From: Emydura subglobosa
Lineage: Eukaryota > Chordata > Testudines > Chelidae
Length of the DNA stretch: 64,000 nucleotides
Direction of reading: 5' to 3'
Assembly: GCA_007922225.1 (NCBI GenBank)
Contig: ML679989.1
Location: 16,495,974 to 16,559,973, forward strand
Shown here piece by piece: positions 1 to 64,000 of this stretch. The notes below the pieces were generated by a model that made no database searches, was not told the DNA's origin, and worked only from the letters and a program-made list of their open reading frames with translations. Every line of letters begins with the position of its first letter. Positions within the stretch are counted from its first letter, which is position 1. The translations under genes were made by a program, and so were the position numbers.

Positions 1-1403
1 GCACTGGACCCGGGCCAGTGGTCAGGCCCCACGCAGATAGAACCTGTGTCCCTAAAACAGGTGGAGGAGCTGGTGGTTGTGGGACCGGGACGCTGAGATG
101 TATTGTCCTCGCTGTGAAAAGCATTTGGCCGGTGCATCTAAATGCCGCGTTACAAAGAGAGTGCAGACATGCTCGCAGGTTAAGACCCTCCCATCTCTGT
201 GCGCTATGAGGCAAGTGCTGCCCCTACATGCCGGCCCTTGTCGAAGGGACTCGTAAACACCACAGCAGGAAATCTGCTCCTAGTTCATTGGCTCTTTCTG
301 TATTCCGGGCGCTAAGCCTGCCGGATGTGGTGCTTCCCCTGCTGCTGCCTCCTCCTCCTCCAGGGCTCTCATCCCTAACAAAATCCAGTGATTCCAGATG
401 GGAGCTCAGCGTGCCCGTCACCCATCCCTCTGCCGCTGCCATGTGGCAGCCAGAACAAATCTTCCCGTGATCTGTCATCATATGGTACATGCCAAGGGCC
501 CTTCAGCTGCTCTCTGAGCTCTCTGGGGCTGTTCCTTTTGGCCGCTTTAGCTCATGGTTGGGAGTGGAGATGCCTCCTCTGTTCCGGCCTGTTGTTCTCG
601 GCTGTTTTTCCGGTGGGTGACCTCGTTGCTGGGATGCTCCTTGGGAACAGGAAGGGTAGCCTGGATCACCACCTTGACCTCAGGCAGAAGGATGGTGGAG
701 GGTTTGGGGGAGGCTTTGGGATGTCTCCAGAGCTTGTTCTGGAGCACATGGAGACTGGGGTATAGTTTGGGGCAACAGATTTAGAAATGCCCCCTGCCTT
801 GAGTCATCGAAGCTCCGGTGGAGCTGTCCTGCAGGCGAGCCTAGAGAGAAGCCTTGCTGCGGTGCCGATGCGTAGGCGTCACTCCCCCGGAACACGAACA
901 TTGCCACTGACGCTCAGCACCAAGCCCGTGGGCTGGGGCGTCTCATGCTGGCTGATGTGGTCCAAAGACCCGGAAGAGGGATGCAATCAAACGGTGCCAG
1001 TGCAGGCTGGAAGTGCTGAGACAAGAGGAAACGTTCCCGCTGGGATTATAATGCAGCATGGAATGGGCAGGGCTTTGGGAGACAGAGAAGGAAGCTGGTC
1101 CAGTAACGGCACCCAGTTAGTTTTAACTGGCCCCTTACTGGCCACAGACTGAATGGGCCCTGGAGACTGACCTCTCCTTGCATCCCGTGTGATGGGTCTG
1201 TGCTGAGGCCCCTTAGCGGGGCAGCGTAGGAAGCGGTGGCTGAGCGATGGAGGCCGTCAATCTCCATGGCCCTCGGTCTAACACCTTTCATCCATGCCTT
1301 GCCCGTGGACTCAGAATGTGGGCCTCCCGGCTGGCCAGTTCCACGCAGTCTTTTCAGCACACGCCCATGACTCGAGATGTCTTTTTTTGATTTCTTTCAT
1401 CAG
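1..1403 (+). other. NIBAN2 intron, 3' part
   Basis: No exon of the preceding NIBAN2 PH-domain sequence is readable here, so the window appears to open inside an intron. The 3' end is a good acceptor: a T-rich tract followed by CAG at 1401-1403. No repeat was recognised with confidence. Confidence 0.6.
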
Positions 1404-1571
1404 GTACAACCCCCAAATCTGGCAATGCCCCGATCCTCAAGTGCCCCACCCAGTTTCCTCTCATCCTTTGGCACCCGTACTCCTGCCACTACTACTTCTG
1501 TGTGATGACCGGGAAGGAGCAGGACAAGTGGCGAGCGGTGTTCCAGGACTGCGTGCGACACTGCACCAATG
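1404..1571 (+). CDS. NIBAN2: NIBAN2 coding exon: end of PH domain
   Basis: The exon opens with the last two bases of a split Gly codon and reads TTPKSGNAPILKCPTQF, then LILWHPY and YYFCVMTGKEQDKWRAVFQD. The conserved Trp in DKWRAV is the usual C-terminal helix Trp of PH domains. Donor gtaagt at 1572. Confidence 0.95.
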
Positions 1572-4500
1572 GTAAGTGCAAGGCTCGGAGCTTCTCACTG
1601 AGAGGTTGGACCTTACGCGTCTTGGGCCTCCTTCCTTGTCCCCTGCCCCTGGGGAGGTGTGACTGTTGTGGTGTTACGAGCAATACATGCACAGACAGAA
1701 TTGGTCCTTCCTCGAGTGCAGTCTGGCCCTGAGAAGCGACTGTCTTAGGAAACAGGGTTCCAGGTTTCTTTGTGTCTCTGTTACTGCTGTGTCAAACGTG
1801 CCCTGCTTAAAAATCAAACACTTTTTGTTTGCGAAATGGCAGCTCAGTGATGTATCTGTGTGTGTGCATTCAGTGCTCAGCACAGGGGGGGTCAGGTCCG
1901 CGACTGGCTTTCCTGGGTGCTACTGCAAGCTAAATAAGAATAAATCCTGGGAGCTGAGTCAAGCTGGGGGGACTTCCTTTCTCATGCTAATAAAGATCCC
2001 GCCGGCCAAGTGTCTGTCTTCAAATTCAATCTGCTGGCACACGCTTGCAGGTGTAAGAATTTTAACCCTGCAAGTGGAACTTACTTGGTAATTCCATCTT
2101 GGGGGTTTCTACAGCTGCCCATCCCCACAGTATCTGAGCATCCTCCATGTAAAATCGATAGCAGTGACCAAGTCCCTAGTGGACTCTATGGAGTCTTTGG
2201 TGCCTCTCTTTATTGGGATAAAACTTTGCTTGAGGTAGGGTTGTGGATGATTTAGTCGTTGGCTAGGAGGGGGTTGATCCATGAGTCCAAGTGGAATCAG
2301 TCACTCTCCCCCACAGCGGCACTGGGTCTGCAGTGCTAACAGAAGATGAAAAGGGGTGTGGGGGAGGGCGGGGGGAGAGATCAGGGAAGTCGACAGATCT
2401 GACTCCCGTTAAACCTGGTGTCTTCATGTGACTGTCCCCAGTAAGATTGAGAAAACACTTTCATGAGCAAAACTGTTTCTAAAGGGAACGGGCTCCTTGC
2501 AAAACTCTCTCATTTGCGTGTCAGTGGCTGGCCTGCGCATTCCTGGGTTCTTCCAGTTGCCCTGTGAGAACCGCTTGCATGCGCTGCTGCTTTGGATGAA
2601 ATAGCCCTTTTCTCACTTGAGACGGGTTTGGAGGGGGGGGAGGGAGGGGTTCTCGTGGATCAGGATTTAGCAAAATCTCCGACAGTCTCGCTAGTGGAAA
2701 TACATTTAACATGAGAGCCTGGTCTGAACAGGGACACTGATACAGCCGCTGCTTTCTCATCCATCTGCCACTGTGTATTAAAAGCCACCTCTGCTGACTT
2801 GAGTGGCTAAAATGAGGTGGCTGGGGTGTTGCTACTTTAATTCCTGCCTGCGCTGCAGAGTTTACATGGCTTTGGGAGAGCAAGCTGGAGTCTGGTCTGG
2901 CTCATGCATAGCCTGAATGGCTGACTAAATTCAGATTGCAGAATCTCCCGTGCTTTTCATGCCAGAAAGGACCCGGATTGGCTCTTGGGTCCCAGACAGA
3001 GTTTACAGGACTGGCAAACACCCCCATTTTCACTCAGCACTTTTGATCGGAAGCCCACACGATGGGATGCCATTTTAAGTATATTTTTAAAGGTCCAAAA
3101 TCTGGGTGGTAACTGGTGAGATCCAGAGGGTAGGAATGAAATGCCAGGGCAGACATGGAGAGTAGATAGCACCACAATGACCAGTGTGCTGCAAACTGGA
3201 TCGGCTTTTCTTTTTAAAGCTGCCCTGGATGATGTCTGAAATAGCTCCTGGCTCCGTCCTGTGTTCAGACATGGAGTTCTGCAGTGCCTGGTCCAGACAA
3301 ACCATCTTTCCCTTGGTAGGTGGCCTCAAGTTCTGTGGAGGGGGTGAGAGTTCAAGGTGAAAGCAGGACTAGTTGGCCTGCCATTGCCTGGACTCCAGGC
3401 TGTGATGAGAGGAACAAAACCTGTGAGGTTTGGATACTGATCGGCACAGTTAAGCATCAGGGTAAGGAATCTGGTGGGTGATTTTTAGGGTGAAGGGGCA
3501 GAGAGAGAGACTCCTTCCTTCTCCCCAGAACCTCACCAGCCGGTGAAGACCTAGGACCGCCTCAAGGAGGGTTTGGGGGCCCATAGGTACCTCGATCCCA
3601 GAAGGGTTAAAGTGCAGGAGGGGGGAGACTGACCTGCACTGTGGGGTGGGCAGGGACAGATTGGCTAAGTCCTTGGCCCACAGCCCGGCAGAGAGCCGGT
3701 TCGGAGTCACAGCTGGCTCTGTGCTCTTTCCTGGGACCACCGAGCATGGGGCTCTCGATGCACCATGGACCCAACACCCAGGCACTGGAACTGACCGAGG
3801 GGAGCCAGAGCTCGCTCCGAGAGTGCCTGAGCTGGCTGGCTCCAGCGGAGCTGCTTCCCCTCTAGCTGCGTGGCGGGATACGCACTTGGATACCGGCAAC
3901 CCATGCTTGGCATGGCACAAAAGGCCTCGCGCTGGGCCTACTGGCCTGGCTGCCTCTAAAGCAGTTGCCACCCTGCCCTAATTAGGAGCTGGCATTTAAA
4001 CACTATCTCACAAAGTGTTTGCAAGAGTCGACGATGTGTAAACCAGCCAGGATATAGCGCTCGGTAAAGGCAAGCAGCTTGCGGAGATCTAATTGCTTCG
4101 TAATTAAACTTACCAAAACTCCGTCTCAAAGAACCACTTTCCCGTCACGCCTTCCCGGCGGTCTCCATTCTCTGGCAGGGTCTTGTGGCACTTGCTCTCA
4201 GTGGAGGGGGAGCTGGGTGGGCTGTCTGTCTCTGGGAAGCCCAGAAAGGAGCTGGGCGGACGGGAGAGGCAAGCTGAGAATCGGTGCTGCTGTGTCGTTG
4301 AATTATCTGCTTTGAGTAGCAGCTCGTGTGTCTTGCACGAGCCGGGAAGCTTTTTACAGCCCAGCAATTTGTGCACAAACTGGAACGAATGTCACCTCAC
4401 CCCCCGCAATGTGGGTGTAACAACAGCACCAGCAAGAGCTGCCGGCCAGTGAGCGAAGGGCTGTGCTGCAACCAGTTAGTGTGCGGAGAAGGCATTCTAG

Positions 4501-7500
4501 GGAGGCAGAACATAGCCCCGCTTTACCAGAGACCGAGTCCAGCCCGGACAAGTGCCCCCTACGTGTAAGCCTTGCTCAGTCCTGAATGACCGCTGGTGAT
4601 CATCAGGGCCTCTATCTCTTGTCTTGCACCTCCAGCAGCACCGCACCCCTTTAGCCTCATGCAGGGCCCCCCCATGGGGGGGGGAAGGGTACACTTTATT
4701 GAGACCCTGGGGGGCCCGGCCCAGGCTGCAACCCCCATTACCATGAGGAAAAAATCGAGGCTAAATTCTAGATCATGCCTTGAGGATATTTATAGAAACT
4801 TATTTCCCTGTATCAATTGTCCAGATCTTGTGAGATTTGCAAGTCTTGGAGATTTGTAACACGGGAGGGGGCCCGTGTTACTAGTTTGTACTGGGCCCGA
4901 AAAAAGAATGCTTGGGCCCTGGCCTCACGGTAGTCTCTGTAAAACTCTTTACAGAGCCATTAGCCAGCCAGGTGCTGTCCCTGTTTTATTCTATAAAGGT
5001 TTCTATAGCGTGGGGTTGCCAGTTTTGGTTGGACGTATTCCTGGAGGTTTCATCACATGACACAACCTTTCATGAAAGATTATCTTTTACTTCCTGGAGA
5101 CTCCAGGAGCATCCTGGAGGGTTGGCAACCAATACATGAGTGTCTTCTGGCAGTGCAGTACGTTGTGTGAGGACACGGCTGTCACGTGTTCGTTCGTTCA
5201 TCTCCTCCATAGAGGGAGAAACGTGTGTAGCAGGGTGAAATACACCTGTTGCCATGTGTTTAGACTAGAGAAAGCCAGGTCGGAGAAATGCACCTCGCGC
5301 TTGGAGCGGAAAGTGGTGGGGTTTGTGTCGGTCCTGAGTTCTCTGACCCTCAACCACAGGAGTGGTGTCTTTGTTTCAGACAGCTGCCCAGCCCCTTCTG
5401 GAGTCTGGCTCCCAGGTGGCTGCAAATAACATCCCTGTATTTGGAGCGGGATTTCCCCTCTCCCCCCCCACCTCCAGGAATCTCGAAATTCCCAATCACT
5501 AGCAGAACTGCTGTCTAGGCGCTAAATAGCGTTAGTTTGATTGTTCTGTGTGAAGCGCCGCATGGCTGGTTCCATCAACAGAAAACACCTCTCAGTGGCG
5601 CTCACGGGCAGGCTGAGGGGAGTCGCCCACACAATTCAGACACTTGTTCCTCTTCCAGAAGATGGTGAGACGGGAGGGGCCAGTATGGCCTAGCCGATAG
5701 GGAACTGGACTGAGAGCCAGGTGATCTGGGCCCTATTCCCTGCTCTGCCAATGAGCTGTCTGACTGTTTTTCCCTCCCACCCTTTGTCTGATTGTGCTGC
5801 CTCTTTACACCCAGTGCCCAGCATGGTGGGACTCAGGGGGCTACCATCATACCACTAATTAAATGACTTTGCCCACCAAGGTCCCACAGCAAACTGGTGC
5901 TGGAGCTGGGATTCGATCTCCCAAGTTTTGTCAGGCCTGGTGCACAGCCACTGGTGTATTTGCTTGTTCCCGGCCACATGTGAGCGCCGCTGGCTGGCGG
6001 ACGTCCTCGTTCAGAACACTGTCCGCTTTCCAGTCTCTTAGCTGAACAAACAGGTCCCTTTCCCTTTAAGACATTGCAGGGTGGATTTCAACCCTTGTAA
6101 TCCTCCCCGGTGCCTCATTGCACTTGCCTGTGATAACCTGCCGAGCTCAGAGCAGCAGCTCCTCCCCCTCTTGACTCGGCAGAAATTAGCTGGGTTTTTT
6201 TTGTTTTGTTTTGTTTTAATTCCCAGCCCAGCCCCCTTGCTCCCCTTTCTTGCTCTGACAGGTCCCTCCCTGCAAGGCAGAGTTTAGCTCCCTCCCTCGC
6301 AGGCCTCTGCAGGTTTGGAAAGGAGAGCTGGCTGGGCAATGCACGGGGTGAGGCTGGGCTGGCACAGACCTACCTTGGCGTTGACATGCATCTTCCCGCA
6401 CCCTTCCTGCGCTCACCCTCTCTTGGCGTTTCCTCCTGGAGCGTGGCTGGAATTCGCAGCACAGGAGGGCTCCTCAAGCAGCTCTGCCGGGGAAAGGCCA
6501 TCAGTCACCCTCCCCCACACACCCCTTAATTGCTTCCCCACCTAGCACTGTTCCGCATGCTCCGCCCCACTGACAAAAGCTCTCTGTTCCACGGTGTGTC
6601 TCGGTGCCCTAAGCCAAGGGGGAGGTGGAAGGGCCAGAAGGGACCATGGAGGAGCTAGCTGGTCAGGCAGCTGCACTGCTGTCTTTGTAATCGATGCCCA
6701 TTAACTGCTGTGCTCTGATGGCTTGATACCTAACTCCATCCTGGTCCAATTGTCCCCCCTTGCACTAAACCATGCGGAGACTCTGGCCACATGTCCGCAT
6801 GGAGGAGTCGGAGGATGCTCGCCCAGCTTGCTTCACTGCTGATCTCTGCTTCTTGGCCAAGGACCTAGCCTCTATTTTAGCAGGCTGAAAGCTGCTGCTG
6901 TTATGGGTATTGTCAGTGGAAAGCTGCTGTTTTATCCTCTTTTCCATTTCCCTAGCCGTGGCCTCTGGTCCTTTCCCCAGGTCAGGTGCCCTAAGAATCC
7001 CTCTGCTGCATTTGGGACCCTGGCATCGGTCACTTGCACAGATACGGAGGGGCCAGAGCGGGAAGGAGGCTGCTTTTCTGGATTTCACACAGATAGAGCT
7101 GACTTGCAGCATTTGGAGGCTTAGCTCTGCCTGGCAGGAGACTGCAGAGACCCAGACTTCATGCTGAGTCCGAGTCACATCCTGCATTCCTTCACGAGGA
7201 AGCCAGAAGGGAAGTCCCTGCACAGTCTAACGCATCAGGCATCCGGCATCTTTGCTCTCCAGAGGTGAACTCGCCCCCCTGCCCCACTTCGCTTTACCCA
7301 GGCTGTGCAATGCAGACTGCAGAGAGACCGGAGGCAGGGCAGGGTTAGCGGGACCCCATGGAGCACTTGGCAAGCAGGGCTCCTTGTGCCCGCACTCCCC
7401 TCCCTTCTGTCACATACCACAGCCCTGTGGCTGTTTCAGCTGCTCGGAGCCTCCTTAACGAGCTCTGGAAAGGTTAGTGCCACCGCCTCCTTTCTGGATG

Positions 7501-10500
7501 TTGCAGTGAGTTACGCAAACCGGTTCCCAGAACTCTCTGCCCGCGGCTTGGTACCTCTCAAACCCTGGCGAACCCCTGCTGCTCCCCTGGGGAACCACCC
7601 CCGCCCTCCCTGCTATTACAGACCAGTCTGAGTGAACAACCACCTACGGCGGGGCTGCTGGCTTCCAGAGAGGGCGGAGGTCCTGCAAAAAGATGACACC
7701 CCCTTCCGCCCCCCCATCAACTAGTCCTCTTCCCTTCCTGCAGTCTGTGACTGTGATCTGTGCTGCTGTGAATCATGGAGATGACATCTCAGTGGGAGTG
7801 GAGCAGGCTGCAATACAATTCGTGTCCCCACCTCCCCACGGCGGGTTTGCTTGGGAACCATGTGTTGCCCATGAGTCATCCACTGCCTCATCCTGTTTGG
7901 GTTTTTTGTTTGGTTTTTTTGTTTAACCACTTTCTCCTTTCCCTCCCTGCCTCCCTAATATTGGTAATTCCCTTTACACCTTACTTCCCGGGGCTTGCTT
8001 TCCCCCATGCTCCAGGTGTCTCTCTAACCCTGAGTCTCAGGAGAGCTCTCATGGAGCAGTCTGGGGCCAGCTGGGTGTTTAGTTACTTGACGCCAATAGG
8101 AAATCTTTCTAAAAATGCCCATGCTTTTAATGACACACCTCCTTTCGCCTCTCCTCCCCATTCACGTGCTGTGGGATCCCCCTGGTCCGGTGACAATGGT
8201 AGTGTTGCATGCTGCAGGAGATCTTGCCCTAGGGCATTCATATCTATTCTGTTACACTAGGAGGCGGTGCGGGGAGCAATATATTGCCGCCACATTTAGA
8301 ACCAGATCAGAAATGTCCCAGGCTTTGGGGGCTATTTGGATATCCAGGGTTTTGGTTCAGGCCCATCTCGATTAGTCTGAAATGGCCCGTTTCACTTTTG
8401 AAGGTGCTTTGGAGCTCCGGCTGGAGGGGGCTCACGCTACTCTGGTCCCAGCCTGGAGTTAGCAGGAGTCGCTTTAGGAATTTGTATAAGACTGCTGGCT
8501 GCGAGCTCCCCGCAACCACTCCGGTCCCCGTCAGCGTGAGTCACTGCAGGGGGGAGAATGTGGAACTAATGTGAAGGACAAAAACTGAGCAGAAGCTGTG
8601 AGCTCATCACAGGAAAATCTGCTGTGGTTTCCTCTCTCTTCCACCCCCCCAGTGTAAATAACCTCTTTCTCCTTCAGGGATCCCAGAGGACTCCAAGGTG
8701 GAGGCCCCAGCCTTTACCGATGCCGTCCGCATGTACAGGCAGTCGAAGGAGCAGTACGGCACCTGGGACATGCTCTGTGGCAGCGAGGTCCAGGTGAGGG
8801 CGTGAGGGGTCCTCGGCCCACAGCCGCAAGGCTGCTTCGTCCACAATAACCTCACCCCCAGCCGGAAGGGGGGATTGTTCGGGGCCTCCGAACCAGCCTC
8901 CTTAATGGATTCATTGGGATTAACTACAGCTGCTGGGGGAGCGGAGCTGGCCTAGACGCTGCAAAGTCTTGGGGCTTGGCCACGCTGTGGGGTGTGTACC
9001 ATCCTGAGGGCTGCCCTAAAGGATAAAACTCGTCCCTCTGGTCTGGCAGCTGGTCTCTGGGGGGGAGCTGGCTTGATCTTGTAACCTGCCAGGCGGGGCT
9101 TGCACAAGGGGGTACGCAGGGCACAGAACTCCTCCGGGGCCAAGGCCAGGAGAGCGAGCTCCTCCGATCCTGGGCTGAGCTGGGAGATGACAGCTCCTCC
9201 GGCCACCAGGGGAGAGTGAGCTCCTCCAGCGTGAGCGCCTACACCCTAGTGCGATGGGGCGCCGACCCTCTGGGAGACACCGCAATGGAAACATGGGTCG
9301 TGTTCTGAGTCAGAGCCCTGATCTTGGTGTTCACAGAGTGTGGAGGGAGAGCATCTCCGTTAGCTTCTCACACACACGTCCTTTGCGGGTGCACAACCAC
9401 GTCCCGCCAGCCCCTTCCGTAGGAAACGGGCTTTGGTCCTGGCGGATGTTCAGGATGTCTCCGGGGGGGCCGGCTCAGGAGACCATCGGCCTCCCTGGGG
9501 TGATGGGCCTGTCCTAGCTAGCAATCGGCATGCCTTCTCGCGCTAAACTCAGACGTGAGCGGCACAGTGCGCCTGTCCTGGGCCACAAAAGACCCTCGCG
9601 TGGGATGAGGAAGCAGCTCCGCTTACAGGACCCGTCCCTGATGCTCTGCCGGGGCAGACGGCCCAGGCACCGCTCAGGCATCGGGGAAGGATTTGTGGCA
9701 CAAAGGGCTCTCTTCGCTGGAAAACCAACGGTGGGGGGGCTCTGGCTTCCCCAAGCAAGGACCCTCAGTGCTGCATTGCTTTAAAACTCCTGCCGGCGAG
9801 AGGCCATTGGCATGTGTTATGGAGAGGTGCTTTCATGCCAAGAGCCCTCACGAGGGGCCTTGATCGAAGGTGGAAGGTACCACAGCCTTGTGTCCGAGCG
9901 TTCGATGCACAGGGGAAGGTGTCACAGAACCGTTTGTAGCCACGTATGATGGGCGGGGAGGGGGATATTCCCAGGTGGGCACCGCTCATAAAGAGAATGA
10001 GCTGGGCCTCCAGAAGGAGGGGCAGCCTGCGAGGAAGAAGAGGGGACTGGTGGGGAGAGCAGAGAGCCCAGGAGGCGGAAGGACAGCTAACGGGCATGTG
10101 AGATCTAGTCACTAATAGCTTCCTCCTGCCGCTCATCCAGGTCTTGAGCAATCTGGTGATGGAGGAGCTGGTCCCAGAGCTGAAAAACATGATCAGCCCC
10201 AGGCTGAAGGGCAAGGCCCAGGAAAGGCAGAGGCTCTGGATACAGGTCAGTGTGCGTTGTGTTGTGTTGTGTTGGGGGGTGGAGAGGGAGCCGTGGTAAG
10301 AGGCAGGGGCCCTGTGAGGACGGTACGGGCAATGCACTGGCTGAAACGTTCCCGCACAGATGACTTGGCACAACCCTCCGTTCTCCAGCTGCCAGGAATG
10401 GCTGGAGATGGGGCCTGGCCGGCCGACCTCCATCTGAAGGTCTCCAAACTTTTCCAGCTCAGTCACATGGCTCTCGGGCTTCCATTTCCTTTGGGGCCCA

Positions 10501-13500
10501 TCTGGATCAGGAAACTTGTGCTGGCTTCTGTGAAACCCAGGGCTGGATTCTGACTGCTTTTGGAGTGGATCCCCTTGCTGAGGGCGTGGCGCCTTGACTC
10601 TGTTTCCTCATGGCTTTTGTGACTGAATCACCCACCCCTATTCACTCCCTTTCTCCCCGGGGGCGCATGGAGACAGGCTGTCCACGTTCTTGGCTGCTTG
10701 TCGTATAAAGCTCCCCATCGAAGCCTGTTCCCACTTACCTTACGTTGGTTACGTGTTTGCAGATTCTGTGGGGCCGGCCATTCCCCCAGGGGAGGGAAGT
10801 ACTCGCTAGAAAACACCAATCCCCAGCTAAACCAGCCGCGTGGCTCATCCCGGCTATATTTAGCAAACCATTTTTAGACCAACGTGAGCTAAATCTGGCC
10901 CAAACCGATGATTTTATCAAAGCAAGCTTTTTATAAAACCTTGGAAACCAACAGAAATGTTTCCATGAGACACTCTACAAAATTCCACTTGAAACCTCCT
11001 TTAAACAAACAAACAAACAGTGCCCAGGAACCTTCACCACCCAGACGCTGCAGCCTGTGCTAACGCATGAGCAAGGGGAAGCGAAACAGACTGGGAGCCA
11101 GTCTGTGCTCCTGGGCCAAGCTGAAGATTGCAAATGTCTAGCTTAAATCCTTGATAGGCAAATGGGATTCTTATTTAATTTTAATAACCCAAGGTGGGGG
11201 AAAGGATTGTGCTGCTCCCTTGAAAGGGGCAGGAGGATGAGGAAGGGCCATGGGAGGAAGGGTGGCCTTGTCATTAAGGCATTGGAGTAGTACTTAAGAG
11301 ACCTAGGATCAGTTCCTGCCTCTGCCACAAACACCTTGTGTGAGCTTTGGCCTACGTGACTTGCCCAAGGTTTTGAGTGACTGATTTTGGGTGCACAACT
11401 TGACTCTTTAAAGGGGCCTGACTTTCAGGAAGTGGCTGAGTATTTCTTCCTGATGGGAAGGTAATTATCCCGCTTGACTCAGCACAGGCTGAGCATGGTT
11501 CTGGGTGACACGCTTGAGGAAAGAGGTGGACAAATTGGAGAGTCCAGTGCACCGCAACGAAAATGAAAGGCTTAGAAAACCTGACCTGTGAGGAGAGGTT
11601 TAAAAAAAAAAACCTGGGCATGTTTAGCCTTTGAGAAAAGAAGACTGAGGAGGGAGGACAAGATAAACCTTCAAATGTGTTAAGGGGTGTTATAAAGAGG
11701 GCGAGGACCAATTGTTCTCCATCGCCACAGAAGATAGGACAAGAAGTGATTGGCTTAATCTGCAGCATGGGAGATTTAGGTTAGATATTAAGAAAATCTT
11801 TCTGGCTATAAGGGTGGTTAAGCTCTGGAACAGGCTTCCAAGGGGGGTTGTGGAATCCCCATCACTGGTGGTGTTTAAAACCAGGTTGGACAGACATCTG
11901 TCGGGTTTACTTGGTCCTGCCTCAGTGCCGGGGGGTGGACTTCATGATCTCCCAAGGTCCCTTGGGACCTACCTTTCTATTACATTATGATCTTCAAGAC
12001 CAGAGGTGCTAAATAGTAGTGTGACAAACTTCCAGGCAGAAGATGCCGCCAAACTCCCCAATTAATGACTTGTGCAGACAGTAACACTTTGTGGTCATAA
12101 CAAAAATAGGTATTAATAAAGCACCCCAAGGCATGTGAAGCACGGAGCTACAACCCAAGACTCTGATCCTGCCTCGAGACCTGCTAGCATGCAGTCCGGC
12201 CACTTGAATTCAGTGGTGCCAGCTGGTGTCTGCCCAGATCCCAATGCAGGTTCAGAGCCAGAACAAACCACCACGAGTGAACAGTAGAAAAGAAAAAAAA
12301 ATATTTAAAGTCAGCAGTTTTAAAAAAAAAGAAAAATAGGTGGGTGTGTGGGTGGGAGCGAACAGAACTCAGAGCTAGATGGAATTGCTCTTGCTGACAT
12401 AAGGAAATAGTGAATGACAAGAGATGTACTGACCAGCCACTGTGCTATGAAAAGACTTGACAGGCAGCTCTCAAATAGCCAGTTTTCTAGTTATTAAGGG
12501 ATCTAATGCCAGCTGCAGATGCAATTCCTATGCATGCTGTAAAAATGTTATTGCCAGACGTCCCTGCATATCCTCAGTCCCGAGGGGTGCAAAGAGATGG
12601 CAGGTCGCCTTGCAAAGAAAGATCAGGAAGAATCCTGGGTTCACAGATCTTGGCACAGCCTCAGAAGTCTCCTGGGAGTGAGGTGCGGAAGATAATGTTC
12701 CTCTCTCCCGCTAGATCTCAGATGCTGTCTACAGGCTCGTCTATGACCAGATAAAGGCACACTATGAGGCAGTGGTGACAAAATGTGAGCTGGAGCGTCC
12801 TAGAATGGAGAGCACCATCCGTACGGACATGGACCAGATCATCACATCAAAGGAACATTTAGCCAGCAAAATCCGAGGTAGGAAATGCCCTACCCCTCCG
12901 GGTATGTCTACATGGCAAAAAAAATATACCCTGGCACCGAGTCTTGGAGCCCAGATCTACAGACTTCGGCTCGTGCTGTTGCACTAAAAATAGCTCTGTA
13001 GATGCTCAGGTTCTGACGCCTGGGGGGGCGGTGTGGGTATCCGAGCCTGAGCCTGAACGTCGACACTCAGCAATAGCCCGTTAGGTTGGGTTAGTCAAAA
13101 TCCTGAAGTTCAAAATTGCAGTGCTCTCGTAGGGCTGGGAGCCGGAAATCTGACATGGGCGCTAAGGGGCCAAGCGCTGTAGCAGTCCTCTAGTTCACAT
13201 AGCTCTCGGGTGACCCCCTGGCCCGTATTTGAAGGCACTGTCCCTTATTTCTGTGATTTGTCCCCCAGAGGGATCCCACATCCCTTATCTTAAGAGATAT
13301 TGAAATGTATTAATACTGCTAAGTACCATTTAAACATGAAACTGAAGCTTGTGATGATGGCATTGTGTACTAGAGAGCCGTAGAAATGTACACACGAGAG
13401 AAAAATACACGATATGCTAAGGGAAGTGGCATTTCCCTAAAACGTCCCTTCAAATAAAGTGATGTTCCTTATTTTCACGTGGTTTTCCCTTATTTCCCTC

Positions 13501-16500
13501 CAACAAAGGTGGTCACCCTACATAGTTCCTTGTATCCTGAAGGTTCCCAAGTATTACAAACTAAATGTGCACTGCCAAACTGTAACTGCAAACATACAGC
13601 TGTGATGGGCAGGCAATGAAGAATACAATGCGCCTATGACAGTGCAGGGGCAGAGCTTATGGCAACGGAAAAAACCTGACTGGCTTCAAAACGGAGCTTG
13701 ATAAATTTCTGGAGGGGACGTTATGATGGGACAGCCTAGGTTGGCAATTGACTGATCTTTGACTGCTGGTGGTAGATATGCCAATGGCCTGTGAAGGGAT
13801 GTTAGATGGGTGGGTTCTGAGTTATTACACAGAATTCTTTCTTGGGTGTCTGGCTGGTGAGTCTTGCCCACATGCTCAGGGTTTAACTGATCACCATATT
13901 TGGGGTCGGGAAGGAATTTTCCCCCAGGGCAGATTGGCAAAGGCTCTGGGGGTTTTTCGCCTTCCTCTGCAGCATGGGGCACGGCTCACTTGCTGGTGGA
14001 TTCTCTGTACCTTAAAGTCTTTAAACCATGATTTGAGGATTTTATTAACTCAGTTATAGGTGAGGGGTCTATTACTGGCGTGGATGGGTGAGGTTCTGTG
14101 GCCTGCTTTGTGCAGGAGGTCAGACTAGAGGATTATATTGGTCCCTTCTGACCTTAGAGTCTGAGTTTACCCAAACTAGACTTTGACCAGGGCTTTGAGA
14201 TGACTCCTGTTTGTAGAGAGCCCTGTGGTATCAGGAGCTCATACGACAGCCAACACCTCCAGCAGTCTGTGGCCCCATGCTCCATGCTGGGGAGGGAATG
14301 GAGTCAATACTGACTCTAGAGTGCTGCCTATTGAATTGCCAGTAGCACTCTGCATGCCTATATGTGGGGTTTTTTTTCTTGGAGGGCTGCAATTCCAGTA
14401 CTGCCAAGCATAGCAGGCAGAGGGGCTGTGGCTGCAGGCTGATCAGACATCAGATGGGAAAGGGACCTCCTGGGTCTTCAAGTCTAGTCCCCTGCTGTGG
14501 CAAGCAACTCTGTCATCCAGTTCATACATTTATCAAGCTCTAGCCTCTTGGAAGGGGTGGCAGAGTAACTCCTTTCCTTCTCTGAAAACCACTGCCATAA
14601 TCTGTGGTCTGTGGACCCCTGGGCGTCTGCAGACTGTCGAAGATTTCCAAAGGGATCTGCACCTCCGTTCCACATTTTTTAGGGATCTGCAAATGAAGAA
14701 AAGTTGAAAACCACTCTGCTAGGATGCAGTCTGGCAGCTGGAGCACCATGCTGGGTTTCCAGGTGCTCCAACGCTCAGAGGAGGTGGGTAGAGCAGGTGC
14801 CATCCCGTGCTCACTGTCTGTCTGTCTGTCTGTCTCTTCCTCGTCCAGCCTTTGTGCTCCCCAAAGCAGAGATCTGTGTCCGAAATCATGTGCAGCCCTA
14901 CATCCCTTCCATCCTGGAGGCGCTGATGATGCCCACGAGCCAGGGTTTTGCCGAGGTCCGGGAAGTGTTCTTCAAGGAGGTCACAGACATGAACATGAAC
15001 GTCATTAACGAGGGCGGGATGGAGAAGCTGGGAGAGGTGAGGCCCCTGGAGGACGTGGCGCTGATTCCCATTGCTGGCCTAGTGGGATGGGCTAGGAGAT
15101 CCAGGGGAATGGACTCTGTAGCCACTGCAGGTTGCATGGGCGGAGGGCAACATGCTGTGTGACTGGGCTGCTTGAAGTGTGGCTTCTTCGTTCCCTCCTG
15201 AATCGAGGAGGAGGAATGTCAGCCTTGCAGGTGCCCAGGGAAAGTCTGGCCAAGGAGAGGCCACAGCTGCCACCTCCGGTTGTCCTGAGCAAGAACATGG
15301 ACTGCCTCCAAAGGCTGGAGCTGAACGATGAGAATAAACCTGTGGTCCTGCCCTTAGTCTGCTCACATCTGAGGTGGCAGGCCTGTGCTCCCCTCTTAGC
15401 CAGAAGCCACAGACTGTAAGGGGCCCAGACACCAGAACATCCTTGGGCAGCACCAGTCACAGTCCTTTGGTGTTTTGGCAGAAGCTGGAACAATTCACGT
15501 AAGGTGGGAACTGAATTCCCAGCTCTCCTCCCGAGCCCTGGGCAATGAGCCAGTCTAACAAAATCTGGGGCATCCAATTTCACATGCCTATGGAAACGTG
15601 GGGTGACTCTGTATCCAGCCAGAGCTGCCCCTGGTGTTCACACGCCTACCTCCTGCTCCGCAGTAACAGGAGAGACCCTTGGTTTGATCCTGTGACCTGT
15701 AGCAGGAGATTTTCCTGTCCCAGGCTCACCGATGTGTCTGTGAAACCTGGCGGCGAAAGGACCCAGGGTTGCTTGGAAATGCTCTTGTCTTTGTGACCCA
15801 GATTAAAAGGGAGTAGTTGAGGAAGGATTCAGATTTCTGGGCTTGACCCCCCCACCCCCTCCTCTGCTCCCTGGAAGCATGGTGCCCATGTGCCAGTGGG
15901 CCTGGCCGGGTGGGGTGCTCCCTCCGTCCAACCATTGAGTTGTGTGTGTGTGACTCCTTGCCCTTCAGTACATGGAGAAGCTTTCCCAGCTGGCCTTCCA
16001 CCCGGTCAAGATGCAGTGCTGCTATGAGCAGATGGACCAGCTGAAACTGGAGGGGCTTCAACAGAGATTTGACGTCTCCAGTGCCTCCGTGTTCAAGCAG
16101 AGGGCCCAGATCCTCATGAGACAGGTAGGGTTTTAATAGCCACCCTCAAGCAGCGACCAGCCCTTGCGCTCCCTGCCCTGTGGAGGGCTTTGGCCCGACC
16201 CACCTGCTCAGAGTTTAGGTGGGTCGCTGGGGCTCTGAATTCGGGTGCTGTATGAAACTGCCTCCCCCTGTCCTGGCTGTTGGACTGTCCTGCTACATGG
16301 GCACCCCCTACCTGTTAAATTAACAGCCGGGCCAGGGGCATGGCACTGGTACAGAGACCAGCTTATTTCAGTGACATTCGTTTTTCTCCTCTGAATGTGG
16401 CAACGCCCCAGTGGCAGCACCATCACTGGCCCAACCCCTTCGCCATGTTCTCCGGCACCACGCTGCCCCGTGGCCTGACAGACACGTGACCTGGCTGTGG

Positions 16501-19500
16501 TGGCCCCTTGTGGTGTTTGGGACAAACGATTGCCCCGCCCTGCATGTCGCGACTGTGCACTAATGCTGGTGGACGATTCGGTTTCCGACCGGGAGGGAGC
16601 GTCTGTGTGTGAACAACCTCACTGGGCTGTGGAGACCTCAAATACATCCCGGGCTGTCTTGCTGGTGTCAGGATGGGTGGCCAGTTCTGGGCTGGGGGGA
16701 GAGGAATTTCCCACAGGCAATAGTCTAAATATTCTGGTGGGGGTCCAGGGAGCCAGCCCGTGTAGTAACCTATGAGCCAGTGTAACTTTCCACCGAGTTT
16801 TCTGGCCCCCGAGGAGAACTGGGAGACATTCTATGGCTGTAATACTCCCACCTCCAACACATTCAGCCGGGCACAGCTGATTTAGGAGACCTGCTGTTAT
16901 ACAGCTCCCAAAGGATATCTCAGGGCCAATCAGGATAGGAATTCACTTGCAAACCTAGTTAAGGAGGGGGAGGAGTTTGTGTACTGATATCCCATGCACC
17001 ATTGCAGCACCGTATTTTGGGGACGTGCTGCCACTGCCCTCTACAGGTGGGAAAGAAAACCTGCAGAAATGTGTTAACTTGGTGCTTTAAAAATCCTAAC
17101 TGGGTGCAGCGCACAAGTGGGACGGTGCAGCAGATGGGGACCAGGCCCGTTGTCTATCCTGGTGCAGGTTCAGGAATAGAGGCCATGTCCATGAGGTGGT
17201 CGTGTGTTGCCGTGCCTGCTCTGTGCATCCCTTCCTGCCCCTTCATGGGGACTTTTGCTGCTGTTGCTAAATGAGCCAGCCCAACGTGCCTTGATCTCTT
17301 GGTCTCCTTTCGGGACATCTTCTGATGATGTTTCTCATTGTAGCAAATGGATGATGCCGTTCACACGTTCGGGACCCTCCTCCACCAGGAGCTAGCAAAG
17401 ATGCTGGGCAAGGAGGAGCTATGCAAGTCAATCCAGCGTATCCTCGAACGGGTGCTCAAGGTAAGGCAGTCTGCAAAGCATCTGCGTGCTCCTGCAAGGT
17501 CAGGAACGTGAATGTGCTCGGCATTTTAACTTGCCCAGGCTGCACCAATAAGGTATCGTGATGCTAGACGCGTGAGAAGCCTTTGCCACACAAAAAAAAC
17601 TCCTGCAGGTTCTGTTCAAAGCCCAGGTCGGAGCCAGGGGTAGAACCCAGGTCGACAGAATCTGTTCTGTGACCTATCCTGTAGACCACACTGCCGGAGC
17701 CCAGAGAAGAGGCTAGTGCTGGAGACTGAAAACACTTCTGTAAATGCCCTTCTGTCAGTTGCTTCACGTGGAAAGTTTTTAAATAAAACAGAAGGAAGCT
17801 GCATGTTCTCCCCTTCCTCTAAATGGCCCACTCCTCTGTAATCTCTTCTGCGATATGCCGGATATTTAACCGGCCTCACTTCTCTCTCCCCGGTTCGCCC
17901 TTCGTCCTGCAGAAATACGACTATGACAGCAGCACCGTGCGGAAGAAGTTCTTCAGGGAAGCCCTGCTCCAGATCACCATCCCCTTCCTGCTGAAGAAGC
18001 TGGCACCAACCTGCAAGGGGGTAAGAGCCCCAGCAGCCCCGTGGGCATGGGTTGGTGGCACATTTAAAAAACCCCACTGAGTCCTCAAGCTGTGTGCATG
18101 TCTCATCATGGATGAGACACCTGCCCTCCCCGCCCCCCGTCCCTTGCCAACATCCCTAGAGCATGGGTCTGATTCTCATTTACACCAAGGCCCCTTTACA
18201 CCACTCTGGCAATGTTAGGGAGCCTTGAGATGAGAGTCAACTCAATAGATGTTGCTTGATGTTGCTGGTGGTGCCAAATGGTCTATGAAAAATCCTGATC
18301 TTGAAATTCCTGACCCCGTTAGGTCTATGTATAATCTAAACTTGGTGTATAACTCCTCTGGCTAGATGGCCCATAACTGGTGTAATCTATGGGTAAACGG
18401 TGCCCATGCTTTGTGGTAAGGATCGCTCTCTGCCTTTCAAAGGCATGTCATCTTTGGAAAGCCACAGGGCAGCAAGGCAGCCTGGGGTTATCTCTGCCAG
18501 CTACGTGAAATCTGCCTTCTCCTTCTGGCAGGAGTTACCGAAGTTCCAGGAACTGATCTTCGAGGACTTTGACAGCTTCATCCTGGTGGAGAACACTTAC
18601 GAGGAGGTCGTGCTGCAGTCGGTGATGAAGGACATCATGCAGGGTGAGAGGACTGCCTGTATTTTGCTGGGAGGAGAAAGAGGAGCATTGCGCGCTCAAT
18701 CCTACACCATGCTGGGGAGGGCCCAATGAAACCCTGGATAACCACCAGTGAGCCCGCTTGGAAAATCCCAGGGGCTGTAATTGCTGCAGTGTCTCGGCTG
18801 CCGCCATATGCAGTTGACACTGAGCGAATCCTCTCCCTCGGGGAGCAGAAGGGGAGTGGCACAGCTGCTGAGAGGACTGGCCTGGTATGGTGTCTAGTTG
18901 CCAAGGACTGGACATGCATGCCCCTGCGTGTGCGTGTCCACTTGCCACAGAGAGGCTTTGGAGGAAACGGTCTGGGAAAGAGGCGTGGGCATGACAACGA
19001 TGGAAGCCATGTAGAGCTGGTTCCTAGGGCATCTCCTCCTGCAGGTCTTTGCCGCTGAGCTCCGGATCCATGGTCTGTGTGATGTTGGGAGGAGGGGAGG
19101 GGGCACATGCACTCTTCGCTGTCAACTGAACGCCTTCCTCCCTCTCTCTGTCCTGTAGCCCAGCAGCTCCCTGTGCCCCTGCCCTCTCTTGTGTCACAAT
19201 TCGAAGTCGGGTCCAAACTCACCGATTCTCCCGTCAGAACTTCTCCAGGATCTGTCCCTTTCCTTTCTGCCCAGCCTCTCATCCTGGCCCTGCGTCATCT
19301 GCTGTCTTGGTTACCGAGGATTCCTCCTCCTTAGCCTCCCCAACGCTCTCACATCGCAGCCCTTCCGCTCCATGCGAAAAGCATCTGCTAAGATCATCTT
19401 CCACGCCTACCCCTCTGACTGCATCACCTCCACCAGCCCCCACACCCCCTTCTCCACCGCATCAAGTTCAGGCTTCTTGTCCTCCCCACCAGGGCCCTTC

Positions 19501-20774
19501 ACAATTCTGCCCTCCCCTATTGCCCTCCTGTTGCAACGTGCTGTGCCAGCGTGGTCGTCCTGTCAGCTGCAAACCCCTCCGTGCGTCCTTCCACCCTGTC
19601 CCTTACGCCTCCCTTGTCTGCCATTGCCACCTTCTTCAAATTCCTTCTCAAGGACCTTCCCCGCTGGCTAAGACAGAAGTAAGAACTTAGCTGATCCAGG
19701 AGGGCTCGGCTGAGGCGTGGATGGAGACGTTTCATCCACTGTGGGGGTGTGAGAATTGTCCCAGGGTATCGATTTGAACAGTAACTGTCTCTCCCTACTA
19801 GTTCGTTGTATGTGGTTTGCTCTGAATCCTAGGAAGGCTGGCTGGGACCAGGGCTTGCTATGCGTTTGCACAATACCCAGCCTGGTGAGGCCTCGATCTC
19901 GAAGGAGGCCCCTGGGTGCTACTGACCCATAAGTAGATGTCTGTCCTGTCCTGACCTCTCTGTCTTTGCCATTCCAGCTGTGAAGGAGGCGGCAGTGCAG
20001 AGGAAGCATAACCTGTACCGGGACAGCATGGTCATGCACAACAGCGACCCCAACCTGCACCTGCTGGGAGAGGGCGCGCCCATCGACTGGGGCGAGGAGT
20101 ACGGCAGCCAGTCGGACTCGGACCCCTCCGCTGAGAAGCGCCGCCGAGCCAGGCAGGTGGTGTCGGTCATCCAGGACGACGAGGGGGCCCTGCCCTACGA
20201 GGCCGGGGCGGAAGGGGTGATGCGCCAGGCCTCCCAGGAAGACCCTGGGTCAGAGGAGCCGGAGGCCTGCCCTGCTGCCACGGCCCCGGGTTCTCCTGGC
20301 AGTGTGCAGGAGATACGGATGATGCTGGTGAAGGAGCTCCACGTGAAGACCCTGGTCCCGGCAGGAGAGGAGGCGAAGGAACAGCTGACGAACGGCACCA
20401 TCATCCAGCCGAGCGGCGGCTCTGAGGAGCATGTGGTGGAGGGGGCTGCCCAGAAGGCCGAGGAAGGCCCTGATCCCTTGGAACACTCCGCCCAGGGTGA
20501 CGCTGGCTTCCAGCGCCCACTGAACCCGGGGCTGGAGGAGCAGGAAGCCAAACCAGCCGCGCCCGCCTCTCCGGCCGAGCCGCTTCCCCTGGCAGCTGCC
20601 CTTCTGCTCGCTGAGGGGGCGACTGAGGCGACCCGCCAAGAACCCAATGACAAGGAGACGGGGGAAGAGGTGTCCACCCAGGCCTGTGCGGAGAAGGTGG
20701 AGCCTGCCCAGCCGGCCCCAGAGAACAGCGAGGGGACCACAGAGAACAGCGAGGGGGTGCAGACTCAGTTCTAA
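1404..20774 (+). CDS. NIBAN2: NIBAN2 (FAM129B), 5'-partial, ten coding exons
   Basis: Niban apoptosis regulator 2 is a cytosolic and membrane-associated protein with an N-terminal PH domain; the family is linked to cell survival and ERK signalling. Coding exons: 1404-1571, 8678-8793, 10141-10245, 12715-12877, 14849-15036, 15969-16124, 17344-17460, 17913-18020, 18532-18643, 19978-20774. All have AG/GT borders and phases that join without a break, giving about 675 codons. The first exon carries the end of the PH domain (DKWRAVFQDCVRHC). The middle is the helical Niban core (TDMDQIITSKEHLASKIR, VRNHVQPYIPSILEAL, FKEVTDMN). The acidic, low-complexity tail ends in GVQTQF, matching the family's GVQTEF-type end. 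The start codon and early exons lie upstream of the window. From memory the human protein is 746 residues and its last-exon tail is shorter. NIBAN1 and NIBAN3 fit the tail less well. Confidence 0.96.
5014..5130 (-). repeat. Short inverted-repeat element (MITE-like)
   Basis: About 117 bp. The left end is ggttgcca and the right end tggcaacc, an 8-bp inverted repeat. The inside reads, on the - strand, as a known-looking turtle repeat with 'cctggagactccagg' motifs and 'catgtgatgaaacctccagg'. Class is inferred; no autonomous partner is visible. Confidence 0.6.
5676..5800 (+). repeat. tRNA-derived SINE, 5' part
   Basis: Starts ggggccagtatggcctagcc, with a tRNA-like A-box region, then a degenerate B-box region (ctgggccctattccctgctc). 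This pattern is shared by other SINE copies in the window. Pol III origin is inferred. Confidence 0.6.
5862..5955 (-). repeat. tRNA-derived SINE, inverted copy
   Basis: On the - strand this contains a B-box-like motif (gatcgaatccc) preceded by sequence seen at the tRNA-like end of other SINE copies here. It is opposed to the fragment ending near 5800. Confidence 0.5.
8678..8793 (+). CDS. NIBAN2: NIBAN2 coding exon
   Basis: Completes a split Gly codon and reads IPEDSKVEAPAFTDAVRMYR, then QSKEQYGTWDMLCGSEVQ. It ends in phase 0 before donor gtgagg. These motifs are strongly conserved in NIBAN2 (human TDAIRMYRQSKELYGTWEML from memory). Confidence 0.95.
8794..10140 (+). other. NIBAN2 intron
   Basis: GC-rich intron of 1.35 kb. 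A loose tandem of 'gctcctcc' motifs spans about 9128-9230. No transposable element was recognised. Confidence 0.6.
10141..10245 (+). CDS. NIBAN2: NIBAN2 coding exon
   Basis: Thirty-five codons in phase 0: VLSNLVMEELVPELKN, then MISPRLKGKAQERQRLWIQ. Acceptor atccag, donor gtcagt. Part of the helical Niban core. Confidence 0.95.
11260..11375 (+). repeat. tRNA-type SINE fragment
   Basis: Contains the 'attaaggcattggagtagtac' type A-box region and 'gacctaggatcagttcctgc' B-box-like region. These recur in the SINEs at 25200, 44590 and 52345. Confidence 0.5.
11500..11998 (+). mobile_element. CR1 LINE, 3' end
   Basis: Degenerate CR1 terminal coding sequence and 3' UTR. One frame (11712-11990) reads FRLDIKKIFLAIRVVKLWNR, then LPRGVVESPSLVVFKTRLDR, the characteristic CR1 ORF2 C-terminus. 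It has internal stops upstream and is truncated at the 5' end, so it is a dead copy in the NIBAN2 intron, sense orientation. Confidence 0.88.
12715..12877 (+). CDS. NIBAN2: NIBAN2 coding exon
   Basis: Reads ISDAVYRLVYDQIKAHYEAV and ends IRTDMDQIITSKEHLASKIR plus one base of a split Ala codon. The DMDQIITSKEHLASKIR block is nearly invariant in NIBAN2. Donor gtagga. Confidence 0.95.
12898..13090 (+). repeat. Palindromic 'gtctacac' element fragment
   Basis: Begins gggtatgtctacatggc and ends near gaacgtcgacactcagc. The inside has partly self-complementary 'gagcctgagcc/cggctcg' sequence. It resembles a common turtle non-autonomous DNA-element family; the right end looks truncated. Confidence 0.55.
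13206..13520 (+). repeat. TIR element (gggtgacc ends)
   Basis: About 315 bp. Left end gggtgacc (13208-13215) and right end ggtcaccc (13511-13518) are exact inverted repeats. The inner ends also mirror each other (cccttatttctgtg near the left, ttcccttatttccctcc near the right). Non-autonomous DNA element is inferred. Confidence 0.6.
13655..14166 (+). mobile_element. CR1 LINE 3' end (long-UTR subfamily)
   Basis: Ends in the turtle-type CR1 terminus (aggtcagactagaggatt, then ttggtcccttctgacctta). It shares long near-identical blocks with the copy at 52550-53095, including 'gatcaccatatttgggg'. Sense to NIBAN2. Confidence 0.82.
14813..14836 (+). repeat. (TGTC)n microsatellite at an acceptor
   Basis: Five or so tandem tgtc units lie just upstream of the acceptor at 14847-14848 and make up most of the polypyrimidine tract of the next NIBAN2 exon. 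Confidence 0.85.
14849..15036 (+). CDS. NIBAN2: NIBAN2 coding exon
   Basis: Completes the split Ala codon and reads FVLPKAEICVRNHVQPYIPS, then ILEALMMPTSQGFAEVREVF and FKEVTDMNMNVINEGGMEKL. Ends GE before donor gtgagg. Highly conserved Niban core. Confidence 0.96.
15037..15968 (+). other. NIBAN2 intron
   Basis: Unique-looking sequence of 0.93 kb with no recognised repeat. The acceptor is cccttcag. Confidence 0.55.
15969..16124 (+). CDS. NIBAN2: NIBAN2 coding exon
   Basis: Fifty-two codons in phase 0: YMEKLSQLAFHPVKMQCCYE, then QMDQLKLEGLQQRFDVSSAS and VFKQRAQILMRQ. Donor gtaggg. Confidence 0.96.
16125..17343 (+). other. NIBAN2 intron
   Basis: 1.2 kb with no recognised mobile element. The acceptor is attgtag directly before the next exon. 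Confidence 0.55.
17344..17460 (+). CDS. NIBAN2: NIBAN2 coding exon
   Basis: Thirty-nine codons: QMDDAVHTFGTLLHQELAKM, then LGKEELCKSIQRILERVLK. Donor gtaagg. Confidence 0.96.
17620..17705 (-). repeat. tRNA-type SINE fragment
   Basis: On the - strand this has a tRNA-like layout (gcagtgtggtctacagga A-box region, then tcgacctgggttctacccc B-box region). It lies in the 450-bp intron 17461-17912. Confidence 0.55.
17913..18020 (+). CDS. NIBAN2: NIBAN2 coding exon
   Basis: Thirty-six codons: KYDYDSSTVRKKFFREALLQ, then ITIPFLLKKLAPTCKG. Donor gtaaga follows the Gly codon. Confidence 0.96.
18021..18531 (+). other. NIBAN2 intron
   Basis: 0.5 kb with no recognised repeat. Acceptor ctggcag at 18525-18531. 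Confidence 0.55.
18532..18643 (+). CDS. NIBAN2: NIBAN2 coding exon
   Basis: Reads ELPKFQELIFEDFDSFILVE, then NTYEEVVLQSVMKDIMQ plus one base of a split Ala codon. Donor gtgaga. Confidence 0.96.
19150..19680 (+). mobile_element. L2-like LINE reverse-transcriptase remnant
   Basis: A C-rich, stop-poor block in the last NIBAN2 intron (18644-19977). Read across frame shifts it resembles the C-terminal part of an L2/CR1-clade reverse transcriptase: 'AKIIFHAYPSDCIT', a 'YRIKFRLLVL'-like piece, 'ALHNSALPY'-like and finally 'FKFLLKDLP'. It is too broken to be coding. L2-clade assignment is inference. Confidence 0.45.
19978..20774 (+). CDS. NIBAN2: NIBAN2 last coding exon, acidic tail and stop
   Basis: Completes the split Ala codon, then VKEAAVQRKHNLYRDSMVMH and NSDPNLHLLGEGAPIDWGEE, both near-invariant in NIBAN2. 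A basic patch EKRRRARQVVSVIQDDEG follows, then roughly 200 residues rich in Glu, Pro, Ala and Ser, ending NSEGVQTQF and TAA at 20772-20774. The ENSEG unit occurs twice, 21 nt apart (20721 and 20742). The tail is the least conserved part of the family; in human it carries phosphorylated serines. Confidence 0.96.
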
Positions 20775-23700
20775 GTCAGCCCCCCGCCCCCGCCCCGGTC
20801 GGGATCCAAGCCGGCTGTGTACACTGTGTGCCAAAGGTGGACTGGAGTCAGTGATGCCAAGGGGGGAGGGGGCGGGGGGCTCGTAGGCCGGTCCAGTCGC
20901 TGGCACTGGTGGCTGTTACATTCCCGAGTCCTGAAGCAGATTCGGCTTCAGGCGCTGGCGTTCCAGGGAAGGGGGGTGTGGGGGAGCCACTGAGACGCGA
21001 GATCTCCTAAACCGCAGTCCCCCTCGGAGGGGAGCTGTGTGCAGCAGCACCTCTGTGCTGGCCGCAACCGAGCCGCCGTGCTGGGCCGATCTGTTGCCCC
21101 TTCCTCCCAGGACTCCAGCTCAGTATAGGACCTGCCGCCACACACACCTTGCTCTGTCTCCTTTCGTTGTTTTCCCTTTATTGAAGAGACGCTTTGCTCC
21201 ATTGCTCGACTAACAAGGGTGTGACTGGGTGAACGCCTGGGGCATCCCCCTAGGCAGCAGCTCCGCAGGACATCCGCACAGCGTGTGCCAGCGGCCAGCT
21301 GGTGCCCGAGGGGTGGGCTTAGCAGGGATTCCCATGCCCCTTCCAACAATCCAGCCCTTCCCTTCGTCTGGTGCTTCTCATTCCAACCAAAGAGGTCAAG
21401 GCTGCATGCCACACGTTGGTGCCAAGCACGGCCCCCTATCTGTATCGGTCATTTCTCCTCCTAGCGAGCCCGCATCCTGGACCCTGGCTGAGATAGAATG
21501 TGAACGCCCCCCTCTGCCCTTGTGAATGCTGAACACTGGCCCCGCTGGAAAGGTGCACCCTTCCCCCCCCCTCCCCAAATGACCAGTGGATGCCCCTTGT
21601 TTGCGACTAAGTGCTCTTAAAGTAATGGCGCTGGCTTAAATGTGTCTTGCCGCACCTGGCTCTGGCAAAGGGGGGGCGTTAAACGAGTCACAAACTAACT
21701 TAAATTGAACTGGAATCCGTCTTTTCTGATTGACCCCTCCGGAGGCGAGTCAGCGGCAGCGGGCGGGGCGGTTGCTTGCATGGTTCTGGGGACACAGTGC
21801 ATGGCTGACGAATAGGTAGAACTAGCTGCTGTGCACCTTAGCGCTCTCGCTCCTGGCCTTCCTTGCATGTGCTCTTCGGACTGTGGGTTCCAAAGATTCT
21901 CCACTTGTAGGGCAGGTTAAGGGATGAAAGGAGCCAAAATACCTCTCAGCTATCAGCCTTTCCTCCACGTCCCTCCTACCCTGTTACACCCCCAGGTTAG
22001 GATTGTGAAGTAAACTTGAGAATTCACCCCTTGGCTTTGGGGGGAGAGAGAACTGTTCTCTCTGGTAAGAGACGATGATGATGGCTGGTCTGGCATGGCT
22101 TGAGCCATAAATGTCTGACACTATCCAGTGCCGTTCTGCTCCTGGGAACCTTTAGGGAAAGCTGGATTCTCTTGTTCAGCTAAAAATGTTCAGCTATAGA
22201 GATGCATCATCTCTGAGGTCTTAGAACCAGCCACTTATTTTTCTTTCCTCCCTTCACTTCTGGTACGTGGCTTCTCCAAAGCCCCAGTGAGCGGTGGCCC
22301 CACCGCTCATGCCTTTCCTTGCAAGCCCACTACAGCCTTGAACCTGCCCTAAGACAGTTCCCAAACAAGCTTAGCTGATTTGTTTAAAAATGCTAATGGC
22401 CACATGTATTATTGCTAGACTGTCTCCTCCGCTTTCCTAAACACTTGGAACGCCAGGGTAGGTGAAATAGTGCTTCCAGAAGCTTTTCAGATGGAAATGG
22501 AGAGGAAGTTTGCTTTGCAGGGAGAGAATTAAAGATCTAAGAGGGAGCCAGAACTCTAGACACATGGTTCAGGGGGAGAAATGTGTAAGGGCAAGTATTG
22601 ACACAATTGCAGCGTGGAAACGCCAGTTGCGCCGGATCAGAGCTGGTGGAGAAGAGAGGGGGCTGCATGCTGGCAGGGTGGAGGTCTAAAGTTGTAGGAC
22701 TGGCTTGTTGCTAATGAGTGTTTCCTTCCTGCACCCGATGGTGTGTTTTGGGCTCTTAATTTCATTGTGCTTGCTTTTGAGTAGCTCAGGGTAGGAGGTA
22801 GCTTGGTGGAGCTGGACTATTTTTATGTGTTTGTTGTTTGTTGAAAACCCTCCGAATATTAGTGAGAGAAACAAGTGCCTTCATGAGGACAGGAGCCTTT
22901 GTACAACCACGCCCCGCTCTGGGCAATCATCAACCCAAGAATGAATTCCATTGCACTGAGGCTGGACTGGCCTTGGATACTTTTCCTGTCCCATCAGCAT
23001 GGGAGGAATGGCTTAGGTAGGAGAGAGACAAGTGCTCCTAATAAGGGAATGGATACAATTTGCCTCCTCCCTTCCCTCCCCTCCCTCAGCCAGTCAGGAA
23101 AACATCCAGCTACAGGAGGAGTGTGGGGCATTGCTTTAATTTTCCCACTGGGCCCCTAGTTATGTCTCTTCCCCCCACCCCCAATCCAACTCTTCTGAAA
23201 AGCTCTGCCAAAATGACATGCTCTTCCTAGCACGTCGTTGGTGGGAATAAATCTCCCGTTCTTTTGTGAGTCTGTGGATGCCAGGTAAATCCAAACTGAC
23301 CCCCTAGAGGCTCTTTGCTCGGGTAGTTGGACTTCATTTGGCATCTGGGTCTGGTGCCCAGTGTGAACCCTAGGCCTTGCGGACTTAGTTCTTGTTGCAT
23401 TGCAAAGGTTAAGTTCTCCTGGGAACACCTGTCATGGAGGGGAGAGGGGGAGAGAGAAAAAAGGTACTGGCTCAATCTACCCCCACGGGGCTTTGGGTTT
23501 TGTGCAAACAAGTTAAACTTCTGGGATTAAGTAACTTTAAAGCCAAAGCTTCGATGTCGAAGGCCACCCCCTGAAATGCTGTTATGTGGGTCCGATTGTC
23601 CGTGCACCAAGTCTGAAGGAGAGGGGAACCCTGTCACTTTTCTGTCAAAGGCAAGTCTGGTGGAAACGTGCACAGGAATCCAGCTCCGGCCAAGCTCCTA

Positions 23701-24430
23701 GAAAGGTGCTGAGTTAGCTCGGATGGAGTTAGCCAGTTTTTCTTTCAGCTGTAATGGTCCAGTGACTTCTCCGTGTGGACACAATCCAACTCGTCGTGCC
23801 CTTTACAGGAGGTCAGGGTGTGGGGAGAGTGGAAATGTTCCCGGCCCAAATTCAGGGGGATGGCAGAGGCTGCTGAAGTGGGTTTTCCCCCTCTCTGGCA
23901 TCTCTGCCAGTAGTCAAAGTAAAATTGTACTGAGTGAGTCGGCCCTCCAGCCAGAAGTTCTGCTGAACACTAAGGGTGATCTATAATTCAGTACACAATG
24001 GGACATCCATGCCGCTGTGGGTGACTTGTGTCTCAGACTTCCATTAGCACTAAGGGGAGCTGGGGACATGTAGCTAGCTGGCATGTAACCAGACACACAA
24101 GTTGCATGCAGGCAATGTAATGTTTAAAACATGACCTAGTTGACACAACTGGTGTAAAGTCTCATGAGTGGACTGCAGAAATATGGACCAGGAGCCCAGC
24201 CTCCCAACCCTATCCTCTGCTACAGTTACATTCCAACTTCCATGTGTATTTTAGATGCCGTTGTTTCTCTTTAAATGGGGGGGGTTCCCCAGTCTCAACC
24301 ACTCGGGCCCCCCCAGAGTACCTTGCATTGGGCATCAAAACCTGTCTTCTCCCAAGATATTTTATTGAAAATGTTATACAAATGTTTAAAATATGCTTCT
24401 AATAATAAATAAAAACCAGCTTTATTTAAA
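20775..24430 (+). other. NIBAN2: NIBAN2 3' untranslated region (inferred)
   Basis: After the stop there is about 3.6 kb without recognised mobile elements, unlike the flanking repeat-rich DNA. A candidate internal signal (aataaa) lies at 23246-23251 and a stronger tandem pair at 24404-24413. The end point is inferred; a shorter transcript using an earlier site is possible. Confidence 0.5.
24404..24413 (+). promoter_or_regulatory. Tandem poly(A) signals, candidate NIBAN2 end
   Basis: Two overlapping aataaa hexamers in an A/T-rich setting, downstream of the NIBAN2 stop on the same strand. Confidence 0.5.
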
Positions 24431-24902
24431 GTCAGTGGACACAGTCTCATTCCTGAACGGCTCATTCCAGCGATTGGCTCACATGGACACACTGATGCAA
24501 GGCAGATGTTCCACATGAAGTTTTGAGGGTGAGTTGGGGCAGAGCCAGAATGTTTGGTGCCAGCTGTGAAGTTCCTCTAAGTTCAGGAGGCGGGCTTTGC
24601 TTTGGTGTCAAGACTGGGGCCAACCAAGCAGTTGGTAGGTATATTGGAACGTCCAGACGTGCCCTGGGGCTATGTGATGCTGTGCGGCCCAGATAGTCCC
24701 GGCCTCTGAGAGTTTGAGCTCTGGGGTGGTGCTTTAGAGTCCATCTCTAATTGGATTTGTAGTCCAGTTGCACTTTCAGGCCCCAACCAAGATTGGGCTC
24801 CGTTGTGCTAGGAGCTGCACGCATGCACGCACGCAGGACAGTCTCTGCCCCAAAGAGCATACAATGTAAATGCATTTCATTAGACAAAGAGTGGGGAAAA
24901 GG

Positions 24903-25045
24903 AGGTGATAGCATCCCCACTTTACAGATAGGGAACTGAGGCACAGAAAGACCAGTGGTATACAAGAAACCTGTGGCAGAGCTTGGAACTGAATCTGTGT
25001 CTCCTGAGTCCCTGTCCAGTGCCTTAACTAAACCATCTCCCCTTC
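24903..25045 (-). repeat. SINE 3' half, inverted
   Basis: Contains the complement of the SINE phrase 'ccccatctgtaaaatggg' (here ccccactttacagataggg) followed by 'gaactgaggcacagaaag'. This is typical of MIR/CORE-like or turtle tRNA SINE tails. Confidence 0.6.
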
Positions 25046-25199
25046 ACTGTTAGTGAAAATGCTGAGCTCTGGGTCATTCCAAATGAGGGTGGGACCTTAG
25101 GATTTAACTAACGGGGTGGAGTGACCTCACTGACAGTGCGGTCTGTCCAGCTAAGGTCAGTGAATGGCTTCTGAATATGGTTTGTGTTCAACTGGGGTA

Positions 25200-25400
25200 T
25201 CACTTAGCCCACTGCACTGGGATTCAAGAGACCTGGCTTCTATTCCTGACTCAGCTACCAGCCTGCTGGTTGACTGTCCCTGCTCTGTGCCTCTATTTCC
25301 CCGTCTGTAGAATGGGAATAGTGATACTGATCTCCGTTGTATAGCACTTTATGATCTATTGAGAAAAAGCTCTAAATAAGGGGCTAGGTGGTACGTTTTT
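25200..25400 (+). repeat. tRNA-type SINE, near full length
   Basis: Reads from the tRNA-like head (cactgggattcaagagacct) through 'tctgtgcctctatttcccc' and 'gtctgtagaatgggaatagt' to 'tatagcactttatgatctat', the standard order of this SINE type. Confidence 0.7.
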
Positions 25401-27640
25401 CTTGTTTGTACTCTCATCATTGGCATGTAGCATCCACACTGGAGGCAGGAGGCTGGTGAATTAAGGAGTCCGGTTTCTAACTGCTAAACCTTGAACAGGA
25501 TCACTTTATTTTTTGCGCACATACAACCCCGGACGTGCAGCCCTGTGATGGCTTGTGCTTGATCCACAGAGAGCTGGTCAGGTTTAAAGTGATTTGCCTT
25601 CTGTATCTGGGAGAAGCAGCTGGCCTCTTTCACAGGGCTGAAAGATACTGTATAAATAGATGGTGCTGATCAAAAATTAGCCTCCCCTTATTTCACTCCC
25701 AGTCCAGCGTTCTCCCAAACCCCACAGGCGAAAGGACCCAATGGCAAGGAACTGCACAAAAAGCTGCAAGAGCAAAGTCCGTTAAAGCAATTGCTGATGC
25801 GTTACTAATAATGACCTAGATTTGATTCAGCTGCAACTGTAACACGTAGGAACCCCATTCATGGACCAGCAACCCGTTGTGCTAGGGACTGCACAAACAC
25901 AGAAGAAAAAGACTATCCCTGGCTAGAACTAAAAGACCAGGACTTGCACTGGGACTTAGTTCCAGCTCTGCTCCTGGCTAGCTGCATGGACTTGGGACAA
26001 ATCAGTAAACGGCTCTATGCCAAGCTGTAAAATGGGGATAATAACCTATTTTGAAAGGGGCCCAGAGATTCCCCAGATGGAAGATGCTGAGTGCAAAGTA
26101 TCCACTTGTTTGAGCTGGCTGGGAAATGTTTTCCTATCCTGTGCGAGGTTGCGATGTTGAATTTTTTTTGTGTTTGAAAACTGGATAAAAAGTTACCTTC
26201 ACATTTTTGCAGGCCAATATTTCCCTCCCTCCCTCCCCCTGCAAAAAAAAACCCTTCATGTTGGATCAATCAATAGAAATGCTTTGTTTTGATTTACATT
26301 TTTTTAGCCTAAATTAACTAAAATTTCTAACTGAAAAGTCCATTCACTTGGAAAATGTTGAAAGGGATCATCTGACAACTTTCGATTTTTGACATTTTTT
26401 TTCCAAAATGTTCCCAAAGCAGCAGAATCCTCCTAGTTTGACCCGCTCTTGCAAACAGTTTTGTTTTTGATGAATCAATACTTTCTGATTGACAAAACAC
26501 GTCATCAGAAAATTCCCAGCCACCTAACTCCCATCTTCTCTTTGACTGTTAACACTTTTGCTTACCTCTGGGGGGGCAGAGAAACGGGACTGGGTTAGGT
26601 TTTGTTTCTGGGAGGGCACGGATGGAGGATTTAGCGCTAAATCTTCAGAAGTGTTACCTAAATCAGTGTCTGAAAGGAATAAAAAGCCCATAACCAAAAT
26701 CTGGGCTATTGCTGGGAGGGCAAGACATCCCTGTGGACCACCTATTAGATGTGGGGTGCATCGGAAAGCCTGAGTGAAAACAAAACGAAGACTCCTTTAT
26801 TCAGAGGAAGACACTTCCCATGCTAGGATCAGATTCTCTGGTGCAGCAGAATGCTTCTTGTCCAAGCAGGTCAGGGTGCTAGTTACAGAACCATGGCTGG
26901 TGCAGACCAAGGGAAAGAGCAGCAGAGGGGAACTGAATGGACACCCATCAGTGGAGAGTAGCTTTCATGGAGCAATGGTCTGCCAGGCCTCCTGAGGCGG
27001 GTGGGGGCAGTTGGCATTGCAGCAGTTTGTGCTGGCTTTTCAGGAGTGGGGAATGCGGTCCCTGCTAGACATTTGCAGCCAGAATCTGGCCTCTTTGTGT
27101 TGCTTGAGTGGCAGAGAGAAGCCAATCTCAGACGAGAATGGGGCCCTTGACACCGCAGGATCACGTACCGGAGGTGACGTACTTGAAGGCCAAGCTCCTG
27201 CCCAAGGCACCACGCCAGGCCTTCAGCCAGGCAGCTGCTTAGACTCGACATCCCCAGCAGTGGCACAGCTCCTAAGTCATTTTCTAAGGACGTGCCAATC
27301 ATACTGGAGAGATGACATGAGCCATGGGTGCTACAAGACAGGAAGAGAGTTAACCTGATGCTGCTCTGATACCTGGAGTGGGAGAGGCTATTCCTGGCAT
27401 GCTGTGGCCTGGGGGATCATTCAGGAGTTCCAAGGGGCAGGCACTGAACATGCGTGTGGAGGGGACCAAGCCACGAGGGAATGGCAGGGGTACTGATTTC
27501 CTCACCATGAGCTCCTGCATGGGGGTTGGCAATGTGAGCACAGGGGTGCATGGATTCTGCAGCCCGTTCCATGGGGTAGATGCCTTCATGGGCACCACCC
27601 TCAGGCACGCACACAGCAGGAACCAAACACTCGGGATCAC

Positions 27641-27646
27641 TTTATT
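27641..27646 (-). promoter_or_regulatory. SLC31A2 distal poly(A) signal
   Basis: tttatt on the + strand is AATAAA on the - strand, about 810 bp beyond the SLC31A2 stop. It is followed on that strand by gtgatccc and G/T-containing sequence. Confidence 0.6.
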
Positions 27647-28143
27647 AAAACGGGCCCTTCTTATGAAATGAGATGCAGCAGGTTCCCGTGAGACCCGCCA
27701 GCCCCGGGGCGCATCCTGGCTTCCAAAACCAACAAGCCACTGCACACGCAAGACTGCCTGGCTCCCTGGTGCTCCAGCAGCAGGAGGATGGGTGGGTCGA
27801 GCTGTGTCTGACCGCGCCCTGCCTGGGAGGTGCTGGGAAGGGGAGCTTGTGTACAGCTTGTTCTGCTGGGAACACTTTAGGCACCGTGTGAGGGAGAGCC
27901 CTCCGGAGGGCAGAGAGAGAGTGGGAATTGAGGGTCTAACCCAAAAGGGTTGTTTTTTTTTTTTCTCCTTCCCCTCACTGCCCCCAAGCAGCTGGGCGGG
28001 GAGCATGGAGCCCTCACAGAGCCAGCCAGATACATGAACCAGCTGGGAGGGAAGGTAAAATAATCCCCTCTCCATCGCCTGGCATGCGCACCCCTCTGGC
28101 ACCGGCTGATGGACATGCAGCCTGGAACACGTCCACCTGCTCT

Positions 28144-28149
28144 TTTATT
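28144..28149 (-). promoter_or_regulatory. SLC31A2 proximal poly(A) signal
   Basis: AATAAA on the - strand about 310 bp past the stop codon. It could give a shorter 3' UTR. The region 27620-28454 is otherwise repeat-free and is taken as 3' UTR. Confidence 0.5.
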
Positions 28150-28454
28150 CACCAGACGAGGGGCAGTGACAATGGCCCGAGTCTCTCTGCTCCCCCAGTC
28201 AGCAGGGAAAGGCACCTGGGATTCCTGAGTGAGAACTGGGGAGAAGAGGGGGTCCAAAGTTATTGGTGATTGTTCTTCCTTGGAGGCAGTGGAGATGGCA
28301 GCTGCAGGGCTGAGCGTCTCTTCTGCCCAGCCCAGCTAAAGGCCAAGTCTTGCACAAACATTTTCTCCAGGATGCCTCTTTAATCCTTCTCCCACTGCAG
28401 ATGTGGCCCTCTTCTGCGTTGAAGCGTCCTGGCATGCAGCGGGCCATGGCACCT

Positions 28455-28623
28455 CTATCGCGTCTGGAGCATCGGGTAGGCCACGTAATAACCTACAGCG
28501 GAACCCACGATCACTCCCAGGAAGATCCAAGTGTTGTAAGACATCACTACCAGCATCACCAGGTATCCGAGCACCACCTGGACCACGTGGAGCAGCGTCT
28601 GGCTGAGGTGATATAAAAACCAC
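28455..28623 (-). CDS. SLC31A2: SLC31A2 last coding exon (TM2, TM3, stop)
   Basis: The first base completes a split Arg codon, then WFLYHLSQTLLHVVQVVLGY, LVMLVVMSYNTWIFLGVIVG and SAVGYYVAYPMLQTR, stop TAG at 28457-28455. Acceptor ...gggaag on the - strand. Confidence 0.96.
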
Positions 28624-31600
28624 CTTCCCGGAAAAGAAAAGCAATTAGCTATAGCGAGAACAAGCCTGGCTAGCTAGTAACACCCCCCTTAAATTGCTAA
28701 GTGTGTCCTCTGAGTTGCCTGCCCAAGGAAGGGGGCACCAGGCTGAGGGCCAAGGGGGTGTAAGTGCTTATGCCCAGGAGCCTTGGTAGGGGGGTGAATT
28801 TATGTTTGCATAGTGCCCTGAAGGTTCGGTGCTGCAATCATGTGGTGTGACTGCAGTTCGTGCAGCAGGACCTGAGCTAGATGTAAGCTACCAGTACCCG
28901 AGCTACCCAGCAAGTGATGCTGCAGCAGGAGGAACTAGCCCCGGAGTGATTACACAGATTCCAGGTGGCTTGTATAGTCCACACTGAAGCGCAAGTTCCT
29001 GCAGCGTCACTGCTCCCTCCCATACCGAGCTGGCAAGATTAACGCTGGCTTGGGGATGTCCACACGAGCTATAATCACGGTGCTGAGCTGCTGAGGAGTT
29101 CTGATTAGTTATTAATGAGCTGTGGTGTGGTTGCTCCTAGGGGAGCCCCACTCATGGACCAAGACCCCATTGTGCTAGGTGCTGTACAAACACAACAAAA
29201 AAGACTGTCCCTGACCCAAACCGCTTACCATCTAAGACAAGAGATGGCAGGTGGATATAGACAGACGGGAACCTCAAGGAAATAATGAGACAATCTTCAG
29301 CAGCATGACAGGCAGTGATCTCAGCATGCTGTTGAATCTGTGTGGGCTACACCATCCAAATGACACCACTCTGCAGCCCCGCCCTGCCCCAGCATCTACA
29401 CTAGCTTGTTTCCCCCTCCTCCTCATATGCTGGTTAGTATATGAAACTGTGAGCCACATGGAACAGGAAATGCAAGGCAGGAAGGCATGATCTTTAAAGT
29501 CACGTGATTCTCCTTGCACTGTTTGTTGCCTGCTGCATTTCATGTTTATTTGGCTTTGTTTCCTTGCAAAAACCCGCGTTGGTGGGTTCAAGCTCTGAAC
29601 TGAGTGTTACCTCTTCCGCATTTTGGTTTCTGCACATATGGGCTAAAACTTGCCTTTGATTTCTTAACCGTTTTCATGCACGGCTTACTTAGGAACACTG
29701 AGCTTTGAGCCCACGTTGTTCCAACTCGGTGGAATTCTCTGCCTTGCCACCTGGCTGTGGTTACCTCCTCATCCCAGTTTAAGGCTCTTTTTATGTAGTG
29801 GCACTTCTTCTTTTAAGTACAGTGCTCTGGTGTCTGTGAAAAGCTCTTTCAAGCTGCAGGAAACCAGCCTTAAGTGAGCATAGAAAGTGGATGCTAAATG
29901 GACATGGCCTTCTAATGAAGGTGGAGCAGAACAGTAGCCAGTATGCATATTTTTGGGGTGATCTCTTAACCCTTCGTAGGCAACCTTGAATATTATTTCT
30001 TGAACAGATTTTCTGTGTCACAGGACTAAGTTCCATTATCCCACCATTGCCAAAGCAGAAAGTGATCACGTAGGATAGGCCTGGGTGATCATAACATATC
30101 CCCATTGACAGTTCAATGGAGACACAGAAGGGGAAAAGCCCTATAGCATTCCCATTACGTCCACTGATTTATTCCCAGCTTCAGGAGGTGCAATCCTGCA
30201 CATGTGAATGAGAGTCCAACCTAGATAAAGCCTCTCATGCTAGTTCCCCCTGATCACATGGGAACAGCAGAGGAAGGGCTCCTGAAAAGACGAGGGGCGG
30301 GCAGCCATTCAGTGTATTTCCTCAGGCTGTTTGCCAAAAGAACCTGCTAGAGCAGTGTTTCTCAAATGGTGGGCTGAGTTAAAGGGTTCCGGGAAAAAGC
30401 AGAACTGCGCCGCCGAAATTAACAAAAATCAGCGCCGCCAAACAGCTGTTCGCACGCTGCCGAACAGCTGATGGGGCTGCCGAAAAGCTGCTTGCGCCCC
30501 GCCGCCGAATCAAGGCTACACTGCGCCGCCAAAAAGAGCAAGATTTTCTTGACTTTTCGGCGGTGGGTATGGCATGGGGGCGCAAGGGTTCCTTGGGTAT
30601 GACAGGGGCGCGCAAAGGTTCTGGGGTGGGAATGAAATTGAGAAACACTGTGCTAGAGAAATGTGGTTGGCCAGAAGATAACAGGGATGGCTTAGCTCAC
30701 GATACAGGCACTACTTGAGGGAAGCTGAAACCAAGTGGGATTAACTGGTTACTACATTTTAAGGGCTGTAGTTGTGATGCTTTATGGGTTACGGAAAGTG
30801 CCCGGAAAAACCAGCGGGTTTCAATTAACAAATCTGTACACAGCTTAAATCAAAGCTGGTCCAAACTCAAAATTCCTGTTCTATGCCAAATTCCAAAAGT
30901 TTGGGGGAGGGGTAAATTGTTCCAAATTGGAACAAAAATTTAAAATTTCCCCCGAGCCTGGGAATTCCAAAACTTCATTTAGTGATGATCTAAATGTTCT
31001 GACATGATCCATGTGACTTGTTTCTGTTATAACTTTTATCATTTAAACACGCCAGTGCGACCATGGTGCAAAGAAAGGTTTCAATCATTTTTCATTGGAT
31101 CCGCATTTTCCGATGGAAAAATGTTCCACTGGGACAATTCCAGACAGCCTGAACTCCACGGGCGGCATCCCGGCTGGCTGGTGTAGTGCCAGCAACCTGG
31201 GCAGGGTGTGCTGGTGCTGGACGGCTTCCTGCCCTGTCACATAGACCTTTCCCACCCCCAGCCTATGGGGCTGTCCAGCCAACCCCGACACTCCGGTGGG
31301 TCTGGTGGTAGTGGCCCCACTTGGCAGCCCCCTGTCAACTGGAAGACGAGGGAGCAGCTGGGCACCCCCTGAAGCCAATGGGCAGAGCAAGGAGACAGCT
31401 ATGGTAAGGGGGAGAAGGGAAGGGGCAGAAGCACAGGGGCGCGTGGGGGGAGAAGGAGCTGAGTGAGGCAGCACAGGGGCAGATAAGAGGGCAGGAGCAC
31501 ACAGCAGAAGGGGGAGATTGGGCCACAGCCACCTACTGGGAGGGATCTGGGGACACTGGGACCTTCATCTCCCCTGACCTGTCTCACTGACCAGGCGCAG

Positions 31601-34070
31601 TGCTCTGGGCAAGGAAGAGGAGCAGGGCCGGCAACTTCACCCCCTTTCCTGGCCCTAAGGGGCCTGGTGCAGGAAAAGCCAGATGGGGTGGGAGCTGTAA
31701 ATCCCAATGGAGCAATCTAGGTGCTGCCTGTGCTGAGGGGCCGGGCTGTCCCCAGGCGGTGGGGGAATGGGGAAAAGCCGTCAGTTGGGTGCGGATCGCC
31801 CGCAGAAGTGTTCGATGCTCGCAGTGTGGTGAATTTAGCAGGTCCGGAACCAACCCCTCCTCAGCGCTGCTGTCTCCCCTGACCCGGTCTAACGGGCAGG
31901 CACCCTCCTCTGACTGTGTGTTGCACTGTCCATCCTCACCACGCACCACCAGCCAGCGCTCTTCAGATGTGACCACGTGAACGTGAGGAGGGAGCATTCC
32001 CTGGGAGCTGCTGCAGCTGGCGCTAGCCAGGTCCCAGCCGGCAATTCCCATAGGCCCACACAGCAAATGGTGCTGACAGCAGGTTGCTAGTGTCTCTTGG
32101 GCACCCTTTGTGCAGCAGACAACAGTGACAGCCTCAGACTGGGGCTGGGTTACCTTTTCGGGGTGGCGTTTTGCTGATCCAGGCCTGAGTTGACAGACCC
32201 CCTCTCCAGGTTCTCTCGTGACTCCTGACTCAGGGTGGTGGGGATGGCCAGTAGCGTCCGGCGAAGGAGTTTCGTTTTGCCGATCTTGATGGCCTCGTAC
32301 AACACAGCTAGCAGCAGCACTACCAGCACCGAGAGCACCATCCCTGCAAGGCAAACACCACTCAGATGGCCTGTAACCAGCAAGGGAGGCGGGAGAAGGA
32401 AGTTTCCTGATCAAATATAGTAGCTAATGCTCAGCATCTGCCTTTCCCCTGCCCTTATTCCACCCTCCATCCCAGCCAGGCAGCAACCAGGCTGCAGAGC
32501 TCCGATCCAGTCGGAAAGGCGAGGTGACACTTCTAGTACCGCCCGCAAGGGCTCTCCTCCATCTCTTCTGCGCTGCTCTTCTCACGTGGGGCCAGAGCCT
32601 CTGCCAAGCGAAGGACACGAGATACAAAATTCTTCTTGAGACCTTTGGCAGAACTGCCCGCTTTCCATTTCCGAATGACCCCTCCTCCCCACACCTTAGC
32701 ATGGCTGGAGTGGCAGCAGGCAAGAGTGTGATTCACTGACCAGTCCTCATGAGACAATACATGTTATTGTATATTCTCTAGGCATCTTCTCCCAAGTCCC
32801 ACCCCAATCTAGGACCTAACCAATAATCTTCCTGTGCTGTGGGAGACAGAGGCTGAGTTTAAACTCTCTTCTTGCTGGTGAGTAAACTGAGCACAGAACA
32901 GCCCCCCCCCGCCCTTATTCCCTCCTCTACGTATCACCTACTCAGCATCGATTATGGCCTCTGCTAGAGCCCAGAGTAAACAGGAATGAACGACTTGGCT
33001 GAGAACCACCCATAATCAGCTGCTCTCTGAGGCTAGGTCTACACTATAAATGACTTGGGAATAATTTATTGCGCTCAGGGGTGTGAATAATCCACGCTCC
33101 TGAGCGACATAAATTATCCTGACCAAACCCCAGTGTGGACAACGCTAGGGGGTGGGAGACCTTCTCCTGCTACCCTAGCTACCACCTCTCATAGTGGCAG
33201 GAGTTAAGCTGCTGGGAACACCTTCACCAAAAGCCCTACAACGGCACAGCTGCATGGGTGCCGCTGTCGTGTAGACAGAGCCTCAGTTTCTCCCTATAAA
33301 TTTCCCTAAAAATCTCTAGCTCAGAAATTTTTAAGAATAAGAGTCTCCCAGGCCAGGAACGAGTGAGATGGTGCACTCTAGAGAAGAGGGGTGTCCTAGC
33401 CGCACACTGCCATTTATGGCCTTCATTCAAACTACCTCCCTGTGCGAAAGGAAGCCGAGATGTGGGGCGTGTCAAACGGTTTCAGATGCGGGGGGATGTC
33501 AGGGGGAAGTCCAGCCCTTCAACAGCTCCTCCAAACTGTCTCACTGCGGGGACAGGCTGGAACTGAAGCAGGAGTCTGAGCGCTACAGTCTTTTTTCCTT
33601 GGATTGTCCCCAACCACGCCCAAAGCCGCTTGCTGAGCCCCTTTGCAGAGAGGAGAAAACATGTGGCCCTTGGATGGGAACTGGAGGGGGCAGGTTTTGC
33701 AGAATCTGTCTCATAACCTGCCACGGAAGAGGCTAAAACCATGTTCTGGGCCAGGGTAAAAGTCTCTTTTCCCTCCAACACGCTCCCCAAAGGCCCTCCC
33801 TTCCTCTCTGCTAGAAAGACTTGCTGGCAAGATGTCTTGCCTAGCTCAGCGTGAGGGAAACAGTGACCAAGCCAATTGAAAAGAAAGTCAGACCTTTTAA
33901 AGCCTCTCCCTCCGTGTACACTCCCTCACTATTCATCACTGCGTGAGTCAGTCCCAGAGAACAGCAGCCACTCTACGGTTGGCCAGTGCCTGGCTGTTCT
34001 TACCTGCAGGGCTGTGGACGTTCCAGAAGTCAAACAAAAGCACCACCTTGTCGGAGAAGAAGAAATGCAT
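28455..34070 (-). CDS. SLC31A2: SLC31A2 (CTR2) copper transporter, three coding exons
   Basis: CTR2 is a small copper transporter of late endosomes and lysosomes; in mammals it also affects CTR1 processing. Exons on the - strand: 34070-34004, 32343-32154, 28623-28455. Splice sites and phases join to 141 codons from MHF to stop. The protein starts MHFFFSDKVVLLFDFWNVHS with no Met-rich ectodomain, unlike CTR1. TM1 is MVLSVLVVLLLAVLYEAIKI; a cytosolic loop follows; TM2 (HVVQVVLGYLVMLVVMSYNT) holds the copper-binding MxxxM; TM3 (FLGVIVGSAVGYYVAYP) holds GxxxG. The human protein is 143 residues and starts MAMHF, so only a two-residue first coding exon is unaccounted for. The gene is inverted between NIBAN2 and the EDEM3-like gene. 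Confidence 0.95.
29145..29265 (+). repeat. Dispersed 'gtgctaggtgctgtac' repeat, best copy
   Basis: Reads 'cactcatggaccaagacccc', 'attgtgctaggtgctgtaca' and 'aacacaacaaaaaagactgt', then a motif close to 'cctgacccaaaccgcttacc'. Other copies: 24800-24865, 25855-25925, 40715-40755, 49715-49805, 54735-54845, 55190-55300, 55890-55990. Family unclassified by me; SINE-like or an old amniote repeat. Confidence 0.75.
30353..30650 (+). mobile_element. hAT-type non-autonomous element
   Basis: 298 bp with 13-bp inverted ends: cagtgtttctcaa at the left and ttgagaaacactg at the right. Flanked by a perfect 8-bp target duplication, tgctagag (30345-30352 and 30651-30658), the signature length of hAT. The inside is GC-rich with repeated gccgccgaaa-like and complementary segments. 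No transposase frame. Confidence 0.9.
32154..32343 (-). CDS. SLC31A2: SLC31A2 middle coding exon (TM1 and loop)
   Basis: Completes a split Gly codon, then MVLSVLVVLLLAVLYEAIKI, GKTKLLRRTLLAIPTTLSQE and SRENLERGSVNSGLDQQNAT, ending PK and two bases of Arg. Acceptor ttgcag and donor gtaacc on the - strand. Confidence 0.96.
32344..34003 (-). other. SLC31A2 intron
   Basis: 1.66 kb containing the TIR element at 33027-33286. Otherwise no recognised content. Confidence 0.65.
33027..33286 (+). mobile_element. MITE-like element with 18-bp TIRs
   Basis: Left end ctgaggctaggtctacac and right end gtgtagacagagcctcag are inverted repeats with two mismatches over 18 bp. Length 260 bp, no coding capacity. 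It is the cleanest member of a 'ggtctacac...gtgtagacc' family that recurs through 40.8-48 kb and at 51065-51330. Superfamily not determined. Confidence 0.75.
34004..34070 (-). CDS. SLC31A2: SLC31A2 first recognised coding exon
   Basis: After acceptor ctctag the exon opens exactly with ATG CAT: MHFFFSDKVVLLFDFWNVHS, then PA and one base of Gly. Donor gtaaga on the - strand. Human has MA before MHF, so the true start is probably in an upstream exon; starting at this ATG would lose only two residues. Confidence 0.92.
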
Positions 34071-34219
34071 CTAGAGGAGGACCAAAGCAAAGGCAGAAGT
34101 TAGGAGCCAGGTTGTGGGAGAATGTAGAAACTGCAGCCCCATCCCTTGTCAGCCGATGCCAGGTTTCCTGTGCAAATTACAGCGTCTCATAGACCGTGGC
34201 CCAGCACATTTTATAAATA

Positions 34220-35375
34220 ATTATTTGTTTTCTTGAAGTGGGTTGAGTGTTGATGAAAGGTGTGTCAGGCTGAGAGCTCAGAGAGTCTGTGTATCCACGG
34301 ACTGGGAAGAGCCAGCACACAGTGTAGGGAAACTGTGTCCTGCCTTAGTAAGCGTGTAACAGACATGGCAATTTCCAGCATTATCAGCGGGAGATCTTAC
34401 TGAATTAAGTTTAAATAGCTTTGGAGACCATTGTATTACAAATGCAAAGTGTATGTTTTTATGGTTGGATCGTGTGTAACTTCTCTAAGGGGGAGGCGTG
34501 GCCAGTGTAAACCCTGGGAAATGTTCTGAGCTTCAAAGGACTCTTTTACACAAAGGGCCAGCCAAGGAGGCACTGTCAGGTTGAACAAAGCAGGTTTCCT
34601 AGGGAGTACCTGGAGTTAGGGGAATGCAGATTCCACACCCCAAGTTTTGAACTGCTGAATGGCGGATTCCCTATTCCCAGTCTCTGCAGAGCCTGCGAGT
34701 CCCTTCTTTATCTTTGCTAAGTCTACGCTCCCAGCGCAAGGTGTGATTCCCCTGCTCGTGAACACACGTGCATGCTCGCTCCCATCACGCTAACGCGGGT
34801 CTGAATAGCAGTGTAGCCGCAGTCAGCAGCGGGGCAGTGGAGACACGGCTGAGCCGCGCTGAGTACGCCCGGTTTCAGACTGTTTGATTGTGTTCTGAGC
34901 AAAAGCTGATAGAACTTGTGACCACAGAAAACCCTCTGGTGGGGGCTGAAGGCTGTTCACCTGCCAGAGCCCTTTGGTTGGGGGGGAGGGAGGAAAGGCT
35001 GTGGATCTCTGGTAAACTTATTAGCAGCTGTGTAAGTTCTTGTTTTAACGTGTTTGCTCTGTAACGCTTGCACCTTAAGAATAGCTGTGCTTGCTGACAA
35101 AGGGCAGTAGGGTAACGTCTAACCGCGGGCAATTACGCTGTTTATAACCTCTGAGGAGTAACAAATCAGGCCTGCTTAGACGGCCTGCCCTGCTGGGGAA
35201 TTCACAGCCTAGGAGGGAACTGGGCGCAGACTGGTCAGGAGGGAGCAAGACCTCCCCAAGAGGTGAGGGCTGGTACCTGGGAGCCTAAGAGTGGGTGCCC
35301 TTGCTGGACCATGGAGGGGGAATACAAGTGCAAGTCCCTGGACTGTGACAGAAGGGAGCACTGTCAGGACTCTAG
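34220..35375. repeat. Possible old LTR/composite repeat
   Basis: Sequence such as 'gttctgagcttcaaaggact' and 'gccagccaaggaggcactgt' resembles turtle repeats I have seen described, interrupted by a 'gtctacgc...tgtagcc' insertion at about 34725-34865. No boundaries were found, so this is only a suggestion. Confidence 0.3.
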
Positions 35376-35399
35376 CTAGATATCTTAGGTACTTCTATG

Positions 35400-35590
35400 A
35401 CCCCCATTACCATGGCATCTGAATGCCTCACAATCTTGAATGTAGTTATCCCTGTGAGGTGCTATTATCCCTATTTTACAGACGGGGAACAGAGAATGTG
35501 ACATGTCCAAGATCACACGGGAAGTCTGTGGCAGAATGTGGAATCGAGTCTAGATCTCCCAAATCCTAACCATTGGGCCATCCTTCCCCT
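35400..35590 (-). repeat. SINE, inverted
   Basis: Contains 'tattttacagacggggaaca' and then 'gtctagatctcccaaatcct', the reverse complement of the SINE tail and tRNA-like head seen elsewhere. Confidence 0.6.
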
Positions 35591-37369
35591 TAAGATAAGA
35601 GGGACTGCTCAGCCGCCATAGGCCCATCCAGCCCTGGGCCTGTCACTGGCGATGCAGATGCCGCCTGTCCATTATGAACTGGGCTGAGACCAGAAACTTA
35701 AGTCACGGGCCACCGAAGTGCATTTTAAAGAGGGGGACATGATTTGTTCGAAGGAGTTTCCATCCCGCTCTGTGCACCTTCTGTCTACTGAGACTAGCTA
35801 TTCTGCACTCCTCATGGTGGTGGCGAGAGTCCAGGATGGGCCAGGAGCTACAGACAGGACCTGTAAGGTGTAGGTCTCATTTCATCAACAGGTGCAGGCT
35901 AGGTTGGAATGTGCCCAGGTTTCTCTGGACTGTTTTCTCCCAGCTGTTGATTGGTTTCCATATTCTCCCCCTTCCCTCCAGTCACCCAGGGGCTGCCTCA
36001 GCAGTCAGGCCTTCAGCATGGGGCGTTGCGGAGTGGGGCACCCAGCTCCTCCAGCGTCACTGAAGCTGGCTCTGGAGTGAGAAGCACGATGGCAATCAGT
36101 CTGAGCGCTGGAGATTGCAAAGGGCCAGTGGCTAGATGTGCTCCCGTGGAAACAGGGAGGAGCAAACTGCATTGCCCCATCTGCGGCTGCATGGGAAGGG
36201 GGAAACTCCCTGTTGCAGGAGGGCGGTGGCTGCGTTACCCACACCCACTCCCAAGGATGCCACCTAAAGCTGTCCTGCCTTACATTCTAGCTGAAGCTCT
36301 ATAGAATCCTTCCTGGGAGATGCACTGAATGAGCATGGGCTGCCCCTGGCCCTGCCAGTGATGGGGGAAGAGGAGGGGAAGGGATTGAGGGCTTGTATTG
36401 GCTTCTGCTGCCAAATGCCTTCAGCATGGTGGGGGCCGGTGCAAGATGTGTGATTTGAAATAGATCAAGCACCGGGTGCCTGGCCATGGGGGCTGACATC
36501 CATCTCGCCTGCAGAATAAGCAGTTGGGTACAGGATTCCCCAATTACCACCCCCCAGGGTGGCCCAATCCTGGTTTGGCTGGTGCTTGGTATCTTTTTGA
36601 GACTGCCAACAGAGGTGGGTTGTATGAGGTGACTATTTATCTGATCTATACCCACCACTTCCTTCTCCACGGGCGCCAGCCAGCCAGCACATTATAATGA
36701 TTGTTGGTGCTTGGGGCCAAGTCGACGAGTGGCTCTGTGTTCCCATTTCCTGACCCATCCGGCCCCCTTCCAGCCCCTCACGCTCCCCTTTCCAGATCTC
36801 TCTATCTCGTGGCAGGAACTTTTGCTTCCGCAAAGTCTTTTCCACGCGATCACACAACGGAGATGGTTCCATTAACAGCAAAAAGCTCCCTCAGAGGATT
36901 GAACCAACAGTAACTCAAGACTAGAAAGTGAGCTCCCGCTCTGCCTTCATTTCTCCAAAGCCCTTTGGGTCTCATGGCACACAGAAGTGTCAGAGATCAT
37001 TGATTTACTTCTATCAGTCTCTGAAAACTGCATGACTTTGCTGAACCAAACTGAAGGGCTCTTAGCAGCTTTGCCTCTTGGCAGCTCGCTAAAGTACTGG
37101 CTCTTCACTTCAAAGGCAAATTCTGTTTGCTCCAGTTCAGTTTGCTGAAGCTCCCTCTGATATAGCCTCTTAGAGAGGAAGCCACATTGCACAAAGACCA
37201 ACCCGAGGCAGAACAGAATCAGGTGGGGGAAAGGGGCTGATGGTCTGGGAATGCTGAGCACTCACAAGTCCCACTGCAATCACTGTTTCTCACACACCTC
37301 CAAAAATCAGCCCCCAGTTGTTTGGGATGTTAGAGGTAGTGAGTGTGATGTACTCTTGCACTTATCTAG

Positions 37370-37620
37370 CTCTTTGCAAGCATCACTAAAGACTCACAGG
37401 ATCCTGGGACAGGGGTAGAGGTAGGTGGCTGCATTTTATAAGTAAAGTGAGGCATGGAGAGGTTAAAGAATCTGACTATGGCCACACAGCAAACCAAGAA
37501 CAGAATCCAGGAGTCCTGGCTCCTACCAACTCTTCTAGAGAGCTTTCCAAAGGTAGGCAGTATAATTATCCCCATTTTACAGATGGGGAAACTGAGGCTC
37601 ATCGTAATGACATGACTTGA
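37370..37620 (-). repeat. Two SINE fragments, inverted
   Basis: Includes 'ccccattttacagatgggga' (37571-37590) and, before it, 'aatccaggagtcctggctcc' with the 'cacacagcaaaccaagaaca' block. Two adjacent partial copies. Confidence 0.55.
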
Positions 37621-40600
37621 CTTCTTTATCTTCCTTTTAACACAGCCTCGATCAGCATGCAGAGCATGATGCTGAACTGGGCCCTTGCTCACGACTGCCG
37701 TACACTCAGCAACGGGCCCTTGGGGCGGCTAGACAAAAAGGAGCAACCTTGAGTTTTTCCATGAAGAAGCAAAGCTAATGGCAGTGAGAAAGGTGCCATG
37801 CCTCTAGGTGAGCAGCTGGCCAGCATTAGCAATCAGCTCAGCTGGGGAGACTCAGCTGCTCAGCCACCGCAGTTCAAGGCAGTTTCACTCCCCCTTGGAG
37901 CAGGGGGGGTTTCAGTGTGTGTTCAGTGAACGGCCTTCGTGATTGATTGTTAAGTGCTCTAAGCTGTGTTTCCCTTTGCACTACAAGTTTAGGGAAGCAG
38001 TGCCCCTCTGGCCCTTTCCTCTATGGGTGGGACATGGTGACTTGCAAGTAGGGCTGCAGAAAATCCCCTAGCCTTGAAGTTATGCCAGATCCCTCAAAAA
38101 GCAGCATTAGGCTGGGAAAACTGCATTCGCCATGGCAGCTGTGGAGGGGCCTGGAACCAGGGCTAGGTCCCAGTAAGTGCTAGCAAATGGGGGGCTGTTT
38201 CTCCTTTAATGTATCGTTTTGTGACATTCCTAGAACTGAAACAGGAGCTTTCCAGGACTGTGCAATACAATGGTGGATTTAAATCGTACCTGTCCCGTCC
38301 CCCCCCCCCCTCCCTCCCAGTAGTCTGAGGCCTAGACTATGAAAAAATGTGCTTTTTCCAATAGAATTGGCTCCAGTGAGCTAGTTCAAGTTGATTGGAA
38401 AAATGCCCATTAACATCTATAAACCCAGTTTAACAGGCTTACCTTGAGTGTGGCAGGCTGAGTTATAGCAGCTGCAGGACTTAACCCTGCTGGAAAAAAG
38501 CCCCTTTCTTCCTAGTCTAAACAGAGCTTCAGCAGCAGCAGCAGAGCCAGGAGGTGGACTGTGACTTCCAACCCAGCACGTGTGGGGTGCTAGGACTTTG
38601 GAAGGCCCTGAAAAACAGGATGTGCTACAGGCCATACAGATACCACTGGAGGCCTTTAGCAAAATAGCCTTGTGGTTCGAGCCCAGCATTGGGAGGCTGA
38701 AGACTTGGACTTTTCTCCTAGCTGCCACTTGCTTTCTGTGTGACTTTGGGCAAGTCACTTCCTCCAAGCCAGAAAGTGCAACTGTGACCCTTCCTCTCAA
38801 CACCGCATACGCTTCTCCAGCAATGCCCAGGACTTTCCCGCTAAGAAGGGAAGGCTTCAGATTACCCAGGAACCACTCTGGTAAGAGCTCTCTTTTCTAC
38901 CTTCAGATAAATGCATGGCTGCTCTTCTGCTTTATGGTCCTGCATTTTACTTAGACCTGATCCTCTATGGGCAATGCTACCAATTTCTAAACCAAGGGTC
39001 TCTTTCTGGACCCAGTCAGTCTCATCTGCATGCCCATTTTACTAAACCGCTGCTACTCCCTGCTGTAAAAGGCTTTCATCATGTTGCAGTTGGAGCAGGA
39101 TTAAGGATGTCTTGCCTCTCTCTCTCTCACATAGAGCACCAAAGCATACTATGTATATGGTGCCATAATTGCGGGGAGGGAGCTCATTCAGATACCATGG
39201 AGACAAGGGAGAGATTTTACCCTGACATAGGGTTCATGCTGACTGGGTATTTCCCGTTCTCTCCCCCAGGGTTGACCTCCACTAGCTTCACCACGATTTG
39301 AAGGAGGTATGCCTTGTCTCCATTGGTATTTTACACTGATAGCTAAAAACACATCTTTTTGCAGTGAATGCCTAGCATTTGCCTTGTCAATTACATGCCA
39401 CATACAACTGCAGCATTTAATGACATGAGCAGATGATGTGTTTTTACAATCACCTCAATTTGTGCATCTGAAGGGAACTGCCTGGGCTAGAAATATTGCC
39501 TAATAGATGTATGGATTCATCCAGTGAACAGGATCTAATGACATGCTTTGCACAATGTGCAGACTAAGCATATAATCACCTGTAATTGGCTCATTCTTTT
39601 GAATTTCCTTTGGCAGCAGATTTATAATAATAATGTTTAAACAAGATGATACTAGGACTTGGCACATTTAACCCATCATTCTTAAACACTTCACTATGCT
39701 GGTAGCATTATTACAAATGGGAAAATGTGGGTGCAGAACTATTCCGTGACTTGTCCAGGGTGTCTCAGCCAGGATTTGAACCCGGATCCCTGGACTCTTA
39801 GTCCTGTGCTGAATCCGGTAATCACATTTATCACCTTCAAATGCAGGAGTCCCCCTGGTGGTTACTGGGCCATTTGTTTCTATCTGAACTATGGCTGTAA
39901 TCCTAACCTGGAGCTTGGATTGCATTTTGTCTTCTAGCTGGCCTTTTTCCTTTCCAAGATGAGAAACTCACTATCTCTAACTGGGGAGGAAATGCTACAC
40001 ACTGTAAGGACAGAGCTGTGTTTCCTGGGCCAAATCTCCCTGGCAGCTTTTCTATGCAAGGATGCTGGGGCTGGTTTAATCCCAGGTTAGTGGGCTGCCA
40101 GCTATTGAAGACGGCTATGGGCTGTTCCCAGATGCAAGGGTGTAAGCACACCCCTGCCAAGACCCTCTCCCCTGATACTCCTGAAGCTGGAGCTCCTCTT
40201 GGAGTGTCAGATGTATATGCCTGCTGGGCTGTCCATCTGCATTGCATGTATTTCCCAGGAGCACCAATGGCTGCTTTATGGTTTCTTCGTGGTGACCATG
40301 GTGCTGTACAGAACTGGTCTTTTCTTGTGTCCTGTCAGTCTGCATCAGTGGCAGGAAAGGCCGTTCCTTCGCTGAAACCGGCTATTCCTCAGCACCGCTG
40401 CTACTCTCATGAAGAGCCAGAGGGGAAGGACGGGCTTGGGGTTAAGGGGCTGGGCCAGCAGCCAGAAGATCTTGATCCCATTCTGTGTCTCTGACTTGCT
40501 GTGTGATCTTGTGTGAGCCACGTCACCTCTCTCTGAAATGGGGATAATGCTTCCCTACCTTGTGGGGCCATAATGAGGCTTAATTCGCTATTGACTGTTC

Positions 40601-40839
40601 AGCAATTTGAGATGAGCTGGTATTAAAGTACTTAGTGCCACACCATGGAATCCTTGGATTGTTGCTAAAGAGCTGTTGTTACATATTTATTTGTACTGCA
40701 GTAACACGTGTGAGCCCCAGTCATGGACCAGGACCCCAATGTGCTAGGCGCTGTACGTTGAGAAAATGGGGATAGTTTCCAAAAGTACTGTGTGTCTGCA
40801 CAGGAGTTGGATTAACCTGCCAATATAGTGCAGTGTAAG

Positions 40840-41100
40840 GGGATGTCCACACTTAAAATGCTATGACAGCTGTGCTGCTTTGTATAGACACTACATATGC
40901 TGATGGGAGGGTTTCTCCTGTTGGGATAGGTAACCCATCTCCCTTAGAGATGGTAGCTAGGTAATGGAAGAATTCCTCTGTCAACCCAGCGCTGTCTACA
41001 CCGGGGATTAGGTCAGTATAGCTACATCTCTCCGTGGGTTGGATTTTTCCACACCCCGAGAGACACAGCTATACCGTGGTAGACCAGATCTACTATACGA
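40840..41100 (+). repeat. 'gtctacac' MITE-like element copy
   Basis: Reads 'gatgtccacacttaaaatgc' at the left and ends near 'ccgtggtagaccagatctac'. Internal 'tagctaggtaatggaagaat' and 'tcaacccagcgctgtctaca' are closely matched in the copy at 51065-51330. Confidence 0.65.
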
Positions 41101-42699
41101 AGATGGGCTACAGCTTTTTGGTAAGAGGCAATGCATCCTGCAGTTCTCCCTCCCCAGTCAATTCACACTCAGGAGTTGTGTGTCATAAGAGACGTCTACA
41201 CAGAGCTGTGAGGTATAATTCCCAAGAGGCGTGCTCGCTCTATAGCAGTGTGGCTGTGGTGATGTGGGTGGTGGCTCAGGCTAGCCAGCCGAGTATAATC
41301 CTGCTCGACCCGCTGGGGACTTAGTTGCTCAGCTAACTTGTGCTAGACACACAACTATGTGTGGGCGCTCGCTCGAGCAGAGCTAGTGCGTATCTGTCTC
41401 TCCGCAGTGGGAATTACACCCACCAGGTGCTGTGCAGGCATCCCCTGAGAGAGAGAGAGGCGCCAGCAGATGATCCTTGCAATGCTTACTGCACTACACA
41501 ACCCTATAACTGGCTTTGGTCAGGCCTGTCACAGCCAATCCAAGGCCTGGTCTACCCTTAAAACGTAGCTTGACACAGCTATGGCACGCGCTTTAGCTAT
41601 GCTGGCCTAGCCCCCAGTGTTCACACTGTCAGTTTGACAGAAGAACGCTGTCACAGTTCAAGGCAACTGCAGCTGTATTCCCCCTCCATGGTCCTCCAAG
41701 GGCAGCCACTCTCAGCTGCTGGCTTCTCAGCTGTCACCTCTCTTGGGTTGTATTACTGTGGTCTAATTTCTGTTGTTGGGATTAGTGTGCGGGTGTTTGG
41801 TGGGCTTTTATAGACAGGAAGTGGGACTAGATGGTCGGGTGGCCCCTTCTGCCCTTGAACTCGGACTCTCGCCTCTGACTGGGGTTTTTCCAGGCACCAT
41901 CATTCCCTGCCTGCATTGTGGTGGTTCCAGTCAGACTACCTAAGCAGGCCTGTTCTGCTTTCTCCTTGGTGGCTCTAAACCGCATGACTGCCCTCAATTA
42001 TAGGTTACCACACAACCCTTTGCAAGCAAGCACCTTTATTCTCAAGGTGGAAGCATTACAGAGAAAATGTTAAAAGAACCCACACGCATGGTGGTAATCT
42101 TACCAGAGCTCAACTTCCCCTGCCCCCAACACGGGCTCTGACAGGTGAACAGTCCTTCAACGCCCCCCCAGAGTCTCTTCTGTAGTTACAAATTCACAAC
42201 AGCTGTTAGCTCAGAACAAACACACCCATGAATCTGTGCAAGGCGAGGCTGTGACCTTCAGATTCTGGGAATAGATAATCAACAGACAATGGGTTTCTCT
42301 TTAGGGCGAAGCTTCCAAAGGTTGGGACTGGAGGTAGGAATTTGCATTCATCTCTTGCCAAGTAGTGCCTAGGAAATCCACTCAACTTAATGTGTCTCAA
42401 AAGTTCCTCTGTGTCTGGCAATTTTTTTTAAAAAAATAGTCATTGGAAGCTCCTAGCTCTTGCCAGGATTTACACTGGTCACATCCTACCCCTCCCTGCC
42501 TGAAAAGTTGCATACAAGTCCACAATAACACATAAACCTTTCCTTGTTAATGCAATGGACTCCAAAGATACTTCTACTTAATTCAATAGGGTTTTTCAAG
42601 GATATCGCAGGAAATTGCCATATCTGTCATAAAGGCTTCCATTGACCTAGCTACCATCATTCAGGGAAGTGATGCTCCTATAGTGATGGAAAAAAACCC

Positions 42700-43990
42700 T
42701 TATCTCATAGTAATCTGCTTTTACACTACAGAGTTATGGCACTGTAGTTATGCTACTATAGCACCCAGAGTGTAGACACAGCCCCCATGTCACCATGTGA
42801 AAAGCTAGATGGTGTAAGACTCTTGCAACAGAGGAAGTTAACCTGTTGTGTATCTCAGTGCAGGCAGATAATGGTGACACTAATGCAGCCAAGTGGTCCA
42901 ACTACCACAAGCGTAATTTACTATGAAGAGCCCCAAAGTGAGCGTTGCAGACAGATAAAACCCATGGTCCTTGACCCAATGATCTGACTGTGTAAAGAGA
43001 GACATAACACAACAAGCAATTGTTGGGCTGGATCCAGCACATAGACTGAGTATCTGACACCTTGCATTACGCAAAGGAAGTCCCTTCTAGTGGCTTGTGG
43101 AAGCCCTAACTGTGGGGTTATCGATATAAGGCCTTTGCCACATGTACAAATTGCACCCATGTAGCTTAAGTCAGTTAACAGTTTTACACTGGTGCAAACC
43201 CCTGCACGGACACACTTCTATCTGTTTAAAACTGGATATATCGGTGTAGCTTGAACCTATGAATGTACACGTGCAAGCTAAAGCACTAAATCAGATTTAA
43301 ATCTTTAAGCAGGTCCGTGCACCCAGTTAAACCAGTGCAACTTTGGCATATCTTCACTGCAGCGTTAACTTGAGGTATCTACACACCAGTTACTCCTCTC
43401 AGGTCAGCCGAGCTCAAGTAAATGGCCACGGTGCAAAACAATACTTGGCTGCTGTCCACACTGGTGCTGCACTCGCTCATGTTCTTTGTGCTGAGCCCAG
43501 CTTTCCAAGTGAATTGTGGAAGAACTTGTCTGTCCTTTCTGGGCACATGGGGGAAATTGTGGGAAGGCACTAGAGGACCATCTAGAGACAACTGAGTGGA
43601 GTGCACAATACAGAGCGGTGGTGTTAGCAGCTGACCAGTTGTGCTAATTTGAGCCTTAGCCGGTACTCCCTGACAGGCCAGCTGATTTGAATTAAAAGTT
43701 TTTGTGTGTGGACAGGAAGGACTCAAATTAGGGGCAACACTTGAGTTGTAACGCAAGTTAACTTTGCAGTGAAGATAGGCCTATATCGGGTGTAGACCAG
43801 GCCTATGGTAAAGTTGCACCAAATCAATTTAGTTACGCCAGTCTAATGCAGACACACTTAAACTGGGTTTAAGCCTCACTAATTTCAAATAAATTGTTCC
43901 AAGCAAGGTTTAAACCACTTGAAATCATTTAAAAATCAGATTGTTACGTGTTTTCTACCGTAGACCAGACTTAAGGGCTGCACCCAAGAT
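42700..43990 (+). repeat. Nested 'gtgtagac' elements
   Basis: Several partial copies lie back to back, with recurring 'aaccagtgcaactttg', 'tgaggtatctacac', 'gggtgtagaccaggcctatg' and 'ccgtagaccagactt'. The boundaries of single copies cannot be set by eye. Confidence 0.55.
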
Positions 43991-44589
43991 TCCAAAGCTG
44001 CACTGTGCCAAGAGCCAGCCTCCGCTCTGCAAGTTCCAGATAGCAATGTTAGGTTGCCTAACTTTTCCACTCCTCACACCCACACATCTGTGTTCCACCA
44101 CCTGATCAGAAAGTCAGTTCTGTTTACAGGCCATTTCCTTAATTCTAACTAAAACACTGAGACAAATCACACGGTGAAAATGGAACTAGAGAGACAGATT
44201 TTTTTTTTTTTCTGTGTTGCAATTCTCTTGGGGAAAATGCACATGTGATGTTGGAGGGGGTTTTAAAGTCAATGTGTTGCAGCTTTTAAATAATATTTTG
44301 TATTTACATGGCACCATTCACCTGAGGATCTCAAAGAACTTTAAAATAATTGATTAAGCTACATAAAAGCCCTGCAAGGAAGATGTTATCCCTTTCTTAC
44401 AGCTGGTTAAGTGAACAGAGGTTAAATGACTTGCCAAAGGCCAAGCAACAAGTCAGGAGAAGATCTAGAAATAGTCCCGATTGCCATCCTCCTGCTCTAA
44501 TGCTAGATAAAACAAAACATTCATGTGGCTATTAAACAGGATTTGGAGAAAATGTGTTTAGCTCATTGATCCCACTTCAACAATGAGGA

Positions 44590-44810
44590 AACTGCATGGT
44601 CTGATGGATAGGGTATTTGACTGGAAGTCAGGAATCCTGGGTCCTAATCTTGGTTTAAGCACCGACCACCAGAGTGATCTTTGGCAAGTCATGTCATTGC
44701 TCTGTGCCTCAATTTCTCCATCTGTAAAATGGGGCTAATGATGCTTCTGAAACACTGTGAGATCTATGGATAGTAAGTATTACATAAGAGCAGTTGCCAT
44801 CATTTAAACT
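44590..44810 (+). repeat. tRNA-type SINE, near full length
   Basis: Head 'catggtctgatggatagggt', B-box-like region 'aatcctgggtcctaatcttg', then 'ccatctgtaaaatggggcta' and 'aacactgtgagatctatgga'. One of the most complete copies in the window. Confidence 0.75.
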
Positions 44811-45734
44811 TATTGTAACATGATGTCATAGGAGGAGAGATATTGGGCTAGACTAATAACTTGCTATTCCAGACTGCTGCTAAGGACTCGTGAGATTTCA
44901 GATAGATGGAGGTAAACCGAAAGCCCAGAAGACCCCCTAAAGCTAGTGAGGAAGTCATGGTTTAGCCAAGTCACGGAGTTCTACTGGCCCAGATCTTCAA
45001 AGGTATTTAGGTGTCTAACTTCCATTGGACCATGGTAGGTAAGCATCTCTTTTCACTAGAGATGAGCCTGAGACCAGAACTCTGGATCCAAACACCCCTT
45101 GACATTTGGGAAAGTTCAGACTTGATTTTGGATCTGAACTAAGATGGCTTGTGTTCAGTTCTGGTTTTTGAAGATCTGTATCTGATCACAATCATGTATT
45201 AGCTCAATTCTTGGTCGATTCTATTAATTGAATTGTCTGACAGTTGAATCACTCCTTAAGAAGTTGATACATCTAATGATCCAATAAACCAACATTAAAT
45301 TTTAACTAAATTTCTTAGCAATAATGTAGAATTGTAGCATTCAGAACAGCCCTTCAACCAGCAGACTTATTAAATATATCAGTGAAACTACCAATCCACC
45401 ATCCGTATGTGTGATAACTGCTTATCTCAGTTGCATGCATGTAACAGAATCGGGGCTCCTTTTTGTTACCCTGTACCTGCAGGTTTTTGTTACCCTGTAC
45501 CCATCTTGAATGGGTAGATAACCTTAGTTTAGGTCCTCATCTCCAACTTCAGTGATTCTGTCACTATTTCCTTACCACAAAAGGTGATCATTTGCTAAAA
45601 TGCTCTCCTATTTACGCTAGGAGTGCTTTACTGGTATTGTATAGAAATACCAGGATACTGTCTTGGCACTGAGCTCCTATCATGGACGCAGATATTCCGG
45701 CCAAGCTGCGCTTTGTACCAGTATAGTAAAATTT

Positions 45735-45935
45735 TCTATCTATAAGGATAGTTAAGCTCTGGAACCAGCTTCCAAGGGAGGTTGTGGAACCCCTGTCACT
45801 GGAGGCTTTCGAGAACAGATTAGACAAACCTCCACCAGGAATGGTCAAGGTATACCTGGCCCTGCCTCAATGCAGCTGGCTGGAATAGATTATCTCTTGA
45901 GGTCCCTTCCAGCTCTACGTTTCTCTGATTCTGTT
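45735..45935 (+). mobile_element. CR1 LINE, extreme 3' end
   Basis: Contains 'aggatagttaagctctggaa', 'gaggttgtggaacccctgtc', 'actggaggctttcgagaaca' and 'ttgaggtcccttccagctct', the standard CR1 terminal order, ending in 'tctctgattctg'. Confidence 0.85.
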
Positions 45936-47295
45936 ACATCCAAACCACCGCACACGAGCAAAACAATCTCTACTAGTAAAAGCACAGCTTTGCTGGTCTA
46001 GCTGCTTTTGCCGGCCTAGCTGTGTTGGTTAGGGATCACACTTCTTTGCACCCCTGCCTGGCGTATATTGGCAGAACTCTGTAGTGTAGACCTAGCGTGA
46101 ACCAACCTATGAAAAATGGCAACTGGGTGGGGAGGAGGGGAGAGAAATCCAGAAATGGTTAATGGAAAATTTTCATCAGAAAAATAAAAATGTTGAGGAA
46201 ATCAAAGTGATCTTTGGAAAAATGGCCAAACGTCCTCAACTTATGAACTAAAAAAGTTGACCCTCCCCCCCCACCTAGGACACTGGTTCTCCAACTCTGG
46301 TGGAGTCACGTCTTTATGTCAATGGTTACTTTGGGGTAAATTCAACCATGATTAAATCTGCTGAGCACCTCTAACTGAAAGGGCAGCAGTAACATGGTGA
46401 GGGACAGATGCAAACTAATGGGGTGAGGATGAAGTAGTGGAGAGCTGCCAGCAACATTGCTAGGGGCTGGTACTCAAAGTCAGAGACCCAAGCAGAGGTA
46501 AAGAACAGCATGGATATAAAATGGGGTGATGGGTAGAAGTTACCAAGCATTCCACCCTTTGCATCAAAGATAATCTATTTTCTACCTATCTCCTTAACAC
46601 TGCCTTAATGTAATTCTTGTAACCAAGCTCCATAGCTGCTGCAGGGAAAGAGAGGTAGGATTGAGAAGATAATTTTTTACCTTAAAGTGGCCCTCCACAA
46701 AATGGAAAAAAGGTTAGTTTACTGAGATCACATTTTTGCAATCAGAAAGCTTAACCACCAGCCCCAACACGGGAAACCTCGGTTTCAGTACTGAAACAAA
46801 TTGCACTGCCTTGGGCTGTCCCTAATAAAGTTATTGTGTCAACATTACGCTTCCCTACCCCCAAATAAATGGGTAGACTGCAGCAGAGCCTTCTCTGTGC
46901 AAAATATAAACCTTCCCTCTGTCAATCCCCTACAATCGGATTAATTAAATACCACAAATTTATCGTTTGTATTTGAAGGAAAGCACGGCGTGAAACAGCT
47001 GACTCCAATCTGTAGTTTACAGTTCCGCAGATTTATAACCCCATCAGAAAGTAAATCTGAAATATATTTACTTGCATCATCTTGGCTTCTTTATTTCTCC
47101 TTTGCAATGCAACAGAACCAGAAAGGAAAGGAGTTTGTAAAGTGATCCCGAAGTCCGATTGCTGCGTCTCTTGGAAACTCAGTGCTTTAGAAAATTGCTC
47201 CGCGCGCGGGGGTGTATGTTTCAGTACAGGTCCCGTGCAGATAAAATCACATGGCTTGCACAGAATTCTGGGAGTTGTAGTGCACCATACACTGA

Positions 47296-47440
47296 AAAGT
47301 TCCCCAGGGGTAGCCGTGTTAGTCTGTATACAGCAAAAACAACGAGAATCCTGTAGCACTTTAAAGTACATTTAATTTCTGCAGCCGTAAGCTTTTGTGG
47401 GCTGCAACCCACTTTGTCAGATGCAAGAAATAGAAATCAG
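47296..47440 (-). mobile_element. Penelope-like element end with hammerhead-like core (degenerate)
   Basis: On the - strand: gcatctgacaaagtgggttg, cagcccacaaaagcttacgg, and later 'cagactaacacggctacccc'. The hairpin gtgggttgcagcccac (47397-47412) sits between CTGA and an AAA-type box, the order seen in hammerhead motifs of Penelope-like elements. Core bases are changed, so it is not expected to be active. The family assignment rests on memory. Confidence 0.5.
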
Positions 47441-47589
47441 ATAGGGGGTGTATATATACATCCTGGGAGATTCGTATGAGGGATAGAACCCTTTTCTCTG
47501 CAATAGCAGTTTAAACCTATTTTAATTACCAATCTAATTAATCTGGATCTAATTGTTTGAATCCCCTTTGGAGCTGTTGCAGTTTAGGT

Positions 47590-47885
47590 TATGTCTACGC
47601 TATCACTTATGCCAGCAAAAGTTCTGTGGCTCAGGGGTGTGGGGTATTTTTTCCCCCGTACTCCCAGAGTGACACAAGTTTTGCTGGAATAAATGCTAGG
47701 GTAGAGAAGGCCTAAATGGTAGTGTGGCTTCTCTCTCCGACATAGGTACCACCGCTCGTGGAGGTGGTTTTATTATGTGGGTGGGAGAGCTATCCCTGTC
47801 CACATGACACGGATACACAAACTCTCTCTTACAGTGACACAGCTGCATCAGTACAACTGCACTGCTGTAAGCTCGCTAGTAGACA
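47590..47885 (+). repeat. 'gtctac' MITE-like element copy
   Basis: Left end ggttatgtctacgctatcac and right end gctagtagacatggtc give an atgtctac/gtagacat inverted pair. The internal 'ggctcaggggtgtgg' matches the element at 33027-33286. Confidence 0.65.
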
Positions 47886-49052
47886 TGGTCTTATTGACAT
47901 CTTTTTCTTTTTGATGAGGAAAACCTAATACCTAGCTTCAGGGCCAGATTTAAGTGTAGGCGACCCAGGCAAACAGGCTTGGGGTACCGGGCTTGGAGTA
48001 CTGTTTTTGTTACTGACAAAAGGGAAAACAGAATGTTTGAAGTAAAATGTTTCAGGTACTCTGTATGTGGATTCATTTTCACTAACCTCCTAGTAACACT
48101 GTTTAACATTGGTCCACCTAATGTTGGTGCATTGTTCAATTTCTTTATGATGGTACATTTCAGTTCTTAATTAAAACATCTGTATAAGTTTAGAGGAAAC
48201 AATTTTTTGGACTTGCTTAGATATGGCATGATAAACTTGCATGTTAGGATCTGTAAATCTGTATTATCCCTGTCATATAAGATGAATAAAATCATGCATA
48301 CAGATAGTGCATCAAACTCATGAAATGGGCTATAACTGCAAGAAAAAAATAAGGGGTTCAAAAATTTAACAAATGGAGGGGGGTTAGTATAGGAGATGCT
48401 CCTCCCCTACGGCACTATTTGGTCTAGGGCCAGCCCCGACTATCTCATATAACCCTGTTCATCTGTCCATCTCACCCTGCTTTATAAAGGAGCGCACCAT
48501 CCCTGTCCCCATTTTACAGATGGGGAAACTGCCAAGCGATTACGCTGCAAGTCACAGGACGGCCGGGTAACCCGCCTGTCCCACCTTGGGCAGTGGCAGC
48601 TGGGTGAGTGGGTGGGTGAGATCTTAGGGGATGTAGCGCTTTCTCGGGGATTCCCCCCCCCATTAGCTTTTTTTTGCACGATCTCCTCTGGGGGCAGCGT
48701 GCATTGCACAGAGCTGCAGCAGTTTCCCGCCGAGGAGGGTGGGACGGGGCTCTGCAAGTGTCCACAGGCGGTGCGGAGCCTGTCGGTGCATGCAGGGCTC
48801 CAGGTGCTCTGGGAACCTCAGACTCCCTGTAAACCCCGCCCCCTCCCTGCGCCGCTCGGGCCCGGACTGTCGCTCAGGCTGGGCGGCGGCCGTGGCAGTC
48901 CGATTCCCAGCATCCCCTGCGGCGGGGAGTGCGTTCGCCGGTGGAACTGCATCTCCCAGCATGCCTCGCTGCGGGGGGGACGGGACCCGGATGTTGCGGT
49001 CCCTAGCGGGAGCGGGGCGTGCGTGAGCCGGGCTGCGTGTGGCGGGGGCACC

Positions 49053-49160
49053 ATGGGCGAGGGGCCGGGCCCGGCCGGGCTGGGGGCGGGGCGCGGCATG
49101 GCCGGGGTCGGGCGCGGGGTCCCGTGTAGCCGCCGCGGGGGGGCCGGCTCCTGCTCGTAG
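49053..49160 (+). CDS. Upstream ORF in the EDEM3-like leader (candidate)
   Basis: ATG at 49053 in a strong context (gcaccATGG) opens a 35-codon frame of MGEGPGPAGLG type that stops with TAG at 49158-49160, 7 bp before the main ATG. Whether it lies in the transcript depends on the unknown transcription start. Confidence 0.35.
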   Translation: MGEGPGPAGLGAGRGMAGVGRGVPCSRRGGAGSCS

Positions 49161-49167
49161 CCCGGCC

Positions 49168-49310
49168 ATGGGCGGGAGCGGGGGCGGCGCGAGGGGGGGC
49201 CCGGAGCGGCGGCGGGGGCGTCCCCCCTTGGGCGTGCTGCTGGCCCTGCTCTGGGCGCCCCTCGCCGCGGGGGCCGCGGCCCTGGGGGCGGCGGAGAAGA
49301 GTCGGCTCAG
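49168..49310 (+). CDS. EDEM3-like exon 1 (signal peptide)
   Basis: ATG at 49168 has G at -3 and +4. It encodes [20 protein letters not shown], then [20 protein letters not shown] and AAEKSRL with a split Arg. The upstream in-frame sequence has no ATG back to 49039, only a GTG. A basic stretch followed by a hydrophobic core is a normal signal peptide layout. Donor gtaagg. Confidence 0.88.
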
Positions 49311-52300
49311 GTAAGGGCAGCCCTGCTCCGTCCGTCGGTCGGTCGGTCCGTCCGTCCGTCTGTGGCCGGGACCCGCCCTGGGTGCGCGCGGGGCGCTCCC
49401 TTCCCGGTGCCCGCCCCTCCCCCCACCCTGCAAGGCTACCCGCCCCCCTGCGCCGGCCGGATCACGGGCCGTGCAATGCCCCAGCTGGTCTCCTGCCCCG
49501 CCCCCGCCCAGCCAAATCAGAGCAGGGCTGGAGTCCAGCCGCCTGCAGACAGACAGACAGACAGCCGTTCGGAGAAGCCAGGTCTGTCTGGACTGGCAAA
49601 GTCCGGTTGCCACCACCGCCCGCCAGTGAGATGGTGAAGATGGCTTGGGGGGGGAGGAGGTGCTGGTGTGTATGGTACAAGCTCCCAGGGTCAGACGGGT
49701 TACTTCATCGTCTGGTAGCGCCTGGAGGTGCCAGTCGGGGCTCCGGGTTCTCTTGTGCTAGGTGCTGTACATGTACGTGACGAAAGACCGGCCTTGACCC
49801 AAAGCGTGCCCAGCGGCAGTAGATGTGTGCCAACGCTGTGCACTTGAGGAACTCTTGACAGAACTTGAAAATACCTGCCTGATGATCCTCTAAGTGCAAC
49901 AGCAATTTAATGTAACCCAGCACCAGGAAACCAGAGAATTTAAAAACTCAAATCCCCCCTCCCCCTATTTCCAAATGCCTGCAAATAAAATATGAGCTTT
50001 GTAGGTCGCCACTCCTAAAAAATGTATTCGGCCCTGTGAAAAGATCTCTCTAGGGAACACTGGAACATCTTGTGCGTTGCCAGTAGTGTCTGCCCTGTTT
50101 AGACTTCCCTGTGGAGAGCTGGCACCGTCTCTGCTCTGTACACAATTTAACCTAACAACTATAGTTGAGAAAGAAGGGGATCAGTAATTCAGCACTGACT
50201 TAATAAAATGCTCTAGATACAAGTCATTGATCTCTGCCAGATAGTTGTTTCATCTGCTTTGAAATGGCAGTTACAAGATTCTTGATAAGGGGGACTGCAT
50301 AATGGCAGTATTTTGCTGCAGATTCTGTAAGCAGTTCTGAGTTTCCTGTTGTCTCTCTGCTGTTGCCTTTTCAGGGACCAGGTCGTGGAGATGTTTGACC
50401 ATGCATATGGCAGCTACATGGTAACTAGTATTTTTATATTTGTACTTGCTCACGTGTCCGTGAACTAAACTCTGAGTCTAATGTCTTGTCTGTTCTTCTA
50501 ATACTACTTCCCCAGCAGCCTCCTCTCCCACCACCACCTCAGGTAGCTCTACAGCTGCAGGAGAAAAAACACAGGAGTATTGGGGTGTGACCAAAAAACA
50601 CCCTTTACAATAGAAACATGGGCGAAGCAGTCCAGGTGCAGCAACCACTCACACCCCAGCTCCACTGAATTTACTTTCGTCATGGGGCTAGGCTGTGGCT
50701 TTTAACCACAGGCCCAAGCTGGGAGTGATATGGAGCTGCTCCGACGCCCGGGGTAGAGCTGGGAGGGGCTGGGTCTCTGCTAGGATGATATGGAGGAGTT
50801 GTGGAGGTCAAAGGCCCTTCCCTCCTTCTTTGGAGCGGTTTGTGCATGGAAGGACGGACCAGACCCTGTGTCCCATTCTTCTGACTCTTGGATGGGGTAT
50901 AGTGAAGGCTGGAAAGCTGCCTGTTTCCCTCAAACACCCTACAGTGGCCACACACTATCTAGTCTTTTCCTGTTTCCATTCTAAACTCAAGAGGATCACA
51001 CTTGGCAAAAGGAAGGCTGCCTTCTTCATGGGAAATTCCCATTTCTGTTCTTTAAATGAACACTAAGGATATATCTATGCAACAAATGCTTTAGCATTGT
51101 AGTGTAGACACTTGCTACAGCAATGGAATGGGTTTCTCTGTCGCTGTTGTAAATCTATCCTCCCAAGAGGCAGTAGCTAGGTTGATGGAAGAATTCTTCC
51201 ATTGACCAACCTAGCGGCATCTACACCAGGGCTTGAGTTGGCTTAACTATGTCTCTCATGGTGCAACTTTTTCACACCCCGGAGCGATGTAACTAGGCCG
51301 ACCTATGTTTTAGGTGTAGACCAGGTATAAGTCTCCCCCAAAGAAATTTCTGCATAGCAAAGGCCTTGGACAGCATTCAGGTGCTGGCCGGAATCCACCC
51401 AACTCTAGGAGACTTGCAAATGGAGCAAGGAAACCTTCCTCATCTTATTCCCTTGTGCTTAGAGTAGGCGTAGCTGATAGTAGGTGGCTGTCCCTCAGAA
51501 CAGAGGGTAACTCTTGCTCACTATGTGAGCTTCTATGGCTAGCAAAGCCTGGATGATTCTGGCCAGAATTCCAAATGTCCCCTCACCTAAATGACTTAGA
51601 ATTTGAGGTAGCCGTATGTAAAATGGGGCTAATCATAACTGAAGAGCCAAACACTGAAATCCATACACCTGGTTTTCATTTGCTCCTAACTTAAGCAAAA
51701 TCCAATTGATGTTGTTTTGCCTGAGGAGGAGCTCCAGGATTTTACTGAATGTTTGCAAAGCCCTCAAACATCCTTGGCTAAGTGCTTTAGATTGGCAAAG
51801 TATTAGCCCTCCTAGTGTAAGATCTAGATGAGTGCAGCACAGATCTAAGCAGCTGTTTGCATTGCTTCCTATGTCCTGGGTAGAGGTTGACAAGGCGTGT
51901 GTAACTAACAGCTTACCACGAGGCATTTCTGTGGCATGGGGAATGGCAAAAGGGGCCCCTTTTACTTCAAAAGCAGCCCATTTTACAGTCTTGATGTTGA
52001 GTCTTTGATGATTGTTTCCAAGTCCTCGATCTATCTCCAACAGTCAGAGATTGAACATTTTGTGCTGTTTCCTCTCCCCTGTACAGAAACATGCATATCC
52101 TGCAGACGAGCTAATGCCTTTGAGTTGTCGGGGCCGAGTGCGTGGGATGGAGCCGAGTCGTGGGGATATTGATGATGCCCTTGGCAAGTGAGTGTACAAG
52201 ATGGGTTCCTCCTCTTCCTCCATTCGCACGACAGGGTGTGGAGCACTTTTCTGGAACTACACGTGCTAAATAAACCTGTTAGCCACAAGCATCCTCTCGG

Positions 52301-55300
52301 TTCTTTGCTACTGTGAAGGATTTTTGTGGCTTTTCTGGTTATGTGTTACAGTGTAGCTTAGTGGTTAGGACAGTAGACTGGGAATAAGGTTCTGGGCTTC
52401 TATTCCCATCCGACACTTGGGCTCACTATGATGTGCCACCAAGAGCTAATCATGTCACACAATGTGCCTCAGTTTTCCCACACGTAAAATGATGATGATA
52501 CTCCACATGGGGACTTTGAAGCTGAATTAATTAATATTTGAGAAAAACGTTGAGGGAGGTTCTGGAACAGCCTTCCAAGGGGAGCAGTGCGGGCAAGAAA
52601 CCTAACTGGCTTCAAGACTGAGCTTCATAAGTTTATGGAAGGGATGGTATGATGGGACAGCCTAGTTTGGCAATTGACTGATCTTAGATTACTAGTGGTA
52701 CATATGCCCAATGGCCTGTGAAGGGATGTTAGATGAGGTAGGTTCTGAGTTACTACAGAGAATTCTTTCTGGGTGTCTGGCTGGTGAGTCCTGCCCATAT
52801 GCTCAGAGTTTAACTGATCACCATATTTGGGGTTGGGAAGGAATTTTCCCCAGGGCAGATTGGCAAAGGCTTTGGGAGTTTTTCACCTTCCTCTGTAGCC
52901 ATGGGGCATGGATCACTTGCTGGTGGATCTTCTGCCTTGAAGTCTTTAAATCATTATTTGAGGACTTCAATAACTGTGTCTTAGGTTAGGGATCTATTAC
53001 AGGAGTGGGTGAGTGAAGTTCTGTGACCTGTGTTGTGCAGGAGGTCAGACTACATGATCATACTGGTCCCTTCTGACCTTATAGTCTGAGTCTGACCACT
53101 TGTGGAAGGATCTTTGTGACAGAAAAGTGGATGTGCTATTTATAATTTCAGTCTCAGTAATTAAAGTGCATTTTTCCCCTCATGACCAAGAAGGTACAGA
53201 ATGAAAGCTGGTCAGGAAATGGTTTTTGTTCTTGCAAAATACTTCGAGGAATTTTTTTCTGCAAAATACTTTTTATCAAAAAAACAATAACCAAAATAAT
53301 AAAAAGATTTTCAGCAATCAGAAATGTTTCAGGTTTGACTGAAACTTTTGGTTTTTCAGTGGCAACCTGAAAAAAATTGTTGAAAACAGATACTGCAGAA
53401 ATTTGTTTTTGAGTGGGGGCGGGTCGGGTCAGATTTTCATAATTCTCCGGGGATGGTTATTTATACAGCTATTTTGCAAGTGTAAAGATCGCTTTTTCCC
53501 TTGTAGTTGCATGCACAGATGGCTGGTTATACATCCATTTGTGTATACAGTTAGAGCAATTGCATGAATAATGGCACAGATTGTAGAAGTGCTTTTTTGC
53601 AAGTGCCAAGTTCAGAAAATCTGCCCCTTGGTGTGTTTTGGACTAACCATGTGGTCCAGTTCGCTTTCCAAGAACTAGTTTTCATCTTAATTTAAAAGGT
53701 AACAATTTCTTTGCATTTAAATCTTTAGGTTTTCCCTCACTCTTATTGACACTTTGGATACGCTTGTGGTAAGTCAGCAATCTACTTTTCAGACCAGTTT
53801 ATTTGTGGGTTTGCAGGTTTAGATCTGTTGAGCTGGATTTTAGTGGTGTCTGCATTTACAGGCAGTGGTATCTGTCAACAACATGATTGAGTTCCTGGCA
53901 CAGAGGGGATTCCCTTTCGTTGGTTTGTATTGCACTATATGTTTCTCTCTGCTGTTCTTTGCTTCTTTTCAAGTGAGCGAAGAGTTGGTATTAAAGCTGT
54001 AAGGCTTCCCTCATGTTCTTGATGGACAAGCTCAGAGTTAAAGTATAGTTGAAGTATACCTAGGAGCAGGAGTTTCTTGGGGCATCTTCAGGGGTGGTTG
54101 GAGTGGGGGGAACTTATGGGCTTGTTTTAAATAGGACACGGGAGAAAGTCAAGTGCCAAGTGTTCAGTGCACAAAACGGATTTGGCCCATGGAAGTTCAT
54201 GCAAACTTGATTTTTCTCTCTACTCCCAGCCCACACATCCTGCCTCCACTTCAGGCATAGCTCAGCTGGGTGTTAAATAAACCCAGCAACTGCAGGTGAA
54301 ATTCAGCTGAACGCACTCCCAAGCTTTGCTTGGCTTTCTTCTCAGACCAGATCTTGGCTCATGCTTGCCAAAAGGCTATAGAACTTAGGGCCAGACTGCC
54401 CCCAAACGTCAGGATTGTAATGAAACCCAGAACCACAGGATCAGCAAACCTTCATGCAGGTCTGTGCAGATCTCCTGGGTTCTCTTCCCTCTTTTGTGAC
54501 TGACTGATTCTCTAACCTTGGGCAAGTCACTTGACCCTAGCTTCCGCAACTGTACATTGGGGATAACAGTAGTGTTACATGCACTATTAGTGTGATTGTT
54601 TTTGTTTGTCAGTGGGATAAAAGCAGGCAGTCTGTATGTTTGAAAGCAATGCAGTTAAAAGCATGGAACCTCTCAGTTTAGCATGAGTACTTCTTGCTTA
54701 TAAAAGAATATGATCAAAATAAAAAATGACCGTGCTGGACATGTGTTATGCTCTTTGAGGCCAGGACTGTCTCTTACTATGTTCAGTATTAGCACAATGG
54801 GGCCCTGATCTCAACTGAGGCTTCTAGGTGCTACAGCTAATAACCCTTTCCCCACATAATTTGCTAGTTTCTCTTGTCTTTTCCTTCTCTGTTAATGCAT
54901 CTTCTTCTTAGCATTCTTTGCCCCAGTGACAAACAAAAATTAATGCATTTTTCCCATGTTCAGTTAATTTTTTCTCCCTGAGCCCCTCTGGGGCCTCAGT
55001 TCTATACTGACTGATGCATTAGAGAGAAATTCAGGGCATGTTTTCCGTTCTCTTCGTCTGTCTGTCTTCAGCTTCTTTTTTCCCTTCACTATGTCCTGTT
55101 TGTTTCCTTATCCTGTCATTGGTTCTATGATCCTGGGTTTATTTACCTGCCTTAAACAAATAATAAAAGGAATAGATTTTTTGTATTGCTGTAGGTCCTA
55201 GTCGCCTCAGTCATGGACCAGGACCCCTTTGTGCTAGGTGTTGTACAAACACAGAACAGAAACGTGGTCCCTGCCCCCAAAGAGCTTGTAATCCTCCATT

Positions 55301-58300
55301 CTTGGCCATGCTTTTTCAGGGCATGCAATGTCCCCCCGACTCTGCTTGTCCCCTCCCTTCCCCATACACCCACTGCTATTGCCAGCCCATATCATTAAAA
55401 AATCATGAGTTAGGTCCCGTGAAATCATGAGATTTTAAAAGAAAACAATTATAAAATGTGGGTTCTTATTCTTTGCCTTCTGGGTTTTAAACCTGTCGTG
55501 TGCACTCAGGCCATGATTTGAAGCCCTTCTCCATGTGCGCTAGAAACTTTTTTTAAAATAAAACTGAGATTCTGATATTATCACATGAATCTATGATCTG
55601 AAATGTAACCCGCTCCCCCCCCCCAAAAAAAACCCAAAGCCCCCAGCAAATATTGGGGGGGTGGGACAGTAAAATCATGAGCTTGCAACCTGGGGACCAC
55701 TCATGCTCTTGTGTGGGCCCTGCTCCTGCTAGCATTGGAGATAGTGACCCAGAAAGCATATCTAAAAGGGAGGATTGCCTACTGGTTAGGGTGCTAGCTC
55801 CCTGAAAACAAGGCCTGAAACAAGGTGTCTAAGCAGGTGATGCCCCTCAGGAATGTGATCAGTTAGCGAATTGCTCTTGTGACTATCCTTTATCTAGTGC
55901 CCAGCAGTGTGCTACGGGCTGTACACACCTCACAAGACCAGCTCCCGCACCAAAGACCTTGCAGTCTGTATAGACAACACACGGCCCCAGGAGCAGGGAG
56001 TAGCTCTCGTTGGATTGTTGTTTGAGGGACTGAGGGGGCTTTGGCGGCGGCGGAGGGGGACAGACTCAGGGCAGCTATGCCTGGCATAGTGGGTGATCCA
56101 ACACTCTTGTGGGAGAAAGGAATGAGGGGACATCGAGAGAGGGGGCACAGGCATGCAGGGTCTGGAGAGGGGAGCGGTGGGTAGCCGGACAGGAGCTGTG
56201 GGCAGGGCCCTGCAAACCCGGCGAGGCAGAGGCATTTGAAGGGAGCTATGAAGCCAGTGAAGTGCCGTCAAGCGGGCCCCATGTCGCTGACCTGAATCTC
56301 TTCTCTCCCATGGGTCTCACCGCCCAGGTCCTTAACAAGCTGGACGAGTTCGAGGATGCTGTGCGGAAAGTGGTCCTGGATGTGCGGCTGGACAATGACG
56401 TGGTGGTCTCTGTCTTCGAAACCAACATTCGTGTGCTGGGGTGAGCCCCCGATGGTAGCAAGAGCCACAGCCCATAGGCGTTGGACGGGTGGTGGCGGAC
56501 AGGTCCCCTCTTGCTCAGTCCTTTAGAGCACTGACCCAGTGCTACGGCCCCTTCAGCTCAGCACATGCTGCCCACCCAGTGGGACTGGGCTCTGTCAGAT
56601 GTTCTGCAGGGCTGCGGGGGGGGAGGGGGAGGAGGGCGGGCGGGTGGGGGAAGGCTGCTTGCTGTGTGTGAAATGCATTGGATTCATTGGGGGTGGAGAG
56701 CAAGGACGTCACCCCAGGCTGTGGGCCCATTGCTCACCAATGGGCCTTGGCGGGTGGGTACAGAGGGGCCCATCTGGCCTAGCGTCTCCTCATCCCAGCA
56801 GGGGAAGTGAGCACCAAGCTCCTGAAATGGGCTGTCTGGGATCTCGACTTGCAGGGTCCTCTGGGCAGCCTGACCCGCTCTGCGCTGTCCCCCTTTCTGT
56901 CATGCAGGGGCCTGCTAGGGGGTCACATCATGGCTGACATGTTGAAGGCACAAGGCATGCGGCTGCAGTGGTACAAGGACGAGCTCCTGCATCTGGCCCG
57001 GGATTTAGGGTACCGTCTCTTGCCCGCTTTCAACACCACCAGTGGGCTGCCGTACCCCAGGGTAAGGGAGTGGCAGATCTGAGCCGGGACAGGGGAGGCT
57101 TTGTGTGAGCTGGCATGGACTGACCCAGCAGAGCCCCAGTAAGGCCTGCAGAGTCTGAAGAGACATGTCCAGAGCCCAAGGGGCTGCGTGCTTTCCTAGA
57201 GCCTCAGGCTGAGTGCCACCGGCCATGGCAACTTCCCTGAGCCGCTATCCAGGAGGACGCTGGGGGTGGGGCTGACCCTTCTCACCAGCCCCACAGTCCT
57301 AGTGCTTCTGAGTGACTGAAAGGGGTTCAGGCTCTCTAGAGATGGCTCCACATTGCCTTGGCTGTTGCTTCAGGTCTGAGGCACCCAGGTTCCTTGCAGC
57401 CATAGAAACCCCATGTGGCTTATGGTGAGGGGGAGGGGCACTTCCAGATGACTGTTTATAAACCAAAATCCTTCCTGTCCCATGTGGATGATAAAGGTTT
57501 CCTGATCCTCTTGGCAGTAGGATAGGCGTGTCCCAATTCCTTGGCCAGAAAACTCCTTTCCTTGCTGTGGTGGAACGTGCTGCATGTCAGCTGTTTGCTA
57601 CCCTCCACCCCAAAGGAGGCTGCATTTTGGCAGGTGCTTTATAAAATGCTGTGGGACAGAGAGTGCTGAATGGAAGTAAAATAACCTCATTGCTGTTGGC
57701 AGCCCAGCACAATTTGAGTTGCTTGACCACTGTCCTACAGGCCTAGCATAGTGTCAGTTGCTTGCTTGGCTTTTCTGACTCCTGTAGCATGACATCTTCC
57801 AGTTGGCAGAGACTGAATAACACTATAGATGTCTCAGTTTCTGCAAAGCACGGCACATAATAAGACAAAATACAGATACTCTATGGCTTGCAGCTGCACA
57901 TTGATAACCGTGATGGGAACAAGTTATCCTTGAACGTCTGGAGTACACTGTTTTATTGCCAAGAGGCATACTTTTACTCCGCCCCTCCTATCACCAGATG
58001 TTGTTTTGACGACCACAATTATTATGGTGAGAATGGAATGTAGTTAAGAGTGGAAACCCAATGTAGGTAATTAGCATATATGATAATGAGAGAGATAATT
58101 AGGTGAAGGTTGTTTATGGAAGGGTATAAGTAGTCACCACTTAGACAAAGGAGCAGGCGCTCCATCAACACCTAACTCCGCGGGAGGTGCTGCCAGTTGG
58201 ACCAGAGGATCCACTGACTCCCTGGCGGGGCCCCTGAAGAAAGCCATTCCTGTATACAGCCTTCTGAGGGACTGCTTAGCTCTCCAGGCTTAGTGAGTGT

Positions 58301-61300
58301 GAGATATTGTAGTTAATTTTAGGCTTTGTATCTTACAAGTATATTTATAGAACACCTTGCACATTAAACCTTATTGATCTGCAAATCGGGGGTACTGTCT
58401 CAGTGGTATCCACACTAATCACGAAGTGTCCAGAATCAACAATTGCTGCATGTGAAAAGTCTGAGGGGAAAACACGCAGTAAAACTCAGGCAGCGTCTGT
58501 CCATCCAGGTGAACCTGAGGTATGGGGTCCTGAGTCCGAACTCCCGGACAGGCACAGAGCTGGACACCTGCACGGCGTGCGCTGGCACCATGATTTTGGA
58601 GTTTGCTGCCCTCAGTCGCCTGACACAAGAGACTGTTTTCGAAGTAAGTGGTTGGGAGGCTCGGGGTGGGGAGGGGGAAGCAAAGTCTGGTTGCTGTTTC
58701 TCGCCTGAGGCGATCCTGTGTGCAGACCTGGTGGAGCCCCTGAGGTAACTAGCCCAGAATGTGATGAGCCCTTTATTTTGCAGTGCTTCTTCATGGACTG
58801 CACTGGTTCACTTGAACCTGCACAGAGCGTGGGCAAAGCCCCTCAATGCCAGGGGCCAGACACTGTCTCTGTCAAACCCTCTGGCTGCTGCTTATCCATC
58901 TGTCCATGGATTGTGCTTGAGTCACCTCGCTGTCAGCCGTCCTCTATTTCATACGGCCACTGGAAGCCCGAAGGCCCCATGCCCTCTGCATTCAGCATAA
59001 CAGAGATCTAGTGCAGCCTGTGCCATCTGCAGGATCCCAGCTCCCCTCATCTACAGGCTAAATGGGGTGGTGGAGGGCGGTCAGGTGAGCAATCCCTCAA
59101 CACCCCCACCCTGCTGGAATCTGAGGAGCGACTGGAAACAGGGTTTCCACCCTGCCCAGTGCTGGTTGGTACCGCAGGCAGCTGGGAGACGTAAAGCATC
59201 CAGCCCAGCATGGACTCAGGGTTTCACAAACAGGACGTTGCTTTGGTTAAACGGTAAGAACGTGGGCGGGGGGGGGTAAAGAAGAATCTGGGCGTGAAGG
59301 GGGAAATGATTCTATTTTATGTCTCTGCTTTTCACTGGAGCCTCGAACCCAGGGCTGGATTTCTCGTCACAGCATCCCATGTGCTTGGGAAGGGTTATCA
59401 CCCCCATTTTACAGATGGGGAAACTGAGACACAGTGATTTGCCCAAGGTGTCAAGCCCCACAATTAGTGGCAGAGCCCAAAACCTCCTCAGTCCTTTTGG
59501 AGGGCCCAGTTCCTAGTGCGATCCGCTCTCTCTGCAGGGTGGTTCTATTTAATGAGCATAAGGAATGCAGTAGAAACAACGCCTGTGCGGTGTTGGGCAA
59601 AGAGGGTGACGTGTAATCTGTGTGTTCTGTAACTTAATTCCTTTCTCTGTCCGTCCACTCATCTCCATTCTCAGGACACAGCTCGGAGAGCGCTGGATGT
59701 TCTCTGGGAGAAGCGCCAGAAAGGGAACAACCTGGTGGGGACAGTCATCAACATTCACAATGGGGACTGGGTCCGGCGGGGTAAGTGAATCAGTGGTGTA
59801 CCGAGGGGGGGGGCATGCCCTGGGCACTGGCCTAGAGGGGGCGCCGGCTGGGCCCACCTCAGAGGAGCTACCCCCCGCTGACTTCCCTGGTGACCACGCC
59901 ACCCAGCCCCTCCACCCCTATGCTGGGCGGAAGGAGGGAGCCACGGGGATCTCGGCCACACAGGGACCAGACAACCAAAGGCAGGTTTCCGAGGCAGAGC
60001 CCGTCACGCCTCTTTCTCTCCCCCTGCTGCCAGGCGCCCCTCATCCTTACATTTGCGTCCCCACCAGGTCAGCAGCAGCGATGGCAGCACCCCGGGGGGG
60101 GTGAGGTCTGCAGGCCCATTTCCCACTCCCCACCGCCCCCAGAGCCAGGGGGTGCTGTTGCCGACAGGGCAGGGCTCAAATGTAAGTATGGGTCCCGGGC
60201 GCCGGAGACCCACAGTACACCACTGAAGTGAATCTAGGGGCCTGAAGGACACCAGCATGGCACGGCTGCCTGGGGGCAGAGGTGTGCCGGCTGGCATCGC
60301 AGTCACTCGTGCGCTTGGAGCAGCGGCAGGGCTCGAGTCCTGCTGGAGTGCTTCGGAACGGCCTTCCACCACCTTTTTTGGGTGGTGAGGAGCCAGAACA
60401 ATGATCTGGCATTTACGGAGCTATTGCTTATGATTGGGAGGCAGGGGCCACGGGCTGGGTGGTTTATACTGGTCTCCACCCCCTTGGGGTCCCAAAGCAG
60501 TGTCGTCCCCCCTGTCACCCTGGAGCTCCCTGCTGTGGCGCTGTCCCAGCTGGCTCTGGTAGCATACCAAAAGGAGGTGCCGCTCTCTCTGCCCCGCCCT
60601 GGGAAGGGGAAGAGCGCTCTGCCTGCTGCCAGGGCATGGCTGGAGATCTGCCTTGCTGATGGCTTCACCAGCACCACTGGGGAGCCTACAAGGGTGTCAG
60701 TGCTGTGGCACCCTTGGGGCGGTACCAAGGCGCATGGGGCAAGGCAGGCTGCAGCACGGAACCTCCTGCCAACATCCTCCTCTTCTGGGATGCCTGCACC
60801 ATTCTGGGTAAGGCCCCCACGCGTCACTGCCTGCTCCATCCATTGTGATTTTCCTAGACAGCGGGGTCGGAGCCGGGATAGACTCATACTATGAGTACCT
60901 GATGAAGGCGTATATCCTTCTGGGGGACGACACCTACCTGGAGAGATTCAATGCTGTGAGTACACAGGGTAACACACTCTCTCCTTTTCTGTCGCTCTCT
61001 GGTGGGAATGGGGGTAATTAAACCATTCCTCCCTCACCCCCTCTTCCAGCTGAGAATCCATTTTGAAGCTGCGAGGCCAGCTTGACCTGCAATGCAAGAC
61101 CCGCTGCCGGGCAGCCTGTCTGCATCCATTTCCTTTCACGGGGCCGGCTGCTGCTACAGTGTGCTTTGGAGGGCTCCGTGACTCTGATGGCTTCCACTTA
61201 GCAGCAATCGAGAGGCAAAGTTGAGCAAATGACTACATGCCGGGTATGCAGCGGGGTCAGGAGCTGGCTGGCCGGCCACCCCAGCACTCCCTCCTTCATC

Positions 61301-63491
61301 TGCTCTTGTGTAGGAACTTGCAGCTAGTGCTGGGGGGAAGCGCATCGCTCTGTACTCACAAATACACCATGGCTTGCTTTCTTTCCAGCAAGTGCCATTT
61401 GGAGCCCTGTAGCATTGAACGCAGAGCTTGCCCTCAGTTACGAGAGATGATGGGGAAGCTTGCGCAGCATTCGGAACCTCTTTCCAATTAGCGTAGGTGA
61501 TGCAAGCAAACTCTCTTCTCTTCTGCTTGCTCCTAAGGACTTGATCCATGCTCGGCTGTTGACCATGAGGTGGTTTTTTTTTTTTTGTTTTTTTTTTTAG
61601 AACTGAGCTTGAACCAGCCCTGCTCAGCCGTTTTACTTGTGTGAGCATGGAAGAGAGATGCCCACAGTGTCCCTTGACTGACATTCTTGGGCATGTGTCA
61701 CATTGATGAGACTGTAGGTGCAACCTTAGCTTTACTCGTCCCTGATTTCCAAGGACTCAGCTGGGGAGTCTTCATGTTGAATGGACAATTGCAAGCTCTT
61801 GCTAACCCTCCATTTCCCTGCTCTGCCCTGCCGTCTTACTGGATTTATAGAGCGCTTTTCCCTACCGTTTAGTTAATAGAGTTTGTCTGTCTGTCTCTCC
61901 AGCATTACGTGGCCATAATGAAATACATCAGCCAGCCTCCGCTCCTGCTCAACGTCCATATGCACAACCCTACAGTCAGCATCCGGAGCTGGATGGATTC
62001 CCTCCTGGCCTTTTTCCCCGGCCTCCAGGTACAGAGGCCATGGGCAGAATGGACTTGTTGATACCGTGTGGCTCTGCCAAATGAACACTAACTGTTGGTT
62101 TTAGTGGGGCTCTGCTCAGATGCAGCCTGTGCCATCTCTTATTTGCCGGGCACAGCAAAGGGGCAGGACTGTGAAAGGTGGGTTAATATAAAAAGAGAGG
62201 GCGAGCTGTGGGAATGGAGATGGGCTTTGTCCTTTAGCAGGGTAGGTGTCTTCATCCAATTGGACTGGCCAAAATGTACTAACTATTCTGCTCTTCAACA
62301 CTTGTATGTCCTTTAGCTGACGTCTCATGAGCTAGTGTTCTGTGCTTAGGTACATATCTGGACCCTGTTACCCTAGCATGAGAACACCTCAGTCTTTAAT
62401 GTGTCTAGCCTCCCACAGGGCAGTGCTACAATCCTCATCGTACACATGGAAAGCTAAGGCAGAGAGAGGATAAGTGACTTGCCTAGGATTACCAAGAAGT
62501 CAGTGGCAGAGCGGGGATTTGAACCCGGGTCTCCCGGGCGGGAGGCTTGTGCCCTAACCACTTTTCCTTCCCTCTGAACCTTTGTGTTCCTGCAAAAGCT
62601 GGTTCTGGGGCTAGGTTTGGGGCTCTTGGAAATATACGCTACAAGCCATCTCGTGAGGTGAAATGTTTCCAAGTGTCCATCTGTAAACTGCTCTGTCCCA
62701 GGCAGATCCAGTCATCCTGGCTCAGCTGTGGCCCAAAGGTACGACCCAAGGTGAATCAAGAAATGTGTTCAGGAGGAAATAGGCTATGAACAGAGTAGGG
62801 GCGGTGATTGAAGCTAAAATACCCTCCTTCCTTCCCCATGGTTTTGGCTGAGAGGCAGCTGCAGGTGTATTATGGCTAACGTGGGAGAGCTATAACCTTT
62901 ATGTGAAATGAGTTGGTGCGGGCTCCACCCAACTTCTGTGGCTGCACATCACAAAAGCCACCATTCATATAGTTAGCACTAATTATCTTGCCCCGCCCCT
63001 CCTTTGGCCTCACTGCTGCCTCACAGAGGTCAACAAAGACTGAATGGGATTAGACTGGAATCCTCTCTCTCACCCGCACACCCCCCAGAGAAGGGGTGAG
63101 TCCTGTCGGTGAGCTAATGGGAGGGCAGCTTGACCTTGCCCTGGCTGTGTCTGCCCTGTGGATACAGTGCCAGGCAGCTGGCATCGTTCACTAGCACTAA
63201 ATTCACTAGCTAATGTGTGCTGCTGCTGAAATGAGCTGCTGTTAAAAAATCGCCCCCTAACGAGGATCCCACTTTCCCCACCTTGCTGTGACCCAGGCTG
63301 TCACTGTTAAGAGCCGGAAGCGTTTTTAATGCCTCACAATTGCCCCAAAGTTGTTTTTTTACCCTGATGTGCCCCAGGGAAACAAAGGGTTTTGTGTCTG
63401 TCCCCAGGTGCTGAGGGGGGATTTGAAGCCTGCCATCGAGACGCATGAGATGCTGTACCAGGTCACCAAGCAACACAAATTCCTCCCGGAG
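49168..63491 (+). CDS. EDEM3-like GH47 alpha-mannosidase, 3'-partial
   Basis: EDEM proteins are ER GH47 alpha-1,2-mannosidases that trim misfolded glycoproteins for ER-associated degradation. Coding exons: 49168-49310, 50375-50420, 52087-52187, 53729-53768, 56328-56440, 56908-57061, 58509-58643, 59675-59780, 60858-60955, 61903-62028, 63408-63491. All junctions are GT-AG and in phase, giving 382 codons. A signal peptide ([20 protein letters not shown]) is followed by the catalytic domain. [17 protein letters not shown] holds the acid Glu and [17 protein letters not shown] the catalytic Asp region; [13 protein letters not shown] carries an N-glycosylation site. It matches EDEM3 ([11 protein letters not shown], RGDxDDALGKFSLTLID), not EDEM1 or EDEM2, yet differs at many sites. 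The rest of the GH47 domain and any PA domain lie beyond the window. Best read as an EDEM3 paralog. Confidence 0.9.
50375..50420 (+). CDS. EDEM3-like exon 2
   Basis: Fifteen codons after the split Arg: [15 protein letters not shown]. Acceptor ttttcag, donor gtaact. Matches the EDEM3 N-terminal helix of the GH47 barrel. Confidence 0.93.
50421..52086 (+). other. EDEM3-like intron 2
   Basis: 1.67 kb; the only recognised repeat is the MITE-like copy at 51065-51330. Confidence 0.6.
51065..51330 (+). repeat. 'gtgtagac' MITE-like element copy
   Basis: Shares 'agtagctaggttgatggaag' and 'cggcatctacaccagggctt' type sequence with the copy at 40840-41100, and ends 'ttttaggtgtagaccaggta'. The left end is worn. 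Confidence 0.65.
52087..52187 (+). CDS. EDEM3-like exon 3
   Basis: [20 protein letters not shown], then [13 protein letters not shown] with a split Lys. The RGRVRGxEPSRGDxDDALGK segment is specific to EDEM3 among EDEMs. Donor gtgagt. Confidence 0.95.
52345..52510 (+). repeat. tRNA-type SINE
   Basis: Head 'cagtgtagcttagtggttag' with an A-box-like motif, 'ttctgggcttctattcccat' as the B-box region, then 'gtgcctcagttttcccacac' and 'gtaaaatgatgatgatactc'. Confidence 0.7.
52550..53095 (+). mobile_element. CR1 LINE 3' end (long-UTR subfamily)
   Basis: Sister copy of 13655-14166: shared 'tgatgggacagcctag', 'gtgtctggctggtgagtc', 'gatcaccatatttgggg' and the terminal 'actggtcccttctgacctta'. Sense to the host gene. 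Confidence 0.82.
53729..53768 (+). CDS. EDEM3-like exon 4
   Basis: Completes the split Lys, then [13 protein letters not shown] in phase 0. Acceptor tctttag, donor gtaagt. This is the conserved SLTLIDxLDTL motif of EDEM/GH47. Confidence 0.95.
53769..56327 (+). other. EDEM3-like intron 4
   Basis: 2.56 kb with a SINE part (about 54485-54600) and three 'gtgctaggtgctgtac' repeat copies (54735-54845, 55190-55300, 55890-55990). The remainder is unrecognised. Confidence 0.65.
55190..55300 (+). repeat. Dispersed 'gtgctaggtgctgtac' repeat
   Basis: Reads 'cagtcatggaccaggacccc', 'tttgtgctaggtgttgtaca' and 'ctgcccccaaagagcttgta'. Same family as 29145-29265. Confidence 0.7.
56328..56440 (+). CDS. EDEM3-like exon 5 (catalytic acid Glu)
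   Basis: [20 protein letters not shown], then [18 protein letters not shown], ending two bases into a Gly codon. The Glu of SVFETNIR is the position whose mutation inactivates mammalian EDEM3, as I recall. Donor gtgagc. Confidence 0.96.
56908..57061 (+). CDS. EDEM3-like exon 6
   Basis: [20 protein letters not shown], then [20 protein letters not shown] and [11 protein letters not shown]. Contains an N-x-T sequon. Acceptor atgcag, donor gtaagg. Confidence 0.95.
57062..58508 (+). other. EDEM3-like intron 6
   Basis: Contains the LTR-like block at about 57820-58440, which ends close to the acceptor of the next exon. Nothing else recognised. Confidence 0.55.
57820..58440 (+). mobile_element. Possible solo LTR
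   Basis: A TATA-like ggtataagtag (58123-58133) is followed about 230 bp later by attaaa (58363-58368) and a G/T-rich stretch. This is the U3-R-U5 order of an LTR. No target duplication or clear TG...CA borders were found, and no internal retroviral genes are present. Confidence 0.4.
58509..58643 (+). CDS. EDEM3-like exon 7
   Basis: [20 protein letters not shown], then [20 protein letters not shown] and ETVFE, 45 codons in phase 0. [17 protein letters not shown] is a strong EDEM3 block. Confidence 0.96.
59385..59485 (-). repeat. SINE fragment, inverted
   Basis: 'ccccattttacagatgggga' followed by 'actgagacacagtgatttgc', the reverse of the SINE tail. In intron 7 (58644-59674), otherwise unremarkable. 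Confidence 0.6.
59675..59780 (+). CDS. EDEM3-like exon 8
   Basis: [20 protein letters not shown], then [15 protein letters not shown] and one base of a split Asp. Donor gtaagt at 59781; the donor is partly inside a hAT target duplication (see next entry). Confidence 0.95.
59791..60225 (+). mobile_element. hAT-type element abutting a splice donor
   Basis: 435 bp with perfect 11-bp inverted ends, cagtggtgtac and gtacaccactg. Flanked by an exact 8-bp target duplication aagtgaat (59783-59790 and 60226-60233). The left duplication starts at intron position +3, so the exon 8 donor gtaagt includes four of its bases. No transposase; a non-autonomous copy. Confidence 0.92.
60234..60857 (+). other. 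Remainder of EDEM3-like intron 8
   Basis: GC-rich and stop-poor in one + frame (60382-60894), but that frame has no known domain. It begins at a GTG, and its end runs into exon 9 out of frame. Confidence 0.55.
60858..60955 (+). CDS. EDEM3-like exon 9 (catalytic Asp region)
   Basis: Completes Asp, then [20 protein letters not shown] and [23 protein letters not shown] is the GH47 motif holding the catalytic Asp. Acceptor tcctag, donor gtgagt. Confidence 0.96.
60956..61902 (+). other. EDEM3-like intron 9
   Basis: 0.95 kb with a T-rich run at about 61572-61600. A short tgtctgtctgtctc run forms the acceptor tract, like that at 14813. No mobile element recognised. Confidence 0.6.
61903..62028 (+). 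CDS. EDEM3-like exon 10
   Basis: [20 protein letters not shown], then [20 protein letters not shown] and LQ, 42 codons in phase 0. [15 protein letters not shown] and [13 protein letters not shown] are EDEM3 blocks. Donor gtacag. Confidence 0.96.
62425..62575 (-). repeat. tRNA-type SINE, inverted
   Basis: 'gagcggggatttgaacccgg' is a near-perfect reversed B-box region, followed by 'gtgccctaaccacttttcct', the reversed A-box side. In intron 10 (62029-63407), which shows no other recognised repeat. Confidence 0.75.
63408..63491 (+). CDS. EDEM3-like exon 11, last in window
   Basis: [20 protein letters not shown], then KQHKFLPE, 28 codons in phase 0; the gene continues beyond the window. Acceptor ccccag, donor gtgagt. 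From 63492 to 64000 only intron sequence is seen. Confidence 0.95.
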
Positions 63492-64000
63492 GTGAGTGTG
63501 CAAGCTGCTTCTCTGTCCGTTGTGCTGTGATCCCACTGGTCTCTGGGCTTGGCCTTCATTCTGCCTGGGCTCGGTCCCCTAGCAGCTGTGATGGGAAAAA
63601 ATCCGTCCCTTGCTCATTGCAGGGAAAGTTCTTCAGCCTCCCATGTCCTGACCCCATGTATCAGGCACAGCATCCTTCCTGAGACCCTGTCATTGCAATG
63701 CTGACCATCCCCTGCGTTCTCTTTCTAGCTTGCATGAATAGGATTGGGGCTTGATCTGATGCCTATTGAAGTCAGTAGATCCATGGGTTTTTTGATATGG
63801 GGAAAGGGACCCAAGGGTTTGCACCTTTAATCCTGTGTGATCTTCATAACTATGCTATAACTGCTTCCCTTTCTCAGTAGGACTCTAGCATTCTCCTCCC
63901 AGCCCCCAGGGCTGAAATGCCTCGTGCCTCCTTAGCACCCAAAGCAAAATGCCCTATGGCCTTTCACTCTCTTCTTCCATGCTTTGCACCTCACTGTCTC

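Follow-up and report, generated by a model that had tools for sequence, protein, structure and literature searches.

A probable EDEM3 ohnolog beside NIBAN2 in the turtle Emydura subglobosa

The accessible part of PMC7835635, on ERAD in mammalian and chicken cells, lists three EDEMs and numbers the catalytic residues E147 and D294. The Cys82-Cys441 pair of EDEM3 is needed for activity (PMC8570694, accessible sections). Fish edem3 serves solely as a neighbour of pou5f3 in the available portion of PMC5297860, where it adjoins npdc1-pou5f3-fut7a; two of these neighbours, Npdc1 and Fut7a, map to human chromosome 9. In tilapia, EDEM3 lies within an RGL1-GLT25D2-C1orf21-EDEM3 block (PMC3276181, part of Table 4). 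A literature search of partial coverage on edem3 paralogs, fish duplicates and synteny returned no description of a second gene. The neighbours in the tilapia block are presumably human 1q25 genes, and we take human EDEM3 to be located at 1q25 in the order NIBAN1-EDEM3.

The window analysed here, a stretch of 64,000 nucleotides from E. subglobosa, was initially annotated as carrying eleven exons for the first 382 codons of an EDEM3-type GH47 protein, a count that was reproduced with GT-AG sites (Table 1; 382 open codons, 1146 bases, no stop). Twelve stop-free combinations of neighbouring acceptor and donor sites were found, and the set chosen was the sole one matching EDEM3 throughout. Upstream of the start codon at 49168, an in-frame stop is present at 49024, with no in-frame ATG between them; CpG observed/expected ratios of the flanking 500-base windows were 0.18 (48001-48500), 0.65 (48501-49000), 0.48 (49501-50000) and 0.31 (50001-50500). 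Because residues 54-382 share 100% identity over 329 residues with a predicted Emydura protein, the eleven-exon sequence is, on this match, a real EDEM3-type gene. Comparison of the Malaclemys protein tail with the window gave a single match (E 0.87), and an Rfam scan of the window returned nothing at or above gathering score.

Table 1. Positions of the EDEM3-type exons (49168-63491) and neighbouring features in the window
Feature	Position	Strand	Evidence or content
NIBAN2 coding segments	1403..20771	+	about residue 141 to C-terminus (human numbering); tblastn, human NIBAN2 query
CpG-rich promoter/first-exon region	48801..49600		GC 0.767, CpG obs/exp 0.78
Exon 1	49168..49310	+	start codon; signal-peptide-like hydrophobic stretch, about residues 19-38
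Exon 2	50375..50420	+	splice-site listing, open-frame translation
Exon 3	52087..52187	+	Cys aligned with human C82
Exon 4	53729..53768	+	splice-site listing, open-frame translation
Exon 5	56328..56440	+	VFETNIR motif, catalytic Glu (literature numbering E147)
Exon 6	56908..57061	+	splice-site listing, open-frame translation
Exon 7	58509..58643	+	splice-site listing, open-frame translation
Exon 8	59675..59780	+	splice-site listing, open-frame translation
Exon 9	60858..60955	+	motif of 11 protein letters, catalytic Asp (literature numbering D294)
Exon 10	61903..62028	+	splice-site listing, open-frame translation
Exon 11	63408..63491	+	last codon = 382; remainder of gene past window

The encoded protein matches GH47 over residues 54-381 with an E value of 2.4e-78 and 264.6 bits against a curated cut-off of 22.9, far from chance. 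Both the catalytic Glu and the catalytic Asp are present in the part of the gene inside the window. Among rows of the second copy with a residue at the position, the Glu is conserved in 175/175 and the Asp in 176/176, as are the first Cys (175/175) and the second (175/177); the Cys82 equivalent is in the window, and the Cys441 equivalent, seen in relatives, lies past it here. A further catalytic Glu, the third of GH47, and its Ca-binding Thr also lie past the window; relatives, P0002 among them, carry the motifs RPEFAES and FTTEAH. A PA domain follows GH47 in all four relatives scanned (P0002, P0009, P0031 and P0274), in a region past the window in this gene. The Emydura protein, modelled with AlphaFold from 30 rows, reached a mean pLDDT of 52.2, and this poor model was given no weight.

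The gene lies about 28 kb downstream of NIBAN2 on the shared strand, which bears out the placement originally proposed. With tblastn, ten segments were matched by human NIBAN2, nine at 60.9-89.5% and the last at 41.7%; a human NIBAN1 query that extended to about residue 590 only matched nine segments at 30.4-68.4%, with the lower score in each. LRSAM1 gave just two matches in the window (E 0.25 and 0.49).

Relatives at 85-100% GH47 identity were found in turtles, crocodilians, tuatara, salamanders, lungfish and ray-finned fishes; most database rows of the second copy listed are named only 'EDEM3', 'alpha-1,2-mannosidase' or hypothetical. Identity was tabulated over 329 GH47 columns for 31 hand-chosen rows of 299 fetched, with the window protein as reference: 13 ray-finned fish gave 85.1-88.4%, lungfish 86.0%, two salamanders 90.0-91.2%, and seven mammalian EDEM3 sequences 77.5-78.7%. 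Among the 120 best matches to the C-terminal part of the second copy, none bears the name of a bird, squamate, frog or mammal. Retention of the gene, initially annotated as a second mannosidase copy kept in this lineage, is not particular to it, being shared with the groups in which the 85-100% relatives were found. Mammals appear to have lost the NIBAN2-linked EDEM3 copy.

Taken together, the gene very probably represents a second EDEM3-type locus in bony vertebrates, sister to canonical EDEM3. Its most likely origin is a copying of the NIBAN-EDEM3 pair as part of the genome duplications early in vertebrate history; we refer to it provisionally as 'EDEM3-like, NIBAN2-linked'. Alternatively, it could be plain EDEM3 in its reptile form, orthologous to the mammalian gene, which would have moved and evolved fast on the mammalian stem; both genes are indeed called EDEM3 in databases. 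However, change since the split from tick was equal (Malaclemys to Phoca, 29:29), and as mammalian EDEM3 sequences hardly differ from one another (98.8-99.7% identity to Phoca), orthology would require a sudden earlier burst. When gar, lungfish, salamander or eel served as outgroup, the turtle:mammal changes were 16:51, 13:56, 9:61 and 18:56, respectively, a mammal-heavy excess expected if those species carry the turtle's copy. Site patterns grouped reptiles with fish at 11 sites, reptiles with mammals at 3 and fish with mammals at 2 (the fish-based pattern by itself, p 0.057), and the pattern with salamanders was 19 vs 1. The neighbour being NIBAN2, not NIBAN1, likewise speaks against orthology, as does the placement of fish edem3 in two different blocks in the available parts of PMC3276181 and PMC5297860.

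A tree rooted with human EDEM1 and EDEM2 had end branches of 8.49 and 10 and no resolution at its base, and hence tick EDEM3 was used as root. In the tick-rooted trees, which comprise a single tick sequence and only mammals for canonical EDEM3, the mammals were placed outside all other vertebrate rows with support of 80/98 (whole length, where tails align poorly) and 92/96 (GH47). The GH47-only trees are better in this respect, yet the latter included one Crocodylus row whose tail was badly cut, and without that row the mammals moved inside, to a position sister to lungfish and tetrapods (bootstrap 38, SH-aLRT 83). AU tests (p 0.159-0.273) also leave orthology standing, as a tetrapod clade including mammalian EDEM3 was retained at p 0.273, 0.192 and 0.159, and an amniote clade including it at p 0.188. 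A split of the two copies before that of fish and tetrapods is thus favoured by identities, relative rates and site patterns, but neither by the AU tests nor by the tree without the Crocodylus row. With identities, relative rates, site patterns and fish synteny (PMC3276181 and PMC5297860, as available) weighed against these tests, the ohnolog assignment of the initial annotation stands insofar as a paralog is likelier than an ortholog, and we regard orthology as very unlikely.

A further alternative is that the gene is a real paralog from a duplication other than 1R/2R, such as the copying of one gene or one segment before bony vertebrates radiated. The date is bounded on one side only, by the fish-tetrapod split, because the matches listed comprised neither shark nor lamprey nor lancelet sequences. 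Against such an origin, the NIBAN partner is duplicated in the same arrangement (the NIBAN2 order as observed here, the NIBAN1-EDEM3 order as in human), and human 1q and 9q form one 2R paralogon. This origin is judged highly improbable, and the early vertebrate genome duplications are probably the source of the pair.

The initial annotation had also read the many substitutions relative to EDEM3 as a sign of a possibly altered role. This was not borne out since both copies are equally far from tick EDEM3 (69.1% and 67.9% identity). The two copies do differ at the C-terminus: among predicted models, isoforms and near-duplicates included, a KDEL-like end was found in 0/178 vertebrate models of the second copy, and 112/120 mammalian EDEM3 rows end in DEL; the end of the Emydura gene itself is past the window. 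The nearest to KDEL in the second copy were TDQL (Emydura P0009) and NVEL (salmon row P0024). As it departs from mammalian EDEM3 in this feature, the gene is not classed as canonical EDEM3. The tick EDEM3 row is likewise without KDEL, and hence loss and gain of this end are indistinguishable.

The second copy encodes a predicted signal peptide and a GH47 alpha-1,2-mannosidase domain; in relatives, an intermediate region follows, then a PA domain and a KDEL-less tail. From these sequence features we infer mannosidase activity and an ER location. Like EDEM3, the protein would enter the ER, its GH47 domain set by a disulfide of the Cys82-Cys441 type, and trim alpha-1,2-mannose from the N-glycans of misfolded glycoproteins, thereby exposing the alpha-1,6-mannose signal for ERAD. 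Lacking KDEL, it may depend on another means of ER retention, as EDEM1 and EDEM2 must, or part of its action may take place outside the ER. A tentative and rather doubtful extension is that it constitutes a fourth EDEM in many non-mammalian bony vertebrates, perhaps absent also from birds, squamates and frogs, whose KDEL-less trimming takes place in part outside the ER, or from a pool that a partner retains. If so, a step of glycoprotein quality control was lost in mammals, and studies of fish 'edem3' may conflate it with canonical EDEM3.

Among known systems, canonical mammalian EDEM3 shares with the second copy the GH47 and PA domains, the catalytic Glu and Asp, the Cys pair, and further Cys residues at aligned positions 225, 228, 528, 693 and 714. 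It differs in its GH47 identity (about 78%), in its neighbour (NIBAN1 there, NIBAN2 here), in 56 positions fixed differently (at least 95% in each group) and in the C-terminal end described above; at human Cys557, the second copy mostly has a gap, with L, P and Q the commonest residues (17, 2 and 2 rows). To our knowledge, EDEM1 and EDEM2 are without a PA domain. Like the second copy, these two are ERAD GH47 mannosidases without a KDEL end (PMC7835635, accessible part), but they are very distant from it, as judged by the length of their end branches. The fish 'edem3' beside npdc1-pou5f3-fut7a (PMC5297860, available portion) is probably the same gene, as judged from its neighbours on the human chromosome 9 side. 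Work on fish or turtle 'EDEM3' may concern the other gene. As a fourth, well conserved GH47 and PA copy in fishes, salamanders, turtles and crocodilians, it would form with canonical EDEM3 a natural comparison for the roles of the KDEL end and the tail.

The initial annotation described eleven exons and 382 open codons downstream of NIBAN2, and this structure was rebuilt from the window sequence with 0 stops; the EDEM3-type gene is real. Splice sites were enumerated around the eleven exons, and among the 12 stop-free combinations of neighbouring sites the one with an EDEM3 match throughout was chosen. The start codon lies inside a CpG-rich stretch, is preceded by an in-frame stop with no in-frame ATG between the two, and is followed by a hydrophobic, signal-peptide-like run; Pfam GH47 covers residues 54-381 (E 2.4e-78). 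The remaining exons are past base 64000, since the tail of a turtle relative gives just one match in the window (E 0.87). Residues 54-382 are 100% identical to P0009, a predicted Emydura macquarii protein. The P0009 model begins at the residue matching internal Met 54 and lacks the signal peptide encoded by exons 1-2, so that, judged by sequence, some turtle database models may be 5' truncated. Two intron sequences resemble CR1 elements; an Rfam scan of the window returned 0 families at gathering score.

Coordinates of features in the window
Feature	Positions	Strand	Remark
NIBAN2 exons	1403-20771	+	same strand as EDEM3-type gene
Repeat in NIBAN2 intron	11731-11884		reading frame like 3' end of presumed CR1-type reverse transcriptase (RLDIKKIFLAIRVVKLWNRLPRGVV)
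In-frame stop	49024	+	upstream of start codon
EDEM3-type gene, exons 1-11	49168-63491	+	first 382 codons
Exons 1-2	49168-50420	+	signal peptide
Repeat in intron	52540-53090		ends like presumed CR1 3' tail (cccttctgaccttatagtctga)
Repeat	62430-62570		tRNA-derived-SINE-like, by eye

The upstream neighbour is NIBAN2: as queries, human NIBAN2 outscored human NIBAN1, the latter used as far as about residue 590, in 9/9 segments matched by both. Between the two genes (20.8-49.1 kb), visual inspection of two listings filtered by splice sites revealed no recognisable exon, and an LRSAM1 query gave no match in the window better than E 0.25. Human 1q and 9q are paralogous, and RGL1, GLT25D2, C1orf21 and NPL are presumably 1q25 genes. 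The published fish order edem3-npdc1-pou5f3-fut7a-clica involves Npdc1 and Fut7a, which lie on human chromosome 9 (flounder; PMC5297860), and scaffold 101 of tilapia LG23 carries, in order, RGL1, GLT25D2, a novel protein, C1orf21, EDEM3 and NPL (PMC3276181). Combined, these gene orders indicate that fishes have two EDEM3 loci, lying on opposite sides of the 1q/9q paralogy, a pattern unremarked in the available portions of both papers.

The gene is most likely a true paralog of EDEM3 and is widely distributed; the initial annotation had placed it as a probable ohnolog. The window was compared with 31 proteins chosen from 299 retrieved, and identity to it over its GH47 columns was 97.9-100% for four turtles, 98.2-98.5% for two crocodilians, 94.2% for tuatara, 90.0-91.2% for two salamanders, 86.0% for lungfish, 85.1-88.4% for 13 ray-finned fishes and 77.5-78.7% for seven mammalian EDEM3s, the canonical type being represented in all comparisons by mammals. 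Relative-rate counts (Malaclemys turtle copy:Phoca EDEM3) were 29:29 with tick as outgroup, and 16:51, 13:56, 9:61 and 18:56 with gar, lungfish, salamander and eel, respectively. Tick-polarised sites united reptiles with fishes 11 times, reptiles with mammals 3 times and fishes with mammals twice (11 vs 3, p 0.057); with salamanders replacing fishes, the count was 19 vs 1. Mammals fell outside in a tick-rooted tree (support 80/98) and in a second of window GH47 columns that included a badly cut Crocodylus row (92/96), though a tetrapod or amniote clade with the mammals inside was not rejected by AU tests (p 0.159-0.273). The latter values would accommodate orthology, with the gene and mammalian EDEM3 in one such clade, as would the best tree without the Crocodylus row, where mammals were sister to lungfish plus tetrapods (bootstrap 38, SH-aLRT 83), and the open base of a tree rooted with EDEM1 and EDEM2. 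Paralogy is preferred on the identity pattern, relative rates and site patterns.

Retention of this paralog is not special to this lineage, which the initial annotation described as having kept the copy that mammals lost. The best 120 of 2107 matches in a first protein search comprised turtles, crocodilians, tuatara, two salamanders, many ray-finned fishes, one tick and unnamed rows, and a query with the C-terminal portion of the Malaclemys protein contributed, within the best 120 of its 416 matches, lungfish, sturgeons, paddlefish, bowfin, reedfish and zebrafish. Named birds, squamates, frogs and mammals numbered 0 among the latter. Because tuatara and salamanders there outrank almost every fish, any copy in birds or squamates should rank high as well, and its absence from both groups is likely, if not proven, given one name per cluster, some nameless rows, a list of the best 120, fragments outside the length window and bird assemblies that often lack GC-rich genes. 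The matches listed include no shark, which says little. For canonical EDEM3, another protein search listed only mammals among the named rows of its best 120. One fish row of this gene, P0120 (Sarotherodon), is named receptor-type tyrosine-protein phosphatase U at source and is evidently a misnamed or fused model.

The enzyme domain is not evidently altered, contrary to the suggestion that many substitutions may reflect a changed role: tick EDEM3 is equally distant from both types (window 69.1%, Phoca 67.9%; GH47 columns). Mammalian EDEM3, described as comprising GH47, IMD, PA and disordered modules with a KDEL end (PMC7926307), acts on M8B towards glycans with exposed alpha-1,6-mannose (PMC8570694). 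The catalytic and cysteine positions taken from PMC7835635 and PMC8570694 are conserved where located within the window and, among rows of this copy with a residue there, in 175/175 (Glu), 176/176 (Asp), 175/175 (first Cys) and 175/177 (second Cys). At the 95% level, 56 aligned positions are fixed differently between canonical EDEM3 (120 mammalian rows) and this copy (178 rows); the tick residue, where present, agrees now with one and now with the other, so neither copy is plainly derived. In P0001, an Ixodes EDEM3 isoform, a large part of GH47 stands in tandem repeat with almost no letter changed; the duplication may be genuine or an artefact of the gene model.

Interest lies in a probable fourth EDEM, unremarked as such, in bony vertebrates, and in its KDEL-less tail. 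The nearest ends to KDEL in this copy are TDQL (P0009) and NVEL (P0024, one salmon row). The C-terminal rows are predicted models, isoforms and near-duplicates included and some truncated, and tick EDEM3 also lacks KDEL; hence the difference fits either a loss from this copy or a gain by canonical EDEM3. EDEM1 and EDEM2 are likewise described as without KDEL (PMC7835635), so its lack here is no proof that the enzyme leaves the ER. Whereas 112 of 120 mammalian rows of canonical EDEM3 end in DEL, none of this copy's 178 vertebrate rows matches a KDEL-like pattern at the C-terminus.
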